A program made the translations under genes and the position numbers. 64,000 nt of DNA from the NCBI RefSeq assembly GCF_013282155.1, contig NZ_BLWI01000011.1, forward strand, positions 124,001 through 188,000. The letters are read 5' to 3'. Origin of the DNA: Sulfitobacter sp. HGT1. GTDB taxonomy: Bacteria; Pseudomonadota; Alphaproteobacteria; Rhodobacterales; Rhodobacteraceae. The notes beneath the pieces were generated by a model. That model did no database searches and was not told where the DNA came from. It was given only the letters and a program-made list of their open reading frames with translations. Every line of letters begins with the position of its first letter. The first letter of the stretch is position 1. This document shows positions 1 through 64,000 of this stretch, piece after piece.

Positions 1-1
1 G

Positions 2-1390
2 CAGGCCACCAGCGTTGCAGGTGTGGCGCAACGCACCGGGGCTACGATTTATTACATCGAAATGATCCCCAGAACCGATCAGCTGCCGGTCTTTGCCCTG
101 GCTCCGTCCGCCGGCGATGTTGATATTCTGATCGCAGCCGAGATGATGGAGGTCGGGCGCGCCGTCTTGCGGGGGTTCGTGACCCCGGATCGCACCGTGT
201 TGATCGGATCAACCCACCGGGCGCTTGCCGTGTCTGAAAAGACGGTGCCGGGTGACGGTATTGCAGATGCCGACGAAGTCCGCGCCGCCGCTGAAATCGC
301 TGCGCAGAGACTGATATTGGCCAATATGGAGCAATTGGCCGTCGATCAGGGCTCGGTTATTTCGGCGAGCCTGTTTGGTGCCCTTGCCGGGTCCGGCGCT
401 TTGCCATTTCCGCGCGAGGCGTTCGAGGACGCGATCCGCAAAAGCGGCAAGGGAGTCGATGCCAGTTTGCGCGCCTTCAAAGCGGGCTTCGATGCGGCGC
501 AGCATCGCGAAACGGTGGACGTGCAGAAACCGGAACCCGAACAGAAGATCACCGGACCCCAAGGGGTGTTGGACGAATGGAACGCGCTGGTCGACCGCAT
601 CAACGCAATGCCGCCAACCGTTCAGCAGATGGCTACGGCGGGCCTGCGAAAGGTCGTCGATTTTCAGGATTGCGGCTATGGCGCGACCTATCTGGATCGG
701 CTCAACGCGATGATCGCCCGTGACAGCGCCGCGCAAGATTGGCTGCTTAGCGTGACAGCCGCGAAATATATCGCCAACGCGATGGCCTATGACGACATGA
801 TCCGCGTTGCCGACATCAAGACGCGAAGCCCCAGATTCGACCGCATCCGCAACGAAATGGGCGCGAAACTCGATCAGGTCATGCAATTGACCGAATATTT
901 CCACCCAAGGGCAGAGGAAATTGCCGGGCTTTTGCCCGCAAGGCTTGGCGCGTGGATCGAAGGAAAGCCAAAGGCGATGGCGCGGCTGGATCGGTGGTTT
1001 GGCATGGGGCGGCGGTTGCGCACAGACAGTCTGCCTGCCTTTGTGATGCTGCATCTTCTGGGCGGGCTGAAATCCTACCGCCTGAAAACCCGCCGCCATG
1101 CGGTCGAGGTTGCGCATCTTGAGGCGTGGCTTGACCGCAGTCTTGCGCCACTTACCAATGATTACGAGCTTTGCGTTGAACTGCTGCGGTGCAGGCGTCT
1201 GGTGAAAGGGTATTCCGACACCCATGCGCGGGGATTGGCGAAATTTGACAGCGTCATGAACGCCGCCGACATGTTGAAGGGGCGCGAAGATGCGTCCGAT
1301 TGGGTTGCCCGCCTGCGCGAAGCCGCCTTGCAAGACCCCGACGGAAAGGCGCTTTCCGGCGCGTTAGAGACTGTTCGGAGCTTTGTTTAA
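2..1390 (+). CDS. Indolepyruvate oxidoreductase beta-type subunit, 5'-truncated by window edge
   Basis: The frame is open to the first base of the window, and residues before the first possible GTG at 23 (QATSVAGV, then AQRTGATIYYIE) continue the gamma/beta domain typical of 2-ketoacid:ferredoxin oxidoreductases, so the true start lies outside. The domain would take electrons from the thiamine-diphosphate subunit during oxidative decarboxylation of aryl pyruvates. The long C-terminal half beyond about residue 180 matches the extended proteobacterial 'beta family' form rather than the short archaeal IorB. The catalytic alpha subunit would be expected just upstream, which cannot be checked here. 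Its last 27 bp overlap the convergent DUF1045 gene. Family assignment is from motif memory; the substrate is uncertain. Confidence 0.75.
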   Translation, partial: QATSVAGVAQRTGATIYYIEMIPRTDQLPVFALAPSAGDVDILIAAEMMEVGRAVLRGFVTPDRTVLIGSTHRALAVSEKTVPGDGIADADEVRAAAEIAAQRLILANMEQLAVDQGSVISASLFGALAGSGALPFPREAFEDAIRKSGKGVDASLRAFKAGFDAAQHRETVDVQKPEPEQKITGPQGVLDEWNALVDRINAMPPTVQQMATAGLRKVVDFQDCGYGATYLDRLNAMIARDSAAQDWLLSVTAAKYIANAMAYDDMIRVADIKTRSPRFDRIRNEMGAKLDQVMQLTEYFHPRAEEIAGLLPARLGAWIEGKPKAMARLDRWFGMGRRLRTDSLPAFVMLHLLGGLKSYRLKTRRHAVEVAHLEAWLDRSLAPLTNDYELCVELLRCRRLVKGYSDTHARGLAKFDSVMNAADMLKGREDASDWVARLREAALQDPDGKALSGALETVRSFV

Positions 1391-2056
1391 CGCAAACCGC
1401 GCGATTTGTTGAAAACAACCATCCGTTCGTTCTGCACACAGGGAAAGGCCGTCGATTTTCAATGGCGCGGGGATCGTTGGGCAAAGGTAGCCATCCAGAA
1501 AGTCGATTACGCGGTCTTTAACATCGTCGGGGATCGGCCCGGTCAGTGTGATGTGAAACTGAAAGAATTCTTCGACCCCGGCATAGCCCCATTGGCGCAA
1601 CAGCTGTCGCTGGCGATCAGACATGTTGCGTCGGTTCTTGCGGTCAAATTCGGCGGTGGTGATCGGTGCGCGAAACCGGTCCAGCGAACGCACCACTGCG
1701 GCGGCCAGCGTGTTCAGCTGCGACACATCCCCTTTGGGGGTCAGAGCCAAAAATCGGCCAATCTGGGTCAGGTGCAGCCCTTCAATCGACAGTTCTTGAT
1801 GCGAGGTACAAAAATCCCCTAACGCCTCCGTCAAATCCTGCTCGGTCACGGCGGCGGCTAGGGTAAACGGGGCCTTTATCGTGGCGTGCAGCCCGTATTT
1901 GCGCGGCCTGTCTGTTATCGCGGCAACGTCGATACCATCGATATGTGGCTGCGCAACGGCGCAGCCTTTGGCCAAATCCCACCCCAGCCAGGCGGCACCC
2001 GATTGGGCAAACCGGCCTGACTGCGGCGTGAAATAGATGGCGTAGCGTTTGAACAT
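1364..2056 (-). CDS. DUF1045 2H-phosphoesterase-like protein (phosphonate-metabolism type)
   Basis: A 230-residue protein with two His-x-Thr signatures spaced as in the 2H phosphoesterase superfamily: HATIKAPF with His at about 57 and FHITLTG with His at about 168. DUF1045 members are usually found in phn (phosphonate/C-P lyase) operons, where they are thought to act on cyclic or ribosyl phosphates. No phn gene is visible in this window. It starts 30 bp downstream of the xylA stop on the same strand and may be read through from the xylose operon. It converges on, and overlaps by 27 bp, the oxidoreductase gene. The family call is firm; the reaction is inferred only from the superfamily. Confidence 0.8.
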   Translation of the reverse strand: MFKRYAIYFTPQSGRFAQSGAAWLGWDLAKGCAVAQPHIDGIDVAAITDRPRKYGLHATIKAPFTLAAAVTEQDLTEALGDFCTSHQELSIEGLHLTQIGRFLALTPKGDVSQLNTLAAAVVRSLDRFRAPITTAEFDRKNRRNMSDRQRQLLRQWGYAGVEEFFQFHITLTGPIPDDVKDRVIDFLDGYLCPTIPAPLKIDGLSLCAERTDGCFQQIARFALNKAPNSL

Positions 2057-2086
2057 GGGTTCAGCTACTCCGACGCGGGCTAAAGG

Positions 2087-3385
2087 TCAAAGATACCGGT
2101 TCACCAGATTTTCCAACGCCTCTTGGCGGCCCGAGGCTGGCTGCGGGTTCAGGTTGTCTGCTTTGACCTGTGCGTTGATAGCCTCGAGGTTGCTGTTCAA
2201 CAGGTCCTGACCGCGCGCCGAACCCCAACCAGCATAGCGGGCATCGCGGGCGGCTTCCAGCTTGCCGTCTTCCAGCATCGCGGCTGCGGCTTTCAGACCA
2301 CGGGCGCAGACATCCATCGCGCCGACATGGGCAAGGATCAGATCCTGTGCGTCCAGCGATTGACGGCGCAGCTTGGCGTCGAAATTGGTGCCGCCTGTGG
2401 TGAAACCGCCTGCCTTGAGTACTTCGTAATAGGCCAATGCGACTTCGGGCACCGAATTGGGGAACTGGTCGGTGTCCCAACCCGATTGGTAATCGTTGCG
2501 GTTCATGTCGATCGATCCGAAAATACCAAGCGCAGAGGCAAGCGCCAGCTCGTGTTCAAACGAATGCCCGGCCAAGATCGCGTGACCCTGTTCGATGTTT
2601 ACCTTCACCTCGTTCTCAAGCCCGAAATCCTTGAGGAAACCGTAAACGGTGGCGACGTCGTAATCATATTGGTGTTTGGTGGGTTCCTGAGGTTTAGGCT
2701 CGATCAGGATGCCGCCCTTGAAACCGATCTTGCGTGCATATTCGACCGACATTTGAAGGAAACGGCCCGCCTGTTCACGTTCGCGTTTCATGTCGGTGTT
2801 CAGCAGGGTTTCATAGCCTTCGCGCCCGCCCCACAGCACATAGTTTTCACCACCCAGCTTGTGGGTGACGTCAATGCATTCTTTGACGGTCGCGGCACCA
2901 TAGGCAAAGACATCAGGGTCCGGGTTGGTCGCCGCACCCGACATATAGCGGCGGTTCGAAAACAGGTTCGCGGTGCCCCACAGCAGCTTGGTGCCTGTCT
3001 GCTCCATCTTTTCGCCGAAATAATCGGTGATCTCGTGCAGGCGCGCAGTGCTTTCGGCGAATGTATCGCCTTCGGGCCGGACGTCGGCATCGTGAAAACA
3101 GAAATACGGCTGGCCAAGGATCTTGAACATGTCGAACGCGGTATCGGCCTTGACCTTGGCGTGATCCATCGTGTCGCCGAACCAGGGGCGCTCAAACGTC
3201 TGGCCGCCAAACGGGTCGCCGCCTTCCCAGGCAAAGCTGTGCCAATAGGCAACGGCAAAGCGCAGGTGTTCCGCCATCGTCTTGCCCATGACAATCTCAT
3301 CAGGGTTATAGCTGCGATAGGCGAAATCATGGGTCGCATCGGGATCGTAGGTGATCGTCGGGATACCAGCGAAAAAGTCGGTCAT
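2087..3385 (-). CDS. xylA: Xylose isomerase
   Basis: Converts D-xylose to D-xylulose in the cytoplasm. The 432-residue length fits class II XylA. The active-site His/Asp pair is in CFHDAD (His about 98, Asp about 101), [15 protein letters not shown] is the family signature, and [18 protein letters not shown] supplies metal-binding acidic residues. The frame is open 27 codons further upstream, but the ATG at 3385 is chosen because AGGAG lies 7-8 bases before it and the protein then begins MTDFFAGIP as in relatives. It follows xylB with a 22-bp gap and is the last recognisable xylose gene of the operon. Regulation is probably by the divergent ROK protein. Confidence 0.97.
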
Positions 3386-3407
3386 GGGGAGGCTCCTTAA
3401 GTGTAGG

Positions 3408-4841
3408 TCAGCGCAGGGACTTGATTGCGCGATATGTCTCGGAATAGCGTTCGTGCGCGTCAGCAAAAGCTGGAACGAGCTTTTGATCAGGCTCTATCAC
3501 GCGGGAAACGGGGGGCGGCACAGCAATTTCGGCACCTTCGCCAGTTGCGGCCATGCGGCCCAGACGCGCAGCGCCCAAGGCGGCACCAAAGTCACCAGCC
3601 GCAGGAAGCTGGATCGGCATATCCAGCGAAGTTGCAATCGCCTTGAGCCAGTAATCGGACTTTGACCCGCCGCCGACTGCCATCAGGCTGTCGATCTTGG
3701 TACCGGTCAGCGCCATCGCATCAAAGCTGTCGCGCAGGGCGTGGGTGACGCCCTCTAGGACGGCGCGGACCATTGCGGCGCGATCTGTCGCGTGACCCAA
3801 ATGCAGGAATCCGGCGCGAATTTGCGCATCGTTGTGGGGCGTACGTTCGCCGCCCAGATAGGGCATGAATATCGTGCGGCTTGGGGCCTGTAGCTGCCCC
3901 AGATCACCGGTCAGCGTTTGGGCATCTTCGTTCAACACCCCCGCCAGCCAGTTCAGCGCATCTGTCGCAGACAGGATCACTCCCATCTGGTGCCACAGAT
4001 CAGGCAAGGCATGGCAAAAGCTGTGCAAGGCGCTTTCGGGGGCTGCGGCATAGTTGGGCGTCGCGGCGAACAACACGCCAGAGGTGCCCAGCGACACAAA
4101 CGCCTGCCCCGGTTTCACAACACCCATCCCGATGGCGGAGGCGGCATTATCCCCACCACCCCCCGCGACGGGAATGCCCGCAGGCAGGCCAAGTTTGGCG
4201 GCGATTGATCCGGTCAGGGTGCCAGAAACCTCGGAGCCTTCGACGAGACGGGGCATTTGCGCCCGTGACAGACCCGACAGCGCCAGCAGTTCATCCGACC
4301 AGTCGCGCGCGCCAGTGTCCAGCCAGCTGGTGCCAGCGGCGTCGGACATTTCTGACACGGCTTCGCCCGTAAGCCAGAACCGCAGGGCGTCTTTGGGCAG
4401 CAACACTTTGTCGATCTTGGCAAAGATATCTGCTTCGTGCCGCCGGACCCATTCAACCTTGGGCGCGGTAAAGCCGGGGAAAACGATGTTGCCCGTGACC
4501 TTGCGCCAGATCGGGTTGGCATCCATTTCAGCCGCTTCAACGGCAGCGCGGGTATCGTTCCACAGCATACAGGGGCGCAACGCCGCGCCGTTTGCATCAA
4601 TCAACGTCGCGCCATGCATGTGACCGCTTAGCCCAATGCCCTGAACAGCGCTAAGATCGACGCCAAGACCGCGCACGGCAGCTGCGCAGGCGGTGAACCA
4701 ATCAACGGCGGTTTGCTCGCTCCACCCGTCATGGGCGCGCGATACCTGCAAAGGCGCACTGGATTCGGCGATGATGTTTTCATCACCGTCCACCAGCAGC
4801 GCTTTCAGGCCCGAAGTACCTAAATCAAGACCTAAAAACAT
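3408..4841 (-). CDS. xylB: Xylulokinase, FGGY family
   Basis: Phosphorylates D-xylulose to xylulose 5-phosphate, feeding the pentose phosphate pathway. The 477-residue protein opens with the sugar-kinase phosphate-1 motif [16 protein letters not shown]. It carries the FGGY-family core ([16 protein letters not shown], and [15 protein letters not shown] in the second domain) and an adenosine-type motif near the end ([11 protein letters not shown]). It lies between xylG (22-bp gap) and xylA (22-bp gap) on the same strand, an order that fixes the substrate as xylulose rather than glycerol or gluconate. Confidence 0.96.
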
Positions 4842-4863
4842 GTGTTTCCCCGTGTGTTAGAGC

Positions 4864-5610
4864 CTAAGCAGCGTCGCGCGCTTTACCCATGATGATCATG
4901 CTGAGGATGTCATCCTCGGTCACGTCACCGACTTTTTCAGTGCCGATCAGCGTGCCGTTTTTCATTACCGATACGCGGTCGCACAGATCCAGCATTTCGC
5001 GTGTGTCGTGGCTGATCAGGAAGATGCCCAGACCTTGGGCCTTCAGCTCCTTGATCAAATCGGCGACCATCTTGCTTTCGTGCACGCCCAAAGCGGCAGT
5101 GGGCTCATCCATGATCAGGATTTTCGCGTTGAAATACACCGCGCGCGCAATCGCCACCGACTGCCGCTGGCCACCCGAAAGCGCCGAAACAGGTTCGCTG
5201 ATCTTTTTAAAGTTTGGGTTGAGCCGCGCCATGATCTTGCGCGTCTCTGCCTCCATCTTGGCGTCGTCGACCAGACCGAAACGGGTGGTCAATTCGCGCC
5301 CCAGAAACAGGTTGCTGGGCGCATCAAGGTTATCGGCCAGCGCAAGCGTTTGGTAAATCGTTTCGATGTTGTGACGCCGCGCATCACGGGGCGACTGGAT
5401 GTTGACCTTTTTGCCCTCGATCCAGATTTCGCCTTCGTCCATCTGATAGGCACCGGCCAAAATCTTGATCAGCGTCGATTTGCCCGCGCCATTGTGGCCC
5501 AGCAGGCCGACAACTTCGCCCGGATATAGATCAAGCGACACGTTATCGACGGCACGCACGCCCCCGAAGGACAACGAGATATTCTTAAGCTCTACTAAAG
5601 GTGTCATCAT
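4864..5610 (-). CDS. xylG: Xylose ABC transporter ATP-binding protein (single NBD)
   Basis: ATPase of the CUT2 sugar importer. One ABC domain is present: Walker [10 protein letters not shown] at about residues 38-46, signature [12 protein letters not shown], Walker [12 protein letters not shown] and the His-switch SHDTRE. At 248 residues it is half the size of E. coli XylG, which has two fused ABC domains, so two copies must act as a homodimer, as in the FrcA type. The stop of xylH overlaps the tandem ATGATG start, and GGAGG sits 3 bases before the first ATG and 6 before the second, so 5607 is an equally good start. Translational coupling with xylH is likely. Confidence 0.93.
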
Positions 5611-6920
5611 TTCCCTCCTGTGCGGCGGCGATAGACAATGTCGATCCAAACGGCGAGGACAAGAACAGCCCCCACAACGATGTTTTGCAGTGGCGCGTCG
5701 ACGCCCACCATGGCCATGCCCGATTGCAGCGATTGCATGATCAGCGCCCCAAGGATTGCGCCGTGAATGGTGCCGATCCCGCCCGCAAGGGCCGTGCCGC
5801 CAATCACCGCAGCAGCGATGACGCGCAGTTCATCCAGCGTGCCGATGTCGTTGGAATGGTTGGTCAGACGGGCCGATGCGACAACCGCAGACAGCGCGAC
5901 CAAGGCACCCATCAGCGCAAAGATCTTGACCGTCAGCAGCCGTGTGTTGATGCCGGACAGCTCTGCCGCGTCAGGGTTGCCGCCTGTCGCAAAGATATAG
6001 CGTCCCAGCCGCGTGCGTTTCGCAATCACGGTCATGCCAATGGCAATCGCGATCAGCAGCAGCACGGAATAGGGAATGCCATAGGCGGCTGTATAACCCT
6101 CTGGCATCGCCTCGCCATTTGCTTTGAATTCACGGATCAGTCGCGCGGTGGGCACCTCATAGGCGTTCAGGATGGCGACAAAGCCAAGGATGCCGACAGT
6201 GATGATCAACCCGACAATCGCTTCTGCCCAGACGGGTTTGACCGGAAAACCATGCCCGATCTTGTTGCGACGCGACGCCGACAGGGCCCAAAGCGCAAGG
6301 ACGACGGCGATCACGCCAACGACCCAGGACCATGTTTCGCCCAAGGTGCCATTGATGCCGCCAAAATTGCGGAATGTTTCATCCAGCGGCCCGATGGTTT
6401 GACCGTCGGTCATGTACCACGCCACGTTGCGCCAGATCAGCAAGCCGCCCAGCGTCACGATAAAGGCGGGGATCGTCAGATAACCGACAAGCCACCCCTG
6501 AAACGCGCCGATCACGGTGCCTACGATCAATCCCGCCAGAATAGAGATCCAAGGGATCAGCGGGTGACCAAGGCCAAGCCCCAGCATCTTGGGCAAAATG
6601 TCGGTTTGGGTAATCGCCATCGCGGCCGAACAGGTTGCCAGCATGGCCCCCACGGACAGGTCGATGTGGCGAGTGACGATCACAAACACCATGCCAGTGG
6701 CCATAATGGCGACGCTGACGGTCTGGATGGTCAGGTTGAAAATGTTGCGCGGCGTCAAAAACCGGCCGTCTGTCAGCACGTTGAACACCAGACACACCAG
6801 AACAAAGGCACCGATCATGCCCAACAGGCGTGTGTCGATCTCAAGCTGGGTCAGGAAAGAACGTTTAGAGGCTGTCGGTGACCGATGTGAATCTGTCCCG
6901 GGTGTCGATGTATCTGTCAT
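5607..6920 (-). CDS. xylH: Xylose ABC transporter permease
   Basis: Membrane component of the CUT2 (ribose/xylose type) importer. The 437-residue protein is strongly hydrophobic with about ten or more membrane segments, including the family stretches [20 protein letters not shown] and [20 protein letters not shown] near the C-terminus. A short hydrophilic N-terminus precedes the first segment. It lies 125 bp after xylF, and the gap contains a stable stem-loop. It ends inside the ATGATG start of xylG. XylH-type rather than RbsC-type is inferred from xylA/xylB in the same operon and from the long central loop. Confidence 0.93.
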
Positions 6921-7010
6921 GTGATTGGCTTCCGGATTGGGTCGCGGTTTCTTTCAGCGGTCAGGGCATTGGTTCGAAAAACAGCCCGCGCATAAAAGGA
7001 ATAAGGGGGT

Positions 7011-7034
7011 GCATCCCGACCGGGGCCGGGATGC
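7011..7034 (-). terminator. Intercistronic stem-loop between xylF and xylH
   Basis: GCATCCCG (7011-7018) pairs with CGGGATGC (7027-7034), a perfect 8-bp stem with a GC-rich loop, followed on the minus strand by CCCCCTTATTCCTTTT. It sits just after the xylF stop. Such hairpins usually protect the binding-protein message or partially terminate, so that the binding protein is made in excess of the permease. Function is inferred. Confidence 0.6.
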
Positions 7035-7045
7035 AATTGTTTTGA

Positions 7046-8068
7046 TTACTCGCAGGCTGCGACGTCTGTAACACCTTGGCAAAGCGCCTCTTTGGTGATC
7101 CAGCCGGCGTCCAGAACGGCGTTCAGGTTGTCGATGGTAACCGGCACAGGTGCCAGAAACTTGGCCGACAATGTTGTGCCGCCGGGCGATGTCCATTCCT
7201 GTGCGCCATCAACGGCACCCATTTCTGCACCACCAGCAAGGGCAACTGCGATTTCAGCAGCGTTCTTACCCAGATCGCGGGCGTCTTTCCAAACGCTGAC
7301 GGTCTGTGTGCCCATTGCAACGCGGTTCAACGCAGCGTGGTCGCCATCTTGGCCGGACACAGGTGTGCCTTCCATGCCTTGTGCTGTCAGGGCTGCAACC
7401 GCACCGCCAGCTGTACCGTCGTTGGATGCAACAACCGCATCAACCTTGTTGTCTTGCGCTGTCAGGATCTGCTCCATGTTGCGCTGTGCGTTGGCAGGCA
7501 ACCAGCCGTCTGTGTACGCTTCGGCAACGATGGTGATGTCGCCCGCGTCGATTGCAGCTTGCAGCACTTCTTGCTGGCCGCCACGCAGGAAATCGGCGTT
7601 TGGATCGGTGGGCGAGCCCTTGATCATGACGTAGTTGCCTTTTGGCATGGCTTCCAGAACGGCGCGGGCCTGCATACGGCCAACTTCGACGTTGTCGAAT
7701 GTCAGGTAAAACGCACGAGGATCTTCGATCAGGCGGTCATAGCCAACAACCGGAATACCTTCATCAGCCGCGGCTGTGATGGCCGGGCCAATCGCTTGGC
7801 TGTCTTGTGCCAGAATGATCAAGGCATCAACGCCTTGGGCGATCAGGCTTTCAACATCGGACAATTGCTTGGCTGAAGACGACTGCGCATCGGCGCTGAC
7901 GTATTTCGCACCGGCAGCTTCCAAAGCAGCTTTGATCGCGGCTTCGTCAGTCTTCCAGCGTTCTTCCTGAAAATTGGACCAGCTCACGCCGACAGTGATG
8001 TCTTGTGCTGCTGCGGCATGGGTGAATCCGGCAGTGGCGACAGCCGCTGCCATAAAGAGTTTACGCAT
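7046..8068 (-). CDS. xylF: Xylose-binding periplasmic protein
   Basis: Substrate-binding protein of the xylose importer, exported to the periplasm. The start at 8068 gives a 340-residue protein with a clear signal peptide (MRKLFMAAAVATAGFTHAAA, then AQD). GGGAGG lies 7 bases upstream; the longer open frame to 8161 would bury the signal. Type-I periplasmic sugar-binding features include DVESLIAQGVDALIILAQDS, a GYDRLI stretch, and VDAVVASNDGTAGGAVAAL with SGQDGDHAALNRV, as in XylF. It is the first gene of the xylFHGBA operon and is transcribed away from the ROK regulator across a 207-bp AT-rich intergenic region. Confidence 0.95.
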   Translation of the reverse strand: MRKLFMAAAVATAGFTHAAAAQDITVGVSWSNFQEERWKTDEAAIKAALEAAGAKYVSADAQSSSAKQLSDVESLIAQGVDALIILAQDSQAIGPAITAAADEGIPVVGYDRLIEDPRAFYLTFDNVEVGRMQARAVLEAMPKGNYVMIKGSPTDPNADFLRGGQQEVLQAAIDAGDITIVAEAYTDGWLPANAQRNMEQILTAQDNKVDAVVASNDGTAGGAVAALTAQGMEGTPVSGQDGDHAALNRVAMGTQTVSVWKDARDLGKNAAEIAVALAGGAEMGAVDGAQEWTSPGGTTLSAKFLAPVPVTIDNLNAVLDAGWITKEALCQGVTDVAACE

Positions 8069-8154
8069 TTCTTTCCTCCCAGATGAAATGATTCCGATGT
8101 CCCAGATGGCATCGATTTTTTCTCCGTGTCCTGAGGTTGCGCGTTTTAATTCAG

Positions 8155-8197
8155 TTGTCAAAATAAATTTTCAAAAAAACGATAAATAATTTGACAG
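8155..8197. promoter_or_regulatory. Palindromic operator candidate between xylF and the ROK regulator
   Basis: TGTCAAA (8156-8162) and TTTGACA (8190-8196) are perfect inverted copies around position 8176. Outer and inner flanking bases also partly match (TTGTCAAAATAAAT against ATAAATAATTTGACAG). The site lies in a very AT-rich stretch 88 bp before the xylF start. ROK repressors bind such AT-rich inverted repeats, so this is the likely site for the divergent regulator and for xylose control of the operon. The symmetry is seen; the binding is inferred. Confidence 0.55.
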
Positions 8198-8275
8198 ATG
8201 TCCGCAAAAGGCGGCTTATTTCGACTGATCCGGGGAGAAGTATTTGGATCACTGGATCTGATGGGGGAATAAAGT

Positions 8276-9550
8276 TTGGCTAGCGAACTAATTCGGCAGG
8301 GCAGATTGGAAGGCAGCGAAGCAGCGCCTTTTGGCTGCGGGCCGCGACTTATGCTGTCGCAAGAAGATACCCGCCCGCTGCGTCAGCAGGTGTTCGAACA
8401 GGTGCGTGCGGCAGGGCACATGCCCCGCATGGACGTGGCGCGCACCCTTGATATCAGCCCCGGTTCGGTCACAACGATCACATCCGACCTGATCACGCGC
8501 GGCCTGCTGCAAGAGGTCGAGGACAGCCAGCGCGGCACCAGCCGTGGCCGTCCGCCAATCGCCTTGCGTGTGGCCCCGTGCAGCCGGTTTGTGGTCGGGA
8601 TGAAGCTTTCAGACGAACGCCATACCGCTATCCTGCTGGATCTGGCGGGCACGGTCATCGCCGAGGCGCAGTTGACCAGTGGTGCATTACGCCAAAGCAC
8701 AGCCGAAGTTTTAGCCGAGGTTTCGACCCTAATTAAGAAGCTTTTGCAGAAAGCCGGGCAAGAGCATGATTCCATCAGTGCTGTCGGGATCGGCCTGCCG
8801 GGGATCGTGGATGCAGGTACCGGAGTTGTAAAATGGTCGCCGGTGATGACCGACACCGACATTCCGCTGCGCGAATTGCTGATGGAGCAGTTGGACCTGC
8901 CCGTATCGCTGGACAATGACACCAACCTGCTGACGCTTGCCGAATTGTGGTTCGGTGCGGGGCGGGGGACGTCGAATTTCGTTGTTGTTACCATTGAACG
9001 CGGCGTTGGCATGGGGCTGGTGTTGAACAACCGGCTGTTCCGCGGCGCGTTGGGCCCGGGGATGGAGCTGGGCCACACCAAGGTGCAGCTGGATGGGGCG
9101 CTGTGCCGCTGTGGCCAGCGCGGGTGTCTTGAGGCTTATGTCGCTGATTACGCCCTTGTCCGCGAGGCTGGCACCGCGCTGGACCGCGATCCCAGATCCA
9201 ACAGTTCTGCGGTGACCATGATCGAGACATTGTACGAGGAAGCAAATGCCGGAAACGAGGCCGCATTGGCCATTTTCCGGCGGGCAGGGCGGTTCCTGAG
9301 TGTGGGTTTGGCGAATATCGTCCAGCTGTTTGATCCCGAGCGGATCATCCTGAGCGGCGAGCGGATGCGCTATGACTATTTGACCACCGACGATATGTTA
9401 GCCGAGATGAACAGCATGATTCTCCCTGCCGGACGGACGCCAACCCCCGTCGATATTCACGCCTGGGGCGGCTCAGTCTGGGCCAAGGGTGCTGCGGCGC
9501 TTGCCTTGTCCGAAGTGACAGATGCGCTGCTGGGGGAAAACGCCGCATGA
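8276..9550 (+). CDS. ROK-family transcriptional regulator (XylR type)
   Basis: Probable xylose-responsive repressor of the divergent operon. An N-terminal winged helix-turn-helix (PLRQQVFEQVRAAG, then MDVARTLDISPGSVTTIT, then GRPPIALRV) is followed by a ROK sugar-kinase-like domain with GIGLPGIVDAGTG, the ROK zinc signature CRCGQRGCLEAY, and MELGHTKV with the conserved Glu-x-x-His. The 424-residue frame begins with TTG at 8276; an in-frame ATG at 8351 just before the HTH is an alternative. The stop overlaps the ATG of the next gene (ATGA), so the two are co-translated. Effector identity is inferred from the neighbours. Confidence 0.85.
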   Translation: MASELIRQGRLEGSEAAPFGCGPRLMLSQEDTRPLRQQVFEQVRAAGHMPRMDVARTLDISPGSVTTITSDLITRGLLQEVEDSQRGTSRGRPPIALRVAPCSRFVVGMKLSDERHTAILLDLAGTVIAEAQLTSGALRQSTAEVLAEVSTLIKKLLQKAGQEHDSISAVGIGLPGIVDAGTGVVKWSPVMTDTDIPLRELLMEQLDLPVSLDNDTNLLTLAELWFGAGRGTSNFVVVTIERGVGMGLVLNNRLFRGALGPGMELGHTKVQLDGALCRCGQRGCLEAYVADYALVREAGTALDRDPRSNSSAVTMIETLYEEANAGNEAALAIFRRAGRFLSVGLANIVQLFDPERIILSGERMRYDYLTTDDMLAEMNSMILPAGRTPTPVDIHAWGGSVWAKGAAALALSEVTDALLGENAA

Positions 9551-11061
9551 TCTGCCGGCTGTCTATTGTCTGCGTCCTGGCAGCCGGATCATTGCAGGCC
9601 GAACCTGTGTTCAGCGATATCACCACCGCGTTGCCCGACCATATGTACACCGGCGGCTGGGAACATTTTGTCGGCGGTGGCGTGTCGGCCTTTGACTGTT
9701 CGGCCGATGGTTTGCCCGATCTTGTGGCAGCGGGCGGCACGTCACCGATGATCTTGCTTAGAAACGTCTCTAACGCAGGGGCTATCGCGTTTGATCCGGT
9801 CTCTGTATCGGGCGAGCTGACCGGCGTAACGGGGGTCTATCCGGTTGATATTGATGGCGACGGGGTTCTGGATCTGTATGTGATGCGTGTCGGGCCAGAC
9901 CGTGTGTTGCGCGGCGGGCCTGATTGCGGTTTCACGGATGTTACCGAAAGCTGGGCCATTCCGCAGACCGATCAATGGACAACCGCCTTTACCGCCTGGT
10001 GGGACGAAGGCGCGCAGTTTCCCACCTTGGCTGTCGGTCACTATGTTGACCGCGCCAACCCTGACGGCCCGTTTGGCACATGTGATACGCAAACCATCCT
10101 GTCCCCAGCCGCCACCGATACGCTAACCTATGCCGCCGAAACGCTTGCGCCCGGATATTGCACCTTGTCGATGCTGGCGGCCCAAGATGCGCGTGGTGTA
10201 ATGTCGCTGCGCATTTCGAATGATCGGCATTACTATGTTTCCGGCGGGTCGGAACAGGTGTGGGATATCAAGGAGCGCCGCTTTCTGGGTCCTGATGACG
10301 GTTTTGCGACCGTGTCACTTTGGGGTATGGGAATTGCCAGCCGTGATCTGACGGGGGACGGTCGGGACGAGCTGATGTTGACGTCGATGGGGGATCAACT
10401 GATGCAGATCGCCCAACCGGATGGCACCTATATAAACGCGCCCTACGATATCGGCACCTTTGCGCATAACCCCTATATCAAGGGCGATGGGCGGCCATCG
10501 ACCGGCTGGCACGCGACGTTTGGTGACGTGAATAACGATGCGCTGCCTGATTTGTTTATCGCAAAGGGCAATGTCGACCAGATGCCCGGGATGGCAATGC
10601 GTGACCCCAACAACCTGTTGATCCAAGGCGCAGATGGCCGGTTTGCCGAAGCAGGCGAAACGGCTGGTCTTGCCGATGTGGCGCGGTCCCGTGGGGCGGG
10701 TTTGGCCGATTTTGATGGCGACGGTTTGTTGGATTTGGTGGTGGTGAACCGGCGCGCACCGATGCGACTGTATCATAACGTCAGCACAGATTCGGGCAAC
10801 GCCATCGCGGTGCGGCTTGACGGGGCTGGTGGCAACCGCTTTGCTATAGGCGCGCGGGTCATGATCAACGCGGGCGGATCAGGGCAAAGCCAGCAGGTCA
10901 CTGTTGGCGGGGGTCATGCGGGCGGCGTGGCCTTGCCGCTGCATTTCGGGATCGGGCGCGCGGAAACGGCCCAGATCACCGTACGCTGGCCCGATGGTAC
11001 AACAAGCGCGCCCATCACCGCCAAGGCAGGCGAAACAGCCGTGATTGTTCAAGCGGATTAA
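9547..11061 (+). CDS. FG-GAP repeat / ASPIC-UnbV (CRTAC1-like) exported protein
   Basis: A 504-residue protein with an N-terminal signal (MICRLSIVCVLAAGSLQA, then EP). It has at least four FG-GAP calcium-loop repeats of the DxDGDGxxDL type: DIDGDGVLDLYV, DLTGDGRDELML, DVNNDALPDLFI and DFDGDGLLDLVV. A C-terminal ASPIC/UnbV domain is present (IGARVMINAGG, VGGGHAGG, FGIGRAETAQITVRWPDG). It should form a beta-propeller in the periplasm or outside the cell; no activity is established for the family. Its start overlaps the ROK regulator stop, and its stop codon overlaps that of the convergent diheme peroxidase by two bases. The link to xylose control is physical only. Confidence 0.85.
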   Translation: MICRLSIVCVLAAGSLQAEPVFSDITTALPDHMYTGGWEHFVGGGVSAFDCSADGLPDLVAAGGTSPMILLRNVSNAGAIAFDPVSVSGELTGVTGVYPVDIDGDGVLDLYVMRVGPDRVLRGGPDCGFTDVTESWAIPQTDQWTTAFTAWWDEGAQFPTLAVGHYVDRANPDGPFGTCDTQTILSPAATDTLTYAAETLAPGYCTLSMLAAQDARGVMSLRISNDRHYYVSGGSEQVWDIKERRFLGPDDGFATVSLWGMGIASRDLTGDGRDELMLTSMGDQLMQIAQPDGTYINAPYDIGTFAHNPYIKGDGRPSTGWHATFGDVNNDALPDLFIAKGNVDQMPGMAMRDPNNLLIQGADGRFAEAGETAGLADVARSRGAGLADFDGDGLLDLVVVNRRAPMRLYHNVSTDSGNAIAVRLDGAGGNRFAIGARVMINAGGSGQSQQVTVGGGHAGGVALPLHFGIGRAETAQITVRWPDGTTSAPITAKAGETAVIVQAD

Positions 11062-12410
11062 TTCGGGGCACCGCCCACGGGCAAACCGCTGGGCACGTCA
11101 CGCGGGATGCCAAGCCGGCCATTCAACGCCGTTTCATCATCCAGTGTGCGCAAAAACGAGACTAACATGGCGATATCTGTTGAACTCAGCCCGACAGGCG
11201 CGCGGATCAGCGCGGCCTGAAGGATGTTGTCGCGGGCGGTCGGGTCATCCATTTCACGCCAGTCATCGGTGGCAAGCGGGGGCAAGCGCACCGCGCGTCG
11301 TTCGTCGGTATCATCAGCATAGGTTTTTGCGGCGGATGCCGGATCAAGGTGATCGTAAAGAAACCTTTCGATCCGGCTGTGGGCACCGGCATGGCCCCAC
11401 GGCCCGGTCTGCATCACGTTGCGCAAGGACGGTGTGCGAAAGGCAAAAGCATCACCTGGATCGCCGGTAACTCCTTGGCGGCCCAAATCATGGGCATGGG
11501 TCTCGAAGGCCGCTGCCTTGCCGGGGCCAAGCTGCGGTGCACCCATCGCGTGAAATTTATGGTCGGTCTGGAACGGGCCGGAATGGCAGGTGCTGCATCC
11601 CGCATCGCCATAAAACAGGTCCAGCCCCTTGGCCGCATCCAAGGGGTAATCCGTCTTGGGATCACGCAGGTAAGCATCGAAAATAGATGTATCCGACCGC
11701 CATTCATGGGCAATAAACACTGCTATCGCGTTGGAAATATCGGTAAAGGCAATCTGGTCAGGACTGTCGATATGGTCATAAACGGCTTGGAACCGCTGGG
11801 CATAGCCGGGCAGCGCCGCAACCCTGCGCGCCAGAATATCCCAAGCGCCACCTTCACCTGTGATCAGCCCCTGTCGCACGGCCTTGGCCACATCGTTTTC
11901 GCGCCCTTGCCCCGCCATTTCATCCGGGCTGAGAACCGGAAACATGGTTTGCGCCGACAAAAGCGAGGCAAAGCCCTCCAGCATGTCGTCGTCCAGCGGG
12001 GTGCGAAACCCCGAGGTCATGGCCGCGTCAACTTCGATCCGGCCATCATGGAACAGAACGGTGAATTCCGATGCACCAAGGTTGAACAAAGCGGGCGAAT
12101 TGCGGGGAATCCGGTGCTCTGGCATGTTGTCAGGATCACCGCGCCGCTCAAGCCCCAGACCAACGCCGCCTTCGCCCAAGCCCAGCGATACCCCGTCACT
12201 GGTGGCGAAATCCGGGTGGTGGCAGGTTGCACAGGCGATGTTCTTATTGCCTGAGAGAACCGGATCATAGAACAGCAATTGCCCCAATATCGCTTCGTCC
12301 ATGTTCACAGGATCAAACGCTGATGCCGGTACAGGTTCAGGCAAGGGGTCGGCCAAAGCGGCAACCGCGCTGAAGGCAAACAGAACAGGGGATGAACGAC
12401 GTAAAATCAT
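11058..12410 (-). CDS. Diheme cytochrome c peroxidase / MauG-family protein
   Basis: A periplasmic diheme protein of 450 residues that would reduce hydrogen peroxide or carry out MauG-like oxidation. Two c-type heme sites are visible, CATCH near residue 60 and CSTCH near residue 270. It also has the CCP-family motifs LGQLLFYDPVLSG, RNSPALFNLG and AFRTPSLRNVMQTGPWGHAG. The start at 12410 gives the signal peptide MILRRSSPVLFAFSAVAALA; the frame is open further upstream without this feature. The Shine-Dalgarno match is weak. It lies 28 bp after the aminotransferase gene on the same strand and converges with the FG-GAP/UnbV gene. The exact substrate is unknown. Confidence 0.88.
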   Translation of the reverse strand: MILRRSSPVLFAFSAVAALADPLPEPVPASAFDPVNMDEAILGQLLFYDPVLSGNKNIACATCHHPDFATSDGVSLGLGEGGVGLGLERRGDPDNMPEHRIPRNSPALFNLGASEFTVLFHDGRIEVDAAMTSGFRTPLDDDMLEGFASLLSAQTMFPVLSPDEMAGQGRENDVAKAVRQGLITGEGGAWDILARRVAALPGYAQRFQAVYDHIDSPDQIAFTDISNAIAVFIAHEWRSDTSIFDAYLRDPKTDYPLDAAKGLDLFYGDAGCSTCHSGPFQTDHKFHAMGAPQLGPGKAAAFETHAHDLGRQGVTGDPGDAFAFRTPSLRNVMQTGPWGHAGAHSRIERFLYDHLDPASAAKTYADDTDERRAVRLPPLATDDWREMDDPTARDNILQAALIRAPVGLSSTDIAMLVSFLRTLDDETALNGRLGIPRDVPSGLPVGGAPN

Positions 12411-12438
12411 GGGGACAACATTGCGCAATTTTTCCGTC

Positions 12439-13575
12439 TCAACAAGGCTGGTGATCCCAATTTTGCAGGGCCTTGGCAACACGTTCCAAGCCGTCTTGCA
12501 GATTGACCGCAGCACCGCCGCCGACACCCAGTCTGATGTGGTTCGGCTGGTCATAGGCGCTGCCCGGCAGCAGGAACGTGCGATACGGGTCCGCCAAAAG
12601 GGTGCGGGCAAATAGATCGCTGTCAATACCATCAGGTAGACGTGCCAGCCCGATCAGCCCCGCACGCGGCGATATCCAAGAAAGCCCGTCCTGCGCCTCC
12701 ACCCAAGCGTTCATCTGGGCAAGGTTTGCGCGGCCTTCTGCTCTGGCCTTGTGCATGGCTGCGCCAAAGCGGTCGGGCCGCAGGGCAATTTCGGCAATGA
12801 CTTCGCCCATGATGTTCATGATCTCGGATGAATTTTCACGTAAAATAACCGCGTCCATGATCATCTGGGGATCGGGGCAAATCATCCAGCCCGTGCGCAA
12901 CCCCTGAAGTCCCAACGCCTTTGAAACAGAGCCGGTGGTTATCCCACGCTGATACATACCGGCGACAGACGGTGCGCGGGGGCCATCCCATTCTAGCCCG
13001 GCGTACACTTCGTCGATCAGCAACCACGCCCCGACCGGATCGGCGATGCGCACCAGTTCGGCAATTTCGTCAGAAGACAGCAGATCGCCTGTGGGATTGT
13101 TCGGATTGGTGAGAAAGATCATCTTGGTCCGGTCGTTTACCACATCGGCAATCTGGTCGATGGGCAGTCGCCAGCCGTCCGCCTCGCGCCGTTCGATCCG
13201 CGTGATTCTGGCCCCGATCGCCTTGGCCAGCACCTCGGCTTGCGGCCAGCCGGGTGTTTCGATCACGATCTCGTCGCCGGGTTGAAGCGTTTGCATGATT
13301 GCGAGGTAATTCGCCTCGGCTGCCCCGGCGGTAATCAGGACATCGGCGGGGGTGCAAATGCCCGTCAGTCCCGCTTGGGCCAAGACATGATCGCGCAGTT
13401 CCGGCAGGCCGCGAAAGTCGCGGTTGTTCCAATCCAGCGATTGTTCGGGGTTCAGGTCGGCCAGATAATCCCCCAGCTTGGGTGACCCTGACAGCGAAAA
13501 GCCGACAATCGCCTCGGGGGCGGCATCGGTGGTTTCCAGCAGATACTGGAACAGGGTGTGTATCTTGACTTTCAT
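12439..13575 (-). CDS. PLP-dependent aminotransferase, class I/II
   Basis: A fold-type-I aminotransferase of 378 residues. Visible signatures are ITAGAAEANYLAIM (cofactor loop), TNPNNPTGDLLS, the Asp/Tyr motif LIDEVYAGLEWDG and the Schiff-base lysine in SVSKALGLQGLRTGW, followed by the substrate Arg region near HIRLGVGGG. The start at 13575 (MKVKIHTLFQYLLE) is chosen because the longer frame runs into the divergent hydrolase gene. Starts of the two divergent genes are about 43 bp apart. The amino donor is not identifiable from sequence alone. Confidence 0.85.
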   Translation of the reverse strand: MKVKIHTLFQYLLETTDAAPEAIVGFSLSGSPKLGDYLADLNPEQSLDWNNRDFRGLPELRDHVLAQAGLTGICTPADVLITAGAAEANYLAIMQTLQPGDEIVIETPGWPQAEVLAKAIGARITRIERREADGWRLPIDQIADVVNDRTKMIFLTNPNNPTGDLLSSDEIAELVRIADPVGAWLLIDEVYAGLEWDGPRAPSVAGMYQRGITTGSVSKALGLQGLRTGWMICPDPQMIMDAVILRENSSEIMNIMGEVIAEIALRPDRFGAAMHKARAEGRANLAQMNAWVEAQDGLSWISPRAGLIGLARLPDGIDSDLFARTLLADPYRTFLLPGSAYDQPNHIRLGVGGGAAVNLQDGLERVAKALQNWDHQPC

Positions 13576-13617
13576 GACGCGCCTTGGGCTAACATGCCCG
13601 CGATAGGGGCCGGATAT

Positions 13618-14376
13618 ATGAATATGCAAGTTTCGTTGAAAGGCAAACCGATCCGTCTGGCGGTGCTGGATTACGGGTTGTTCCGCGTGCATTCAGGGCC
13701 CCGTGATGTCGGGATCTGTGGGTACGTCATCCAGACGGACGCAGGTGAAACCGTCTTGATAGACACTGGTTTTCCGCAAAAATATGCGAAGGATGCAGAT
13801 GCAGCCACGGCTCAGGACAGCTTGGGTGGCTTTGGTCAGGTTTTGTCAGTGACCGCCGACAACATGCCCGGGCCGCAATTGGCCAAACTGGGCTTGTCCA
13901 AAGGTGATGTGACGCTGATGATCCAAAGCCATACGCATATCGATCATGTGGGCGATATGGGCGGCTATCCCCAAGCACCAATTCTGATCGCCGCAGCCGA
14001 GCGCGCGTTGCCACGGCCACTTTATTGGTCCGGCAAACAGGCGATGGAGTGGCCGGATGCCGATTACGCACTGGTCACGCAGGATTTCGCGCTGGGGGAT
14101 GGGTTTGACGTGCTGCTGTGCCCCGGACATGCGCCGGGTCAGTTGGCGTTTATGCTGCGGCTTCCACAAACCGGCTGGGTGTTGCTGACGTCAGACGCGA
14201 TCAGCCGCGCGTCCGAGATTGACGAGAAATTCGCGGGATCATGGGATGTTGATCTTGCCATCCATCATGGTGATCGGTTGATGCAGATGGCGGCCGAGCG
14301 GGATGCCCTTATCATCTTTGGCCACAGCCCCGAAGACTGGCCCACATTAAAAAAGGCACCGCATTGGTTTCCGTGA
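13618..14376 (+). CDS. MBL-fold metallo-hydrolase (lactonase-like)
   Basis: A metallo-beta-lactamase-fold hydrolase of 252 residues. The metal-binding motif HTHIDHVGD is present, with later ligands in CPGHAPGQ and DAIS, and a C-terminal FGHSPEDW His. The order resembles the AHL-lactonase/Zn-hydrolase branch, so it may open lactones or cleave esters in the cytoplasm. No signal peptide is seen. The start at 13618 has AGGGG about 8 bases upstream; a second ATG follows at 13624, and the frame is open to 13558. It is divergent from the aminotransferase. Confidence 0.8.
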   Translation: MNMQVSLKGKPIRLAVLDYGLFRVHSGPRDVGICGYVIQTDAGETVLIDTGFPQKYAKDADAATAQDSLGGFGQVLSVTADNMPGPQLAKLGLSKGDVTLMIQSHTHIDHVGDMGGYPQAPILIAAAERALPRPLYWSGKQAMEWPDADYALVTQDFALGDGFDVLLCPGHAPGQLAFMLRLPQTGWVLLTSDAISRASEIDEKFAGSWDVDLAIHHGDRLMQMAAERDALIIFGHSPEDWPTLKKAPHWFP

Positions 14377-14480
14377 CTTTGCGTCAACGTCACAAAAAAC
14401 CTTTTGCGACTGAAAATTTCTGACTAGGCTTCGCTCCAAGGCCGTAATCATCGGTCAAATACAACTGTGGGAGATATCAA

Positions 14481-14822
14481 ATGGGAAAAAGAGACGAATG
14501 GATCGCGAAATACGCGGATGATCTGACAAATAAATGCGGCATGACGCCGGATATGGCTTTGCTGACCAAAGTTACAATTGGCTGCGGACCGTCGATCTAC
14601 AACGCGGATGCGCAAACAGTGGCCGGATCGCAAGCAAGCGAACTTGAGCTGGTTAAGAATAACTTTCTTATCAAAAAGCTGGGCATGGCAGACGGCCCCG
14701 AGCTGATGGAAGCGATCAATAAAGTGATCGAAGTATACGGCAAATCAGAGCGCAACAAATACCGCGCGGTGATTTATTATATGCTGACCAAGCATTTCGG
14801 CAAAGAATCCGTCTACGGTTAA
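14481..14822 (+). CDS. DUF2853 family protein
   Basis: A 113-residue soluble protein recognisable as DUF2853 by MGKRDEWIAKYADDL, KVTIGCGPSIYNAD, ELELVKNNFLIKKLG and the C-terminal YYMLTKHFGKES. It is predicted to be all-helical with no membrane segment. The function of the family is not known. GGGAGA lies 7 bases before the ATG. It is apparently monocistronic, with a weak stem-loop downstream. Confidence 0.85.
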   Translation: MGKRDEWIAKYADDLTNKCGMTPDMALLTKVTIGCGPSIYNADAQTVAGSQASELELVKNNFLIKKLGMADGPELMEAINKVIEVYGKSERNKYRAVIYYMLTKHFGKESVYG

Positions 14823-14859
14823 GCCCGGACAGATTACGAAACCAAGACCAAGTCATAGG

Positions 14860-14893
14860 CGCCCGGTTGGTTAATCGGGCGTTTATGTATTGT
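14860..14893 (+). terminator. Probable terminator of the DUF2853 gene
   Basis: CGCCCG (14860-14865) pairs with CGGGCG (14876-14881), followed by TTTATGTATTGT. The U-tract is interrupted, so it may be weak. Confidence 0.5.
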
Positions 14894-15020
14894 AAGGCCT
14901 TTTAAACATTAGATTCTTGCGCCGACGCAGTTGCGGCTGTATCCAAACCAAGTCGGCCAGGATGGCCAGAACAAATTTCGATACACACGAGGTGGCCTTT
15001 CGGGGGACGTGTGGGGTGAG

Positions 15021-15051
15021 AAAGGGTTCTGGCGGGGTGCCGGAACCCTTT
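15021..15051 (-). terminator. Terminator of the tsaD-gpsA-yciI-EVE operon
   Basis: AAAGGGTTC (15021-15029) and GAACCCTTT (15043-15051) form a 9-bp stem right after the EVE-gene stop, with CTTTCTC following on the minus strand. The remaining intergenic sequence from 14894 shows no gene. Confidence 0.65.
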
Positions 15052-15057
15052 TACAAA

Positions 15058-15477
15058 TCACGCTTCCGTATCGCCCATCGCGCAAATCTGCTGCCACTGC
15101 TGATCCGTAACAGGCTGCACTGACAAACGCGGGCTTGTGACCAATGGCATATCGTCAAACCTGCCATCTGATTTGATCTGATCCAGCGTAACGGGCTTTT
15201 TGAACGGTCGCACGGCTTTGATATCGACGCATTCCCAACGCTCATCGTCGGTTGAACTGTCCTGATGCGCCTCGGCGCACACCTCTACGATGCCTACAAT
15301 CGCGCGTTCGCCTTGGGAATGGTAAAAAAATCCACGATCCCCCAACGCCATCTCGCGCATGAAATTCCGCGCCTGATAGTTGCGTACGCCGTCCCATTCT
15401 TCGCCCTCGGCACCTTTGGCGACCTGGTCATCCCAGCCCCAGGTCGATGGTTCGGATTTGAATAGCCAAAACGCCAT
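15058..15477 (-). CDS. EVE domain-containing protein
   Basis: A single EVE (PUA-like) domain of 139 residues, the fold that reads modified bases in nucleic acids. Typical features are MAFWLFKSEPSTWGWDD at the N-terminus, WDGVRNYQARNFMREM, GDRGFFYHS and IVGIVEV. Bacterial stand-alone members are common housekeeping proteins of uncertain role. The start at 15477 overlaps the stop of the upstream YciI gene (TGATG), so the open frame beyond it is not used. It is the last gene of the tsaD-gpsA-yciI-EVE chain. Confidence 0.9.
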   Translation of the reverse strand: MAFWLFKSEPSTWGWDDQVAKGAEGEEWDGVRNYQARNFMREMALGDRGFFYHSQGERAIVGIVEVCAEAHQDSSTDDERWECVDIKAVRPFKKPVTLDQIKSDGRFDDMPLVTSPRLSVQPVTDQQWQQICAMGDTEA

Positions 15478-15749
15478 CAGCCGATGACCCTGTTCCAAGC
15501 GATTAATTGCACATCCGCGAACAGACCGGCCTTGGCATAGGGGTCATTGTCGGCCCAGCTTTGCGCGGCAGCCATATCTGCCACATCCAAGATCACGAGT
15601 GATCCACACATTTGGCCGTCAGCATCCAGCAAAGGGCCGGCCTGCGCAACGCATCCGGTCGATTTCAGATAGTCGACATGGGCGGGACGGTTTTCCTGAC
15701 GCACGGGCAGTGCACCGGGTTTGTCGTGGGCGAATAGGGCAACAAACAT
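15477..15749 (-). CDS. YciI-family protein
   Basis: A 90-residue YciI/DGPF-type protein. MFVALFAHDKPGAL, RPAHVDYLKSTG, AGPLLDADGQMCGSL and ADNDPYAKAGLF match the ferredoxin-like barrel family, whose His-Asp dyad suggests a small catalytic or binding role. The start lies 1 base after the gpsA stop, and the stop overlaps the EVE start. This is a very common neighbour set in Rhodobacteraceae. Confidence 0.9.
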   Translation of the reverse strand: MFVALFAHDKPGALPVRQENRPAHVDYLKSTGCVAQAGPLLDADGQMCGSLVILDVADMAAAQSWADNDPYAKAGLFADVQLIAWNRVIG

Positions 15750-15750
15750 G

Positions 15751-16704
15751 TTATTCTTCCTTTAGCGGACGGTTCAAAAGCGCTTTCATGGCGCTGGGCA
15801 CATCTAATCTATTCTCGACCAACCCTGCAACGGCTGCGGTGATCGGCAGGTCAAGACCGCGTTCACGGGCAAGCGTATCAACGGCGCGCGCGGTGGCAGC
15901 CCCTTCGACGGTTGTTGTGCTGTCAAAGGGCTGCTTTTCGCCAAAGGCCAGCCCCAGCCGGTAATTCCGCGATTGGGTCGATGTGCAGGTCAGCACAAGG
16001 TCACCAAACCCCGATAGCCCTACCAAGGTATCCGGCTTGGCGTTCAGGTGTTCGGCCAGCCGTTGCATTTCGGCAAAGCCCCGCGTCATCACAGCGGCAC
16101 GCGCGCTTTCCCCCAAACCGGCACCGATCGCGGCACCACAGGCGATGGCGACCACGTTTTTCAATGCGCCCCCCAGTTCGGCACCGATTGTGTCAGTGGT
16201 CCGGTAAAGCCGCAGGTTATTGGTGGTCAAAGCGGTCTGGAGCATTTTACCCACATTCGCATCCGCACAGGCGAGGGTCAGTGCCGTGGGCAGGCCGCGC
16301 GCGATATCAGCGCCAAAGCTGGGGCCTGTCAGAATGGAAGGCACCGCATCGGGCAGCGTTTCGCGGATCACTGCGATCGGCCCCAGCCCGGTTTCCAGTT
16401 CGATCCCCTTGCAGCACGCGACGATGTTCTTGCCGTTCAAATAGCCGGCGTTCTGGGTCAGAAATCCGCGCAGTTTTTGCATGGGGACCGTCACCAGCAG
16501 GATATCGGCCTTGGTCGCGTCCTCGATCATATCGGTCACAAACAGCGGGTCGGGAAAGGGGCAGCCCGGCAGCCGTTTGGCATTTTCACGCACCAGCGCC
16601 ATGTCACCACTGTCACGCGCCCAAAGCGAAACAGGCCCTTTATGCGCCAGTGAAATCGCCAGCGCGGTCCCAAAGGCACCGGCACCAAGAACTGCAATGC
16701 TCAT
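15751..16704 (-). CDS. gpsA: NAD(P)H-dependent glycerol-3-phosphate dehydrogenase
   Basis: Makes sn-glycerol 3-phosphate from dihydroxyacetone phosphate for phospholipid synthesis. The 317-residue protein has the N-terminal dinucleotide loop [12 protein letters not shown], the catalytic-lysine region [15 protein letters not shown], and [14 protein letters not shown], the family signature. The start at 16704 overlaps the tsaD stop (ATGA), indicating translational coupling. Confidence 0.97.
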
Positions 16705-17786
16705 GCTTTTGCTCCCTTTTTTCCGCTGCCCAACATTGACGGTTGGTTGGTGTCCAGCGGCCATCTTGGCCGTGCGGATAACGTCAGATCATCCGGCCCG
16801 CGCAGGCTGCTTTGCTCTGCTGCGGCAAAGGCGATCATGGCGGCGTTATCTGTGCACAAGGCCAGCGGGGGCGCGACAAATAGGGCACCATATTCGTCCG
16901 AAACAGTCTCTAACCCAGCGCGAATGGCCAGATTCGCCGCAACCCCGCCTGCAACACACAAGGCAGGCTCGGCAGGGTCGTGATCCATATAGGCCTTCAT
17001 CGCGCGTCGCGTCTTTTCCGCCAGTACATCAACGACAGCGGCTTGAAATCCGGCGGCAAGGTCGGCTTGATCCTGAACGGTAAGCCCGCCTTTTTCGGCA
17101 ATAACCTTGTCACGGGCCCGCAGAACAGCCGTTTTCAAACCGGAAAACGACATATCGCAATCGGGACGGTCCAGCAGGGGCCGGGGCAGCGCAAAGCGTT
17201 TGGCATCGCCGGTCAAAGCGGCCTGTTCGATGGCAGGCCCGCCCGGTTGCGGCAGTGATATCAGCCGCGCAACCTTGTCAAATGCCTCGCCCGGGGCATC
17301 GTCAATCGTGCCGCCAAGCCGTTGAAACCGGTCCGGCCCGTGCACCAGCAGAAACTGGCAGTGGCCGCCCGATACCAAAAGCATCAGGAAAGGATAGGCG
17401 ACATGATCGGTCAGGCGCGGCGTCAGGGCGTGACCCGCCAGATGGTTCACCCCGTAAAGCGGCTTGCCCGTTGCGGCCGATAACCCCTTGGCACACATGA
17501 CCCCTGACAGCACACCGCCGATCAGACCGGGGCCAGCCGTCACGGCGATCGCATCAACATCACCCAGTGTTAGAGCCGCTTTTTTCAGGGCTTCTTCTAC
17601 GCAAAGGTCCAGCTTTTCGGCGTGCGCGCGGGCGGCGATTTCAGGAACGACACCACCAAAAGCGGCGTGAAGATCCGTTTGGCCCACGACAACCGACGAC
17701 AAAACAACCCCGTTTTCACCGGGTGTATGACGTACTATTGCGGCAGCGGTATCGTCGCAGCTGCTTTCCAATCCAAGAACAATCAT
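16701..17786 (-). CDS. tsaD: tRNA N6-threonylcarbamoyladenosine transferase
   Basis: Catalytic subunit that transfers threonylcarbamoyl to A37 of ANN-decoding tRNAs. The 361-residue ASKHA-fold protein shows [14 protein letters not shown] at the N-terminus, the metal-binding [12 protein letters not shown] with two His, [21 protein letters not shown] and [12 protein letters not shown]. The start at 17786 is set by the family N-terminus; it is divergent from hemD with 80 bp between. First gene of a four-gene chain with gpsA, yciI and EVE. Confidence 0.97.
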
Positions 17787-17866
17787 GGCCGTTTCCGTTG
17801 CAAGGGTGTTCCGGGCCAAGTAACACCTTGGGACAGACGGAACAATCCTTGGGGTGCCTTGGCCGA

Positions 17867-18571
17867 ATGACATTGCCTGTGCTGATCATGACCCGCCCTG
17901 CGCTTGCGTCCCAGCGGTTTGTTGACGCGATCAAGCCTGAGGTGCTGGCAAAGCTGGCGCTGATTACCAGCCCCTTGCTGAAAATTATGCCGACAGATGC
18001 GGTCGTGGACCTGACGCGTTATCGAGGGGTGATTTTCACTTCGGCAAACGGGGTCGATCATGCGGGGAACGGTGATGGTTTTCCGGCCTATTGCGTCGGT
18101 GCCCGCACGGCCGAGGCCGCAAGGCAGCGCGGCTGGAATGCCAGCGTTTTGGGTCAAAATGCAAATGAATTGATTGAAAACCTGATCAAAGCCCCGCCCC
18201 CGGCCCCTTTGCTGCATATCGGCGGCGTCCACCAGCGCGGGGATATCGCTGCGCGATTGACAGCTGCGGGGGTGCAAACGGATGTTGTTGCCGTGTACGA
18301 TCAACAGCTTTTGCCGCTCTCGATGGCTGCACAAACCGCGCTTGCCGCTGGAATCCCCTGTATCGTGCCGCTGTTCTCGCCCAGAACGGCGACGCAGTTC
18401 GTTGCTGACTGCGCAAACTTACACAAAGCCGTGGTGATTGCGCTAAGCGATGCTGTGGCAAAGCCGCTTGCGCAGTCCGACATCGGTAAACTTGTGGTTG
18501 CCGACTGCCCTAACGCCGCATCCATGCATATTGCGCTTGAAACTGCCGTAGATTGGGCCACGTTACCTTGA
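17867..18571 (+). CDS. hemD: Uroporphyrinogen-III synthase
   Basis: Cyclises hydroxymethylbilane to uroporphyrinogen III in heme synthesis. The sequence is poorly conserved as usual for HemD, but it has the two-domain features: [71 protein letters not shown] and [11 protein letters not shown]. Length (234 residues) fits. Its position directly before the mitofilin-like and HemY genes is the standard alphaproteobacterial arrangement and supports the call. The frame is open for 100 codons upstream, over tsaD, which is not used. Confidence 0.9.
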
Positions 18572-18643
18572 AGACCAACCTGATTGCCGTCTAAGGTTGA
18601 GGATATTGCCTGACAAACAGTCAGAATCGGAAAGGTTTCAAGC

Positions 18644-19978
18644 GTGGCGAAAGCGAAAACTCCAACCACTGGCGGCGACAAGCCCACGGAAAATACGGCC
18701 TCGCGTGCGTCCTCTGCCGCGGCCAAGCCGAAACCCGTGCGTAAAACGCCAGCCAGAACAACGAAACCCGCTGAGAAGGCTGATCAAGTGAAAAAGCCGA
18801 CCCAGCCTGCACCCGCGACGCCGGCACCCACTGCCGCCGCGAAGGCACCCAAAGATCCAACGACATCTTCGACGCCGGATGTGCCCAAGATGGACAGCGC
18901 AAAGCCTGCTATCGCACCCGAAACCTCAGCCAAGGCCGAAACCGTCGATAAACCGGTTGAGAAAAAGGCCGAACCTGCAAAGCCGGCAACCGAGCCTGTG
19001 AAAACAGCCAGCACCGCATCTGTGTCGTCCCCGCCTGCTGCGCCCAAGGTAGAACCCGAAAAATCCAGAAGCGTGTTTTTTCCGATGGTTCTGGGGGGGA
19101 TCGTTGCCGGTGCCATCGGGTTTGCCGCAGCAGAGCTGAACGTTTTGGGGCTGCGTTCTGAGGATGCAGCACCAGCCACATTTACGCAGGACCTTGCCGC
19201 ACAAGAGGCGCGGATCGCCAAGCTTGAGCAAGCAAGCGCAGCGCCTGCTGCTGCCCCCGCAGATATGTCCGGAATTGAAGCCGCGATCGCGGATTTGTCC
19301 GCCCGTGTAGACGAGATTGCCAGCCGTCCAGCCCCAAGCGCGGGTGATGGCCCACAAATCGACACATCAGGGTTCGAGGCCGAACTGGCCGGGCTCAAGT
19401 CTTCGGTTGAAACCCAACGTGACGAAATCGCGAAGCTTTTGGAGAACGCGCTGAGCGTGGAGGAAGCAACAGAAAAAGCCGCGAAGGCCGCAGCAGCACA
19501 ATCGGCCCTTGCCCGGATCGTTGCGGCGATCAGCACCGGCCAGCCGTTTGCGGATGAACTTGCCGAATTGCAGGCCAACGGTATCAACGATCTGCCCACC
19601 GTTCTGGCAGAAGCCGCCGAAACGGGCGTTGTGACCAGTGCGAATTTGCAAGACCGTTTCCCCGATGCCGCGCGGGCATCCTTGGCGGTTGCGCGTGCAG
19701 AAGAGCCTGCGGGTGCCACTGGCGGCTTGGGCAATTTCTTGAAAAACCAGCTTGGGGCGCGATCTGTTATCCCGCGCGAAGGCAATGACCCCGACGCAAT
19801 CTTGTCGCGTGCCGAAGCGGCGATGCGCGAAGGGCAACTGGCACAAGCATTGACCGAAATCGACGCCCTGCCCGACAGCGCCAAAGCGCCATTGGCCGAC
19901 TGGATCGCGGATGCGCAAGCCCGTCAGGCAGCGCAAGATGCCGTAGACACCCTGACGCAACGCCTGACGGCAAATTAA
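18644..19978 (+). CDS. Mitofilin (Mic60-like) inner-membrane protein
   Basis: A 444-residue protein with about 143 N-terminal residues rich in Ala, Pro, Lys and Thr, then one membrane segment (about residues 145-167) and a periplasmic part with coiled-coil helices (QEARIAKLEQA, then KSSVETQRDEIAKLLENA) and a C-terminal mitofilin-type helical domain. This is the bacterial relative of Mic60, which shapes cristae and intracytoplasmic membranes. The start is GTG at 18644, with AAAGG about 9 bases before. It sits between hemD and hemY, as in many alphaproteobacteria. The low-complexity N-terminus is expected for the family. Confidence 0.85.
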   Translation: MAKAKTPTTGGDKPTENTASRASSAAAKPKPVRKTPARTTKPAEKADQVKKPTQPAPATPAPTAAAKAPKDPTTSSTPDVPKMDSAKPAIAPETSAKAETVDKPVEKKAEPAKPATEPVKTASTASVSSPPAAPKVEPEKSRSVFFPMVLGGIVAGAIGFAAAELNVLGLRSEDAAPATFTQDLAAQEARIAKLEQASAAPAAAPADMSGIEAAIADLSARVDEIASRPAPSAGDGPQIDTSGFEAELAGLKSSVETQRDEIAKLLENALSVEEATEKAAKAAAAQSALARIVAAISTGQPFADELAELQANGINDLPTVLAEAAETGVVTSANLQDRFPDAARASLAVARAEEPAGATGGLGNFLKNQLGARSVIPREGNDPDAILSRAEAAMREGQLAQALTEIDALPDSAKAPLADWIADAQARQAAQDAVDTLTQRLTAN

Positions 19979-19988
19979 GGAAACTGAT

Positions 19989-21497
19989 ATGCTTTGGTCA
20001 TTGATTAAGATCGTTGTGTTTGTTGCGGCCATTGCCGCCTTGGCATGGGGTGCCGGTTTCCTGCTGGAAAGCTCGGGCGGATTGCAGGTGACTGTCATGG
20101 GGACCGAATTCAACTTTGGCCCACTGCAATCTGTTATCGCAATTATTCTGTTGGTTATCGGGGTTTGGGTGTTGCTCAAGGTGATCGCGCTTTTGGTGGC
20201 GACCTGGCACTTCCTGAATGGCGATGAGACCGCGTTGTCGCGCTATTTTGATCGCAACCGCGAAAGAAAAGGTTACGAGGCCCTGTCCGAAGGGTTGATG
20301 GCGCTGGCCAGTGGCGAGGGCCGGTTGGCGTTGGCCAAGGCCGCCAAAGCGGACAAATATCTGGAAAAGCCTGAACTGACCAATCTGCTGATTGCCCAAG
20401 CCGCCGAAATGGCCGGCGACCGCCGTTTGGCCGAAGAATCCTATCGCAAGATGGTGGAAAATACATCGACCCGTTTTGTGGGCATACGCGGCATCATGAA
20501 GCAAAAACTGGCCGATGGTGACACGGACACAGCGCTGATGCTGGCAAAGAAAGCCTTTGCGTTGAAGCCAAAGCACGAAGAAACCGGCGATGTTTTGCTA
20601 AAGCTTCAGGCTGAAAAAGAAGACTGGAAGGGTGCACGCGAAACGCTGAACACCAAGTTGAAAAATGGCCAGTTGCCGCGCGATGTTCACAAACGCCGCG
20701 ATGCCGTTCTGGCCTTGTCCGAAGCAAAAGACATCATCAGCGACGGCAGCAGCATCGAAGCGCGCGAAGCGGCGATCGAAGCGAACCGTTTGTCGCCTGA
20801 CCTGATCCCGGCGGCCGTGATGGCGGCGCATGGTTTTATCGATCAAGGCAAACCCAAATACGCCGCCCGTCTGCTGAAAAAGGCATGGAGCGTTCAACCG
20901 CACCCCGATCTGGCCGCAGCCTTTGCCGCAATTGCACCAAACGAGAGCCCGAGCGAACGGTTGAAACGGTTCACGGCGCTGACCAAAGCGCAGCCGGATC
21001 ATGCTGAAACCAAGATGTTGCTTGCTGAACTGAACATCGCCAACGAAGATTTCCCGCAAGCGCGGCGGTCTTTGGGTGATCTGGTTGAAACCGATCCGAC
21101 AGCGCGGTCCGTCACTTTGATGGCTGCGATTGAGCGGGGAGAGGGCGCGTCTGATACTGTCGTCAAAGGCTGGCTTGCCCGCGCGCTGACCGTATCGCGT
21201 GGCCCGCAGTGGATTTGTGACAACTGCCAGCATATCCACGCTGCATGGGCACCGACCTGCGAAAACTGCCACAGCTTTGATACGCTGGCGTGGAAAACAC
21301 CGCCCATGTCCGAAGTCGCGATGCCGGGCGGGTTGCAAATGCTGCCGCTGATCGTAGGCGCAATCGAAGATAATTCAGGTGCGGATGCGCAAGCACCCGT
21401 TGCAACGCGGGCTGATATTGAGGACGCCGAATTGATCGACGACCCTGTTGATGCCGAGCAAGATAAGAAACAGCCGGATACCCCTGCGGAAAAGTAA
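19989..21497 (+). CDS. hemY: HemY-like membrane TPR protein
   Basis: A 502-residue inner-membrane protein with two N-terminal membrane segments (about residues 4-28 and 48-74) and a long helical TPR region facing the cytoplasm (LALAKAAKADKYLEKPEL, LAEESYRKM, ALMLAKKAFALKPKHEE). The C-terminal part (about 408-430) contains CDNC and CENC, a four-cysteine rubredoxin-like metal-binding knuckle not found in enterobacterial HemY. HemY_N proteins are associated with late porphyrin steps, but the role is not settled. It starts 10 bp after the mitofilin stop and is followed by a strong terminator. Confidence 0.88.
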   Translation: MLWSLIKIVVFVAAIAALAWGAGFLLESSGGLQVTVMGTEFNFGPLQSVIAIILLVIGVWVLLKVIALLVATWHFLNGDETALSRYFDRNRERKGYEALSEGLMALASGEGRLALAKAAKADKYLEKPELTNLLIAQAAEMAGDRRLAEESYRKMVENTSTRFVGIRGIMKQKLADGDTDTALMLAKKAFALKPKHEETGDVLLKLQAEKEDWKGARETLNTKLKNGQLPRDVHKRRDAVLALSEAKDIISDGSSIEAREAAIEANRLSPDLIPAAVMAAHGFIDQGKPKYAARLLKKAWSVQPHPDLAAAFAAIAPNESPSERLKRFTALTKAQPDHAETKMLLAELNIANEDFPQARRSLGDLVETDPTARSVTLMAAIERGEGASDTVVKGWLARALTVSRGPQWICDNCQHIHAAWAPTCENCHSFDTLAWKTPPMSEVAMPGGLQMLPLIVGAIEDNSGADAQAPVATRADIEDAELIDDPVDAEQDKKQPDTPAEK

Positions 21498-21519
21498 CCG
21501 CCGGACTGCACAAATCGTC

Positions 21520-21561
21520 AGACCGATGCCAGCGTACCCCGTTGGCGTCGGTCTTTGTTTT
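21520..21561 (+). terminator. Terminator of the hemD-mitofilin-hemY operon
   Basis: AGACCGA (21520-21526) pairs with TCGGTCT (21548-21554), extended by GCCA/TGGC, and is followed by TTGTTTTTG. A classic rho-independent shape. Confidence 0.8.
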
Positions 21562-21652
21562 TGTGACGCAGGCGCTTTGATCAGCGCCCCCTGTTCAATG
21601 CATCCCCCGAAGGCCTATATAGTGGGTAACCCTTTCGGTTAGGATGTTTGAA

Positions 21653-23899
21653 ATGGCGCGGGACGAAATACAAACACTGTCGGTAAGCGGTATGACCTGC
21701 GGAGGCTGTGCCGCGCGGGTCGACAAGGCCTTGCGGGCCGTGCCCGGTGTGACCGAGGTCAGTGTGAACCTTGCGGACGACACGGCGATGGTAACCCATG
21801 CCAAGGGCGCGGTAACGATCCAAACCCTTGCCAAAGCATCGACAGATGCGGGCTATCCCGCCGTGGCCGCGACCAAAACCACAACGCAAGACCACGCCAT
21901 CCACAAACGCGAAGAGGCAGAGGAAGTCGGGCGCGCCTTCTATGTTGCTGCGGCGCTGGCGTTGCCGGTAGTTATCCTGGCGATGGGGGCTCATATGGTC
22001 CCTGGGATGCACAGGTTGATCGCTGGCACAATCGGCCATCAGGGCAGTTGGCTGATCCAGTTTGTCCTTACCACGGTTCTGATCCTTGGTCCCGGCCGCA
22101 GGTTCTATTCATTGGGCATACCGGCCTTTCTGCGCGGCGCACCTGACATGAACAGTCTGGTTGCCTTGGGCACGGGGGCTGCGTTTTCTTATTCGACCGT
22201 CGCGCTGTTTTTGCCGCAACTTTTGCCGGCCACCGCCCGCGAGGTCTATTTCGAAGCCGCCGCCGCAATCATCGCGCTGATCTTGCTGGGCCGCTGGCTC
22301 GAGGCGCGCGCAAAGGGCCGGACAGGTGCCGCGATCCAAAAGCTGATGGGGCTGCAACCCAATACGGCGCGGGTCAAACGCGGGGCAGATTGGGTTGATG
22401 TGGATATTTCGACCCTGAAAGTCGGCGATGAGATATTGATCCGTCCGGGTGAACGCTTGCCGACTGATGCTACGATCCTGAGCGGCGATTCCGGCATCGA
22501 CGAAAGCATGATCACCGGCGAACCGATGCCGCAACGCAAAACGGCTGGGGATCCTGTGACCGGTGGTACCGTAAATGGTACAGGCAGTCTGACATGCCGC
22601 GTGACGTCGGTTGGGGATGATACGACGCTGGCGCAGATCATTCGTATGGTTCAGCAAGCCCAAGGCGCGCGGTTGCCGATCCAGGGGTTGGTTGACAGGG
22701 TTACGCTTTGGTTTGTGCCTGCCGTTCTGGGGATCGCGCTGCTGACGGTCGCCATCTGGGCATTTTTCGGGCCTTCGCCGGTGTTGTCCCATGCGCTTGT
22801 TGCGGGGGTGTCGGTGCTGATTATCGCCTGCCCCTGTGCAATGGGTCTGGCCACACCGACATCCATTATGGTGGGCACTGGCCGTGCGGCTGAAATGGGC
22901 GTGTTGTTCCGCAAGGGCGACGCGCTGCAAGCCTTAAGTGGCGTTGATATCGTGGCGTTTGATAAAACGGGTACCCTGACCCAGGGCCACCCGGCGCTGA
23001 CCGCCCTGATCCCTGCGCAAGGCCGGTCGCGCGACAGCCTGTTGGCGCAGGTTGCGGCAGTGGAAATTCTGTCGGAACACCCGATCGCAAGCGCGATTAC
23101 CGCCGCCGCAAAACACATGACACTGCCCGAAGCCACAGGGTTTCAGGCGATTAATGGCCAAGGGGTCACCGCATCAGTAAATGGTCAGGACATTCACATC
23201 GGGAATGCGCGGCTGATGGAGGAGCTGAATGTTGATACATCATCCTTCGTGACCGAATTCGACACCCGCGCAGCACAGGGTGAAACCGTGTTTTATGTCT
23301 CTGTTGCGGGGAAAATTGCAGGTTTGGTCGCAATTTCCGATCCGATCAAACCCGATAGCAAAGCCACGATTGCAGCGCTTCACCAACGCGGCATTCAGGT
23401 CGCGATGATTACCGGCGATGACCCCAAAACAGCCCATAGCGTGGCAGCGACCCTTGGCATTGACCACGTCGTTGCGGGCGTTCTGCCTGATGGTAAAATC
23501 GATGCGCTGGACAAGCTGCGCGGATCGGACAAAAAGATCGCCTTTGTCGGGGATGGCATCAATGACGCCCCTGCCTTGGCCCATGCGGATGTCGGGATCG
23601 CCATTGGCACCGGCACCGATGTCGCGATTGAATCCGCCGATGTGGTGTTGATGTCCGGCAGTCTGACCGGCGTAAACAGCGCCATTGCCGTGTCCCATGA
23701 AACCTTGCGCAATATCCGCCAGAACCTGTTCTGGGCGTTCGGCTATAACGTGGCGTTGATCCCCGTTGCCGCAGGTGTGCTGTATCCGGTGTTCGGGATT
23801 TTGCTGTCACCGATCCTTGCCGCGTCGGCCATGGCGTTTTCGTCGGTGTTTGTGCTGACCAACGCTCTGCGGTTGCGGCGCATAAATGTAAAGGTTTGA
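21653..23899 (+). CDS. Copper-translocating P1B-type ATPase
   Basis: Exports Cu(I) across the inner membrane. The 748-residue chain has an N-terminal heavy-metal domain with GMTCGGCAAR (Cys 16 and 19), TGEPMPQ of the actuator domain, the intramembrane CPC motif in IIACPCAMGLATP (about residue 392), the phosphorylated Asp in FDKTGTLTQG, SEHPIA of the nucleotide domain, and GDGINDAPALAHADVGIA. An ATG at 21644 is in frame, but AGGAT lies at a good distance only from 21653. No chaperone or CueR-type regulator is adjacent. Confidence 0.95.
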   Translation: MARDEIQTLSVSGMTCGGCAARVDKALRAVPGVTEVSVNLADDTAMVTHAKGAVTIQTLAKASTDAGYPAVAATKTTTQDHAIHKREEAEEVGRAFYVAAALALPVVILAMGAHMVPGMHRLIAGTIGHQGSWLIQFVLTTVLILGPGRRFYSLGIPAFLRGAPDMNSLVALGTGAAFSYSTVALFLPQLLPATAREVYFEAAAAIIALILLGRWLEARAKGRTGAAIQKLMGLQPNTARVKRGADWVDVDISTLKVGDEILIRPGERLPTDATILSGDSGIDESMITGEPMPQRKTAGDPVTGGTVNGTGSLTCRVTSVGDDTTLAQIIRMVQQAQGARLPIQGLVDRVTLWFVPAVLGIALLTVAIWAFFGPSPVLSHALVAGVSVLIIACPCAMGLATPTSIMVGTGRAAEMGVLFRKGDALQALSGVDIVAFDKTGTLTQGHPALTALIPAQGRSRDSLLAQVAAVEILSEHPIASAITAAAKHMTLPEATGFQAINGQGVTASVNGQDIHIGNARLMEELNVDTSSFVTEFDTRAAQGETVFYVSVAGKIAGLVAISDPIKPDSKATIAALHQRGIQVAMITGDDPKTAHSVAATLGIDHVVAGVLPDGKIDALDKLRGSDKKIAFVGDGINDAPALAHADVGIAIGTGTDVAIESADVVLMSGSLTGVNSAIAVSHETLRNIRQNLFWAFGYNVALIPVAAGVLYPVFGILLSPILAASAMAFSSVFVLTNALRLRRINVKV

Positions 23900-23968
23900 T
23901 CCTTAACGGATGACGCCGGAAAAATTGGGCGCTATCCCAGACATGTAATCTTCAGAAAGGGCACGTAC

Positions 23969-24673
23969 ATGACGTCTGAAACCTATGCATTTGAGCCGCC
24001 AAAACAGGCAAGTCTTGCGATCAAAGGATCAGACGCACGGTTTCCCGTACGCCGTATCTTTTGCGTTGGCCGGAATTACGAGGCCCATGCGATCGAAATG
24101 GGCAAAGACCCGACGCGCGAGGCCCCCTTCTTTTTCACGAAACCCGCTGACGCGGCGATTGATACGCCTTGCACCATCCCCTATCCGCCACTGACCGAAA
24201 ACCTGCATTACGAGATCGAATTGATCATCGCGATTGGCAAGGGCGGCGCTGATATCGCCGAGGAAGACGTGATGGATCACGTCTGGGGGGCATCGGTCGG
24301 CATCGACCTGACCCGCCGTGATTTGCAGAACGAGGCCAAAACGATGGGCCGCCCGTGGGATTGGGGTAAAGCGTTTGATTATTCGGCCCCCATCGCGCCG
24401 ATTGTCCCGATTGCCGATGTGCCTTCTGTTGAAAACGGGCGCATCTGGCTGGCCGTGAACGGCGAGACGAAACAAGACGCCGATCTGGCCGATCTGATCT
24501 GGTCTGTGCGTGAACATGTGGCGACCCTGTCGCGCGCGATGACGTTGGCCCCCGGTGATATCATCATGACCGGCACACCGGCCGGTGTTGGTGCAATCAT
24601 AGCGGGCGATGTTGTCACAGGCGGCGTTGAGGGCATTGGCACGCTCGAGGTCACCATAGGCCCACGAGCATGA
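23969..24673 (+). CDS. Fumarylacetoacetate hydrolase-family protein (fumarylpyruvate hydrolase-like)
   Basis: A 234-residue FAH-fold hydrolase that cleaves a C-C bond in an acylpyruvate. Metal-binding acidic residues are visible in LHYEIELIIAIGKGG and VGIDLTRRDLQ, with the lead-in FCVGRNYEAHAIEMG and the C-terminal IIMTGTPAGVGAI. The next gene overlaps by ATGA and is a zeta-class GST of the maleylacetoacetate/maleylpyruvate isomerase kind. The pair therefore points to the last two steps of gentisate or homogentisate breakdown. The ring-opening dioxygenase is not in the window, so the parent substrate is open. Confidence 0.88.
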   Translation: MTSETYAFEPPKQASLAIKGSDARFPVRRIFCVGRNYEAHAIEMGKDPTREAPFFFTKPADAAIDTPCTIPYPPLTENLHYEIELIIAIGKGGADIAEEDVMDHVWGASVGIDLTRRDLQNEAKTMGRPWDWGKAFDYSAPIAPIVPIADVPSVENGRIWLAVNGETKQDADLADLIWSVREHVATLSRAMTLAPGDIIMTGTPAGVGAIIAGDVVTGGVEGIGTLEVTIGPRA

Positions 24674-25317
24674 CGGGTTTTGCGCTGCATAACTATTTCC
24701 GCAGCTCTACCTCGGTACGGGTGCGGGCGGCGCTGAACCTCAAGGGGTTGGCATACGACTATATCCCGCTGTCTTTGCTCAAGGGCGAACAGGCCAGCCC
24801 CGAACATCTGGCGCTGAACCCCTCGGGCCTCGTCCCCACTTTGGTCACACCGCAGGGTGCATTGCCGCAATCGCTCGCTATTCTCGAGTGGCTGGACGAG
24901 TCGCATCCGGAGCCACCGCTGCTGCCTTCCGACCCTTGGGGCCGTGCACGGGTGCGAAGCCTTGCGCATATTGTCGCATTGGACATCCATCCGGTGAACA
25001 ATCTGCGCATCCTCAAGCATCTTGAGACAGAGTTTGGGGTGGATGCCCAGGGCAAGGCCGCGTGGTTCCGCAAATGGGCAAGTGCGGGCCTTGAGGCATT
25101 GGAAAAGCGGTTGGCATCCGAACCGGAAACAGGCGATTTTTGTCATGAAAACAAGGTGGGTCTTGCCGATCTCTGCCTCTATGCGCAAGTGCTCAACAAC
25201 GTGCGGTTCGAGGTGGATATGACACCCTTCCCGACGATCCGGCGGATCCACGAGAACTGCATGGCGATCCCCGCTTTGGTGCAGGCATCACCGCCCAACC
25301 AGCCCGATGCCGGCTGA
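24670..25317 (+). CDS. maiA: Zeta-class GST, maleylacetoacetate/maleylpyruvate isomerase
   Basis: A 215-residue two-domain GST. The N-terminal thioredoxin-like part has NYFRSSTSVRVRAALNLKG (active-site Ser cluster of zeta-class enzymes), NPSGLVPTL and the glutathione-binding QSLAILEWLDE. The C-terminal helical part has LHPVNN-like DIHPVNNLRIL and VGLADLCLYAQV. It would use glutathione to isomerise a maleyl to a fumaryl compound, which the overlapping upstream FAH-family enzyme then cleaves. MaiA versus NagL cannot be decided from this region. Confidence 0.87.
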   Translation: MTGFALHNYFRSSTSVRVRAALNLKGLAYDYIPLSLLKGEQASPEHLALNPSGLVPTLVTPQGALPQSLAILEWLDESHPEPPLLPSDPWGRARVRSLAHIVALDIHPVNNLRILKHLETEFGVDAQGKAAWFRKWASAGLEALEKRLASEPETGDFCHENKVGLADLCLYAQVLNNVRFEVDMTPFPTIRRIHENCMAIPALVQASPPNQPDAG

Positions 25318-25394
25318 AACCTGCCCATTGGTCGATATTGACTAGTGCCGTTGCGCGCTATCTTACTCCACAAGCTTTAAACGGGAGACGACAC

Positions 25395-25832
25395 ATGAAA
25401 CTGATCTATACAGCACTTTTGGCAACCGCCTTTGCAGCCCCTGCATTCGCAGGCGACGTAGCCGATGGCGAAAAGAACTTTGGCAAGTGCAAGGCCTGTC
25501 ACGCGATCGTCGATGATGCAGGCGAAGTGATCCAGAAGGGTGGCAAAACCGGCCCGAACCTGTTCAATATCGTTGGGCGTCAGGCCGGCTCGGTTGATGG
25601 CATTAAATATAGCGATGCACTGGTTGCGGCTGGCGCAGCGGGCCTGATCTGGGACGAAGCCACTTTGGCCGCCTATATGACGAACCCGACCGATTTTCTG
25701 CGTGAAACATTGGACGACGCCAAGGTGCGGTCGAACATGTCGTTCAAACTGCGCAAGGGTGGCGAAGACGTGGCTGCATATCTGGCCAGCGTTTCCCCCG
25801 CCGCGGGCGAAGCAGAGCCTAAAAGCGAATAA
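25395..25832 (+). CDS. Cytochrome c2/c550-type periplasmic cytochrome
   Basis: A 145-residue class I c-type cytochrome that carries electrons in the periplasm. The signal peptide MKLIYTALLATAFAAPAFA is cleaved before GDVADGEK. The heme site is CKACH (about residues 32-36), with the sixth ligand Met in SNMSFKL (about 115) and the GPNLFNIVGRQAG loop typical of the family. GGGAG sits 8 bases before the ATG at 25395, so the longer frame to 25338 is not used. It has a bidirectional terminator immediately downstream and appears monocistronic. Confidence 0.92.
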   Translation: MKLIYTALLATAFAAPAFAGDVADGEKNFGKCKACHAIVDDAGEVIQKGGKTGPNLFNIVGRQAGSVDGIKYSDALVAAGAAGLIWDEATLAAYMTNPTDFLRETLDDAKVRSNMSFKLRKGGEDVAAYLASVSPAAGEAEPKSE

Positions 25833-25852
25833 ACGACCTTGAACGGATAACC

Positions 25853-25890
25853 AAAAGGCCCGCCCAACGGTATCGTTGTGCGGGTCTTTT
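25853..25890. terminator. Bidirectional terminator between cytochrome c and TPR genes
   Basis: AAAAGGCCCGC... and ...GCGGGTCTTTT form a long imperfect stem around the loop GTAT, with A-runs on the left and T-runs on the right, so it can stop both converging transcripts. The stop codon of the minus-strand gene lies at its right edge. Confidence 0.75.
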
Positions 25891-27265
25891 ACTGTGATGC
25901 GACCGATGTGCGGGTCTTTTCCGCGCGGGCACGGGCCTTGGCGGCCTGTTCGGGCAAACCTGTTTTTTCATAGATATCGCCCAAAAGCATGTTCAGCGGC
26001 ACGCCGTCAGGGTCATAGGTGCGGCGCATCTCAAGCACTTGTTGCGCGGCTGATGCACGCCCGTCGTGAACCAGCGCATCCAGATGGATTTGCTCGAACA
26101 GGTCGCGCTGCGCATGGCTGCCGCCACATTCCGCCATGCGGGGCAACGCCTGACCCAACAGCGTGATCGCAGTCGGCCAATCGCCCTTGCTATGTGCGAT
26201 GATCCCGCGGGCAGCAGGCAGGGCGACTTCTGCCCACGCAATATGATCATGTTGGCGGGTATCTGCGGCGCGGGCTTTGATGGCAGCCATCAGGGACTGT
26301 GCCTCCGGTTTGGCTGTGCGACCTAACGCATATAGATATTGCAGGGTCAGGAATGCATTTACCGTATCCTGCCCGCGCAATGCGATGTGATCGGCAACAT
26401 CTGCCCATCGGTCACCCACGCTGACGCCTGCGAATTCCATCCGCGCCAGCAGCGACACGGCACCGACCTGATCCTGGGAATAGTCTTTGGCCAAGCCCCA
26501 GATATGCGTGTCATAGGCGCAGCGCACGTCGTCATGTCGCCCCTGTGACAGATAAAACAGCGCCAGATGCCACCAGTTATGACTGCGCATAAAGGAATTC
26601 AGGGGCTGCCATGTGCCAGCAACGCTTTCCAGAAACGCGGCCCCTTCGGATACGCGCCCTTGGGTAAGCATGACATGCGCCAAGGCGTGATGGGCCCAAG
26701 GTTCGTCGTGGCGCAGGGACATGGCCCGCCGCGCGGCGGCTTCGGCATCGTCCAGCAGGTGGCATTGTTCATAGCCGAACGCGATCATGCCGTGCACATA
26801 GGGGATATCAACGGCGTCTGGCAGGGCCTTGAGGGCAAAGCGCAGCATACCGGCGGCATCACCGGTGTTGAATAGATGATACTGCGCCAGCTTGAGCATG
26901 GTGACATCGCGCGGATGGTCGGTGGTAATGGCATCGCATCCTGCCAGCATCGCGGGGATATCGCCATCAACCCATTGACCGATGGTTTCAATCACCTGCG
27001 CCTCGCGTTGGGTGCCGGGGTCGGCTGAACGCGCGCGGGCCATATAGGGTGCAGCCTTGGCCGGGGCGGCGGGGGCCTCAAGAAACATCCACAGCATCGC
27101 GGCATAGGCATTTGCCAGCCCACAGGCCGGGTCGGCATCGGCTGTCGGAATGATATTCGGGGCCTTCGTCTCATAGGCGATGAAACCGTGAATGAAATCA
27201 TTGATCCCCTGAAGGGTCTGCGGGTTTTGCGTGGTGATCGGCAGACCGTATAGATCGGTTGTCAT
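25889..27265 (-). CDS. Tetratricopeptide-repeat protein, TTC38-like
   Basis: A 458-residue helical protein built of TPR-like pairs with no signal peptide or membrane segment. It resembles the TTC38 family: AAMLWMFLEAPAAPAKAAPYM, YVHGMIAFGYEQCHLLDDAEAAARRA, PWAHHALAHVMLTQGR and SHNWWHLALFYLSQGRHD. The function of the family is unknown; TPRs usually mediate protein contacts. It is the last gene on the minus strand after the peptide-transporter, GNAT, SDR and peptidase genes, separated from the peptidase by 127 bp in which I see nothing else. Confidence 0.75.
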   Translation of the reverse strand: MTTDLYGLPITTQNPQTLQGINDFIHGFIAYETKAPNIIPTADADPACGLANAYAAMLWMFLEAPAAPAKAAPYMARARSADPGTQREAQVIETIGQWVDGDIPAMLAGCDAITTDHPRDVTMLKLAQYHLFNTGDAAGMLRFALKALPDAVDIPYVHGMIAFGYEQCHLLDDAEAAARRAMSLRHDEPWAHHALAHVMLTQGRVSEGAAFLESVAGTWQPLNSFMRSHNWWHLALFYLSQGRHDDVRCAYDTHIWGLAKDYSQDQVGAVSLLARMEFAGVSVGDRWADVADHIALRGQDTVNAFLTLQYLYALGRTAKPEAQSLMAAIKARAADTRQHDHIAWAEVALPAARGIIAHSKGDWPTAITLLGQALPRMAECGGSHAQRDLFEQIHLDALVHDGRASAAQQVLEMRRTYDPDGVPLNMLLGDIYEKTGLPEQAAKARARAEKTRTSVASQ

Positions 27266-27392
27266 ACTGCACCCTTTACTAAATGCCCTGTGTTAGAGCC
27301 AAAATGCGTCATGATATCGTTCAGCAAGACGCGCAGAACAATCTTGTCATTCCCCGCCAAAGCAAATGCCGGCCCACTTGGGAAGGGAATGC

Positions 27393-28388
27393 TCAGGCAT
27401 TCAGATCCCTCCAACACGGCAGCAGGTCACCCGGGGCAGGGGTGGCCTCGTAGATCGCGCGGGCGATTGCACGGGCAAGGCACAATGATGCCGCGTGGCC
27501 GATAAGGGCCAGCATCCGATCCTCAACCTGATGACCTGCGGTGCTGAGCGCGAACACCAGATCCCCGTCATGCGGGGTGTGTGCGGGGACTGTTGCGCGG
27601 CCAATACCGTCATGGGCTGCAACCGCCATCCGCTTGCACTGCGCCTTTGTTAGGGTCGCATCTGTGGCAACAATCGCAATCGTGGTGTTTTCGCGCGGCG
27701 ACATTGCTGCGATTTTCCGACTATCAAGGGTAAGCCCCAGGCCGCTGGCGGGATCAGGACCAAGCCCGCCGAATTCGCTGCCCATTTCAAACGGGGCAGC
27801 ATAAAAATGACGATCGCCGGGGGTTGTCACGGCACCCACGGGATTTGCGGCAACCAATGCGCCAACCATCGTGCCGTCGGGCAATTGCAACGAGGCAGAG
27901 CCAAGCCCGCCTTTGACCATAGCGCTGAGCGCGCCAGTGCCCGCGCCAACCGTTCCCAAGGCGAAACTGTCGCTGGCCGCATCAAATGCAGCACGACCAA
28001 GGGCGCGGTAGGGGTTTTCGGCCCAGTCTTTCTGGCCGCCGTTCAGCAAATCAAACAAAATTGCGCCGGGCACCAAGGGGATCGTGGCAGGCCCCACCTG
28101 AAAGCCGCGACCGACGGCGCGCAGACGGTCAACCACGCCAGAGCAGGCATCCAAGCCGAAAGCAGACCCGCCCGACAGGACCAAGGCATCGACGGCAGCG
28201 ACGGATTTGTCCGGTGCCAGCAAATCGGTTTCGCGCGTACCCGGTGCGCCGCCCATCACATGGACAGAGGTGGTAAAAGGTGCATCGGCGGTCAAGACCG
28301 TGGTGCCGGATTTCAAGGGGTCATCCTGAGCGTTGCCGACACGAAGCCCGGCGATATCCGTAATCAGGTTTTGGGGACCGGTTTTCAT
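27393..28388 (-). CDS. P1-family (DmpA-like) aminopeptidase
   Basis: A 331-residue Ntn-type hydrolase of the S58/DmpA family (L-aminopeptidase D-esterase type). Family stretches are NLITDIAGLRVGNAQD, DALVLSGGSAFGLDACSGV, GTVGAGTGALSAMVKGGLGS with the candidate nucleophile Ser, and GALVAANPVGAV. These precursors cut themselves into two chains. Cytoplasmic by lack of a signal. Its place downstream of a dipeptide-type ABC importer suggests that it trims imported peptides; that is inference from context. Confidence 0.85.
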   Translation of the reverse strand: MKTGPQNLITDIAGLRVGNAQDDPLKSGTTVLTADAPFTTSVHVMGGAPGTRETDLLAPDKSVAAVDALVLSGGSAFGLDACSGVVDRLRAVGRGFQVGPATIPLVPGAILFDLLNGGQKDWAENPYRALGRAAFDAASDSFALGTVGAGTGALSAMVKGGLGSASLQLPDGTMVGALVAANPVGAVTTPGDRHFYAAPFEMGSEFGGLGPDPASGLGLTLDSRKIAAMSPRENTTIAIVATDATLTKAQCKRMAVAAHDGIGRATVPAHTPHDGDLVFALSTAGHQVEDRMLALIGHAASLCLARAIARAIYEATPAPGDLLPCWRDLNA

Positions 28389-28426
28389 GGCTTCGTGCCT
28401 GTAGCAAGGGCGGAACGCTCCGCGGG

Positions 28427-28454
28427 GAGTTTATTTGGCAAAATGAAAATGGCC
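28427..28454 (-). repeat. Short 3'-end repeat element, copy 1
   Basis: GAGTTTATTTGGCAAAATGA followed by AAATGGCC lies directly after the SDR stop on the minus strand. A close copy follows the class V aminotransferase stop at 39547. I remember similar sequences (CATTTTGCCAAA...ACTCC) after genes in Rhodobacteraceae. Confidence 0.5.
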
Positions 28455-29200
28455 TAGATACAACGGCCGCCGTCGACTTCCATTGCGACGCCGGTGATCA
28501 TGCTTGCCTCGTCCGAGCACAAGAACAGGGCAGCGTTGCCCATGTCTTCGGGTTGGCTGAAACGACCGAGCGGGATGGTGGACAGGAACTTGGCGCGCAT
28601 TTCGGGGGTGTCTTCGCCCATGAAGGTTTTCAGCAGCGGCGTTTCACCCGCAACGGGGTTGATCGCGTTGACGCGGATGCCTTGGGGGGCAAGTTCAACC
28701 GCCATGGTCTTTGTTGCGGTGATCATCCACCCTTTTGAAGCATTGTACCAGTTCAGGTTCGGCCGCGGGGACACACCGGCGGTAGAGGCAACGTTGAGGA
28801 TCACGCCGGTTTGGCGTTGTTTCATATGCGGTACGATGCTGCGGGCCGTCAGGTAGACGGATTTTATATTTACGCGGGTGACACGGTCAAAATCGTCTTC
28901 GCTGATCGTCTCGAGGGGGGCAGGCATATGCGAAACGCCTGCGTTGTTGACCAGGATGTCGATATGGCCCCATGCCGCCAGAGCCGCATCTGTCATCGCC
29001 TGAACCGAAGCACCGTCGCCCACATCAACCTGTTGGGCAATTGCATGATCGCCCATTTCAATGGCGAATTGTCCGGCTGCGGTGCCATTGATATCGGCGA
29101 CCATCACGCGTGCGCCTTCTTGCAAAAAACGGCGCACGATGCCGGCCCCAAAGCCGGAGGCACCACCTGTCACGATTGCGGTTTTTCCTGTCAGTCGCAT
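28454..29200 (-). CDS. Short-chain dehydrogenase/reductase
   Basis: A classical SDR of 248 residues. The cofactor loop TGGASGFGAG (near residue 11), the NNAG motif with Asn and the catalytic Ser/Tyr/Lys (ASTAG, then YNASKG), and a C-terminal ITGVAMEVDGGRC are all present. An acidic residue after the second strand (VADING) favours NAD(H). Family members act on sugars, alcohols or 3-oxoacyl groups; the substrate cannot be assigned. It is in the same direction as the ABC transporter operon, with a 90-bp gap to the GNAT gene. Confidence 0.9.
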   Translation of the reverse strand: MRLTGKTAIVTGGASGFGAGIVRRFLQEGARVMVADINGTAAGQFAIEMGDHAIAQQVDVGDGASVQAMTDAALAAWGHIDILVNNAGVSHMPAPLETISEDDFDRVTRVNIKSVYLTARSIVPHMKQRQTGVILNVASTAGVSPRPNLNWYNASKGWMITATKTMAVELAPQGIRVNAINPVAGETPLLKTFMGEDTPEMRAKFLSTIPLGRFSQPEDMGNAALFLCSDEASMITGVAMEVDGGRCI

Positions 29201-29290
29201 CTTGGGTCTCCTTGTTGGGGTTTGTTGCAGGTATGCTACGCAGGATCTGTGCCGCCGCCAAGTGGCGTGTTGAAGAAGGCGTCGGGGACA

Positions 29291-29751
29291 TCAGGGGCGT
29301 TCGATCCGAAAGGTGAAGCAGCCGATCTGCTGCGCCGTTTTGGGTGGGCCTGCTGTGATCTCGCAGACGTTTTCGCAGTCGGAAAGGCATTGTTCCCAGA
29401 ACGCCATGCCGCCGGGAGAATGGGTGGCCACGCCCAATGTCCAATCGCCGCCAAGGGCGTTGAATATCAGATGCGCGGCCTGTGTGCCGATCCCTTGGTG
29501 GCGGTGGTCGGGGCGGATTGTGAATTCTGTCAGCTCGTGGGTGCCATCCGCATGGTTCCATACCAGGGCGAACCCGATGGGCACCCCGTCGAGGTTGATC
29601 AGATAGGGGTGCCGGCCCTTTTCGATCCAGTAGCGGTCAAGCGCCGAGGGGTAATAGACCGGCCCATCGGGCAGCAGTTCGGCGAAATACGTTTTGGCCA
29701 TCGTATCCAACACCGAACGGTTGTGTTCTGGAACGGGTGCGATTGAAAGCG

Positions 29752-29755
<4 letters not shown>
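29291..29755 (-). CDS. GNAT-family N-acetyltransferase
   Basis: A 154-residue acetyl-CoA-dependent acetyltransferase. The acetyl-CoA loop RHQGIGTQAAHLIFNALGG matches the Q/RxxGxG/A motif, preceded by ELTEFTIRPDH. It starts with GTG overlapping the stop of the upstream ABC gene (GTGA), so it is translationally coupled to the transporter. The acceptor could be an amino acid or a peptide, which is inferred from position only. Confidence 0.87.
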
Positions 29756-31349
<1,594 letters not shown>

Positions 31350-31353
<4 letters not shown>

Positions 31354-32165
31354 ACCCGCGCCACCCGCAACCGTGGGTCAAGGTAATCGCGCAAACCGTC
31401 ACCCATCAGGTTCAACCCCAACACGGTCAGGATGATCGCAAAGCCGGGGATAAGCGCCATATGCGGCGCGATCGACACCAGTGTTTGGGCGTCTGCCAGC
31501 ATCCGCCCCCATGACGGTGTCGGCGGTTGGGCACCTAGACCCACATAGGAAAGGCCCGCCTCGGCCAGAATACCCAGACTGAACTGGATTGTGCTTTGGA
31601 CGATCAGCAGGTTGGTCACATTCGGCAGGATATGTTCAACCGATATGCGCGTGGCGGATTTTCCAGCAACTCGGGCAGCAAGGATGAATTCGCGTTCCCA
31701 AAGGCTTAGCGCGGCACCACGGGTGATGCGGGCAAAGACCGGGATGTTGAAAATGCCGATGGCGATGATGGCGTTGATCGCGCTGGCCCCGAAGATTGCT
31801 GTGATCAGGATAGCAATCACCAGCGAGGGGAAGGCAAAGATCAGGTCGTTGCCGCGCATGATCAGCTCGTCCACCAGCGACCCGCGCCGTGCTGCCGCCC
31901 ACAGGCCTAACGGTATGCCCAGCCCCATGCCGATGCCAACGGCCACCAGCGCAACGGCGATGGATGTGCGGGCCCCCACCATGATCATGCTTAGAATATC
32001 GCGGCCAAAGTGATCTGTGCCCAGCAGATGATCGCCGCCAATTCCCTTTAGCTTGTTGGGGATGTCCATCGCGGTGTGATCAAATGGCGTCCAGACGAAT
32101 GATACCAGAGCGGCAAGGATGAAAAATCCGGTGAGCGCCGCGCCAATGATCAGATTGCGGTTCAT
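31350..32165 (-). CDS. Peptide-type ABC transporter permease (DppC-like)
   Basis: Inner-membrane permease of 271 residues with an N-terminal segment and a BPD-type transport domain of five to six segments. The EAA loop is EREFILAARVAGKSATRI, followed by HILPNV. GTDHFGRDILSMIM is the DppC/OppC hallmark. The ATG at 32165 overlaps the DppB stop, and a longer open frame to 32825 runs over dppB and is not used. It pairs with the DppB-like permease upstream. Confidence 0.95.
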
Positions 32166-33115
32166 GTGCGGGACCTTAGGCGCGGATCGACGGCGGCATA
32201 GGCCAGATCGACCAGAAAATTGACCAGAATAACCGAGAACACCAGCAACATCACAACAGATTCCACGACGATCAGATCGCGCGCGGATATGGATTGAAAC
32301 ACCAGCCGCCCCAATCCGGGCAGGTAAAACACCTGTTCGATGATGATGGACCCCGCCAGCAAAAACGAGAATTGCAAACCGATGATCGTCAGCACCGGGA
32401 TCAACGCATTGCGCAAACCGTGCCGCCACAGCGCCTGGCGTTCGGTCAAACCTTTGGCGCGTGCGGTGCGCATGTAGTCCTCGCCCAAGACATCCAGCAG
32501 CGATGACCGCATCACCCGCGCAAGGATCGCGGCCTGGGGCAAGGCCAGCGCGATTGCGGGCAATGTCAGGGCATGCAGACCGGCCAACAGCCCTTTGTCC
32601 CAGCCAACAAACCCGCCCGCTGCAAACCACCGCAGATTGATCGAAAAAATCAGCACCAGCATCATCGCAAACCAGAAGTTCGGCACAGCGACACCCAGTT
32701 GCGTGGCCCCCATAACGCCCAGATCCCCCGCACGGCCCCGACGCGAGGCGGCATATATTCCGGCGGGAAAGGCGATCAGCGTGGACAGAGCCAAAGCATA
32801 AAGCGCAAGCGGCAGCGACACCCACATGCGCGCGGCGATCATATCAGCGACGGGGGTGCGGTATGTATAGGACGTGCCGAAATCACCGGTCAGCAAACCG
32901 CCAACCCATGACAAATACCGTTCGGGTTTTGACGCGTCCAAGCCAAGTTCCGTGCGCAGGGCGGCCAATGTTTCGGGCTGTGCATTCATGCCCAGCATGA
33001 ACGAGGCAGGATCACCGGGCGCGATTTCGATAACGGAAAAGATGACAAGGGATGCCACAGCAAGGCTGATGCAAAGGGAAAGCAATCGTTTGATTGTATA
33101 ACGCAACATTTTCAC
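32162..33115 (-). CDS. Peptide-type ABC transporter permease (DppB-like)
   Basis: A 317-residue permease, first gene of the transporter operon. The DppB/OppB pattern is clear: MLRYTIKRLLSLCISLAVASLVIF, ELGLDASKPERYLSWVGGLLTGDFGTSY in the periplasmic loop (each seen in parts), and the EAA loop GEDYMRTARAKGLTERQALWRHGLRNALIPV. A second ATG at 33109 is an alternative start. Upstream lies a 172-bp region shared with the divergent HdeA-like gene. The cognate binding protein is probably the one at 35304-36782. Confidence 0.95.
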   Translation of the reverse strand: MKMLRYTIKRLLSLCISLAVASLVIFSVIEIAPGDPASFMLGMNAQPETLAALRTELGLDASKPERYLSWVGGLLTGDFGTSYTYRTPVADMIAARMWVSLPLALYALALSTLIAFPAGIYAASRRGRAGDLGVMGATQLGVAVPNFWFAMMLVLIFSINLRWFAAGGFVGWDKGLLAGLHALTLPAIALALPQAAILARVMRSSLLDVLGEDYMRTARAKGLTERQALWRHGLRNALIPVLTIIGLQFSFLLAGSIIIEQVFYLPGLGRLVFQSISARDLIVVESVVMLLVFSVILVNFLVDLAYAAVDPRLRSRT

Positions 33116-33227
33116 AGGTTAGGCGCGGATTTTGAACGCGTCCAGATAGGAAAGGAATGTCACCCGCTGATTTGGCAGCTTTTAACCATCTGAAATAAAA
33201 TAAAATTACAGGATGTTCGCAAAAGTT

Positions 33228-33253
33228 GGAACAATAAGGCAACTGGTCGTGTT
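33228..33253 (+). promoter_or_regulatory. EcfG-type promoter candidate before the HdeA-like gene
   Basis: GGAAC at 33228-33232 and TGTT at 33250-33253 are separated by 17 bp, about 35 bp before the ATG. The same GGAAC-N17-TGTT arrangement occurs before nepR in this window. Sequence is seen; use by EcfG is inferred. Confidence 0.5.
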
Positions 33254-33287
33254 GGTAATGCAGAAGTTAGTAACAAGGAGCTTAACG

Positions 33288-33734
33288 ATGACCAATACTT
33301 TTAAAACTCTCGCAATTGCCGCCCTGATGGGTACCATTTCCGCACCGGCATTTGCCGCGGCTCACGCCAGCCCGCAGATGACATGTGGCGAGTTCAACCA
33401 ACTGTCCGAGGAAGACCAAGCGACCGTCGCATCCATGGCGATTGCTGAAATCGACGATGGCTATAACGGCGAATCCCTTGATGATAACGCCCGTGCCACC
33501 GATATGTCAGCGGATGTCACCGCTGAAGTCGCGACTGATGGTGTGGCTGTCAGCGATTCGATCATAGACGGCGAAGCCAGAGCGGTAGAGCCAACAGGCG
33601 GAAACACCGAAGCGTCCAATGAAACGGCGGAACCGACTGTTGTGACGGCAACAAAGCAGCTTTACCGCATTTGTTCGCTCAACTTTGACGCGACAGTAGG
33701 TGAAGCAGCAGCTGGCCTTGTTGGCACCAAGTAA
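33288..33734 (+). CDS. HdeA/HdeB-like periplasmic stress protein
   Basis: A 148-residue exported protein. The signal peptide MTNTFKTLAIAALMGTISAP is followed by AFAAAHA. The mature part begins with MTCGEFNQLSEEDQATVASM and ends with YRICSLNFDATVGEA, a cysteine pair in the HdeA arrangement, which chaperones periplasmic proteins in acid. Between them is an acidic, Thr/Ala-rich insert of about 70 residues that standard HdeA lacks. AAGGAG lies 7 bases before the ATG, so the longer frame from 33213 is not used. An EcfG-type promoter precedes it, and a strong terminator follows. Confidence 0.75.
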   Translation: MTNTFKTLAIAALMGTISAPAFAAAHASPQMTCGEFNQLSEEDQATVASMAIAEIDDGYNGESLDDNARATDMSADVTAEVATDGVAVSDSIIDGEARAVEPTGGNTEASNETAEPTVVTATKQLYRICSLNFDATVGEAAAGLVGTK

Positions 33735-33756
33735 TAGCTGTTTGTTAACGAGTTTG

Positions 33757-33786
33757 AACGGGCGCATTTTTGCGCCCGTTTTTTTG
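33757..33786 (+). terminator. Terminator of the HdeA-like gene
   Basis: AACGGGCGCA (33757-33766), loop TTTT, TGCGCCCGTT (33771-33780), then a run of T to 33785. A perfect 10-bp stem with a U-tract. Confidence 0.92.
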
Positions 33787-33833
33787 TGAAACATGCCTCG
33801 CTATCCGATGCCAAAGCGTTAGATATCTTGGCT

Positions 33834-34943
33834 ATGCGCAGACCAATGTTCATCGGGCACGAAATTTTCCGGGGTTCTAGTTATGGGCGCTGGCACCCGT
33901 TGCGTGTGCCGCGGGTATCGACGGTAATCGACCTGTCCCGTGCAATGGGATGGTTGCCTCCATCGCAATACATCACCTCTCCTCGGGCGAAACCAAAGGC
34001 CTTGATCGGTTGGCACACGCCAGAATACATCGCAGCCTTGCAGCGCGTTGAAGCGGACCAGAAAGCGACCGCTGATGATTTGGATCGCCATGATATCGGC
34101 AGTGTGACCAACCCAGTCTTTGGTGAAATTTTCCGCAGACCTGCCACAGCTGCGGGCGGGTCGATCCTTGCCGGTGAATTGCTGCGCGATGGCGGCGTGA
34201 TCTATAACCCTGCTGGTGGGACCCATCACGGGATGCCAGACCGCGCCAACGGCTTTTGTTATCTGAACGATCCGGTGTTGGCGATGAAATCCCTGCGCCA
34301 TCATGGTGTCCGCCGCATCGCCTATGTTGATATCGACGCGCATCATCCCGACGGGGTCGAGGTCGGTTTTGGCGGTGATCCCGACTGCCTGATGATTTCA
34401 ATTCACGAAGACCGTCTTTGGCCGCGCAGTGGGCCCATCGAAAATGATGCGGGTGGAAATGCGTTTAACCTGCCTGTGCCGCGCGGGTTGAACGACAGTG
34501 AAATGGCCCATATCCGCGATCATCTGATCTTGCCCAAGGTTCAGGCGTTCAGGCCCGATGCGATTGTGTTGCTGTGTGGTGCTGATGCCGTGGAGGAAGA
34601 CCCCCTGTCGCATCTATCACTCTCTAACAACGCGCATTTGGATGTTTTGCGCGGGCTGATGGGTATGGCCCCGCGCCTGCTGGTGCTTGGCGGGGGCGGG
34701 TATAACCCGTGGTCGGTCGGGCGGTTATGGACAGGGGTCTGGGCAACTTTGAACGGGTTGGAAATACCTGAACGTCTGCCCGACAAGGCCCAGACCGTGC
34801 TGCGCGCCTTGCGGTTTGATGGCAACCGTCGGGGCAAAAACCCGCCCGATCACTGGTTCACAACCTTGCGCGACACGCCGCGCCAAGGGGGCGTTCGGGA
34901 TGAAATCAGACAGATGGTAAAGCTGCTTGCCGCACGCAGCTGA
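33834..34943 (+). CDS. Histone deacetylase-family (AcuC-like) deacetylase
   Basis: A zinc-dependent arginase/deacetylase-fold enzyme of about 369 residues that would remove acyl groups from lysine side chains or from polyamines. All key residues can be seen: the His pair in GGTHHGMPD, metal ligands in YVDIDAHHPDGVE (Asp, His), the third Asp in LLCGADAVEEDPLS, and the catalytic Tyr in LGGGGYNPW. The usual HHGDG is HHPDG here. The open frame reaches 33786, but that start would lie in the upstream terminator, so ATG 33834 (MRRPMFIGHE) or 33846 is preferred. Confidence 0.85.
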   Translation: MRRPMFIGHEIFRGSSYGRWHPLRVPRVSTVIDLSRAMGWLPPSQYITSPRAKPKALIGWHTPEYIAALQRVEADQKATADDLDRHDIGSVTNPVFGEIFRRPATAAGGSILAGELLRDGGVIYNPAGGTHHGMPDRANGFCYLNDPVLAMKSLRHHGVRRIAYVDIDAHHPDGVEVGFGGDPDCLMISIHEDRLWPRSGPIENDAGGNAFNLPVPRGLNDSEMAHIRDHLILPKVQAFRPDAIVLLCGADAVEEDPLSHLSLSNNAHLDVLRGLMGMAPRLLVLGGGGYNPWSVGRLWTGVWATLNGLEIPERLPDKAQTVLRALRFDGNRRGKNPPDHWFTTLRDTPRQGGVRDEIRQMVKLLAARS

Positions 34944-34952
34944 GGGCAGGCG

Positions 34953-35141
34953 CTATCGTTTGTTGGAAATAATCGCCCGTGCCACGAAATAGCTGACCGG
35001 AATGGCAAGCACCGCACCAATCACGGCCCCGCCAAGAATAGGCGTGAGGGTATCGTAGCCTGAAGCCAGAGCGACAATGATCAAAGAGCCTGCCAAAGAT
35101 GTTGCGACGATTGAATATAGAATTGATGCAAGGCGTAACAT
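34953..35141 (-). CDS. Small two-segment membrane protein
   Basis: A 62-residue protein (MLRLASILYSIVATSLAGSL... to ...ARAIISNKR) with two hydrophobic segments and a short Arg/Lys-rich tail. GGAG lies 7 bases before the ATG at 35141; the frame is open further upstream but without this signal. I recall similar short proteins in Rhodobacteraceae that carry the misleading database name 'CTP synthetase'; nothing in the sequence supports that activity. It is convergent with the deacetylase gene. Function unknown. Confidence 0.7.
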   Translation of the reverse strand: MLRLASILYSIVATSLAGSLIIVALASGYDTLTPILGGAVIGAVLAIPVSYFVARAIISNKR

Positions 35142-35250
35142 GTCGCGCTCTCCGGTTGTTTGGTTTGTGGGCAAACTATCGGCGGGGCAGGTGGCCCGTC
35201 CTTGATGTATATCAACAAAAGCCCGTGTGAATCCCGGCCCCTTTCCCAAC

Positions 35251-35280
35251 GAAAAACGCCCCCGCAAAACGGAGGCGTTT
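35251..35280 (-). terminator. Terminator of the peptide-binding protein gene
   Basis: On the minus strand AACGCCTCCG pairs with CGGGGGCGTT around TTTTG, followed by TTTTTCG. It ends the message of the binding protein at 35304-36782 and isolates it from the permease operon further down. Confidence 0.85.
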
Positions 35281-35303
35281 CAATTTCTTTAAAAGACGAA
35301 GGT

Positions 35304-36782
35304 CTATTCAGCCCAGGTTACGCCCGTCAGGTCGGTTGCCTGCGTCGGTGCGTTTGACCAAAGGCCTTGCACCCCGGCCTTGGCGACTGACATGGCGGCC
35401 AATTGGAACAGATAGCCGTTCACATAGTCTTGCGAGATCATCTTTTGCGCGTGGCCCAGCATTTCAGTCCGCATATCCGCATCTGTGGTTGCGTTCAATT
35501 TGGCCATCAACGCCTGGAAATCGGGGTTGTCATACTGGAAATAGTAATCCGGATTTGCGTAGATTCCGATGTCCATCGGTTCGGTGTGGCTTACGATGGT
35601 CAGGCCAAAGTTCTTGCCCTTGAACACAGTCTCAAGCCATTGCGCCCATTCGACATTGTTGATCTTTGCGGTGATCCCCACATCGGCCAGTTGCGCCGCG
35701 ATGATTTCACCGCCACGGCGGGCATAGGAAGGGGGCGGCAGGTCAAGCGTTGTCTCGAACCCGTCTGGGAAACCGGCCTCGGCCAGAAGGGCTTTGGATT
35801 TTTCAGGATCAAACGCGCTGATCGCGGTTTCATCTACATAGGCCGGATTGTGCGGTGCGAAATGGGTGCCGATGGGCGTACCATAGCCGAACATCGCACC
35901 GTCAATGATGGCCTGACGGTTGATCGCATGGGCGACGGCTTCGCGCACCTTTACGTTGTCGAACGGCGCTTGCTTGTTGTTCATCGCCAGAATGGTTTCG
36001 CCCTCGGTCGATCCGACCAGCACTTGAAAGCGCGGGTCTGCCTCGAATTGGGGCAGGTTTTCAGGGGCGGGGAAGCCAACGAAAACATCGACATCTTCGG
36101 CCATCATCGACGCAAAAGCTGCAGTCGGGTCCGAGATGAACTTGAATGTTGCCATGTCCAGCGCGGCAGGCGCACCCCAATAGGTGGGGTTCTTTTCGAT
36201 CATGATGTTATCGCCCTGCGTCCAGCTGGTGAACTTGAACGCACCGGTGCCGATGGGCAGCTGTTTGATGTTGTCGATGCTTTCGGGTGCCACAATCACG
36301 GCATCGCCCCACGCAAGGTTGAACAGCATGTTGCCGTTCGGCTCGCTCAGCTTGATCTCGACCGTTGTGGGATCAATCACATTGACCTCGGAAATGGCAC
36401 TAAACAACGCTTTTTGCGCGTTGGCGCTGTCTTCGGCCCCGATCCGGTCAAGGCTGAATTTCACATCTTCGGCGTCCATTGTGGTGCCATCGTGAAAGGT
36501 CACACCTTCTTGCAGCTTGAACGTATAGGTCAGACCGTCTTCTGAAATTTCCCACGATTTTGCCAGACCGGGAACAACCGATCCATCGCCCATGAACCGC
36601 GTAAGGCCTTCAAAAACGTTGGAATAAAGCACCTGATCAATCGCGCCAGCAGCGGCGCTTGTCGGGTCCAGATGTGGCGGTTCAAGTTGCATTGCGACGG
36701 TAATGTCGGATTGTGCAGCGGCACCACCGGCCATCAGCGCGGCAGCGCAAGTACCAAGAATAAGCGAGCGAAGGTGAAACAT
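35304..36782 (-). CDS. Peptide-type ABC transporter substrate-binding protein (DppA-like)
   Basis: A 492-residue SBP_bac_5 protein exported to the periplasm. The signal peptide is MFHLRSLILGTCAAALMAGG, then AAAQSD. Family motifs include LDPTSAAAGAIDQVLYSNVFEGL, GLTYTFKLQEGVTFHDG (seen in parts) and the C-terminal FDPEKSKALLAEAGFPDGF. AGGAG lies 7 bases before the ATG. Its own terminator follows, and the matching permeases start 2.2 kb further on, after three unrelated genes. The ligand could be a dipeptide, oligopeptide or nickel-type compound. Confidence 0.93.
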   Translation of the reverse strand: MFHLRSLILGTCAAALMAGGAAAQSDITVAMQLEPPHLDPTSAAAGAIDQVLYSNVFEGLTRFMGDGSVVPGLAKSWEISEDGLTYTFKLQEGVTFHDGTTMDAEDVKFSLDRIGAEDSANAQKALFSAISEVNVIDPTTVEIKLSEPNGNMLFNLAWGDAVIVAPESIDNIKQLPIGTGAFKFTSWTQGDNIMIEKNPTYWGAPAALDMATFKFISDPTAAFASMMAEDVDVFVGFPAPENLPQFEADPRFQVLVGSTEGETILAMNNKQAPFDNVKVREAVAHAINRQAIIDGAMFGYGTPIGTHFAPHNPAYVDETAISAFDPEKSKALLAEAGFPDGFETTLDLPPPSYARRGGEIIAAQLADVGITAKINNVEWAQWLETVFKGKNFGLTIVSHTEPMDIGIYANPDYYFQYDNPDFQALMAKLNATTDADMRTEMLGHAQKMISQDYVNGYLFQLAAMSVAKAGVQGLWSNAPTQATDLTGVTWAE

Positions 36783-36926
36783 CGGAGGTCTCCTGTTAAC
36801 TTTCAAAAAAAGTCTATCCAGTTCGAAACGCTTTGACCAGCACTGCCATAACACTAACAAATTTGTATTGTGCCGCTTGCGCTGGCGGTTTATGCGCCAC
36901 CTTCGCTTATCAGGCAGGGGTGCGTT

Positions 36927-38198
36927 ATGACTGCGGTATCTTCCACATTGGGAATTGATTTCGGGACGTCCAACTCTGCGGCGGGCTATGCCATCGACGG
37001 TGTGCCCCGTCTGATTGATGTCGAGGCAGGCGAAAACACCCTTCCCACGGCGTTGTTTTTCGATGTCGAGGAAAAGCGGATCATATACGGGCGCGGTGCC
37101 CAAGAAGCGCTGATCGGCGGCGACGAGGGGCGGTATATGCGCGCGCTCAAAAGCCTGCTGGGCACGCCCTTGATGCGCGAAAGCCGGATGTTGATGGGCA
37201 AGCGGATGGATTTTGTCGCCATCGTGGCCAGCTTTCTGGCCGAGATGAAAAAACGCGCCGAAGCGGCCACAGGCCAGACATTCGATCGTGCGCTATCGGG
37301 GCGCCCTGTGATGTTTCACAGCGCCGATGCCGCGCGCAATGCCCAGGCGTTGGTCGATTTGACCGAATGCTATCACCTTGCCGGTTTCAAAGACGTGCGT
37401 TTCATGCCTGAACCCGAAGCAGCCGCCCTGGCCAACCGCGGCGTGCTTGAACCCGGTGATCTGGGGCTGATCGTGGATATCGGTGGGGGTACATCGGATT
37501 TTACGCTGTTTCGCCAGCAAGGCGACGCAGGCATTCATATTTTGGCCAGCAAGGGCCTGCGCATGGGCGGTACGGATTTCGACCGGGAGCTCAGCTTGCA
37601 TCACGTCATGCCGCATCTGGGCATGGGCAGCCAGATCAAACATGTGTTCGGCGATGAAACCCATGCCGCACCCCATGCCGTGTTCACCGATCTGGCGACA
37701 TGGCAAAAAATCCCGTTCCTTTATACCCGCGAACAACGGCGTGCCGTCGATGATCTGGCGAAATATGCGGTCGAGCCTGATTTGCTGAACCGTCTGGTCA
37801 AGGTGCTTGAGGACGAGCTGGGCCACGACATCGCCTTTGCCGTCGAGGCAGGGAAGATCGCGGCGAATGATGTGGCAGCGACCGCGCCGCCCGAAATCAA
37901 ACTCGATATTCTGGAGCGTGGTCTGCGCGTGCCGCTGCCCCCCGCGATGATGGCCGCGACATTGAATGAAATGGCCAATAGCATCGCGCAGGTTGCCACC
38001 GATCTGGTCGCGCAGGCCGACCTTGCGCCTTCGGATGTGAACAAGCTGATCTTTGTCGGCGGGTCGAGCCTGATGGGGGTGATCGACATGGCCATGCGCG
38101 GCACCTTTCCGCAGGCTGAATTGCATCGGGGTGCCGCAATGACCGCGATCGTCGACGGGCTGGCAATTGCCGCGTCCCACGCTTTTGCGACGGAATAG
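36927..38198 (+). CDS. Hsp70-family protein, YegD-like
   Basis: A 423-residue protein consisting essentially of an Hsp70 ATPase domain: LGIDFGTSNSAAGYAI (phosphate 1), VDIGGGTSDFTLF (phosphate 2), FVGGSSLMGVIDMAM (adenosine) and FMPEPEAAALA. The beta-sandwich substrate domain and lid of DnaK are absent, as in E. coli YegD. It probably acts as a specialised chaperone-like ATPase; clients are unknown. AGGGG is 7 bases before the ATG at 36927. It is divergent from the binding-protein gene across 144 bp and convergent with the M20 gene. Confidence 0.9.
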   Translation: MTAVSSTLGIDFGTSNSAAGYAIDGVPRLIDVEAGENTLPTALFFDVEEKRIIYGRGAQEALIGGDEGRYMRALKSLLGTPLMRESRMLMGKRMDFVAIVASFLAEMKKRAEAATGQTFDRALSGRPVMFHSADAARNAQALVDLTECYHLAGFKDVRFMPEPEAAALANRGVLEPGDLGLIVDIGGGTSDFTLFRQQGDAGIHILASKGLRMGGTDFDRELSLHHVMPHLGMGSQIKHVFGDETHAAPHAVFTDLATWQKIPFLYTREQRRAVDDLAKYAVEPDLLNRLVKVLEDELGHDIAFAVEAGKIAANDVAATAPPEIKLDILERGLRVPLPPAMMAATLNEMANSIAQVATDLVAQADLAPSDVNKLIFVGGSSLMGVIDMAMRGTFPQAELHRGAAMTAIVDGLAIAASHAFATE

Positions 38199-38201
38199 AG
38201 C

Positions 38202-39482
38202 CTATTGTTTCGGCAAAAGCAGCGTTTCGAGTGCGGCACCCATCACGCAGGCGCTGTCGATCATATCGTCGATGCCAATATATTCGTCAGGCTTGTGCGC
38301 CAGTTCCAAGAGGCCCGGACCGTAGGCGATACAGTTCTTGAGCTTGCCAATCCGGTCGATGTGTTTCTGGTCATATGACCCGGGCGAGGCGACGTATTCT
38401 GGCGCTTTGCCCATGATATCCTGAATGGCGCTGGCCACGGTTTGAACGATGGGGGCGTCCCGGTCTGTCATTGAGGGCAGCACCGAATTCAGCTCAGTCA
38501 GCTCGTAATCAAAATCGACCCGCGTTTCGCGCAACCCTTCCAGCAGGGCGCGCACTTCGTCGCGCACTTGGTCGAGCGGTTCTTCCATCAGGAACCGCCG
38601 GTCAATGGTGATCCGGCAACTGTCGGGCACGCAATGGGCGGGCAGGCCGTCGAAATCTTCGTCGTTTTCCTTTTGACCGCCGTGGATCGAATTGATGTTC
38701 ATGGTTGAACTGCGCGCCCCTTCGGGGACGACGGGCATATCGGTGTGACGTGCGGCCATGGCGGGGAACAGCTTGTTCTCGAACTCGGACAGGACGGCAC
38801 CCATGTGGCGCACGGCGCAATCGCCCAGAAACGGCATCGAACCGTGGGCGATTTCGCCCTTTGTCTCGATCTCCGCCCACCAGCCACCGCGATGGCCCAA
38901 ACAAATCCGGTCTTTCTGCAAGGGTTCGGGGATGATCACATGCTGGACCCGTTCAGGGTTAAAGAACCCCTGTTCCGCCAGATAGGCCACGCCACCATAG
39001 CCGCCGGATTCTTCATCTGCGGTGCCGGAAATTTCGATCGCGCCGGAAAATTCGGGATGCGTTTCGATGAACGCTTCGGCGGCGATGATAGACGCGGCCA
39101 ACCCGCCTTTCATATCGCAGGTGCCGCGCCCGTAAATCTTGCCGTCCGAGATTTCGGCCCCGAAAGGGTCAAACGTCCAGCCTGCGCCGACTTCGACCAC
39201 ATCGGTATGGCTGTTGAAATGCACCGTTTCCCCGGACTGCGTGCCCTCGCGGCGGGCGATGATGTTCCAACGGGGGTATTTCGCACTGTCGCCGGGGGTG
39301 CCGTGAGCGCGGATCAATTGCGTCTCGAACCCGTGCTGTTTGAGCCTTTTGTCGAGGTATTCACAGATCAACAGATAGTCGCGCCCCGGCGGGTTGAGCG
39401 TCGGGATGCGGATCAAATCCTGGGTCAGCGCGATCAGGTCGTCACGCTTGGCGATAATGGCGGCGGAGAGTGTGCTTGTCAT
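38202..39482 (-). CDS. M20-family deacylase (ArgE/DapE type)
   Basis: A di-zinc amidohydrolase of 426 residues that would remove an acyl group from an N-acylated amino acid. Metal ligands are in HFNSHTDVV, GRGTCDMKGG, ADEESGG and, near the end, SYDQKHID; a dimerisation domain lies between. The N-terminus (TSTLSAAIIAKRDDLIALTQDLIRIPT, read in parts) fits the family. Another ATG at 39506 is in frame, and neither has a strong Shine-Dalgarno. It follows the class V aminotransferase by 100 bp, and the two may form a small operon. Confidence 0.88.
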   Translation of the reverse strand: MTSTLSAAIIAKRDDLIALTQDLIRIPTLNPPGRDYLLICEYLDKRLKQHGFETQLIRAHGTPGDSAKYPRWNIIARREGTQSGETVHFNSHTDVVEVGAGWTFDPFGAEISDGKIYGRGTCDMKGGLAASIIAAEAFIETHPEFSGAIEISGTADEESGGYGGVAYLAEQGFFNPERVQHVIIPEPLQKDRICLGHRGGWWAEIETKGEIAHGSMPFLGDCAVRHMGAVLSEFENKLFPAMAARHTDMPVVPEGARSSTMNINSIHGGQKENDEDFDGLPAHCVPDSCRITIDRRFLMEEPLDQVRDEVRALLEGLRETRVDFDYELTELNSVLPSMTDRDAPIVQTVASAIQDIMGKAPEYVASPGSYDQKHIDRIGKLKNCIAYGPGLLELAHKPDEYIGIDDMIDSACVMGAALETLLLPKQ

Positions 39483-39546
39483 AGGTGCATGTTTGATCGT
39501 GTGCATTGATATGGCAAGCGGTGACTTGGGTTGCGCCGTTGGATTT

Positions 39547-39575
39547 GAGTTTATTTTGCAAAATGAAACAGGGCC
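39547..39575 (-). repeat. Short 3'-end repeat element, copy 2
   Basis: GAGTTTATTTTGCAAAATGA followed by AACAGGGCC lies right after the class V aminotransferase stop on the minus strand. It differs from copy 1 at 28427 by few bases, and the position relative to the upstream gene is the same. Confidence 0.5.
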
Positions 39576-39582
39576 GGAGGGA

Positions 39583-40833
39583 TTATCCGGCGATGTCCTT
39601 TATTGCGGTGAGCAAAGCGCGGACTTCGTCCAATGTGTTGTAATGGCACAGCGAAACGCGCACGGCAGCATCCAGGCCAAGAGGGGTCAGGATGTTTCCG
39701 GAGTAGTGATCCGCCTTGCGCAGATGGGTGCGGATGCCCTGGGCATTGAGTTTTTCGACAATCTCGGCGGCGGGGACCGATTTGAGGCTAAAACAAACCA
39801 GACCTTCGCGGTCGGGGTTACCCGTGCCCCCAAGAATGGTGGCATCGGGCAGATCGGCGAGACCGGCAAGGTTGCCTGTGCCGAACAGCAGGGCGTCGGT
39901 CAGGTGTTTTTCGTGGTCATGGATCGCGACACCGGCGGCTTCGATCTGGGCGCGGGGGGCGGTTGCATCGGAAACCTGCTGGCCCAGCCATTCGAAATAG
40001 CGCACCACATCGCTGAAGGTGGCGTAAGCGCCAGTATCGCGCGTGCCCATTTCCCAATTTCCGGCGGGGCCGTCCTTGAGCGTTTCAATCGACAGCGTGC
40101 TCAGGCGGTCCGACGCCCAGGCGATGCCATAGCCGTGGCGCGAGAACAGTTTGTAGGGCGAGATCACATAGCCGTCGATGTCGTAGCTGGCGATGTCGAT
40201 ACGCCCGTGGCTGGCGTGCTGGATGCCATCGACGAAGATGAACGCATCGGGGGCAACGGCGCGGATCGCGGCACTGATACCGGCGACATCATTGGCGATG
40301 CCGGTGACGGGTGACGTGTGCAGGATCGTCGCGACCCGTACTTGGGGTGTCATCAGGGCGGCATAGGCGGCGGGTGTGACCTGCCCTGTGGCATCATCAT
40401 GGGGGACGTTGATATAGGCTTTGCCCGTTTTTTCGGCCCAATGCAGCGCGGCGCTGCGCGAGGCGGGATGTTCAACACTAGAGCCTATCACAGCGCCATC
40501 GGGGGTGCCCGTCACAGCGGTGCGGATCAGGCGGAAGGACAGTTCTGTGCCGCTTTCGCCAACGAAAAACTGGCCGTTGGGCGCGTTGAAAAACACGGCC
40601 ATGTCAGCCTTGGCCTGTTTGATGGTTTCAACGAGCGCATGTGAGGCGGGGTTGTCGCGGCCCTGATTGTCCGGGATCGACGCGAACAGGGTCGAGGTCT
40701 GTACCACCGAATTCAACGTCAAAGCGCCACCGGCATTTTCGAAGAAGATGCGCGGCCCCTGGAACGGGCAGGTATCCACATGGGCAAAGCTGGCGCGGAT
40801 CGATTGCATGAGGTCTGAGTTGTGCGTGAACAT
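39583..40833 (-). CDS. Class V PLP-dependent aminotransferase (cysteine-desulfurase-like)
   Basis: A 416-residue fold-type-I PLP enzyme of the SufS/CsdA-like group. Visible are FFENAGGALT near the N-terminus, EHPASRSAA, LHTSPVTGIANDVAGI, FVDGIQHASHGRID with the cofactor Asp and His, and the Schiff-base lysine in ISPYKLFSRHGYG. A catalytic Cys loop as in IscS is not evident, so desulfurase activity is not claimed. The start at 40833 has AGGG 6-7 bases upstream. The frame is open to 40929, which is not used. Confidence 0.85.
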   Translation of the reverse strand: MFTHNSDLMQSIRASFAHVDTCPFQGPRIFFENAGGALTLNSVVQTSTLFASIPDNQGRDNPASHALVETIKQAKADMAVFFNAPNGQFFVGESGTELSFRLIRTAVTGTPDGAVIGSSVEHPASRSAALHWAEKTGKAYINVPHDDATGQVTPAAYAALMTPQVRVATILHTSPVTGIANDVAGISAAIRAVAPDAFIFVDGIQHASHGRIDIASYDIDGYVISPYKLFSRHGYGIAWASDRLSTLSIETLKDGPAGNWEMGTRDTGAYATFSDVVRYFEWLGQQVSDATAPRAQIEAAGVAIHDHEKHLTDALLFGTGNLAGLADLPDATILGGTGNPDREGLVCFSLKSVPAAEIVEKLNAQGIRTHLRKADHYSGNILTPLGLDAAVRVSLCHYNTLDEVRALLTAIKDIAG

Positions 40834-41126
40834 TTTGGCCCTGACTGCGTTGGCGTGAGTGGATTTGAGATTTCTGCGCTGGTTCGCCCTTGAATCACAA
40901 CCACAATTATCTGCTTGGGTCATCAGCATTTAGGCGCGGTGGGTCGAAATGGTGGCGTTGATCCCGAAGGGACAACCGGGTCCGGGGGCTGTGTTCGGGG
41001 TTTTTATTCCGGCAATTTCGGAAAATATCGTCTGGGGGTGATCAGTTTTGCCCTCGCGGCTTGGGGTCAGCGGCGCGATGAGGTAGAAGTATTGAAATAG
41101 CTATATCCCGAGGCGTTTGTCAGCCC

Positions 41127-42101
41127 GTGGGTGCATTGCCGGACCGCATCGAAAGGACCCGATCCTTGGGAAAAATAACATTGGATACGGTCGTGCTGTA
41201 TTGGACTGCTTTCAGGGCGATGATTGAAGATATCAGCGAACGGAATATTGCGCTGATTGCGGCGGGTGTGGCGTTTTATGGGATGTTGTCGCTGTTTCCC
41301 GCATTGGCGGCCCTTGTCACCTTGCTGAGCCTGATTTCGGACCCGGTCGTTGTGATTGCCCAGCTCGAAGAGATGCGTGGCCTGCTGCCTGACGACGTGT
41401 ATGACATCATGAACCAGCAAATCGTGTCTTTGGTGACCACCAGTTCCGAGACATTGGGTTGGGCCGGCGCGATATCGGTGCTTGCGGCGTTGTGGTCTGC
41501 CCGTGCCGGTGTCGGGGCGATGATGATCGGGTTGAACAGTGTCTATCACCAGCCCAACCGGAATGTGGCAAGGCATTACTTTCGTGCGCTGATGCTGACC
41601 TTTGGTTTGGTTATGGTCGGGATCATTGCGCTGGTCACCGTGGTTATTGCGCCGATCGTTCTGGCCTTCATCCCCTTGGGTATCTTCGGAGTTATTTTGG
41701 CTGATCTGATCCGCTGGAGCATTGCCATTACGGTGCTGCTGGCGGGTATCGGGGTGCTATACCGGTTCGGACCAAACCACCGCACAGCCAAGCCAAACTG
41801 GCTGAGCTTTGGCGCTATATTCGCCGTGGCCTCTTGGGCGGTGGTATCCATCGGATTCAGCTATTACGTCGCTAATTTCGGCAACTACAATCAGGTTTAC
41901 GGGTCCATTGGGGCTGTGATTGCGATGTTGGTGTGGCTTTGGATCAGCAGTTTTCTGGTGCTTATGGGCGCGTCCTGGAATGCTCAGGTCGAAATGCGTC
42001 TGCGCCCGGACACCGCTATCGGGCACCCGCATCAACCGGCAAAGCGCGGGCCTGCCGTTGCAGAGACGTTCATCACAGCAGAAAAGGGCCAGTCTGAATA
42101 G
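41127..42101 (+). CDS. YihY/BrkB-family inner-membrane protein
   Basis: A 324-residue polytopic protein with six predicted membrane segments. Family hallmarks are IALIAAGVAFYGMLSLFPALAAL, WSARAGVGAMMIGLNSVYH and a C-terminal YGSIGAVIAMLVWLWISSFL (in parts). The role is not established; some members were once called RNase BN, wrongly. The start is uncertain: GTG at 41127 opens the frame, but TTG at 41166 has AAAGGA 8 bases before it. The 293-bp stretch upstream (40834-41126) shows no gene. A stem-loop overlaps the stop. Confidence 0.88.
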   Translation: MGALPDRIERTRSLGKITLDTVVLYWTAFRAMIEDISERNIALIAAGVAFYGMLSLFPALAALVTLLSLISDPVVVIAQLEEMRGLLPDDVYDIMNQQIVSLVTTSSETLGWAGAISVLAALWSARAGVGAMMIGLNSVYHQPNRNVARHYFRALMLTFGLVMVGIIALVTVVIAPIVLAFIPLGIFGVILADLIRWSIAITVLLAGIGVLYRFGPNHRTAKPNWLSFGAIFAVASWAVVSIGFSYYVANFGNYNQVYGSIGAVIAMLVWLWISSFLVLMGASWNAQVEMRLRPDTAIGHPHQPAKRGPAVAETFITAEKGQSE

Positions 42102-42115
42102 ACGGCCCTTTAATG
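42083..42115 (+). terminator. Terminator at the end of the YihY gene
   Basis: AAAGGGCC plus GTCT (42083-42095, one bulged base) pairs with AGAC plus GGCCCTTT (42100-42111) around GAAT. The stop codon lies inside the structure. Confidence 0.65.
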
Positions 42116-42166
42116 GATGCCTGCGGTCCCAAACCCCTTTTACCGATGAGAGTTTGACCCAAGCGG

Positions 42167-42556
42167 TTATAAACGCGCGTTCTTTCCTGCGTTGAAGCCG
42201 TTGATCAAAGCGACGACCAAAGTCGCGATACCTTCGACCCCGCCCAACGCCTGTGCACGCTGCTGTGCCTGAAGGCGCAAGCGTTCTGCTTCTCTTTGGT
42301 GTTTCAGGTTCCGCGATCGGATGCTGGTGGCAGCGACCATTACCAGACCCGCGCCAAAAAACACGCCACCAATGACCAGACATGCAATTAATGTCGAGGT
42401 GATCGTGAGCAGGAATATCCAGGCTGCCGCAGACAGAAAGATTGATCCAACCACAAGGCACAAACCAGCACCCAGACCGATTGCTGCGGTCTGGGCTGTT
42501 TCAGCCGCTCTTTGGGCTACTCTGTCGGTGAGGGCGTCCAATATGGCTTGCATCAC
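42167..42556 (-). CDS. Holin-superfamily III (YqjE-like) membrane protein
   Basis: A 129-residue protein with two adjacent hydrophobic segments (GLGAGLCLVVGSIFLSAAAW and TSTLIACLVIGGVFFGAGLV) followed by a basic, Gln/Arg-rich helix. It belongs to the 'phage holin family' of YqjE proteins, which are chromosomal membrane proteins and not lysis genes. The start is GTG 42556 or ATG 42553, both overlapping the stop of the upstream DUF883 gene, as in yqjD-yqjE operons. It is likely transcribed with that gene from the EcfG-type promoter at 42889. Confidence 0.8.
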   Translation of the reverse strand: MMQAILDALTDRVAQRAAETAQTAAIGLGAGLCLVVGSIFLSAAAWIFLLTITSTLIACLVIGGVFFGAGLVMVAATSIRSRNLKHQREAERLRLQAQQRAQALGGVEGIATLVVALINGFNAGKNARL

Positions 42557-42855
42557 CGGCGTGCCGTGATCAGCCCGATCAGAAAACCAACCCCTGCTGC
42601 AACACCCATCGCTGTGGCTGGCTGCGTGCGAATAAAGTCTTCTGCGGTTTTCTGCGCGTCAACGACCTTCTCTTTGCCAAGGTCGGCGTAATCATGAGCG
42701 GCTGCCTTTGCCTGATTTGCGGCATCGCGTGTTGTGCTTTTGCTGAACTGGCTGACCGAACTGGTCAGGGCAGCAATGTCATCCTTGAGGATTGCGATTT
42801 GCGTGGATAGATCTTCTACGGTGACGTCTTTGCTCATTTTAATGTCCTTAGCCAT
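42553..42855 (-). CDS. DUF883/ElaB-YqjD family protein
   Basis: A 100-residue tail-anchored protein: a hydrophilic helical N-terminus (VEDLSTQIAILKDDIAAL), an Ala/Lys-rich amphipathic middle and a C-terminal membrane segment ending TQPATAMGVAAGVGFLIGLI. YqjD/ElaB proteins of E. coli bind ribosomes at the membrane in stationary phase. AAGGAG lies 7 bases before ATG 42855; a second ATG at 42837 also has AAGGA. It is preceded by a perfect EcfG-type promoter and overlaps the YqjE-like gene. Confidence 0.87.
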   Translation of the reverse strand: MAKDIKMSKDVTVEDLSTQIAILKDDIAALTSSVSQFSKSTTRDAANQAKAAAHDYADLGKEKVVDAQKTAEDFIRTQPATAMGVAAGVGFLIGLITARR

Positions 42856-42888
42856 TTTCTGTCTCCTTAACGTATTATCTGTCCTACA

Positions 42889-42913
42889 AACGCGCGGGCT
42901 GTGATTCAGTTCC
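42889..42913 (-). promoter_or_regulatory. EcfG-type promoter of the yqjD/yqjE-like pair
   Basis: On the minus strand GGAAC (42913-42909) and CGTT (42892-42889) are separated by exactly 16 bp. This is a perfect fit to the alphaproteobacterial EcfG consensus, about 35 bp before the DUF883 start. Confidence 0.75.
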
Positions 42914-43044
42914 ATTATATCATAGCGGTCGGGGCACGAACGGGTTGATGCAAATCAATCAGGGTTGCCTGAAAACGGCCCGCAAGGAAGTGCAGTCCCC
43001 TGGTCGGGGCTGTCTGGCTTTGGGTTAGGATTGGCAGTTGTGCC

Positions 43045-43923
43045 TTAGCGGGTACCGAACCGCGTTTTGAACCAACTTGGCAATGTCACGCGGTGTTTGA
43101 ACACCTTGGAGCTGCTTCTGAGTACGTTCTCTTTTTCATCGCGGATAGGCTCGGTGGTGATTGACCGATAGGCTTCATCCCGGGCGCTGGTCCAATCCTT
43201 TTCTTTGTACCGCGCCAAATTTGCGTAAAACCGCGAAGCGTCTTTGTCAGCCTCACGCCAGGCGGCACCGGGCAGACCTTTGCCTTCGGCGTTTCCAACT
43301 TCCATCCGGTGGTGGTTGGCATCCTCAAGGGCCTTCAGGTTGGCGTATTTAAGGTGCAACAGATACACCCCCTGAGGAAGCTGGAACGCGGCCGTGGCCA
43401 GCTTGCGGGGGCCGACCCAGATGCCGTGGCGCCACAATGCTGTCCCGCGTTTTGAGGCCCAGGCCTTGCTGTAATGGCCGGTGAAAACTGCTGTGGACCG
43501 GTGGCCCAGGGCCATTTCGCCCGCGTTCAAAATCTGGTCGCCTATCGTTTCGGCAACATTCAAGCCCAAGGCGAACATGGCATTCGACGTGGGATTTTTG
43601 AAAACATCGTCAAAAGACGCGTAAAGCGCCGGGTCAAAGCAAACCAGTTCATCGGCATCGGTGCGAATGACCCAGTCATAGGACAGCCCCAAGCCATCCG
43701 CGAAACTGTTCAACATCTGCCCACGACGCCGGTCGAACCCTTCGAGGGTTTCACGCGGCACGGTAATAACATCTGCCTGGGGGCATAGTTCGGCGATCAT
43801 CGGGTCAGCGCCATGGGCGACGATATAAAGGTTATCGTACCCTATCAGGCGGCCATAATGCGCGTACCATTGCGAGAGCGCCCAGTAGTCCTTGTAAACC
43901 ATTGTGATTGCGCATGTGCTCAT
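43045..43923 (-). CDS. Family 2-type glycosyltransferase
   Basis: A 292-residue protein of the Glyco_tranf_2_4 kind. MSTCAITMVYKDYWALSQWY opens a nucleotide-binding fold, the divalent-metal motif is in VIRTDADELVCFDP, and WRHGIWVGPR with HLKYANLKALEDANHHR lies in the acceptor part. No membrane segment or signal is visible, so it is cytoplasmic or peripheral. It probably modifies a surface polysaccharide; no other glycan genes are nearby. It stands alone on the minus strand. Confidence 0.8.
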   Translation of the reverse strand: MSTCAITMVYKDYWALSQWYAHYGRLIGYDNLYIVAHGADPMIAELCPQADVITVPRETLEGFDRRRGQMLNSFADGLGLSYDWVIRTDADELVCFDPALYASFDDVFKNPTSNAMFALGLNVAETIGDQILNAGEMALGHRSTAVFTGHYSKAWASKRGTALWRHGIWVGPRKLATAAFQLPQGVYLLHLKYANLKALEDANHHRMEVGNAEGKGLPGAAWREADKDASRFYANLARYKEKDWTSARDEAYRSITTEPIRDEKENVLRSSSKVFKHRVTLPSWFKTRFGTR

Positions 43924-44008
43924 GGGTTCTTTTATGCCGCGTCTAAAAGCTGTGACAAGGGCTTTTGATTTTTAGCGGCGTTGGACCATGTGGCGATGAC
44001 CCAACGAA

Positions 44009-44036
44009 AAAGGCCGCGCTTTGGGGCGCGGCCTTT
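44009..44036 (-). terminator. Terminator of phyR
   Basis: AAAGGCCGCGC (44009-44019) and GCGCGGCCTTT (44026-44036) form a perfect 11-bp stem with a run of T on the minus strand (TTTTTCG). It ends the phyR message 22 bp after its stop. Confidence 0.9.
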
Positions 44037-44057
44037 GAATGCTGTTCCGAAAACCGA

Positions 44058-44867
44058 TCAGGTGTTCAGCGTTTCCGTCGAGGAAAAGAACATCGCTTGC
44101 GATACGGCCGATACAACCTGATCGACGGTGTATGGCTTGGAGATCAGGAACGCGGGTTCCGGTTTGTCACCTGTCAGCAGACGTTCGGGGAACGCAGTGA
44201 TAAAAATGACCGGACGGTGCCCGAGATCGGCCAGCAGATCATTCACCGCATCAATACCCGAGGAGTTATCCGCAAGCTGGATGTCCGCAAGGATCAGGTC
44301 AGGCACATCGGCCTTGCCCAATTTCACGGCTTCATCACGGGTGCGGGCGATGCCGGTGACCCGGTGGCCCATGTCGGCAACGATGGATTCAATGTCCATC
44401 GCAATGATCGCCTCGTCTTCGATGATCATCACCGAACCTGTGACACTGTCGGCCATTTCACGGCGGGCGATCTGCACCAGCTGGCTGGCTTCTTCTTCTT
44501 CGACGTTGATGATCATACCGACCTCGGCAAAAGAAAACCCTTCGATGGTGTGCAGCAGCAATGCTTCGCGGCTGTGGTTGGTCAGCTTTGCCAGATGCTT
44601 TTGCGCGCGGGCACGTGCGCCGCTTTCGCCTTCCTCAATGGGGGCACCGGCGCTGGCCCAAATGCTGTACAATACTTTGAAAATTCCGGTCCGCACATCC
44701 ATGCCGTCCAGCACAGAGCGATCAACCAGAATTGCCTCGAGGGCTGCGGCCGCAAATGCATCGCCGCTGGTTTGACTACCGGTCAGCGCGCGGGCATAGC
44801 GGCGCAGATATGGCAGGCATTGACTTAACGCATCGCTGACACTGGTGGTTTCTTTGGCGTCCGTCAT
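44058..44867 (-). CDS. phyR: General stress response regulator PhyR
   Basis: A 269-residue anti-anti-sigma factor. The N-terminal half is an ECF sigma-like decoy (LPYLRRYARALTGSQTSGD, HSREALLLHTIEGFSFAEVG, ASQLVQIARREM), and the C-terminal half is a receiver domain with MIIEDEAIIAMDIE, the phospho-acceptor Asp in LILADIQLAD, and the Lys in FLISKPYT. When phosphorylated it sequesters NepR and frees EcfG. It is divergent from nepR-ecfG, and the 104-bp gap holds a symmetric pair of EcfG-type promoters. The order is the standard GSR locus. Confidence 0.97.
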   Translation of the reverse strand: MTDAKETTSVSDALSQCLPYLRRYARALTGSQTSGDAFAAAALEAILVDRSVLDGMDVRTGIFKVLYSIWASAGAPIEEGESGARARAQKHLAKLTNHSREALLLHTIEGFSFAEVGMIINVEEEEASQLVQIARREMADSVTGSVMIIEDEAIIAMDIESIVADMGHRVTGIARTRDEAVKLGKADVPDLILADIQLADNSSGIDAVNDLLADLGHRPVIFITAFPERLLTGDKPEPAFLISKPYTVDQVVSAVSQAMFFSSTETLNT

Positions 44868-44891
44868 TTATCGTTGTCCTTTTAAAATATT

Positions 44892-44930
44892 TATGGAACC
44901 AAACCCCGCGGGTATGTGTTTAGTTCCATA
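44892..44930. promoter_or_regulatory. Overlapping divergent EcfG promoters between phyR and nepR
   Basis: TATGGAACCAAAC (44892-44904) and GTTTAGTTCCATA (44918-44930) are inverted copies with one mismatch. On the plus strand GGAAC (44895-44899) is 17 bp from TGTT (44917-44920), toward nepR. On the minus strand GGAAC (44927-44923) is 17 bp from GGTT (44905-44902), toward phyR. The same bases can serve as -35 of one promoter and -10 of the other. Confidence 0.75.
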
Positions 44931-44971
44931 TCGTGTGCAAGAAATCTTAAGTAAAGTCAGGAAAATTGTTG

Positions 44972-45142
44972 ATGCAGCTGGGCAAAAACGATGACAACGA
45001 GCGTTTTATCGACGAAAATCTTCGCCGTGTCTATGAAGAGACTGTCGAGGAAGGCATACCTGACAAGTTCAAGGATTTGCTGAAAAAGCTGAAAGAGCAG
45101 GAAGAAAGCTCCGGGCAGCCAGCTACTGGAAAGTCCGAATGA
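44972..45142 (+). CDS. nepR: NepR anti-sigma factor
   Basis: A 56-residue protein, easily missed because of its length. It reads MQLGKNDDNERFIDENLRRV, then YEETVEEGIPDKFKDLLKKL, then KEQEESS and on to the stop. The core IDENLRRVYEETVEEGIPDKF is the NepR signature of two helices that clamp EcfG or PhyR. Its stop overlaps the ecfG start (ATGA), so the anti-sigma and sigma factors are made together. AGGA lies about 11 bases before the ATG. Confidence 0.93.
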   Translation: MQLGKNDDNERFIDENLRRVYEETVEEGIPDKFKDLLKKLKEQEESSGQPATGKSE

Positions 45143-45696
45143 GCAGGTCAGACCCACGCGATGAGCTGGTAGAACACCTGCCAGCCATGCGCGCTTTTGC
45201 CATCAGCTTGACGCGAAATTCTGCGATTGCGGATGATATGGTGCAAGATACGGTCGTAAAAGCCTGGACCAACATCGACAAATTCGAGGTCGGGACCAAC
45301 ATGCGGGCCTGGCTGTTCACGATCCTGCGCAACACCTATTATTCGTCACGTCGCAAGGCCAACCGCGAAGTTGCGGATGTTGATGGTGTCTTTACCGAAA
45401 GTTTGGCTGAAAAGCCGGCACATGACGGCCACATGCAAATGACGGATTTCCGCAAGGCATTGAACGAACTGGCAGTCGAACAACGCGAAGCACTGCTTTT
45501 GGTTGGGGCGTCCGGTTTTTCCTATGAGGAAGCCGCCGAGATGTGTGGCGTTGCCGTGGGGACAATCAAAAGCCGCACGAACCGCGCACGTGCAAAAATC
45601 GCCGAGCTTATGGGCCTTCGGGATGATGAGAGCCTCGAGATGACAGATGACGCGACGATGTCGGTTATCTCGTCTTCCAAAGTTTCGTCCTTTTAA
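45139..45696 (+). CDS. ecfG: General stress sigma factor EcfG
   Basis: An ECF sigma factor of 185 residues. Region 2 is LPAMRAFAISLTRNSAIADDMVQDT and KAWTNIDKFEVGTNMRAWLF (in parts); region 4 is LNELAVEQREALLLVGASGF with YEEAAEMCGVAVGTIKSRTNRARAKI. It directs RNA polymerase to GGAAC-N16/17-CGTT-type promoters, several of which occur in this window. Its start overlaps nepR, and a kinase gene follows after 2 bp. The acidic Ser/Thr-rich tail is typical. Confidence 0.96.
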   Translation: MSRSDPRDELVEHLPAMRAFAISLTRNSAIADDMVQDTVVKAWTNIDKFEVGTNMRAWLFTILRNTYYSSRRKANREVADVDGVFTESLAEKPAHDGHMQMTDFRKALNELAVEQREALLLVGASGFSYEEAAEMCGVAVGTIKSRTNRARAKIAELMGLRDDESLEMTDDATMSVISSSKVSSF

Positions 45697-45698
45697 CG

Positions 45699-47420
45699 AT
45701 GACCTCAGGTTTTCTTGGTGCTGACGTCTTTCGGGGGCTGACCTTTCGGGTTTTGCTGTTTCTGTCTTTGGCGTTGCTGCCGATCGGGTTGATCTCGGTG
45801 GTGCAGACCCGCGAGATCGCCGATCAGAACATGGTAAATGCCGAACTGTCTTTGCTTGCTATTACAGAGCAGGCGTCGTCGACCGAAAGCAGTCTGATCC
45901 AGGAAGCCTTTGGTGCTGCAGATGCGCTGGCGGCTGTCGTTAACCTAATCAAGGCCGATAGTTTCTCGTGCAGCTCGTTTTTACGTGAATATCAGGAATC
46001 CTCCAATCTTTATACGATTGTCAGCTTTGTCGCTGCTGACGGGAAGATGGAGTGCGTTTCGTCGAGTGCATCGGCGGACCTGAGCGAAAACGTGATTTTC
46101 AAAAGGCTGCTGCATAATAAGAAACGTGCGGCAAACTTGTCGTTGACCCCCCCTTTCAGCAAAGAACCCGTGCTTATCGTCAGCGTGCCGTTAAATGTCG
46201 AAGATCAATTGCTGGGCTTTGTAAATATGTCGATCCCAGAACGTGTCTTTCGTCAGGTTCTAGAGCCGGACCTGGAAATCCGGCCCACCGCGATGGTGAC
46301 TTTCAACGCTGATGGCGACATCCTGACCACAGAAAATGATCGCGCTTTTGCAGAAAAAGAGCTCCCGTCCTTTCAAGAGCTTAAGTGGTATACTGGCCAA
46401 TCGGGCCGGGTGATCCGTGACACCAATGGCGCAGGCGATGACCGGGTTTATGCGATCCTTCCCATTGTTCCGGGTGTTGTTTATGCCATGAGCGTCTGGC
46501 CGCCTGATTCCCTTTTTCTGAAGGCCGGTGCCGCTTCCCGGTTGAACCTGTTGCTGCCGGTTGTGATGTGGATCGCAAGCTTGGTTGTGGCGTTTTGGGC
46601 GCTGAACCGGCTGGCGATTAAACACATTCGCAAACTTGGCCGGCAGATGCGGCATTTCGCTTTGAACAGAACGCTGCCACGCACCGCACTGAGCGGCGTT
46701 GTTCCCACCGAAATTGTGGACATGGAAGAAGCATTCCTCGGGATGGCGGAATCGATCCTGCGGGACGAAGCCAAATTGGAAGACAACCTGCGCCAAAAGA
46801 ACATCCTTTTGAAAGAAGTGCATCATCGGGTCAAAAATAACCTGCAACTAATTTCGTCGATCATGAACATGCAGATCCGGCAGGCAAAAACGCCCGACGC
46901 CAAGCGCGTCTTGCAGCGGCTTCAGGACCGTATCCTCAGCCTCGCGACTGTCCACAAAAGCCTGTATCAAAACGACAACCTGACGCGTGTCGATGGCGGC
47001 GTGTTGATGCATGAAATTGTGAACCAGTTGCTGAGCGTCGGCCTGCCCAGCGGGTCGGGCATCAAAGTCAGGCAGAATTACGAAGCGATCCAGCTTGACC
47101 CCGATGATGCGGCACCTTTGACGCTGCTGGTGTCGGAGGCCGTTACAAACGCGCTAAAATACGTGTCCGTGGATCAGGTCGAAAAAGGGTCGATCGAGGT
47201 TAGCTTGAAATACACTGGCCCAGAAATGGCTTTGCTGACGGTCAAAAACTCGACCGGTCATGGTGAAGTCGAAGAAGGTACCGGACTTGGGTCACGGCTG
47301 ATCAATGCGTTTTCGCGCCAGTTGAACGGGCAGTTCCAAGTGCTGGAAGAAGCCGACAGCTATACCTTGACCGTCGAATTCCCAGTGCCGCAGAAATCCA
47401 AGATCGTTTACGATTACTAA
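45699..47420 (+). CDS. Sensor histidine kinase, HisKA_2 family, GSR-linked
   Basis: A 573-residue membrane kinase. A first membrane segment (VLLFLSLALLPIGLISVV) and a second near residue 290 (LLPVVMWIASLVVAFWAL) enclose a periplasmic sensor domain of about 250 residues with a CSSF/MECVS cysteine pair. The cytoplasmic part has a HAMP-like linker, the phospho-acceptor His in LKEVHHRVKNNLQLISSIMN (HisKA_2/HWE type) and an HATPase domain (LLVSEAVTNALKY, EEGTGLGSRLINAFSRQL). Co-transcription with nepR-ecfG makes it the likely input kinase or phosphatase for PhyR. Confidence 0.9.
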   Translation: MTSGFLGADVFRGLTFRVLLFLSLALLPIGLISVVQTREIADQNMVNAELSLLAITEQASSTESSLIQEAFGAADALAAVVNLIKADSFSCSSFLREYQESSNLYTIVSFVAADGKMECVSSSASADLSENVIFKRLLHNKKRAANLSLTPPFSKEPVLIVSVPLNVEDQLLGFVNMSIPERVFRQVLEPDLEIRPTAMVTFNADGDILTTENDRAFAEKELPSFQELKWYTGQSGRVIRDTNGAGDDRVYAILPIVPGVVYAMSVWPPDSLFLKAGAASRLNLLLPVVMWIASLVVAFWALNRLAIKHIRKLGRQMRHFALNRTLPRTALSGVVPTEIVDMEEAFLGMAESILRDEAKLEDNLRQKNILLKEVHHRVKNNLQLISSIMNMQIRQAKTPDAKRVLQRLQDRILSLATVHKSLYQNDNLTRVDGGVLMHEIVNQLLSVGLPSGSGIKVRQNYEAIQLDPDDAAPLTLLVSEAVTNALKYVSVDQVEKGSIEVSLKYTGPEMALLTVKNSTGHGEVEEGTGLGSRLINAFSRQLNGQFQVLEEADSYTLTVEFPVPQKSKIVYDY

Positions 47421-47663
47421 CGGGCATCTGCGCTCTGAAACGCGCTCTCGGAATTGTTACATATATAACTATTTCTATACGTCAGCCTCTGCCCAAGAGC
47501 CAAAAGAACTTGACCGACAGTTTTGGAATTATCATGCGAAACGCCTTGAAATAAAGGCGATATTCCGTGTCGGCCGCGCCCAACCATAATGTCGCGAGCC
47601 ATATTTCGGCGAATTTTCAGCTGTGCGTTCACGAAAATGGGACCGAAACCCGATTTTCGATAT
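47421..47663 (+). other. Intergenic stretch after the kinase gene
   Basis: No coding sequence is supported here. A small stem-loop, CGCCTT (47542-47547) with AAGGCG (47554-47559), is the only structure seen. The downstream end leads into an EcfG-type promoter. Confidence 0.5.
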
Positions 47664-47688
47664 GGAACCATAAGCTGTGACGCCCGTT
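47664..47688 (+). promoter_or_regulatory. EcfG-type promoter of the 52-residue membrane protein
   Basis: GGAAC (47664-47668) and CGTT (47685-47688) are separated by exactly 16 bp, a perfect EcfG consensus match, about 44 bp before the GTG start of the small gene. Confidence 0.75.
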
Positions 47689-47731
47689 GAGGCCCCGAGA
47701 CCTGAAACACGAATTTTGAAAGGAGGCAGCT

Positions 47732-47890
47732 GTGACAGTAGACTTGTTCATCGGATCCTTGATGATCCTGACCTTGGCTGTCATCGCCATCATTTCCTTG
47801 ACGACCCGCAGACGCGGCGACCAACGCAAGAACAGATGGTCGGGTTTCCGATCGGATGATGACGACAACAACAACATGACGGGTACGTAG
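47732..47890 (+). CDS. Small (52 aa) membrane protein under EcfG-type control
   Basis: GTG at 47732 has a strong AAAGGAGG 6-7 bases before it and opens a 52-residue frame: MTVDLFIGSLMILTLAVIAI, then ISLTTRRRGDQRKNRWSGFR, then SDDDDNNNMTGT. It has one hydrophobic segment (about 4-23), a basic stretch of Arg/Lys on the cytoplasmic side and an acidic Asp/Asn-rich tail. No family is recognised. Promoter, ribosome site and membrane topology together make it a credible stress-induced small protein. It converges with the HTH-cupin gene 22 bp further on. Confidence 0.7.
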   Translation: MTVDLFIGSLMILTLAVIAIISLTTRRRGDQRKNRWSGFRSDDDDNNNMTGT

Positions 47891-47911
47891 GCAGGCCCGG
47901 ATCGCCTGTTT

Positions 47912-48463
47912 TCAGAAGCTGGGCGGCGTGCAGGCGCTGACAACTACGCAGACCGTATCGCCGATATTCCGGAAACGATGTGGCAGCCGGCTATCAAAAA
48001 GATAGCCGTCACCTGCGCCAAGCACCTCGATCATGCCATCGACAGTCACTTCGACCTCGCCCGAAATCACGACGCCGGCCTCTTCTCCCTCGTGCACGAT
48101 CCATTCAGGCCCGGTATCTGCGCCGGGTTGATAGGTTTCGTGCAGAACCTGCAAACTGTGCTGCTCCGCATTGCCAAGCTGGCGAAGGGAAACCTGACCC
48201 TCGCTTGAAGGCGAAACTTCGACAAATTCATTCTTGCGGTAAAAGACCTTCGGGGTCTCTTGATCCTCAAGAGTGGCGAAAAACTCTGCCATGCTGATCG
48301 GGATCGCATCGAGCAAACTTTTCAGCGACGCGACAGACGGGCTGGTTTTGTTCTTTTCAATCAACGAGATTGTGCCGTTAGTTAGGCCAGCCAAACTGGC
48401 AAGCTCCCGTTGTGAAAGCCCGCGCTCCTCGCGAATCGTTCTTAGCCTTTGACCGATGTTCAT
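47912..48463 (-). CDS. XRE-type regulator with cupin domain (PuuR-like)
   Basis: A 183-residue regulator. The N-terminal helix-turn-helix is NIGQRLRTIREERGLSQREL with LAGLTNGTISLIEKNKTSPS, and the C-terminal cupin barrel contains ETYQPGADTGPEWIVHEGEE, AGVVISGEVEVTVDG and DSRLPHRFRNIGD with conserved His/Glu. The HTH-cupin plan is that of PuuR, which controls putrescine use. The start at 48463 has AGGGG 7 bases upstream; the longer frame to 48553 is not used. It is divergent from the GABA-type aminotransferase and probably regulates it. Confidence 0.87.
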   Translation of the reverse strand: MNIGQRLRTIREERGLSQRELASLAGLTNGTISLIEKNKTSPSVASLKSLLDAIPISMAEFFATLEDQETPKVFYRKNEFVEVSPSSEGQVSLRQLGNAEQHSLQVLHETYQPGADTGPEWIVHEGEEAGVVISGEVEVTVDGMIEVLGAGDGYLFDSRLPHRFRNIGDTVCVVVSACTPPSF

Positions 48464-48572
48464 GTCTGGCCCCTGAATTTTTCTTTCCTGACCTCTAACC
48501 TGTATCTGCGTGCGATCACAGGCGAATTTTAGCCGCGCCTCGACGCTACCCATCTGGGCAAACCAAACTTCA

Positions 48573-48614
48573 TTGACAATTAAATTAAACGCAATAAGAG
48601 GATTTTAAACGCAA
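48573..48614 (+). promoter_or_regulatory. Promoter and direct-repeat operator upstream of gabT
   Basis: TTGACA at 48573-48578 is a good -35. TTAAACGCAA occurs twice, at 48585-48594 and 48605-48614, exactly 20 bp apart, so both copies face the same side of the helix across the -10 and start region. This is the likely site of the divergent HTH-cupin regulator. Repeats are seen; binding is inferred. Confidence 0.55.
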
Positions 48615-48642
48615 CACCTGCGTCCTACAAAAGGAATTGTAT

Positions 48643-50028
48643 ATGTCCAGCACAGTCAAAAAGCAGTCCCGCAAAGGCGCTGCACAGAAATCGGCCAAAA
48701 GCACGGTGGTCCCAGATATGCTCCAAGCGAACGTGACAGTTGAAACAAATGCGCAGTTGATTGCCCGCCGCGAACTGGCTGTGCCACGTGGTGTTGCCTC
48801 TGCCGCGCCGATATATGCAAAATACGCCGAGAACGCAGAGCTTTGGGATGTTGAAGGCAACCGCTATATCGATTTCGTTGGCGGTATTGGTGTGCTGAAC
48901 ACAGGCCACCGTCACCCAAAGGTGATCGCGGCAGCAAAAGCCCAAGAAGACCAGTACACCCACACCAGCTTTCAGGTTGTGCCTTACGGCCCTTATATCG
49001 AGCTGGCCGAGAAACTGAACGCGCTGGCCCCCGGTGATATGCCGAAAAAGACGCTGCTGGTCACCACAGGTGCCGAAGCGGTTGAAAACGCTGTTAAAAT
49101 TGCACGCGCTGCAACGGGTCGCCCCGGTGTGATCGCCTTTACCGGCGGATATCACGGTCGCACGCTGCTGACGCTGGGCCTGACTGGCAAAGTGTCGCCC
49201 TACAAAAAAGACGTGGGTCCTTTCCCGTCCGACATCTTCCGCGCGCCTTTCCCGTCCCAGCGTGACGGTATCACCGTGCAGGATGCGATTACCGGCCTGA
49301 AAAACCTGTTCCTGACAGATGCGCAGCCCGAACGTGTTGCTGCCATCATCATCGAACCCGTACTTGGCGAGGGTGGCTATACCCCCGTCCCATTCGACAT
49401 GATGCGCCAACTGCGCGACATCTGCGACGAACATGGCATCCTGTTGATCGCTGACGAAGTACAGGCCGGTTTCGGCCGCACAGGTACGTGGTTCGCAATC
49501 GAACATTCCGGCGTTGTGCCTGACCTGATCACCGTGGCGAAATCCATGGCGGGCGGCTATCCTCTGGCGGGCGTGATTGGCCGTGCCGATGTGATGGATG
49601 CAATGGCCCCGGGCGGCTTGGGCGGCACCTATGGCGGCAACCCTGTTGCTTGCGCCGCAGCCTTGGCAGCCATCGCCGCGATCGAGGAAGAAGGCCTGCT
49701 GGCGCGATCAGCGTCGATGGGTGATCACCTCAAGGCGCGCTTTGCCGAGATCGGCGCACGCTCCGCACCGTTCCGCATGTGGGATATCCGCGGTTTGGGT
49801 GCTATGGTTGCAGTCGAATTCGTGACGGATTTTGAAACAGCAGCGCCTGACGGCGGCTTTACCAAACGTGTCATCGCCCATGCGATGAAGCGCGGCCTGT
49901 TGCTGCTTAGCTGTGGCATGCATGGCAATGCCATCCGTGTGATGGTGCCCCTGACGGCGTCGGATGAAATCATCGAAGAAGGCCTGGCCATATTCGAAGA
50001 GTCTGTTCAGGCTGCAATGGCTGAATAA
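48643..50028 (+). CDS. gabT: 4-aminobutyrate-type class III aminotransferase
   Basis: A 461-residue class III PLP aminotransferase, closest in plan to GABA transaminase. Features are YIDFVGGIGVLNTGHRHPKV, TTGAEAVENAVKIARAATGR, FTGGYHGRTLLTLGLTG, IIEPVLGEGGY, LIADEVQAGFGRTGTWF with the cofactor Asp, and the Schiff-base lysine in TVAKSMAGGYPLAGVIG. AAGGA lies 8 bases before ATG 48643. The first 25 residues are Lys/Ser-rich and may be a loose extension. Regulation by the divergent cupin protein fits amine induction. No gabD is adjacent. Confidence 0.9.
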   Translation: MSSTVKKQSRKGAAQKSAKSTVVPDMLQANVTVETNAQLIARRELAVPRGVASAAPIYAKYAENAELWDVEGNRYIDFVGGIGVLNTGHRHPKVIAAAKAQEDQYTHTSFQVVPYGPYIELAEKLNALAPGDMPKKTLLVTTGAEAVENAVKIARAATGRPGVIAFTGGYHGRTLLTLGLTGKVSPYKKDVGPFPSDIFRAPFPSQRDGITVQDAITGLKNLFLTDAQPERVAAIIIEPVLGEGGYTPVPFDMMRQLRDICDEHGILLIADEVQAGFGRTGTWFAIEHSGVVPDLITVAKSMAGGYPLAGVIGRADVMDAMAPGGLGGTYGGNPVACAAALAAIAAIEEEGLLARSASMGDHLKARFAEIGARSAPFRMWDIRGLGAMVAVEFVTDFETAAPDGGFTKRVIAHAMKRGLLLLSCGMHGNAIRVMVPLTASDEIIEEGLAIFEESVQAAMAE

Positions 50029-50050
50029 GCCGGGATCACCCGAATTGAGA

Positions 50051-50082
50051 AAGGCGCGCCGGGAAACCAGCGCGCCTTTTGC
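50051..50082 (+). terminator. Terminator of gabT
   Basis: AAGGCGCGC (50051-50059) pairs with GCGCGCCTT (50070-50078) and is followed by TT. A perfect 9-bp stem shortly after the stop. Confidence 0.85.
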
Positions 50083-50091
50083 GTTTGTGGA

Positions 50092-50136
50092 CGTTTTCTT
50101 TCAAAGAAAACGGTCCGGAATTTTGAAAAATTCCGG
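50092..50136 (-). terminator. Tandem stem-loops after the glutamate-synthase-like gene
   Basis: Two hairpins follow the stop on the minus strand: CCGGAATTTT/AAAATTCCGG (50115-50136) and CGTTTTCTTT/AAAGAAAACG (50092-50112), each with a perfect 10-bp stem. Both are AU-rich inside. They probably end or protect the minus-strand message. Confidence 0.65.
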
Positions 50137-50144
50137 CGTCTGCG

Positions 50145-51761
50145 TTAATCGAAGGGCACAAAGCTCGAAGCCTGCGCGCGGCTCCAGCGGGTTTTGTTGC
50201 CCTTGTAGTCCTGTGCCTTGTCATCAAGCAGATACCCTTCGGGAAGGTAGCCATAGACCTCGTCGCCTTGCACCATGCTTTTGTCGCCTTGGCGCAGCAT
50301 CATATGGCGGGGGAGAAACTCACTCGGGTTTTCCAGCCCCGCAGCGCCTGTCATTTCACCCAACGCTTTCAGGGTATTGCGATGAAACCGGGCAACGCGT
50401 TCGCTTTTGTGGCCGACATCCAACGCGCGTTGGCGGGTGGGGTCTTGGGTTGCGACACCAACGGGGCAATGGTTCGTGTGACATGCCTGCGCCTGAATAC
50501 AGCCGATCGCAAACATGAAACCGCGCGCGGAATTGCACCAGTCTGCCCCCAAGGCCAAGGCCCGCGCGATGTCAAAGGCCGATACGACCTTGCCCGCCGC
50601 GCCCAGCTTGACCTGATCGCGAATGCCGGCACCCCGAAGCGTGTTGTGCACAAAGGTAAGCCCCTCGACCATCGGCATACCGACATGGTTGGCAAACTCA
50701 AGCGGTGCAGCCCCGGTGCCGCCTTCGGTGCCGTCGACCACGATGAAATCAGGGACAATGCCGGTTTCCAGCATCGCTTTTACCATACACATGAATTCAC
50801 GCTGGTGGCCGATGCACAGCTTGAACCCCACCGGTTTGCCGCCCGACAAGTCCCGCAGTTGACCCAGGAAATCCATCATCTCGATCGGCGTTGTAAATGC
50901 CGAATGCGCCGCAGGGGACACGCAATCCTGCCCCATCGGCACGCCGCGCGCCTCTGCGATTTCCTTGCTGATCTTCGAGGCTGGCAACATGCCGCCATGC
51001 CCCGGCTTTGCGCCTTGGCTTAGTTTAACCTCGATCATCTTGATCTGATCGCTACTGGCTTGATCCCTGAACTTTTCGGGGTCGAATTGCCCGTCATCGG
51101 TGCGGCAGCCGAAATAGCCCGAACCGACCTCATAGATCAGATCACCCCCGCCGGAGCGATGATAACGGCTGACCCCGCCTTCGCCTGTGTCATGCGCAAA
51201 ACCGCCCATCTTGGCACCTTTGTTCAGGGCGCTGATGGCGTTTGCGGAAAGCGATCCAAAGCTCATCGCGGAGATATTGTAGATCGACGCATCGTAGGGC
51301 TGTTTGCAATCCTTGTTCCCGATACGGACGCGAAAATCAGTGTTTTCAATATGGACGGGCTGGACAGAGTGGGTCACCCAGGAATAGCCCGCATCATAGA
51401 CCCGCATCCGGGTCCCGAAGGGCCGGGCGTCCTCTTGACCCTTGGCGCGTTGATAGACCAACGACCTGTCGTCGCGGCTAAAGGGTTCTTCATCCTGATC
51501 GGATTCAATCAGGTATTGTCTGATTTCCGGGCGAATCCCCTCAAAGAAGAACCGCATGTGGCCGAGCACCGGATAGTTGCGAAGGATGGAATGTTTTTCC
51601 TGAATGACGTCGTAGACGCCCATCGCCGACAGGACCCCGAACAGGACAAGCGGCACGATGAACCAGAGCGACCAGGTGATCAAAAGGATAAGCGACAGCA
51701 AGGCTAAAAGCAGCACCCCCGCGAACGTACCAAAGCGGGCGAGGGAAGAGATTCTTTTCAT
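50145..51761 (-). CDS. Membrane-anchored FMN-binding glutamate synthase-like protein
   Basis: A 538-residue protein with the FMN/[3Fe-4S] central domain of glutamate synthase. Evidence is YNISAMSFGSLSANAISALN, KPGHGGMLPASKIS, VVDGTEGGTGAAPLEF and the cysteine cluster CIQAQACHTNHCPVGVATQD. Two hydrophobic segments at the N-terminus (about residues 12-45) anchor it to the membrane. There is no glutaminase domain. AGGAG lies 6-7 bases before the ATG at 51761. It may be an oxidoreductase that takes ammonia or acts on a glutamate-like substrate; the exact reaction is unknown for this branch. Confidence 0.88.
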   Translation of the reverse strand: MKRISSLARFGTFAGVLLLALLSLILLITWSLWFIVPLVLFGVLSAMGVYDVIQEKHSILRNYPVLGHMRFFFEGIRPEIRQYLIESDQDEEPFSRDDRSLVYQRAKGQEDARPFGTRMRVYDAGYSWVTHSVQPVHIENTDFRVRIGNKDCKQPYDASIYNISAMSFGSLSANAISALNKGAKMGGFAHDTGEGGVSRYHRSGGGDLIYEVGSGYFGCRTDDGQFDPEKFRDQASSDQIKMIEVKLSQGAKPGHGGMLPASKISKEIAEARGVPMGQDCVSPAAHSAFTTPIEMMDFLGQLRDLSGGKPVGFKLCIGHQREFMCMVKAMLETGIVPDFIVVDGTEGGTGAAPLEFANHVGMPMVEGLTFVHNTLRGAGIRDQVKLGAAGKVVSAFDIARALALGADWCNSARGFMFAIGCIQAQACHTNHCPVGVATQDPTRQRALDVGHKSERVARFHRNTLKALGEMTGAAGLENPSEFLPRHMMLRQGDKSMVQGDEVYGYLPEGYLLDDKAQDYKGNKTRWSRAQASSFVPFD

Positions 51762-52206
51762 ATTTGCTCCTGCGGATGGGCATTTGATGGGCATTCGGTA
51801 AGGTTGATACAGCCTATAGCATAAAAACTTGAGAATTCACGAACGGATCATCTTTTACCCCGTCAGATATGAAATCCGGTCGTTTGATTTTTTCAACGTC
51901 TGGAAATTATTGGGGTTTAGTGGGTGAAAATAATTTTCCTATATGTTTTTAAAAACAATTGGTTAGTCCGTATTGATCCGGAGCGACTGGAAGGTGTGGG
52001 TATTAAATCCAACGCATACGCGCGATTGTGCAAAATGCGCAGCAAGCGGGCCGGTAAAGGTTCAGTTGCTGTCATGCAGCGCAAAACAACCCTTTTTGCG
52101 GGATAAATTTGCTTGTTTTACGCCTGAATATCTGCGCTCATTTCAGGTATTATTGAAACCCCGCGCACAATGACGGGGGTTCTGAGAAAAAGTTGGGAGA
52201 CTTAAA
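51762..52206 (+). other. Leader region of the TRAP/amine operon
   Basis: No convincing gene is seen. The stretch is AT-rich from about 51820 to 51960 and holds a 14-bp palindrome TGTTTTTAAAAACA (51944-51957). It also contains a hairpin CGCAAAA/TTTTGCG (52080-52100) and a hairpin AACCCC/GGGGTT (52157-52181) close to the ribosome site GGGAG. The 60-codon open frame inside it has no Shine-Dalgarno. Promoter and regulatory leader are likely here. Confidence 0.45.
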
Positions 52207-53166
52207 ATGACGATTTTCAAGTCCATCGCTATCGCTTCCGCACTGCTTGCGGGTACAGCTGTGACAGCACAGGAAAAATTCATCACCATCGGTACAGGCG
52301 GCCAAACGGGCGTCTACTTTGTTGTGGGTCAGTCGATCTGCCGCTTGGTTAACCGTGACAGCGCCACAACCGGTCTGAAGTGCACGGCACCTTCGACAGG
52401 CGGGTCCATCGCCAACATCAACGCGATCAAGGCCGGCGACATGGACATGGGCGTTGCCCAGTCCGATTGGCAGTTCCACGCCTATAACGGTTCCTCGCAG
52501 TTCGAAGGCGACAAGTTCGACAAAGAGCGTGCGGTTTTCTCTGTACACTCCGAACCGTTCACCGTGATTGCACGTGCCGATGCAGGCATCGAAAGCTTTG
52601 ACGACCTTAAGGGCAAGCGCGTGAACGTGGGCAACCCCGGTTCCGGTCAGCTGGCCACGATGGAGGTCGTTCTGGCCGCCAAGGGTTGGACAATGGATGA
52701 CTTTGCATTGGCATCCGAGCTGAAGCCAGCCGAGCAAGCCGCCGCACTGGGCGACAACAAGGTTGACGCAATCATCTACACCGTGGGCCACCCGAACGGG
52801 TCGATCCAGGAAGCCGTTTCCACAGTGGATGCCAAGCTGGTTCCAGTCCAGGGCGAAGCCATCGACAAGCTGGTCGCTGACAACCCGTTCTACGCCTATG
52901 CGTCGATCCCGGGTGGCATGTACAAAGGTACAGACAGCGACGTGAAAACTTTTGGTGTGAAAGCAACCTTCGTGACGTCTTCTGATGTTGCCGACGATGT
53001 TGTGTACGAAGTTGTAAAAGCTGTTTTCGACAACTTTGACCGCTTCAAGAAGCTGCACCCCGCGTTTGAGAACCTCAAGGAAGAAGAGATGATCACGGAT
53101 GGTCTGTCCGCCCCTCTGCATGACGGTGCTGTGAAGTACTACAAAGAGCGTGGCTGGATGGAGTAA
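52207..53166 (+). CDS. TAXI-family TRAP transporter substrate-binding protein
   Basis: A 319-residue periplasmic binding protein. The signal peptide MTIFKSIAIASALLAGTAVT is cut before AQEK. The TAXI hallmarks ITIGTGGQTGVYFVVGQSIC, STGGSIANINAIKAGDMDMG and VGHPNGSIQEA are present. TAXI proteins bind glutamate or other carboxylates and pair with a fused membrane protein. GGGAG lies 8 bases before the ATG. It is the first gene of a run of same-strand genes to 63979, and a hairpin follows its stop. The ligand is unknown. Confidence 0.95.
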   Translation: MTIFKSIAIASALLAGTAVTAQEKFITIGTGGQTGVYFVVGQSICRLVNRDSATTGLKCTAPSTGGSIANINAIKAGDMDMGVAQSDWQFHAYNGSSQFEGDKFDKERAVFSVHSEPFTVIARADAGIESFDDLKGKRVNVGNPGSGQLATMEVVLAAKGWTMDDFALASELKPAEQAAALGDNKVDAIIYTVGHPNGSIQEAVSTVDAKLVPVQGEAIDKLVADNPFYAYASIPGGMYKGTDSDVKTFGVKATFVTSSDVADDVVYEVVKAVFDNFDRFKKLHPAFENLKEEEMITDGLSAPLHDGAVKYYKERGWME

Positions 53167-53184
53167 TCCACCCCTCTAAAATAA

Positions 53185-53211
53185 CCGGAAGCGGGCGCGC
53201 CCCGCTTCCGG
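53185..53211 (+). terminator. Stem-loop between TAXI binding protein and permease genes
   Basis: CCGGAAGCGGG (53185-53195) and CCCGCTTCCGG (53201-53211) form a perfect 11-bp stem without a U-tract. It probably protects the binding-protein message or limits read-through, as the hairpin after xylF may do. Confidence 0.6.
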
Positions 53212-53288
53212 CCCTGCGTTACCGACGATCTACCCAAAGATAATAAAAGTGCACCTGTCCTAAGACGGGGCCGCCAAGGGGACGTAAC

Positions 53289-56057
53289 ATGTCAAACAAC
53301 GATCAACAGCAAGCCGCCGCCGTCGAAGCCGAAGCCGCAGGCCGAGGTGGCCTGAGCCAAACGGAACTGGATGAGCTGGTTGCTTCCTCTGATACCGGTG
53401 GCCGTTCTGCGACAGGGGGCGTTGGTGTTTTCCTTGCCATGACCGCCCTTGCATGGTCGCTGTTCCAGCTTTGGATCGCGTCACCTGTTCCCTTTATTGT
53501 GGGTTGGGGTGTTTTCAACGACACCGAAACCCGTTCGATCCACCTTGCCTTTGCTATTTTCCTGGGGATCGCCGCATTCCCTGCCGCCCGCACCAAAGTG
53601 CAACTGGGCCTTGGCGTCGCGGTTCCCATTATTCTGGCCTATCTGTTCATGGTCGGTGCCAAAGATGGCGTTTCGACATGGTGGATTCCGCTGGTTGCCA
53701 TTGCTGTTGTCGCCACTGTTGTTCTGGGATCCCCCAAAGACCGCATACCGGTTTGGGAATGGATCTTGGCCGTCGTCGGGGCTGCTTCTGCCCTGTATCT
53801 GTTCGTCTATTACCGTGAAATCTCGGGCCGCGTCGGTGCGCCAAACATGCAAGACACCGTTGTTTTCGTCATCGGCATCATGATCCTGCTCGAGGCGACC
53901 CGTCGCGCGCTTGGGCCTGCCTTGATGATCGTTGCGTCCGTGTTTCTGATCTACAACGTGCTTGGTCCGGTCATGCCCGACATCATCGCACACAAGGGCA
54001 ACAGCCTGTCCGAGATCGTGAACCACCAGTGGATCACCACCGAAGGTGTGTTCGGTATCGCGCTTGGTGTCTCAACCTCGTTTGTTTTCCTGTTCGTTCT
54101 GTTCGGCGCATTGCTGGATAAAGCTGGCGCGGGCAATTACTTCATTCAGGTGGCGTTCAGCCTGATGGGTCACATGAAGGGCGGGCCTGCGAAGGCTGCC
54201 GTTGTTTCTTCGGCCATGACGGGCCTCATCTCGGGGTCCTCCATCGCGAACGTGGTGACCACGGGTACATTTACGATCCCGTTGATGAAGAAGGTCGGGT
54301 TCAGCTCTGAAAAGGCGGGCGCGGTCGAGGTTGCCTCGTCTGTGAACGGCCAGATCATGCCACCCGTTATGGGCGCGGCCGCGTTCCTGATGGTTGAATA
54401 TGTCGGTATCCCCTATTTCGACGTGGTCAAACACGCGTTTCTGCCAGCGGTGATTTCCTACATCGCGCTGGTGTATATCGTGCATCTTGAGGCCCTGAAG
54501 GCCGGTATGGTCGGCCTTGAACGCCCCTATACCCCCAAACCCATCATCCAACGCCTGCTGGTTTCCGCGTTTATCGTGGCTTGCATCTGTGCGCTCAGCT
54601 TTGCCGTTTACTATGGTATGGGCTGGTTGCGCCCCGCATTCCCCAACAGCGCGGGCTACATCATCTTTGGTGTGCTGACAGCCGTTTACGCCGCCCTGCT
54701 CTATGTCGGTTCAAAAGAAGAGCCGCTCAAGCTGGACGACCCGAACGCCCCTGTCACACGTTTGCCAATGCCTGGCCCGACCGTACGGTCCGGTCTGCAC
54801 TTTATCCTGCCGATCGTTGTGCTGGTCTGGGCGCTGATGGTTGACCGCTTGTCCCCCGGTTTGTCGGCCTTTTGGGCGACGACCTATATGGTGTTCATCC
54901 TTGTTACCCAGCGTCCGCTGATGGCGATTTTCCGCGGCGAAAGCAAATTCGCCAATGATGTGGTCGAAGGGTTGAAAGACCTGATCGACGGCTTGGTCGT
55001 CGGTGCGCGCAACATGATCGGTATCGGTATCGCCACGGCGACGGCGGGTATCATCGTGGGCGTGGTCAGCCAGACCGGTGTTGGTTCAGCGCTTGCCGAT
55101 GTGGTCGAGGTTCTGTCGGGCGGCAATATCCTTGCAATCCTGTTCCTGACCGCAATCTTGTCGCTGATCCTTGGCATGGGTCTGCCGACCACAGCGAACT
55201 ATATCGTTGTGTCCGCGTTGCTTGCCCCCGTCATCGTAACACTGGGCCAGCAGAACGGACTGATCGTGCCGCTGATCGCTGTGCACCTGTTCGTGTTCTA
55301 CTTTGGCATCATGGCCGATGTGACGCCGCCTGTGGGTCTGGCCAGCTTTGCCGCTGCCGCTGTATCCGGTGGTGATCCGATCAAGACCGGTGTGGTCGCG
55401 TTCTTCTATTCGCTGCGCACCGCCGCCTTGCCGTTCCTGTTCATCTTCAACACCGAACTGCTGCTGATCAACGTGACCATGTTCCAAGGCATATTCGTCT
55501 TCATTGTCGCGACCTTTGCAATGCTGCTGTTCGCGGCGGCGACCCAAGGTTGGTTCCTGGCGAAAAACCGTTTCTACGAAACGATTGCCCTGCTGCTGAT
55601 CGCCTTTACGCTGTTCCGTCCGGGGTTCTGGATGGACATGGTCTTCCCACCCTATCTTGAGGAAGCCCCGGCCGAGATCGTGCAGGCCGCAGCCGATACA
55701 CCTATTGGCCAAGACTTGCGCCTGCGCGTGTCCGGCGTTGGTGATCTGGGCGATCCGATCGAATTCGTTGCGCTGCTGCCGATCGGTGCGGGCACCACGG
55801 GCGAGGAAAAGCTGGAAGCTGCCGGTATCGTGACGCGCATGGATGGCGACAAGATGATCATTGATGATGTGCTGTACAATTCACCGGCGTCGACCGCCGG
55901 TCTGGACTGGGATCAAGAGGTGCTGCGCGTGCTCAAGCCTGTGCCAACACCAAGCAAATACTGGATGTTTATCCCTGCGCTTTTGTTGCTTGCGCTGGTT
56001 GTCTTGCTGCAACGGGGCCGCAACGCGCGCGGCTCCCGCAAGACCGCAGCAGTTTAA
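53289..56057 (+). CDS. TRAP transporter fused permease (DctQM type) with C-terminal extension
   Basis: A 922-residue inner-membrane protein in which the small (4TM) and large (12TM) TRAP subunits are fused, as usual for TAXI systems. The transport core shows SSAMTGLISGSSIANVVTTG, PVMGAAAFLMVEYVGIPY and GMGLPTTANYIVVSALLAP. After the last core segments comes an extra domain of about 170 residues, DUF3394-like, with a PDZ-like loop (YNSPASTAGLDWDQEV) and a final membrane segment. It uses a sodium or proton gradient to bring in the ligand of the preceding protein. Confidence 0.94.
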   Translation: MSNNDQQQAAAVEAEAAGRGGLSQTELDELVASSDTGGRSATGGVGVFLAMTALAWSLFQLWIASPVPFIVGWGVFNDTETRSIHLAFAIFLGIAAFPAARTKVQLGLGVAVPIILAYLFMVGAKDGVSTWWIPLVAIAVVATVVLGSPKDRIPVWEWILAVVGAASALYLFVYYREISGRVGAPNMQDTVVFVIGIMILLEATRRALGPALMIVASVFLIYNVLGPVMPDIIAHKGNSLSEIVNHQWITTEGVFGIALGVSTSFVFLFVLFGALLDKAGAGNYFIQVAFSLMGHMKGGPAKAAVVSSAMTGLISGSSIANVVTTGTFTIPLMKKVGFSSEKAGAVEVASSVNGQIMPPVMGAAAFLMVEYVGIPYFDVVKHAFLPAVISYIALVYIVHLEALKAGMVGLERPYTPKPIIQRLLVSAFIVACICALSFAVYYGMGWLRPAFPNSAGYIIFGVLTAVYAALLYVGSKEEPLKLDDPNAPVTRLPMPGPTVRSGLHFILPIVVLVWALMVDRLSPGLSAFWATTYMVFILVTQRPLMAIFRGESKFANDVVEGLKDLIDGLVVGARNMIGIGIATATAGIIVGVVSQTGVGSALADVVEVLSGGNILAILFLTAILSLILGMGLPTTANYIVVSALLAPVIVTLGQQNGLIVPLIAVHLFVFYFGIMADVTPPVGLASFAAAAVSGGDPIKTGVVAFFYSLRTAALPFLFIFNTELLLINVTMFQGIFVFIVATFAMLLFAAATQGWFLAKNRFYETIALLLIAFTLFRPGFWMDMVFPPYLEEAPAEIVQAAADTPIGQDLRLRVSGVGDLGDPIEFVALLPIGAGTTGEEKLEAAGIVTRMDGDKMIIDDVLYNSPASTAGLDWDQEVLRVLKPVPTPSKYWMFIPALLLLALVVLLQRGRNARGSRKTAAV

Positions 56058-56174
56058 GCAAAAAAACCGATGTGCAAGTTACGCATAGAAGCCATGCACA
56101 GGGCGCTGAGGGCACCAGCATGTCACCTGTTTAATATCCTGAACAGACGGGATATGGACGGTTCAACTTGGGCT

Positions 56175-56199
56175 TCTGGCGGGGATGTTTTCCGCCAGA
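56175..56199 (+). terminator. Stem-loop before the nitrilase-type gene
   Basis: TCTGGCGG (56175-56182) and CCGCCAGA (56192-56199) form an 8-bp stem in the 170-bp gap between the permease and amidase genes. There is no U-tract; it is likely an RNA processing or stability element. Confidence 0.45.
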
Positions 56200-56227
56200 C
56201 CAGCCCCTTTGGACGGAGTGACCAGTT

Positions 56228-57346
56228 ATGACACCTTTCGCAATTGCCGGCGTGCAAATGTACGTGAACGCCTTGGAATCCAACGTCGCGGGTATGATCC
56301 ACCGGCTTGATATCCTGATGGCGCGTTTTCCGTGGACACAGATGGTTCTGTTTTCGGAACTGGCCCCTTTTGGCCCGTTGGACCGCTTTGCCCTGCCGCA
56401 GGAAAATGAAACGCTTGAGCTGTTTCAAGCTGCGGCGCGCAAGCATCGGGTCTGGCTGATTCCGGGGTCTATGTTCTTGAAAAACCCCGAAGACGGCCGC
56501 GTTTACAACACCGCCGTGGTGATCAACCCCGAAGGCGAGATCATCCGCCGTTATGCCAAGATGTTTCCGTTCCGGCCTTACGAATCCGGCATCGCTGCGG
56601 GCACAGAATTCTGCGTATTCGACGTGCCGGAAGTGGGCCGTTTCGGCCTGTCGATCTGTTATGACATGTGGTTCCCCGAAACCACGCGCCAACTGACCAG
56701 CCAGGGCGTCGAAGTTTTGCTGACACCTGTGTTGACCGGCACAACCGACCGCGATGCCGAACTGGCCATCGCGCGTGCCACGGCGGCGCAGTTCCAGTGC
56801 TATGTTTTCGCCGTGAACGGTTTGGGCGCAGGCGGCGTTGGCAAATCTCTGGTTGTTGATCCCACATCCATGGTTCTGCACCAGTCCGCTGGCCAGGAAG
56901 ACATGTTCCCGATCGAGGTCGACCTGTCGATGGTCCGTCGTCAGCGTGAAACCGGCATGAAGGGTCTGGGTCAGGTTCTGAAATCCTTCCGCGACCGTTC
57001 GACCGATTTTTCGGTTTATGATCGCAGCAGCGGAACGGATGCCTATCTGAACACGCTCGGCCCGCTTGAGGTGCCCCATCAGGGGACCCGCGCAGGTCTG
57101 CATGTTGATGTGCCCGCGCAACGGATCCCCGATGCGCCTGTTTTCAAGGGCCAAGAAACCCAGCCCGGTTTCGCGTCGGTTCAGCCTGAATTTGCACCCG
57201 AACCCTTGCCGAACCCAACTGCCGGAACAGCGACCGTTCCGGTCGACGTCCACGCTCATGCTCATGCGGTTGCCCCCGCAGAGACACCCATTCCACCCGT
57301 AAAGCCGGGCATTCATGCTGGCAGCGGAGAAACATCCAGCGGCTAA
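56228..57346 (+). CDS. Nitrilase-superfamily carbon-nitrogen hydrolase
   Basis: A 372-residue cytoplasmic amidase. The Glu-Lys-Cys triad is in MVLFSELAPFGP (Glu 44), RYAKMFPFRPYESG (Lys 110) and LSICYDMWFPE (Cys 143), with HRVWLIPGSMF before them. The catalytic fold ends near residue 285. The last 85 residues are Pro/Ala-rich with HAHAHA and look disordered, which is unusual for the family. The C-N bond is typically an N-carbamoyl or amide of an amine, so it may act on the product of the neighbouring decarboxylase and ligase. GGAG is 9 bases before the ATG. Confidence 0.9.
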   Translation: MTPFAIAGVQMYVNALESNVAGMIHRLDILMARFPWTQMVLFSELAPFGPLDRFALPQENETLELFQAAARKHRVWLIPGSMFLKNPEDGRVYNTAVVINPEGEIIRRYAKMFPFRPYESGIAAGTEFCVFDVPEVGRFGLSICYDMWFPETTRQLTSQGVEVLLTPVLTGTTDRDAELAIARATAAQFQCYVFAVNGLGAGGVGKSLVVDPTSMVLHQSAGQEDMFPIEVDLSMVRRQRETGMKGLGQVLKSFRDRSTDFSVYDRSSGTDAYLNTLGPLEVPHQGTRAGLHVDVPAQRIPDAPVFKGQETQPGFASVQPEFAPEPLPNPTAGTATVPVDVHAHAHAVAPAETPIPPVKPGIHAGSGETSSG

Positions 57347-57359
57347 GCTGAGGCATTTC

Positions 57360-57384
57360 GACCCGACCATTCTTTGGTCGGGTC
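57360..57384 (+). terminator. Stem-loop between amidase and decarboxylase genes
   Basis: GACCCGACC (57360-57368) and GGTCGGGTC (57376-57384) form a perfect 9-bp stem with loop ATTCTTT, without a following U-tract. It lies 40 bp before the next start. Confidence 0.5.
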
Positions 57385-57425
57385 ATAGCATGCAGCAGCC
57401 AAACGCCCATAGCGGAGTACGATTG

Positions 57426-60164
57426 ATGCATTCTATGAACGACTATTCGTCGGCTATACAGTTACGATCAGACCGGTGGAGCGCCTTGCGCGAATCCAGC
57501 ATGGCCCTGACCCGTGGCCCAAGCAAAGAAGAGACCGAAAGGCTGCGGAGCAAATGCCAGGCTCTGTTCGCGTCGCTTGCGCTGATTGAACCTTATTGGG
57601 CGTTTCCGGGCATGCCCGCGTTCGAGCATCTGCAACGGATGCTGAACCACAACAGCTTTGAAGATCTGTCATTTGCCGTCAACCGCATCACCCGCGCGTT
57701 GACCACAGGGGCCTATCGCCGCCGGTCGATTCCGCTGGAGCGCGACAGCATTGACCACGACGAACATGATGACGAAGCGATGCTCTCTCCCGAGGCGCGC
57801 GCCCTGACCAAGCCGTATTTCGAAGTGTTGATCGTTGATGATGTGAACGACCAGCAGGAACGCTGGCTGAAATCCAACGTCAGCCGCATGCGCCGGTCGG
57901 AAGACCCGTTTCATTACGAGGCCGTGGTCGTTAAATCCATCGAAGACGCGCTGATCGCAGTCCTGTTCAACCACAATATTCAAGCCATTGTCGTGCGTCC
58001 CGGATTGACGCTGAAATCCAAAAACGACGAGTCGATTTTGACGCGGTATCTGGCCCGTGCAGGCGGTCAGGAAGAGATCGACAAGTTGCAGCCGGAAAAC
58101 TACGGCCCCGAGCTGTGCCGGATGATCGCCAAAGTGCGCCCCGAGCTTGATGCCTATCTGGTGACCGAACGGTCGGTCGAAGATATCGCCGGTCTTGATC
58201 TGGGGATCTGCCGTCGGGTTTTCTATAATCAGGAAGACTTTATGGAACTGCACCTGAACATTCTGCGCGGTGTTCAGGCCCGTAACAAATCGCCGTTCTT
58301 TACGGCGCTTGTCGAATATTCCAAACAGCCAACCGGTGTTTTCCACGCCATGCCGATCAGCCGCGGCAAGTCGATCACCCGGTCGCACTGGATTCAGGAC
58401 ATGGGTGCGTTCTACGGCCCGAACATCTTTCTTGCCGAAACCTCTGCCACCTCGGGGGGGCTGGACAGCTTGCTGGAACCGCACGGCCCCATCAAGGAAG
58501 CGCAGGAACTGGCATCGCGGGCTTTCGGGTCCAAGCAGACGTTCTTTGCCACCAACGGCACGTCGACCTGTAACAAGATCGTCGTTCAGGCGCTGGTACG
58601 TCCCGGTGATATCGTGCTGGTCGACCGCGATTGCCACAAGTCGCACCATTACGGCATGGTGCTGGCCGGTGCGCAGGTCTGTTACCTTGATAGCTATCCG
58701 CTGAACGAATATTCCATGTATGGCGCTGTGCCCCTGCGCGAGATCAAGCACCAGTTGCTGGCGCTGAAAGCGGCGGGCAAGCTGGATCAGGTGCGCATGC
58801 TGCTGCTGACCAACTGTACCTTTGACGGCCTGGTGTATAACGTTGAACGCGTCATGGAAGAATGTCTGGCGATCAAGCCCGACCTGATCTTCCTGTGGGA
58901 CGAAGCGTGGTTTGCCTTTGCCCGGTTCAACCCGACCTATCGCCAGCGCACCGGCATGAACGCCGCCAACACCCTGCGCGAAAAGTTCAAATCCGCCAAG
59001 CACGCCGAAGCCTACGAAAAACAACAGGCCGAGCTGAAAGACGCGGATGACGAGACGCTGATGAATACGCGCCTGATCCCGCCGCCAAAGTCGCGGGTGC
59101 GGGTCTATACCACGCAATCGACCCATAAAACGCTGACATCTTTGCGCCAAGGGTCGATGATCCACGTCAACGATCAGGATTTCAAGGGCGAGGTCGAACA
59201 GTCGTTCCACGAAGCCTATATGACCCACACGTCTACATCGCCGAACTACCAGATCATCGCGTCACTGGATGTGGGCCGGCGTCAGGTGGAATTGGAAGGG
59301 TTCGAATTCGTCCAGCGCCAGATCGAAGCGGCGCTTTCGATGCGGCGTGCCATTGCCGACCATCCGCTGCTGTCGAAATACTTCAAGGTGCTGACCGCAG
59401 GTGACATGATCCCCGAAGAATATCGCGAAAGCGGGGTGACCAGTTATTACGATCAGGAACAGGGCTGGACCGACATGTGGGACTGCTGGGAGAAAGACCA
59501 GTTCGTTCTGGACGCCAGCCGTGTGACCTTGCTGGTTGGCGGGACAGGCTGGGACGGCGACACGTTCAAGACCGATATCCTGATGGATAAATACGGCATC
59601 CAGATCAACAAGACATCGCGCAACACCGTGTTGTTCATGACCAACATCGGCACGACTCGGTCCAGCGTTGCCTATCTGATCGAGGTTTTGGTCGAGATCG
59701 CCAAATCGCTGGATGATCTACTGGATGACGCCAGCAAGATGGAGCGCCGGTCATTCGACAATCGCGTGGCGAACCTGATGGAAAACTATCCGCCGCTGCC
59801 TGATTTCAGTCGTTTTCATGATGCGTTCCGTACCGATAGCGTGACGTCGGAAGGGGATATTCGCACCGCCTTCTTCCTCGCTTATGAGGAAAAGAACACG
59901 GATTATCTGGATCTTGACGGCACCCTGCGCGAGGCGATGGATGCGGGTAAAACCGTGGTGTCGGCCAGCTTTATCATCCCCTATCCTCCCGGCTTTCCGA
60001 TCCTTGTCCCCGGGCAGGTCGTCAGCCAGGAAATCCTGTCGTTCATGCGTGCTTTGGATGTCAGCGAAATACACGGCTACCGCCCCGATCTGGGGCTACG
60101 CGTCTTTACCGAAGCAGCGCTGAAACGCGTGCGGAAGAAAAATCTTTCGTCTTCACCTGAATAA
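57426..60164 (+). CDS. Orn/Lys/Arg decarboxylase-type fold I PLP enzyme
   Basis: A 912-residue PLP protein. The N-terminal part (about 130-240) resembles the response-regulator-like wing domain of the family (FEVLIVDDVNDQQERWLKS, AVVVKSIEDALIAVLFNHN). The catalytic domain has AETSATSGGLDSLLEPHGP, FATNGTSTCNKIVVQALV, DRDCHKSHHYGMVLAGAQV, FLWDEAWFAFARF and the Schiff-base lysine in STHKTLTSLRQGSM (Lys about 568). A C-terminal domain follows. It should decarboxylate a basic or related amino acid, although other chemistry is possible. Start 57426 or 57435. It is longer than the E. coli enzymes (about 710-750 residues). Confidence 0.85.
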   Translation: MHSMNDYSSAIQLRSDRWSALRESSMALTRGPSKEETERLRSKCQALFASLALIEPYWAFPGMPAFEHLQRMLNHNSFEDLSFAVNRITRALTTGAYRRRSIPLERDSIDHDEHDDEAMLSPEARALTKPYFEVLIVDDVNDQQERWLKSNVSRMRRSEDPFHYEAVVVKSIEDALIAVLFNHNIQAIVVRPGLTLKSKNDESILTRYLARAGGQEEIDKLQPENYGPELCRMIAKVRPELDAYLVTERSVEDIAGLDLGICRRVFYNQEDFMELHLNILRGVQARNKSPFFTALVEYSKQPTGVFHAMPISRGKSITRSHWIQDMGAFYGPNIFLAETSATSGGLDSLLEPHGPIKEAQELASRAFGSKQTFFATNGTSTCNKIVVQALVRPGDIVLVDRDCHKSHHYGMVLAGAQVCYLDSYPLNEYSMYGAVPLREIKHQLLALKAAGKLDQVRMLLLTNCTFDGLVYNVERVMEECLAIKPDLIFLWDEAWFAFARFNPTYRQRTGMNAANTLREKFKSAKHAEAYEKQQAELKDADDETLMNTRLIPPPKSRVRVYTTQSTHKTLTSLRQGSMIHVNDQDFKGEVEQSFHEAYMTHTSTSPNYQIIASLDVGRRQVELEGFEFVQRQIEAALSMRRAIADHPLLSKYFKVLTAGDMIPEEYRESGVTSYYDQEQGWTDMWDCWEKDQFVLDASRVTLLVGGTGWDGDTFKTDILMDKYGIQINKTSRNTVLFMTNIGTTRSSVAYLIEVLVEIAKSLDDLLDDASKMERRSFDNRVANLMENYPPLPDFSRFHDAFRTDSVTSEGDIRTAFFLAYEEKNTDYLDLDGTLREAMDAGKTVVSASFIIPYPPGFPILVPGQVVSQEILSFMRALDVSEIHGYRPDLGLRVFTEAALKRVRKKNLSSSPE

Positions 60165-60181
60165 GAAAAGGACCCAAACCT

Positions 60182-61642
60182 ATGACCACGACTGTTCTCA
60201 AGAATATCTCGGAAATCCGCCGGTTCTTTCACCGAAACGAAGACCCGATCTATTTCATTTCGGCGACCAATTTTAACCTGTTGGGTCTCGATGAATGGGT
60301 GAAGAACTTTAAATATATCTGCTACATCGACTGCTACGGCGGCAAGCACCCGAACGTGTTCTGCCCGTCCGAACAGCCCCATGCCGAATTCCAAAGCATC
60401 GAAGACATCAACAACTATCTGTTGCAGCACAAAGAAGTCATCGACTTTATCAAGCGCCGCGGTGGCAAGCCCAAGTTCGTGTTCCTGATGTTCGATGAAG
60501 AAACCGAGCGTCTGTCGAAAGAGCTGGGTGCCGAAGTCTGGTTCCCCAAGGCCAAGCTGCGCACCAAGATGGACAACAAGATCGAAACCGTCCGCATCGG
60601 CAACAAGGCGGGCGTGCCGTCGGTGCCAAACGTGCTGGCCGAGGTTAAGGATTACGAAGACCTCAAGAAAACCTGTGAGAAAGCGGGTATCGGTCACGAT
60701 CTGGTGCTGCAATCGGCCTTTGGCGACAGTGGCCACACCACGTTCTTCATCAAATCCGAGGCCGACTTCCGCCGTCACGAATCCGAGATCGTCGGCGAGG
60801 GCGAGATCAAGATCATGAAGCGCATCGATTGCCGTGGTTCCGCGATCGAGGCCTGTGCCACCAAAGAAGGCACGATCGTTGGCCCGTTGATGACCGAACT
60901 TGTTGGTTTCAAAGACCTCACACCCTATCGGGGTGGCTGGTGTGGTAACGAAATCCTGTCCACGGCCTTCCCGCCGAAAGTGCGCCAGCAGGCCCGTGAA
61001 CTGACCTTCAAATTTGGTGAACAGCTGCGCAAGGAAGGCTACCGTGGCTATTTCGAGCTCGATTTCCTGATCGACAAAAAGACCGGCGATCTTTGGTTGG
61101 GCGAATTGAACCCGCGCATCACCGGCGCGTCCTCCATGACCAACCACGCGGCTTTCGCCCATGCCGATGCCCCTCTGTTCCTGTTCCACCTGCTTGAATT
61201 CTCGAAAAAGAAATTCAATCTGGACACAACAGAGCTGAACAACCGTTGGGCTGATCCTGCGATGATCGATGGCTGGTCGCAGATGGTGATCAAGCACACC
61301 GACGACAGCGTCGATATCTGTAGCGATGCGCCTGAAACCGGCATCTACAAGATGCTTGAAGACGGTCGTGTGGTGTTTGACCGGTTTGACTATCACCGTC
61401 GTGCGGTTGAATCCGAAAACGAAGCGTTCTTTTTGCGCATCCTCCAGCCCGGCGATTACCGCTATGAAGGGGCCGATATTGGCATCCTTGTGACCCGTGG
61501 CCGGTCGATGACCAAATCATTCCAGTTGAATGAACGCGCGAAAAAGTGGATTCACGGCATCAAGCAGTCGGTTCACGGCCGTCCTTTGCCAGTGGCAGAG
61601 GCAGGTCCGGCGTTTTCAGACCCGGCTTTTAAAATCCTCTAA
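60182..61642 (+). CDS. ATP-grasp ligase (biotin carboxylase-like)
   Basis: A 486-residue ATP-grasp enzyme. The nucleotide-binding part includes RTKMDNKIETVRIGNKAGVP, LVLQSAFGDSGHTTFFI (glycine loop) and IKIMKRIDCRG. Mg2+ ligands sit in GYFELDFLIDKKTG and LWLGELNPRITGASSMTNH, with the Glu-x-Asn motif. A C-terminal domain of about 150 residues follows. No biotin-carrier partner is adjacent, so an amide- or peptide-forming ligase is more likely than a carboxylase. It starts 17 bp after the decarboxylase and is clearly co-transcribed. Confidence 0.85.
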   Translation: MTTTVLKNISEIRRFFHRNEDPIYFISATNFNLLGLDEWVKNFKYICYIDCYGGKHPNVFCPSEQPHAEFQSIEDINNYLLQHKEVIDFIKRRGGKPKFVFLMFDEETERLSKELGAEVWFPKAKLRTKMDNKIETVRIGNKAGVPSVPNVLAEVKDYEDLKKTCEKAGIGHDLVLQSAFGDSGHTTFFIKSEADFRRHESEIVGEGEIKIMKRIDCRGSAIEACATKEGTIVGPLMTELVGFKDLTPYRGGWCGNEILSTAFPPKVRQQARELTFKFGEQLRKEGYRGYFELDFLIDKKTGDLWLGELNPRITGASSMTNHAAFAHADAPLFLFHLLEFSKKKFNLDTTELNNRWADPAMIDGWSQMVIKHTDDSVDICSDAPETGIYKMLEDGRVVFDRFDYHRRAVESENEAFFLRILQPGDYRYEGADIGILVTRGRSMTKSFQLNERAKKWIHGIKQSVHGRPLPVAEAGPAFSDPAFKIL

Positions 61643-61660
61643 GGTTCGAGAGGCCAGCAC

Positions 61661-62632
61661 ATGCTTTGGCGTGCGATATCAGAAGAAACGCCCGGTCCCA
61701 AATGGGCCGGGCTTTTCGCCGAATATTGGCCTCACTACCGTAAATGGTGGCTGAAGGAGGGTGAATCCGTGCGCCCGACCTATGCCGAATGCGTGCGTGC
61801 GCTGAAAAAGCACATGCCCGAGATGATCCCGCTCTACGAAGAACTGTGCGAACAAGCAGGCGGCGGCGATCTGGCAGCGCGGTTCCTAAGCTTCTACTGC
61901 CCGCCCCCTTACCTTTCGGGGTGCAGTCAGGCGGTTTGGGGCGGCAGGGAACCCGTGCTGGTGCGCAATTATGATTATAACACCAACGCCTTTGACAGTC
62001 TGGTTTTGCACACGGGGTGGCAAGGCCGCAAAGTCATGGGCACGTCGGACGGGCTGTTCGGGTTGGTGGACGGCGTGAATGACGCGGGCCTGTCGATTTC
62101 GTTAACCTTTGGCGGCAGGCGGGTTGTGGGTGTCGGATTTGGCGTGCCGCTGATTCTGCGCTATGTTCTGCAAACGTGCGAAAACACCGAACAGGCGGGC
62201 GAAGTATTGGCCCGCGTCCCAACCCACATGAGCTATAACGTCACTGTGCTGGACCGCAAACGCAAGTATCTGACCGCGTTTATGGCCCCCGACCGCGAGA
62301 CAATCATCACCAATGCCGCCGTGGCCACCAACCATCAAGAAACCGTTGAATGGATCAGCCACGCGCGTTTCACTGCGACGGTTGAACGCGAACGCTATTT
62401 GTTGCAACGGCTGCGCTTTCATCGCGACCCCGAAGAAAAATTCATCGGCACGTTCCTAAAGCCGCCCCTGTATTCCCATGCCTTTAACGCCGGGTTTGGA
62501 ACGCTTTATACTGCTGTGTACCGGCCCCGCAAACGTCAGATGGAACTGCGTTGGCCCGGCACTGTCTGGTCCCAAACCATCGACACTTTCGAAGAAGGGT
62601 CGCGTAACGTTCTGCTGCCCGGTGCTGCCTGA
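61661..62632 (+). CDS. C45-type Ntn hydrolase / acyltransferase
   Basis: A 323-residue protein of the acyl-CoA:6-aminopenicillanate acyltransferase-like family. The candidate nucleophile is Cys 88 in YLSGCSQAVWGG, preceded by a Gly as in precursors that cut themselves, which would release an 87-residue N-terminal chain. The next motif VLVRNYDYN is typical of the group, as is ATNHQETVEW later. Such enzymes hydrolyse or exchange an amide acyl group. It lies 18 bp after the ATP-grasp gene, so the pair could make and break the same kind of bond. Confidence 0.85.
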   Translation: MLWRAISEETPGPKWAGLFAEYWPHYRKWWLKEGESVRPTYAECVRALKKHMPEMIPLYEELCEQAGGGDLAARFLSFYCPPPYLSGCSQAVWGGREPVLVRNYDYNTNAFDSLVLHTGWQGRKVMGTSDGLFGLVDGVNDAGLSISLTFGGRRVVGVGFGVPLILRYVLQTCENTEQAGEVLARVPTHMSYNVTVLDRKRKYLTAFMAPDRETIITNAAVATNHQETVEWISHARFTATVERERYLLQRLRFHRDPEEKFIGTFLKPPLYSHAFNAGFGTLYTAVYRPRKRQMELRWPGTVWSQTIDTFEEGSRNVLLPGAA

Positions 62633-62656
62633 CCCTTTCACCCTAGGAGCCTGCCC

Positions 62657-63979
62657 ATGTCCCATATTTTTCCCCGTCATACCCGCAACCTCCCGCCGGT
62701 CGCTGTCAGCGGCAAAGGGTGCTATTTAACCGATGCCAGTGGCAAACAATATCTGGATGCATCTGGGGGGGCGGCAGTGTCGTGTCTTGGTCATGGCGAC
62801 GTCGAGGTGATCGACGCGATCAAGGCGCAGTTGGACAGTCTGGCCTATGCACACACGGGTTTTTTCACGTCTGAACCTGCCGAAACCCTTGCCGATCTGC
62901 TGATCAAACACGCCCCCGGTGATCTGGACCGCGTCTATCTGGTGTCCGGCGGGTCAGAGGCGGTCGAGGCCGCGCTCAAGCTGGCGCGCCAGTATCACGT
63001 GGAACGCGGCGAGCCGGAACGGGGCCGCATCATCGCCCGCAAGCAAAGCTATCACGGCAATACGATCGGGGCGCTGTCGGCAGGGGGCAATGAATGGCGT
63101 CGCGCGCAATTCGCGCCGCTGCTGCTGGACATCAGCCACATTGACCCGTGCTATGAATACCGCCTGAAGCGTGACGGTGAAACGCCCGAAGAATACGGCA
63201 TTCGCGCCGCGAACCTGCTTGAGGAAGAATTGCTGCGCGTCGGGCCTGAGACCGTCATGGCCTTTATCGCGGAACCTGTGGTGGGGGCGACCTCTGGCGC
63301 GTTGACCGCTGCACCGGGGTATTTCAAACGCATCCGCGAGATTTGCGATCAATACGGTGTTTTGCTGATCCTTGACGAGGTCATGTGCGGCATGGGGCGC
63401 ACCGGCGCGCTGTTTGCCTGCACTCAAGAGGGTGTTTCCCCCGATATCCTGTGTATCGCCAAGGGTTTGGGCGGCGGGTATCAACCCATCGGTGCCATGC
63501 TGTGTACCGCACATATCTATAAAACCATCCAGGACGGCACAGGGTTCTTCCAGCACGGGCATACTTATATCGGTCACCCTACGGCGGCGGCTGCCGGGGT
63601 TGCTGTTGTCTCTGCCGTGCTGGGCCGCGATCTGCTGTCCAATGTGCAGCGGCAGGGCGACACATTGCGCAATGCGTTGACCGCTGCCTTTGGGCAGCAC
63701 CCGAATGTTGGTGATATCCGGGGGCGTGGCCTGTTTATGGGGGTTGAAATGGTCGCCGACCGAGAGACAAAAGCCCCCTTTGATCCGTCCCGTGGTATCG
63801 CCGCCAAGATCAAGAAACATGGCTTCGAGAATGGCCTGATCTGCTATCCGATGTCCGGAACAATTGATGGCAAAACCGGAGATCACGTGCTGCTGGCCCC
63901 GCCTTTTATCATCACCGACGCGCAGATCGACGAATTGGTTGAAAAGCTGGGTAAAAGCATCACCCAAGCGCTGGCCTGA
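62657..63979 (+). CDS. Class III aminotransferase
   Basis: A 440-residue PLP aminotransferase. SGGAAVSCLGHGDVEVIDAI, VSGGSEAVEAALKLARQYH, RKQSYHGNTIGALSAGGNEW, LILDEVMCGMGRTGALF with the cofactor Asp, and the Schiff-base lysine in CIAKGLGGGYQPIGAML are all present. It is of the omega-amino-acid/diamine type and differs from gabT at 48643. It would convert an amine to an aldehyde or transfer nitrogen to a keto acid. The gene is complete; its stop lies inside the terminator stem. Confidence 0.92.
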   Translation: MSHIFPRHTRNLPPVAVSGKGCYLTDASGKQYLDASGGAAVSCLGHGDVEVIDAIKAQLDSLAYAHTGFFTSEPAETLADLLIKHAPGDLDRVYLVSGGSEAVEAALKLARQYHVERGEPERGRIIARKQSYHGNTIGALSAGGNEWRRAQFAPLLLDISHIDPCYEYRLKRDGETPEEYGIRAANLLEEELLRVGPETVMAFIAEPVVGATSGALTAAPGYFKRIREICDQYGVLLILDEVMCGMGRTGALFACTQEGVSPDILCIAKGLGGGYQPIGAMLCTAHIYKTIQDGTGFFQHGHTYIGHPTAAAAGVAVVSAVLGRDLLSNVQRQGDTLRNALTAAFGQHPNVGDIRGRGLFMGVEMVADRETKAPFDPSRGIAAKIKKHGFENGLICYPMSGTIDGKTGDHVLLAPPFIITDAQIDELVEKLGKSITQALA

Positions 63980-63998
63980 CCGTCAGGTCAGGGTTTTT
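63975..63998 (+). terminator. Terminator of the TRAP/amine operon
   Basis: CCTGACC (63975-63981), loop GTCA, GGTCAGG (63986-63992), then GTTTTT. The aminotransferase stop codon (63977-63979) is within the left arm, so the operon ends here. Confidence 0.88.
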
Positions 63999-64000
63999 GC

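What the first reader, a model, noticed from the sequence alone, without database searches (positions are those of the whole stretch)
52207..63979. Possible undescribed uptake-and-conversion system: TAXI-TRAP plus amidase, decarboxylase, ATP-grasp ligase, C45 Ntn hydrolase and class III aminotransferase
Seven same-strand genes run from a leader region to a terminator that overlaps the last stop. The last four are separated by 17-24 bp. From known families: TAXI-TRAP imports a carboxylate or amino-acid-like ligand; nitrilases break C-N bonds; the PLP decarboxylase family makes amines; ATP-grasp enzymes make amides; C45 enzymes cleave or swap acyl amides; class III aminotransferases remove terminal amines. 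This resembles the acylate-transaminate-deacylate logic of the gamma-glutamyl polyamine (Puu) route, but with entirely different enzymes. The joint pathway and its substrate are inference. The cluster may exist in databases without an assigned function.
Basis: partly seen in the sequence, partly recalled or inferred. Interest (0 to 1): 0.85.

Follow-up and report, generated by a model that had tools for sequence, protein, structure and literature searches.

The report
Conserved glutamate-GABA amide enzyme operon
A marine bacterium carries a conserved but unexplained set of enzymes that probably turns an imported acidic amino acid such as glutamate into GABA and then builds and breaks amide bonds, using a decarboxylase whose substrate pocket looks charge-reversed compared with its known relatives.

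Summary
The seven genes are real, run one way, and have the stated spacing and terminator. The conserved unit is smaller: nitrilase, decarboxylase, ATP-grasp ligase and C45 enzyme stand in order in 73 of 74 complete close relatives. TAXI-TRAP (43 of 73) and the aminotransferase (25 of 75) are optional. In more distant loci ligase, C45 and nitrilase occur with no decarboxylase beside them, for example in an arginine-to-GABA operon. The decarboxylase keeps its PLP site, but the loop that carries an acidic residue in lysine, ornithine and arginine decarboxylases reads Asn (108 of 108) and Arg (107 of 108). Away from the ligase it sits beside AspT-family antiporters in 7 of 9 loci. So it probably acts on an acidic amino acid, not a diamine precursor. 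A TAXI-TRAP of a related bacterium takes up glutamate (PMC12632250), and gabT lies upstream. Best reading: glutamate to GABA, then amide formation and cleavage with an unknown partner. This weakens the Puu-like diamine model and strengthens the idea of a joint pathway. Every substrate is inferred. The papers searched do not describe the cluster.

The parts
47915..48427 (-). HTH-cupin (XRE-cupin) regulator, divergent from gabT; context, not part of the core
   Evidence: 77% identical over 171 residues to the Pfam HTH_3 + Cupin_2 protein of L070; its cluster has 21 members in the 80 loci
48637..50028 (+). gabT-like class III aminotransferase (4-aminobutyrate transaminase); context
   Evidence: TIGR00700 545.6 bits, cutoff 506.65; a relative lies upstream in 31 of 73 loci, a lower bound because flanks are 10 kb
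50145..51794 (-). glutamate-synthase-domain protein on the opposite strand, between gabT and the operon; context
   Evidence: PF01645
52207..53166 (+). TAXI-type TRAP solute-binding protein; optional partner
   Evidence: TIGR02122 353 bits, cutoff 84; nearest PDB 8s4j, 9ibo, 9oz4
53289..56057 (+). fused TRAP permease (DctQM type); optional partner
   Evidence: TIGR02123 651 bits, cutoff 321
56228..57346 (+). NIT: nitrilase-superfamily C-N hydrolase with Glu44, Lys111 and Cys144 read from the sequence; core
   Evidence: PF00795; no NCBIfam subfamily over its cutoff
57360..57384 (+). 10-bp perfect stem-loop in the NIT-DEC gap, no T tail
57426..60164 (+). DEC: OKR-fold PLP decarboxylase; Schiff-base Lys codon at 59127; Asn/Arg loop NKTSRN from 59607; core
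   Evidence: PF01276; 9n0n/9n0o E 1e-248; active-site columns
60182..61642 (+). GRASP: ATP-grasp ligase, labelled 'biotin carboxylase' by its family model; core
   Evidence: NF005096 750 bits, cutoff 684; predicted fold, mean pLDDT 88
61661..62632 (+). C45 autoproteolytic amide hydrolase or acyltransferase, Cys88; core
   Evidence: NF040521 187 bits, cutoff 85; predicted fold, mean pLDDT 94, isopenicillin N acyltransferase Z 29.7
62657..63979 (+). AT3: class III aminotransferase; optional partner
   Evidence: NF005685 760 bits, cutoff 485; among 69 close relatives with enough flank, found only with the TRAP permease (23 of 40 against 0 of 29)
63971..64000 (+). intrinsic terminator overlapping the last stop codon

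Best explanation
It is a conserved amino-acid catabolic cassette whose heart is an amide-forming ligase (GRASP) paired with an amide-cleaving Ntn enzyme (C45), usually with a nitrilase-type amidase (NIT) and DEC. Most likely chain: TAXI-TRAP imports L-glutamate or a close relative (family inference); DEC removes the alpha-carboxyl to give GABA (inferred from the charge-reversed loop and the AspT partners of its relatives); GRASP uses ATP to make an amide on GABA or on its precursor (inferred from fold); AT3 or GabT removes the terminal amine; C45 and NIT cut the amide(s) and release products to central metabolism (inferred from fold and catalytic residues). Shown here: gene order and conservation, intact catalytic residues, folds by prediction, the Glu-to-Asn change and the Arg in the loop, recurrent partners. 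Not shown: any substrate, the second half of the amide, and the order of steps.
For: Core four in order in 73 of 74 complete close relatives. In 359 genomes drawn from the class, C45 at 50% identity or more occurs only in GRASP genomes, 9 of 9 (threshold chosen after seeing the data). DEC: Asn at the LDC/ODC Glu526 column in 108 of 108, Arg four columns on in 107 of 108, PLP-site residues kept. AspT-family genes beside 7 of 9 DECs that have no ligase in the stretch. GRASP-C45 inside an arginine-to-GABA operon. gabT upstream in 31 of 73 loci. A TAXI-TRAP of Cereibacter sphaeroides is identified, by deletion and complementation, as the sodium-dependent L-glutamate system (PMC12632250, section 10 read). 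AT3 in 23 of 40 loci with the TRAP permease and 0 of 29 without; an AT3 of the same NCBIfam family lies directly upstream of GRASP in L150.
Against: Ureohydrolases of the agmatinase family lie beside the cassette in L112, L138, L139, L145 and L147, and by eye L112 has an ABC transporter operon behind it, which also fits guanidine or diamine chemistry. A urea-transporter-domain protein opens the operon in L160 and L161. GABA needs no ligase to be degraded, so the role of GRASP is unexplained. The cassette sits in an ectoine-catabolism cluster in L155/L156, where aspartate would be the acid at hand. 23 of 69 loci show neither TRAP nor the Opp-type importer tested. The solved relative 9n0o has Ile, not Arg, in the loop. 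A TAXI deletion in Psychrobacter affected growth on acetate, butyrate and fumarate (PMC5812351, passage), so TAXI proteins are not always glutamate-specific. Six genomes of the class draw have a C45 relative at 37-45% identity and three a NIT relative at 41-53% but no GRASP.
Confidence: 0.4

Rival explanations
1. One reading: DEC makes a diamine (putrescine, cadaverine or agmatine), GRASP acylates one amine, AT3 transaminates the other, C45 removes the acyl group, a Puu-like route with unrelated enzymes.
For: Ureohydrolase neighbours over the TIGR01230 agmatinase cutoff in L138, L145 and L147; gabT and an HTH-cupin regulator nearby; near second copies of the ligase, a DAO-family oxidase in L162 and L164 and a PuuC-like aldehyde dehydrogenase in L164.
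Against: Charge-reversed loop in all 108 DECs; AspT-family neighbours where E. coli AdiA, CadA and SpeF have adiC, cadB and potE; AT3 absent from 46 of 69 loci with enough flank; no decarboxylase beside GRASP-C45-NIT in six loci; the oxidase is in 2 of 3 and the aldehyde dehydrogenase in 1 of 3 second-copy loci of that type.
Confidence: 0.2
2. Biosynthetic module: DEC supplies GABA or beta-alanine, GRASP couples it into a dipeptide-like amide, C45 acts as an acyltransferase or turns the product over; the product is a solute or signal.
For: The GRASP fold matches PylC, an amide ligase, as well as it matches biotin carboxylases; the C45 fold is closest to isopenicillin N acyltransferase, which moves acyl groups; rhizobial DEC-GRASP-C45 plasmid loci lie near radical-SAM RiPP genes.
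Against: Importers of four kinds (TAXI-TRAP, Opp-type ABC, DctPQM, amino acid permease) and GabT-type enzymes accompany the cassette, which points to breakdown.
Confidence: 0.2
3. DEC uses aspartate (to beta-alanine) and the module handles beta-alanine amides.
For: aspT and aspartate 4-decarboxylase flank DEC in L142 and L168; the cassette lies in an ectoine cluster in L155/L156; NIT matches include beta-ureidopropionases.
Against: gabT and the arginine-to-GABA operon point to GABA.
Confidence: 0.15
4. Neighbouring genes with unrelated functions.
For: TAXI-TRAP, AT3 and the downstream genes do vary.
Against: Order and co-occurrence of the core across many genera.
Confidence: 0.05

Closest known systems
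Lysine/ornithine/arginine (OKR, fold type I) decarboxylases: E. coli CadA, LdcC, SpeC, SpeF, AdiA
   Same: Family, and the PLP-site columns 220, 221, 245, 330, 332, 364 and 367 (CadA numbers) are identical in the window protein and all five E. coli enzymes
   Different: Side-chain loop: Glu526 of LDC/ODC is Asn, and column 530 (Asp in AdiA) is Arg; relatives away from the ligase have AspT-family neighbours, not adiC, cadB or potE
Rv2531c of Mycobacterium tuberculosis (PDB 9N0O by PMC12910592; 9n0n, 9n0p same molecule name), putative amino acid decarboxylase
   Same: Closest solved relative over nearly the whole length, E 1e-248; Asn at the same position
   Different: Ile replaces the loop Arg. 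Its activity is reported as not clarified (PMC12910592, passages)
Biotin carboxylase / PurK / PylC ATP-grasp enzymes
   Same: Fold, Z 22-23
   Different: 9-17% identity in the listed rows; ELNPRITG where the 2-oxoglutarate carboxylase subunit has EMNTRIQV; no biotin carrier among the nine window proteins scanned
Isopenicillin N acyltransferase and other C45 enzymes
   Same: Fold Z 29.7, family model over cutoff, Cys88 invariant in 28 rows
   Different: 12% identity; no substrate evidence
Gamma-glutamyl-putrescine (Puu) route
   Same: Possible ligate-transaminate-hydrolyse logic
   Different: No Puu enzyme family among the window operon's proteins
Arginine to GABA operon of Shinella (L138)
   Same: Shares GRASP, C45 and, divergently and about 7 kb away, a NIT relative
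   Different: No DEC in the stretch; GABA would come from 4-guanidinobutyrate (pathway recalled)

Membership tests
Basic amino acid (Lys/Orn/Arg) decarboxylases | PLP-binding residues incl. Schiff-base Lys | tested here: met
   K at CadA column 367 in 108 of 108; T220, S221, H245, D330, A332, S364 also constant; 366 is H in 107
Basic amino acid (Lys/Orn/Arg) decarboxylases | acidic residue in the substrate side-chain loop (role of Glu526 recalled) | tested here: not met
   Asn in 108 of 108 and Arg at column 530 in 107 of 108
Biotin carboxylase | catalytic EMNxRxQVEH signature (recalled) | tested here: not met
   ELNPRITGASS in the window; N310, P311, R312, G315 invariant in 32 rows
Biotin carboxylase | ATP-grasp fold | tested here: met
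   Foldseek and VIA
C45 Ntn hydrolase/acyltransferase | family model and fold | tested here: met
   NF040521 over cutoff; 2x1c Z 29.7, rmsd 3.2, 303 aligned
C45 Ntn hydrolase/acyltransferase | autoproteolysis in front of Cys88 | not testable with these tools
   Cys88 invariant in 28 rows
Nitrilase superfamily | Glu-Lys-Cys triad (recalled) | tested here: met
   E44, K111, C144 by sequence; PF00795
Nitrilase superfamily, named subfamily (AguB, deaminated-glutathione amidase, amidases) | NCBIfam cutoff | tested here: not met
   best is formamidase, 70.9 of 406 bits
TAXI-TRAP transporter | TAXI SBP plus fused DctQM | tested here: met
   TIGR02122 and TIGR02123 over cutoff
TAXI-TRAP transporter | L-glutamate as ligand (not shared by all members) | not testable with these tools
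   family inference only
Puu pathway | PuuA-, PuuB-, PuuC-, PuuD-family genes in the operon | tested here: not met
   no such family among the window operon's proteins
Acid-resistance decarboxylase with antiporter | antiporter gene beside the decarboxylase | tested here: not met
   an AspT query finds nothing in the window at E 1e-20; met in 7 of 9 relatives away from the ligase

The most novel reading that the evidence does not exclude
DEC and its relatives are a new class of OKR-fold decarboxylase for acidic amino acids, with a charge-reversed pocket and AspT-type antiporter partners, and GRASP-C45-NIT are a new ATP-driven amide-masking route that runs through GABA or a gamma-glutamyl amide, so that enzymes labelled as arginine/lysine decarboxylase family, biotin carboxylase and penicillin-type acyltransferase form one undescribed pathway.
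Probability: 0.35. Interest if true: 0.75.

Novelty: new variant of a known kind. Interest (0 to 1): 0.55.

Why it matters
The ligase is encoded in at least 552 stretches found by one pattern scan and in 35 of 36 genomes of the window's genus, yet the labels 'biotin carboxylase' and 'Orn/Lys/Arg decarboxylase' are not borne out by the residue tests made here. The work offers a testable prediction for a decarboxylase clade whose solved member, Rv2531c, has no known activity, and a defined candidate pathway for amino acid or GABA turnover in a common group of marine bacteria.

Tried and rejected
Rejected: GRASP as a biotin carboxylase (signature absent, no carrier among the nine window proteins scanned). 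C45 by sequence against PDB gave only chance or marginal hits; the fold search settled the family. Rfam: no hit. Ectoine pathway as the general context: seen only in L155/L156 among the loci scanned. NIT-DEC hairpin as a universal element: a stem of 7 or more in 19 of 78 loci against 27 of 780 mononucleotide shuffles, so common but not constant. C45 without GRASP (L199-L204) gave no common neighbour except, by similarity, an Opp-type ABC operon in L203; NIT without GRASP sits in such an operon in L205, and L206 shows Opp-type parts within a few kb. Literature searches for the gene set: searches gave no paper; some searches listed nine papers in all, none about the set by title or abstract start. 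The Rv2531c structure paper is not held. PMC7866039 passages did not bear on Glu526. VIA lists give no evidence that other ATP-grasp families are excluded.

Bias: the 80 named loci are the best 80 of 552 by identity to the window ligase, so counts on them describe close relatives. Six of the 80 were too short for the four-gene count; the one strict miss, L041, has all four genes in order with a split DEC match. 'No decarboxylase beside' is local: the plasmid of L139 carries a DEC about 550 kb away (L170), and the genomes of L162-L165 also carry the main cassette's ligase. L162-L164 are near-identical and count as one event. Class draws shrank from 385 to 372 to 359 genomes; the co-occurrence test uses 359. 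G413 has GRASP, DEC, NIT and C45 but does not appear in the later draws and was left out. G231 was counted as a GRASP genome although its match is a fragment, and G374 although it scores below the cutoff. Identity thresholds were set after seeing the lists and the genomes are related, so the P values are only a guide. Of the 9 DEC loci away from the ligase, 7 came from a plasmid list that I picked from (two of them Ensifer); the 2 from the class draw (L183, L184) both have AspT genes. AT3 without a TRAP gene in the stretch does occur outside the 69 loci, in L150 and L152.

Full report
Observation. The seven genes exist as described, on one strand, with 17, 18 and 24 bp between the last four and a terminator over the final stop. 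The window lies in an unnamed 3.8-Mb genome; its closest named relatives by the ligase gene are Sulfitobacter and Roseobacter genomes. Upstream lie gabT, an HTH-cupin regulator divergent from it, and, on the other strand, a glutamate-synthase-domain gene. Beyond the terminator the next ORF on the same strand begins 126 bp on; it and its followers were not scanned against families.

What is conserved. A scan of species genomes with the ligase gave 552 encoding stretches, of which the best 80 were kept. In 74 of these with enough flank, 73 pass a strict test for NIT, DEC, GRASP and C45 in that order with gaps under 400 bp; the remaining one has all four with a split match. TAXI plus TRAP permease are upstream in 43 of 73. 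The gene within 400 bp after C45 is the aminotransferase in 25 of 75, a CoA-transferase III in 10, an Opp-type binding protein in 6 plus 2 more distant ones, a ureohydrolase in 1, and none of the tested references in 31. The aminotransferase is present in 23 of 40 loci with the TRAP permease and 0 of 29 without. In the genus, 35 of 36 genomes carry the ligase over its family cutoff; the other has a partial match at a contig edge. In even draws of the class and phylum it is rare, 11 of 385 and 11 of 398, own genome included. It is patchy even in the window's own family: in the phylum draw 2 genomes of other genera of that family have it and at least 20 do not.

Independent contexts. A Shinella plasmid and a Roseateles-labelled one have amino acid permease, agmatinase-family enzyme, 5-guanidino-2-oxopentanoate decarboxylase, aldehyde dehydrogenase, GRASP, C45, D-amino acid dehydrogenase, racemase and RidA, with Lrp and a NIT relative (59% identity over 279 residues to the window NIT) divergent. 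That is chemistry from arginine to GABA (pathway recalled), with no DEC in the stretch. Second ligase copies in three genomes of the genus have DctPQM transporter genes divergent from GRASP-C45-NIT, again with no DEC beside (L162-L164); L165 has NIT-GRASP-C45. In L155/L156 the order is doeA, doeB, Lrp, NIT, GRASP, C45, DEC, aldehyde dehydrogenase, aminotransferase, then a 352-residue protein and eutC. L145/L147 put a ureohydrolase before NIT-DEC-GRASP-C45. Rhizobial plasmids have DEC-GRASP-C45 followed by an Opp-type ABC importer and amidase. L160/L161 begin with a urea-transporter-domain protein. L150 has an aminotransferase of the same NCBIfam family and GRASP, but no C45. So the ligase-C45 pair is the most constant element; L150 is the clear exception with enough flank, and in L134 only a C45 fragment remains.

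Decarboxylase. Aligned with five E. coli enzymes, 108 DEC-type proteins (107 loci plus the window; 112 loci matched, 107 covered the site, all distinct) keep the PLP-site residues, but the column of LDC/ODC Glu526 is Asn in all 108 and column 530 is Arg in 107. AdiA has Thr and Asp at these columns. I recall that this Glu contacts the substrate's terminal amine; no paper I read confirmed it. DECs with no ligase in the stretch sit beside AspT-family genes in L142, L143, L167, L168, L169, L183 and L184, not in L141 or L170, whereas in E. coli AdiA, CadA and SpeF have adiC, cadB and potE close by. AspT-type carriers handle acidic amino acids (recalled). Together this points to an acidic substrate. 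The closest solved protein is Rv2531c, whose activity is reported as not clarified (PMC12910592, passages); it has Asn but Ile in the loop.

Ligase and hydrolases. The predicted ligase structure (mean pLDDT 88) ties with biotin carboxylases, carboxyaminoimidazole ribonucleotide synthases (PurK) and PylC at Z 22-23; its metal-site sequence is ELNPRITG where a carboxylase subunit has EMNTRIQV. The C45 model (mean pLDDT 94) matches isopenicillin N acyltransferase at Z 29.7, well above the next family at 24.2, with Cys88 at the place of the nucleophile. NIT has the Glu-Lys-Cys triad but fits no named subfamily.

Co-occurrence. In the class draw of 359 genomes 15 have a C45 relative; the nine at 50% identity or more are all GRASP genomes, the six at 37-45% are not. 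NIT: 11 of 359, seven at 60% or more and one at 54% in GRASP genomes, three at 41-53% not. DEC: 10 of 372, eight at 64% or more in GRASP genomes, two at 51-52% not, and these two have AspT genes beside them.

Mechanism. Glutamate import by TAXI-TRAP is supported by family (PMC12632250 section 10; PMC5812351 passages, which also report effects on other acids), GABA formation by DEC by the loop and partners, and use of GABA by gabT and the Shinella context. What GRASP joins to what is unknown; candidates are an amide on the GABA carboxylate, on the glutamate gamma-carboxylate before decarboxylation, or an N-acyl-GABA. C45 and NIT would cut it. A masking step of this kind would explain why ligase and hydrolase travel together, but a biosynthetic role is not excluded.

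Verdict. The unit is four genes, not seven, and the decarboxylase is probably not a diamine maker. The decarboxylase and ligase activities should not be taken from annotation.

Noticed in passing
window 57360-57384: Perfect 10-bp stem-loop without T tail between NIT and DEC; stems of 7 bp or more, of differing sequence, occur in this gap in 19 of 78 relatives against 27 of 780 shuffles. It may set the ratio of upstream to downstream expression.
   Followed up: partly
L166 9216-10313 (second C45 of the same genome): A second C45 protein, 46-47% identical to the operon's, lies beside esterase, DUF4130-UDG and radical-SAM genes with no ligase gene in the stretch.
   Followed up: no
L142, L143, L167, L168, L169, L183, L184: Rv2531c-type decarboxylase beside one or two AspT-family antiporters, with aspartate 4-decarboxylase in L142 and L168 and an HdeA/HdeB-family chaperone in L142: a possible unrecognised decarboxylase-antiport system of alphaproteobacteria.
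   Followed up: partly
window 57080-57343: About 90 residues at the C-terminus of NIT look proline- and alanine-rich; in 9 of 11 listed matches the alignment ends at or before residue 327, mostly near 285.
   Followed up: no
L056 13783-14613, also L061, L069, L072, L077, L086: Beta-keto acid cleavage enzyme gene (PF05853, scanned in L056) after the aminotransferase, or after C45 in L072, hinting at a beta-keto acid product in some lineages.
   Followed up: no
L138 13782-15569: 'Alanine racemase' is a fusion of a racemase domain with an arginase-family domain.
   Followed up: no
L160 3283-5457 (and L161): Fusion of a urea-transporter domain with an M23 peptidase domain at the head of a DEC-GRASP-C45 operon.
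   Followed up: no
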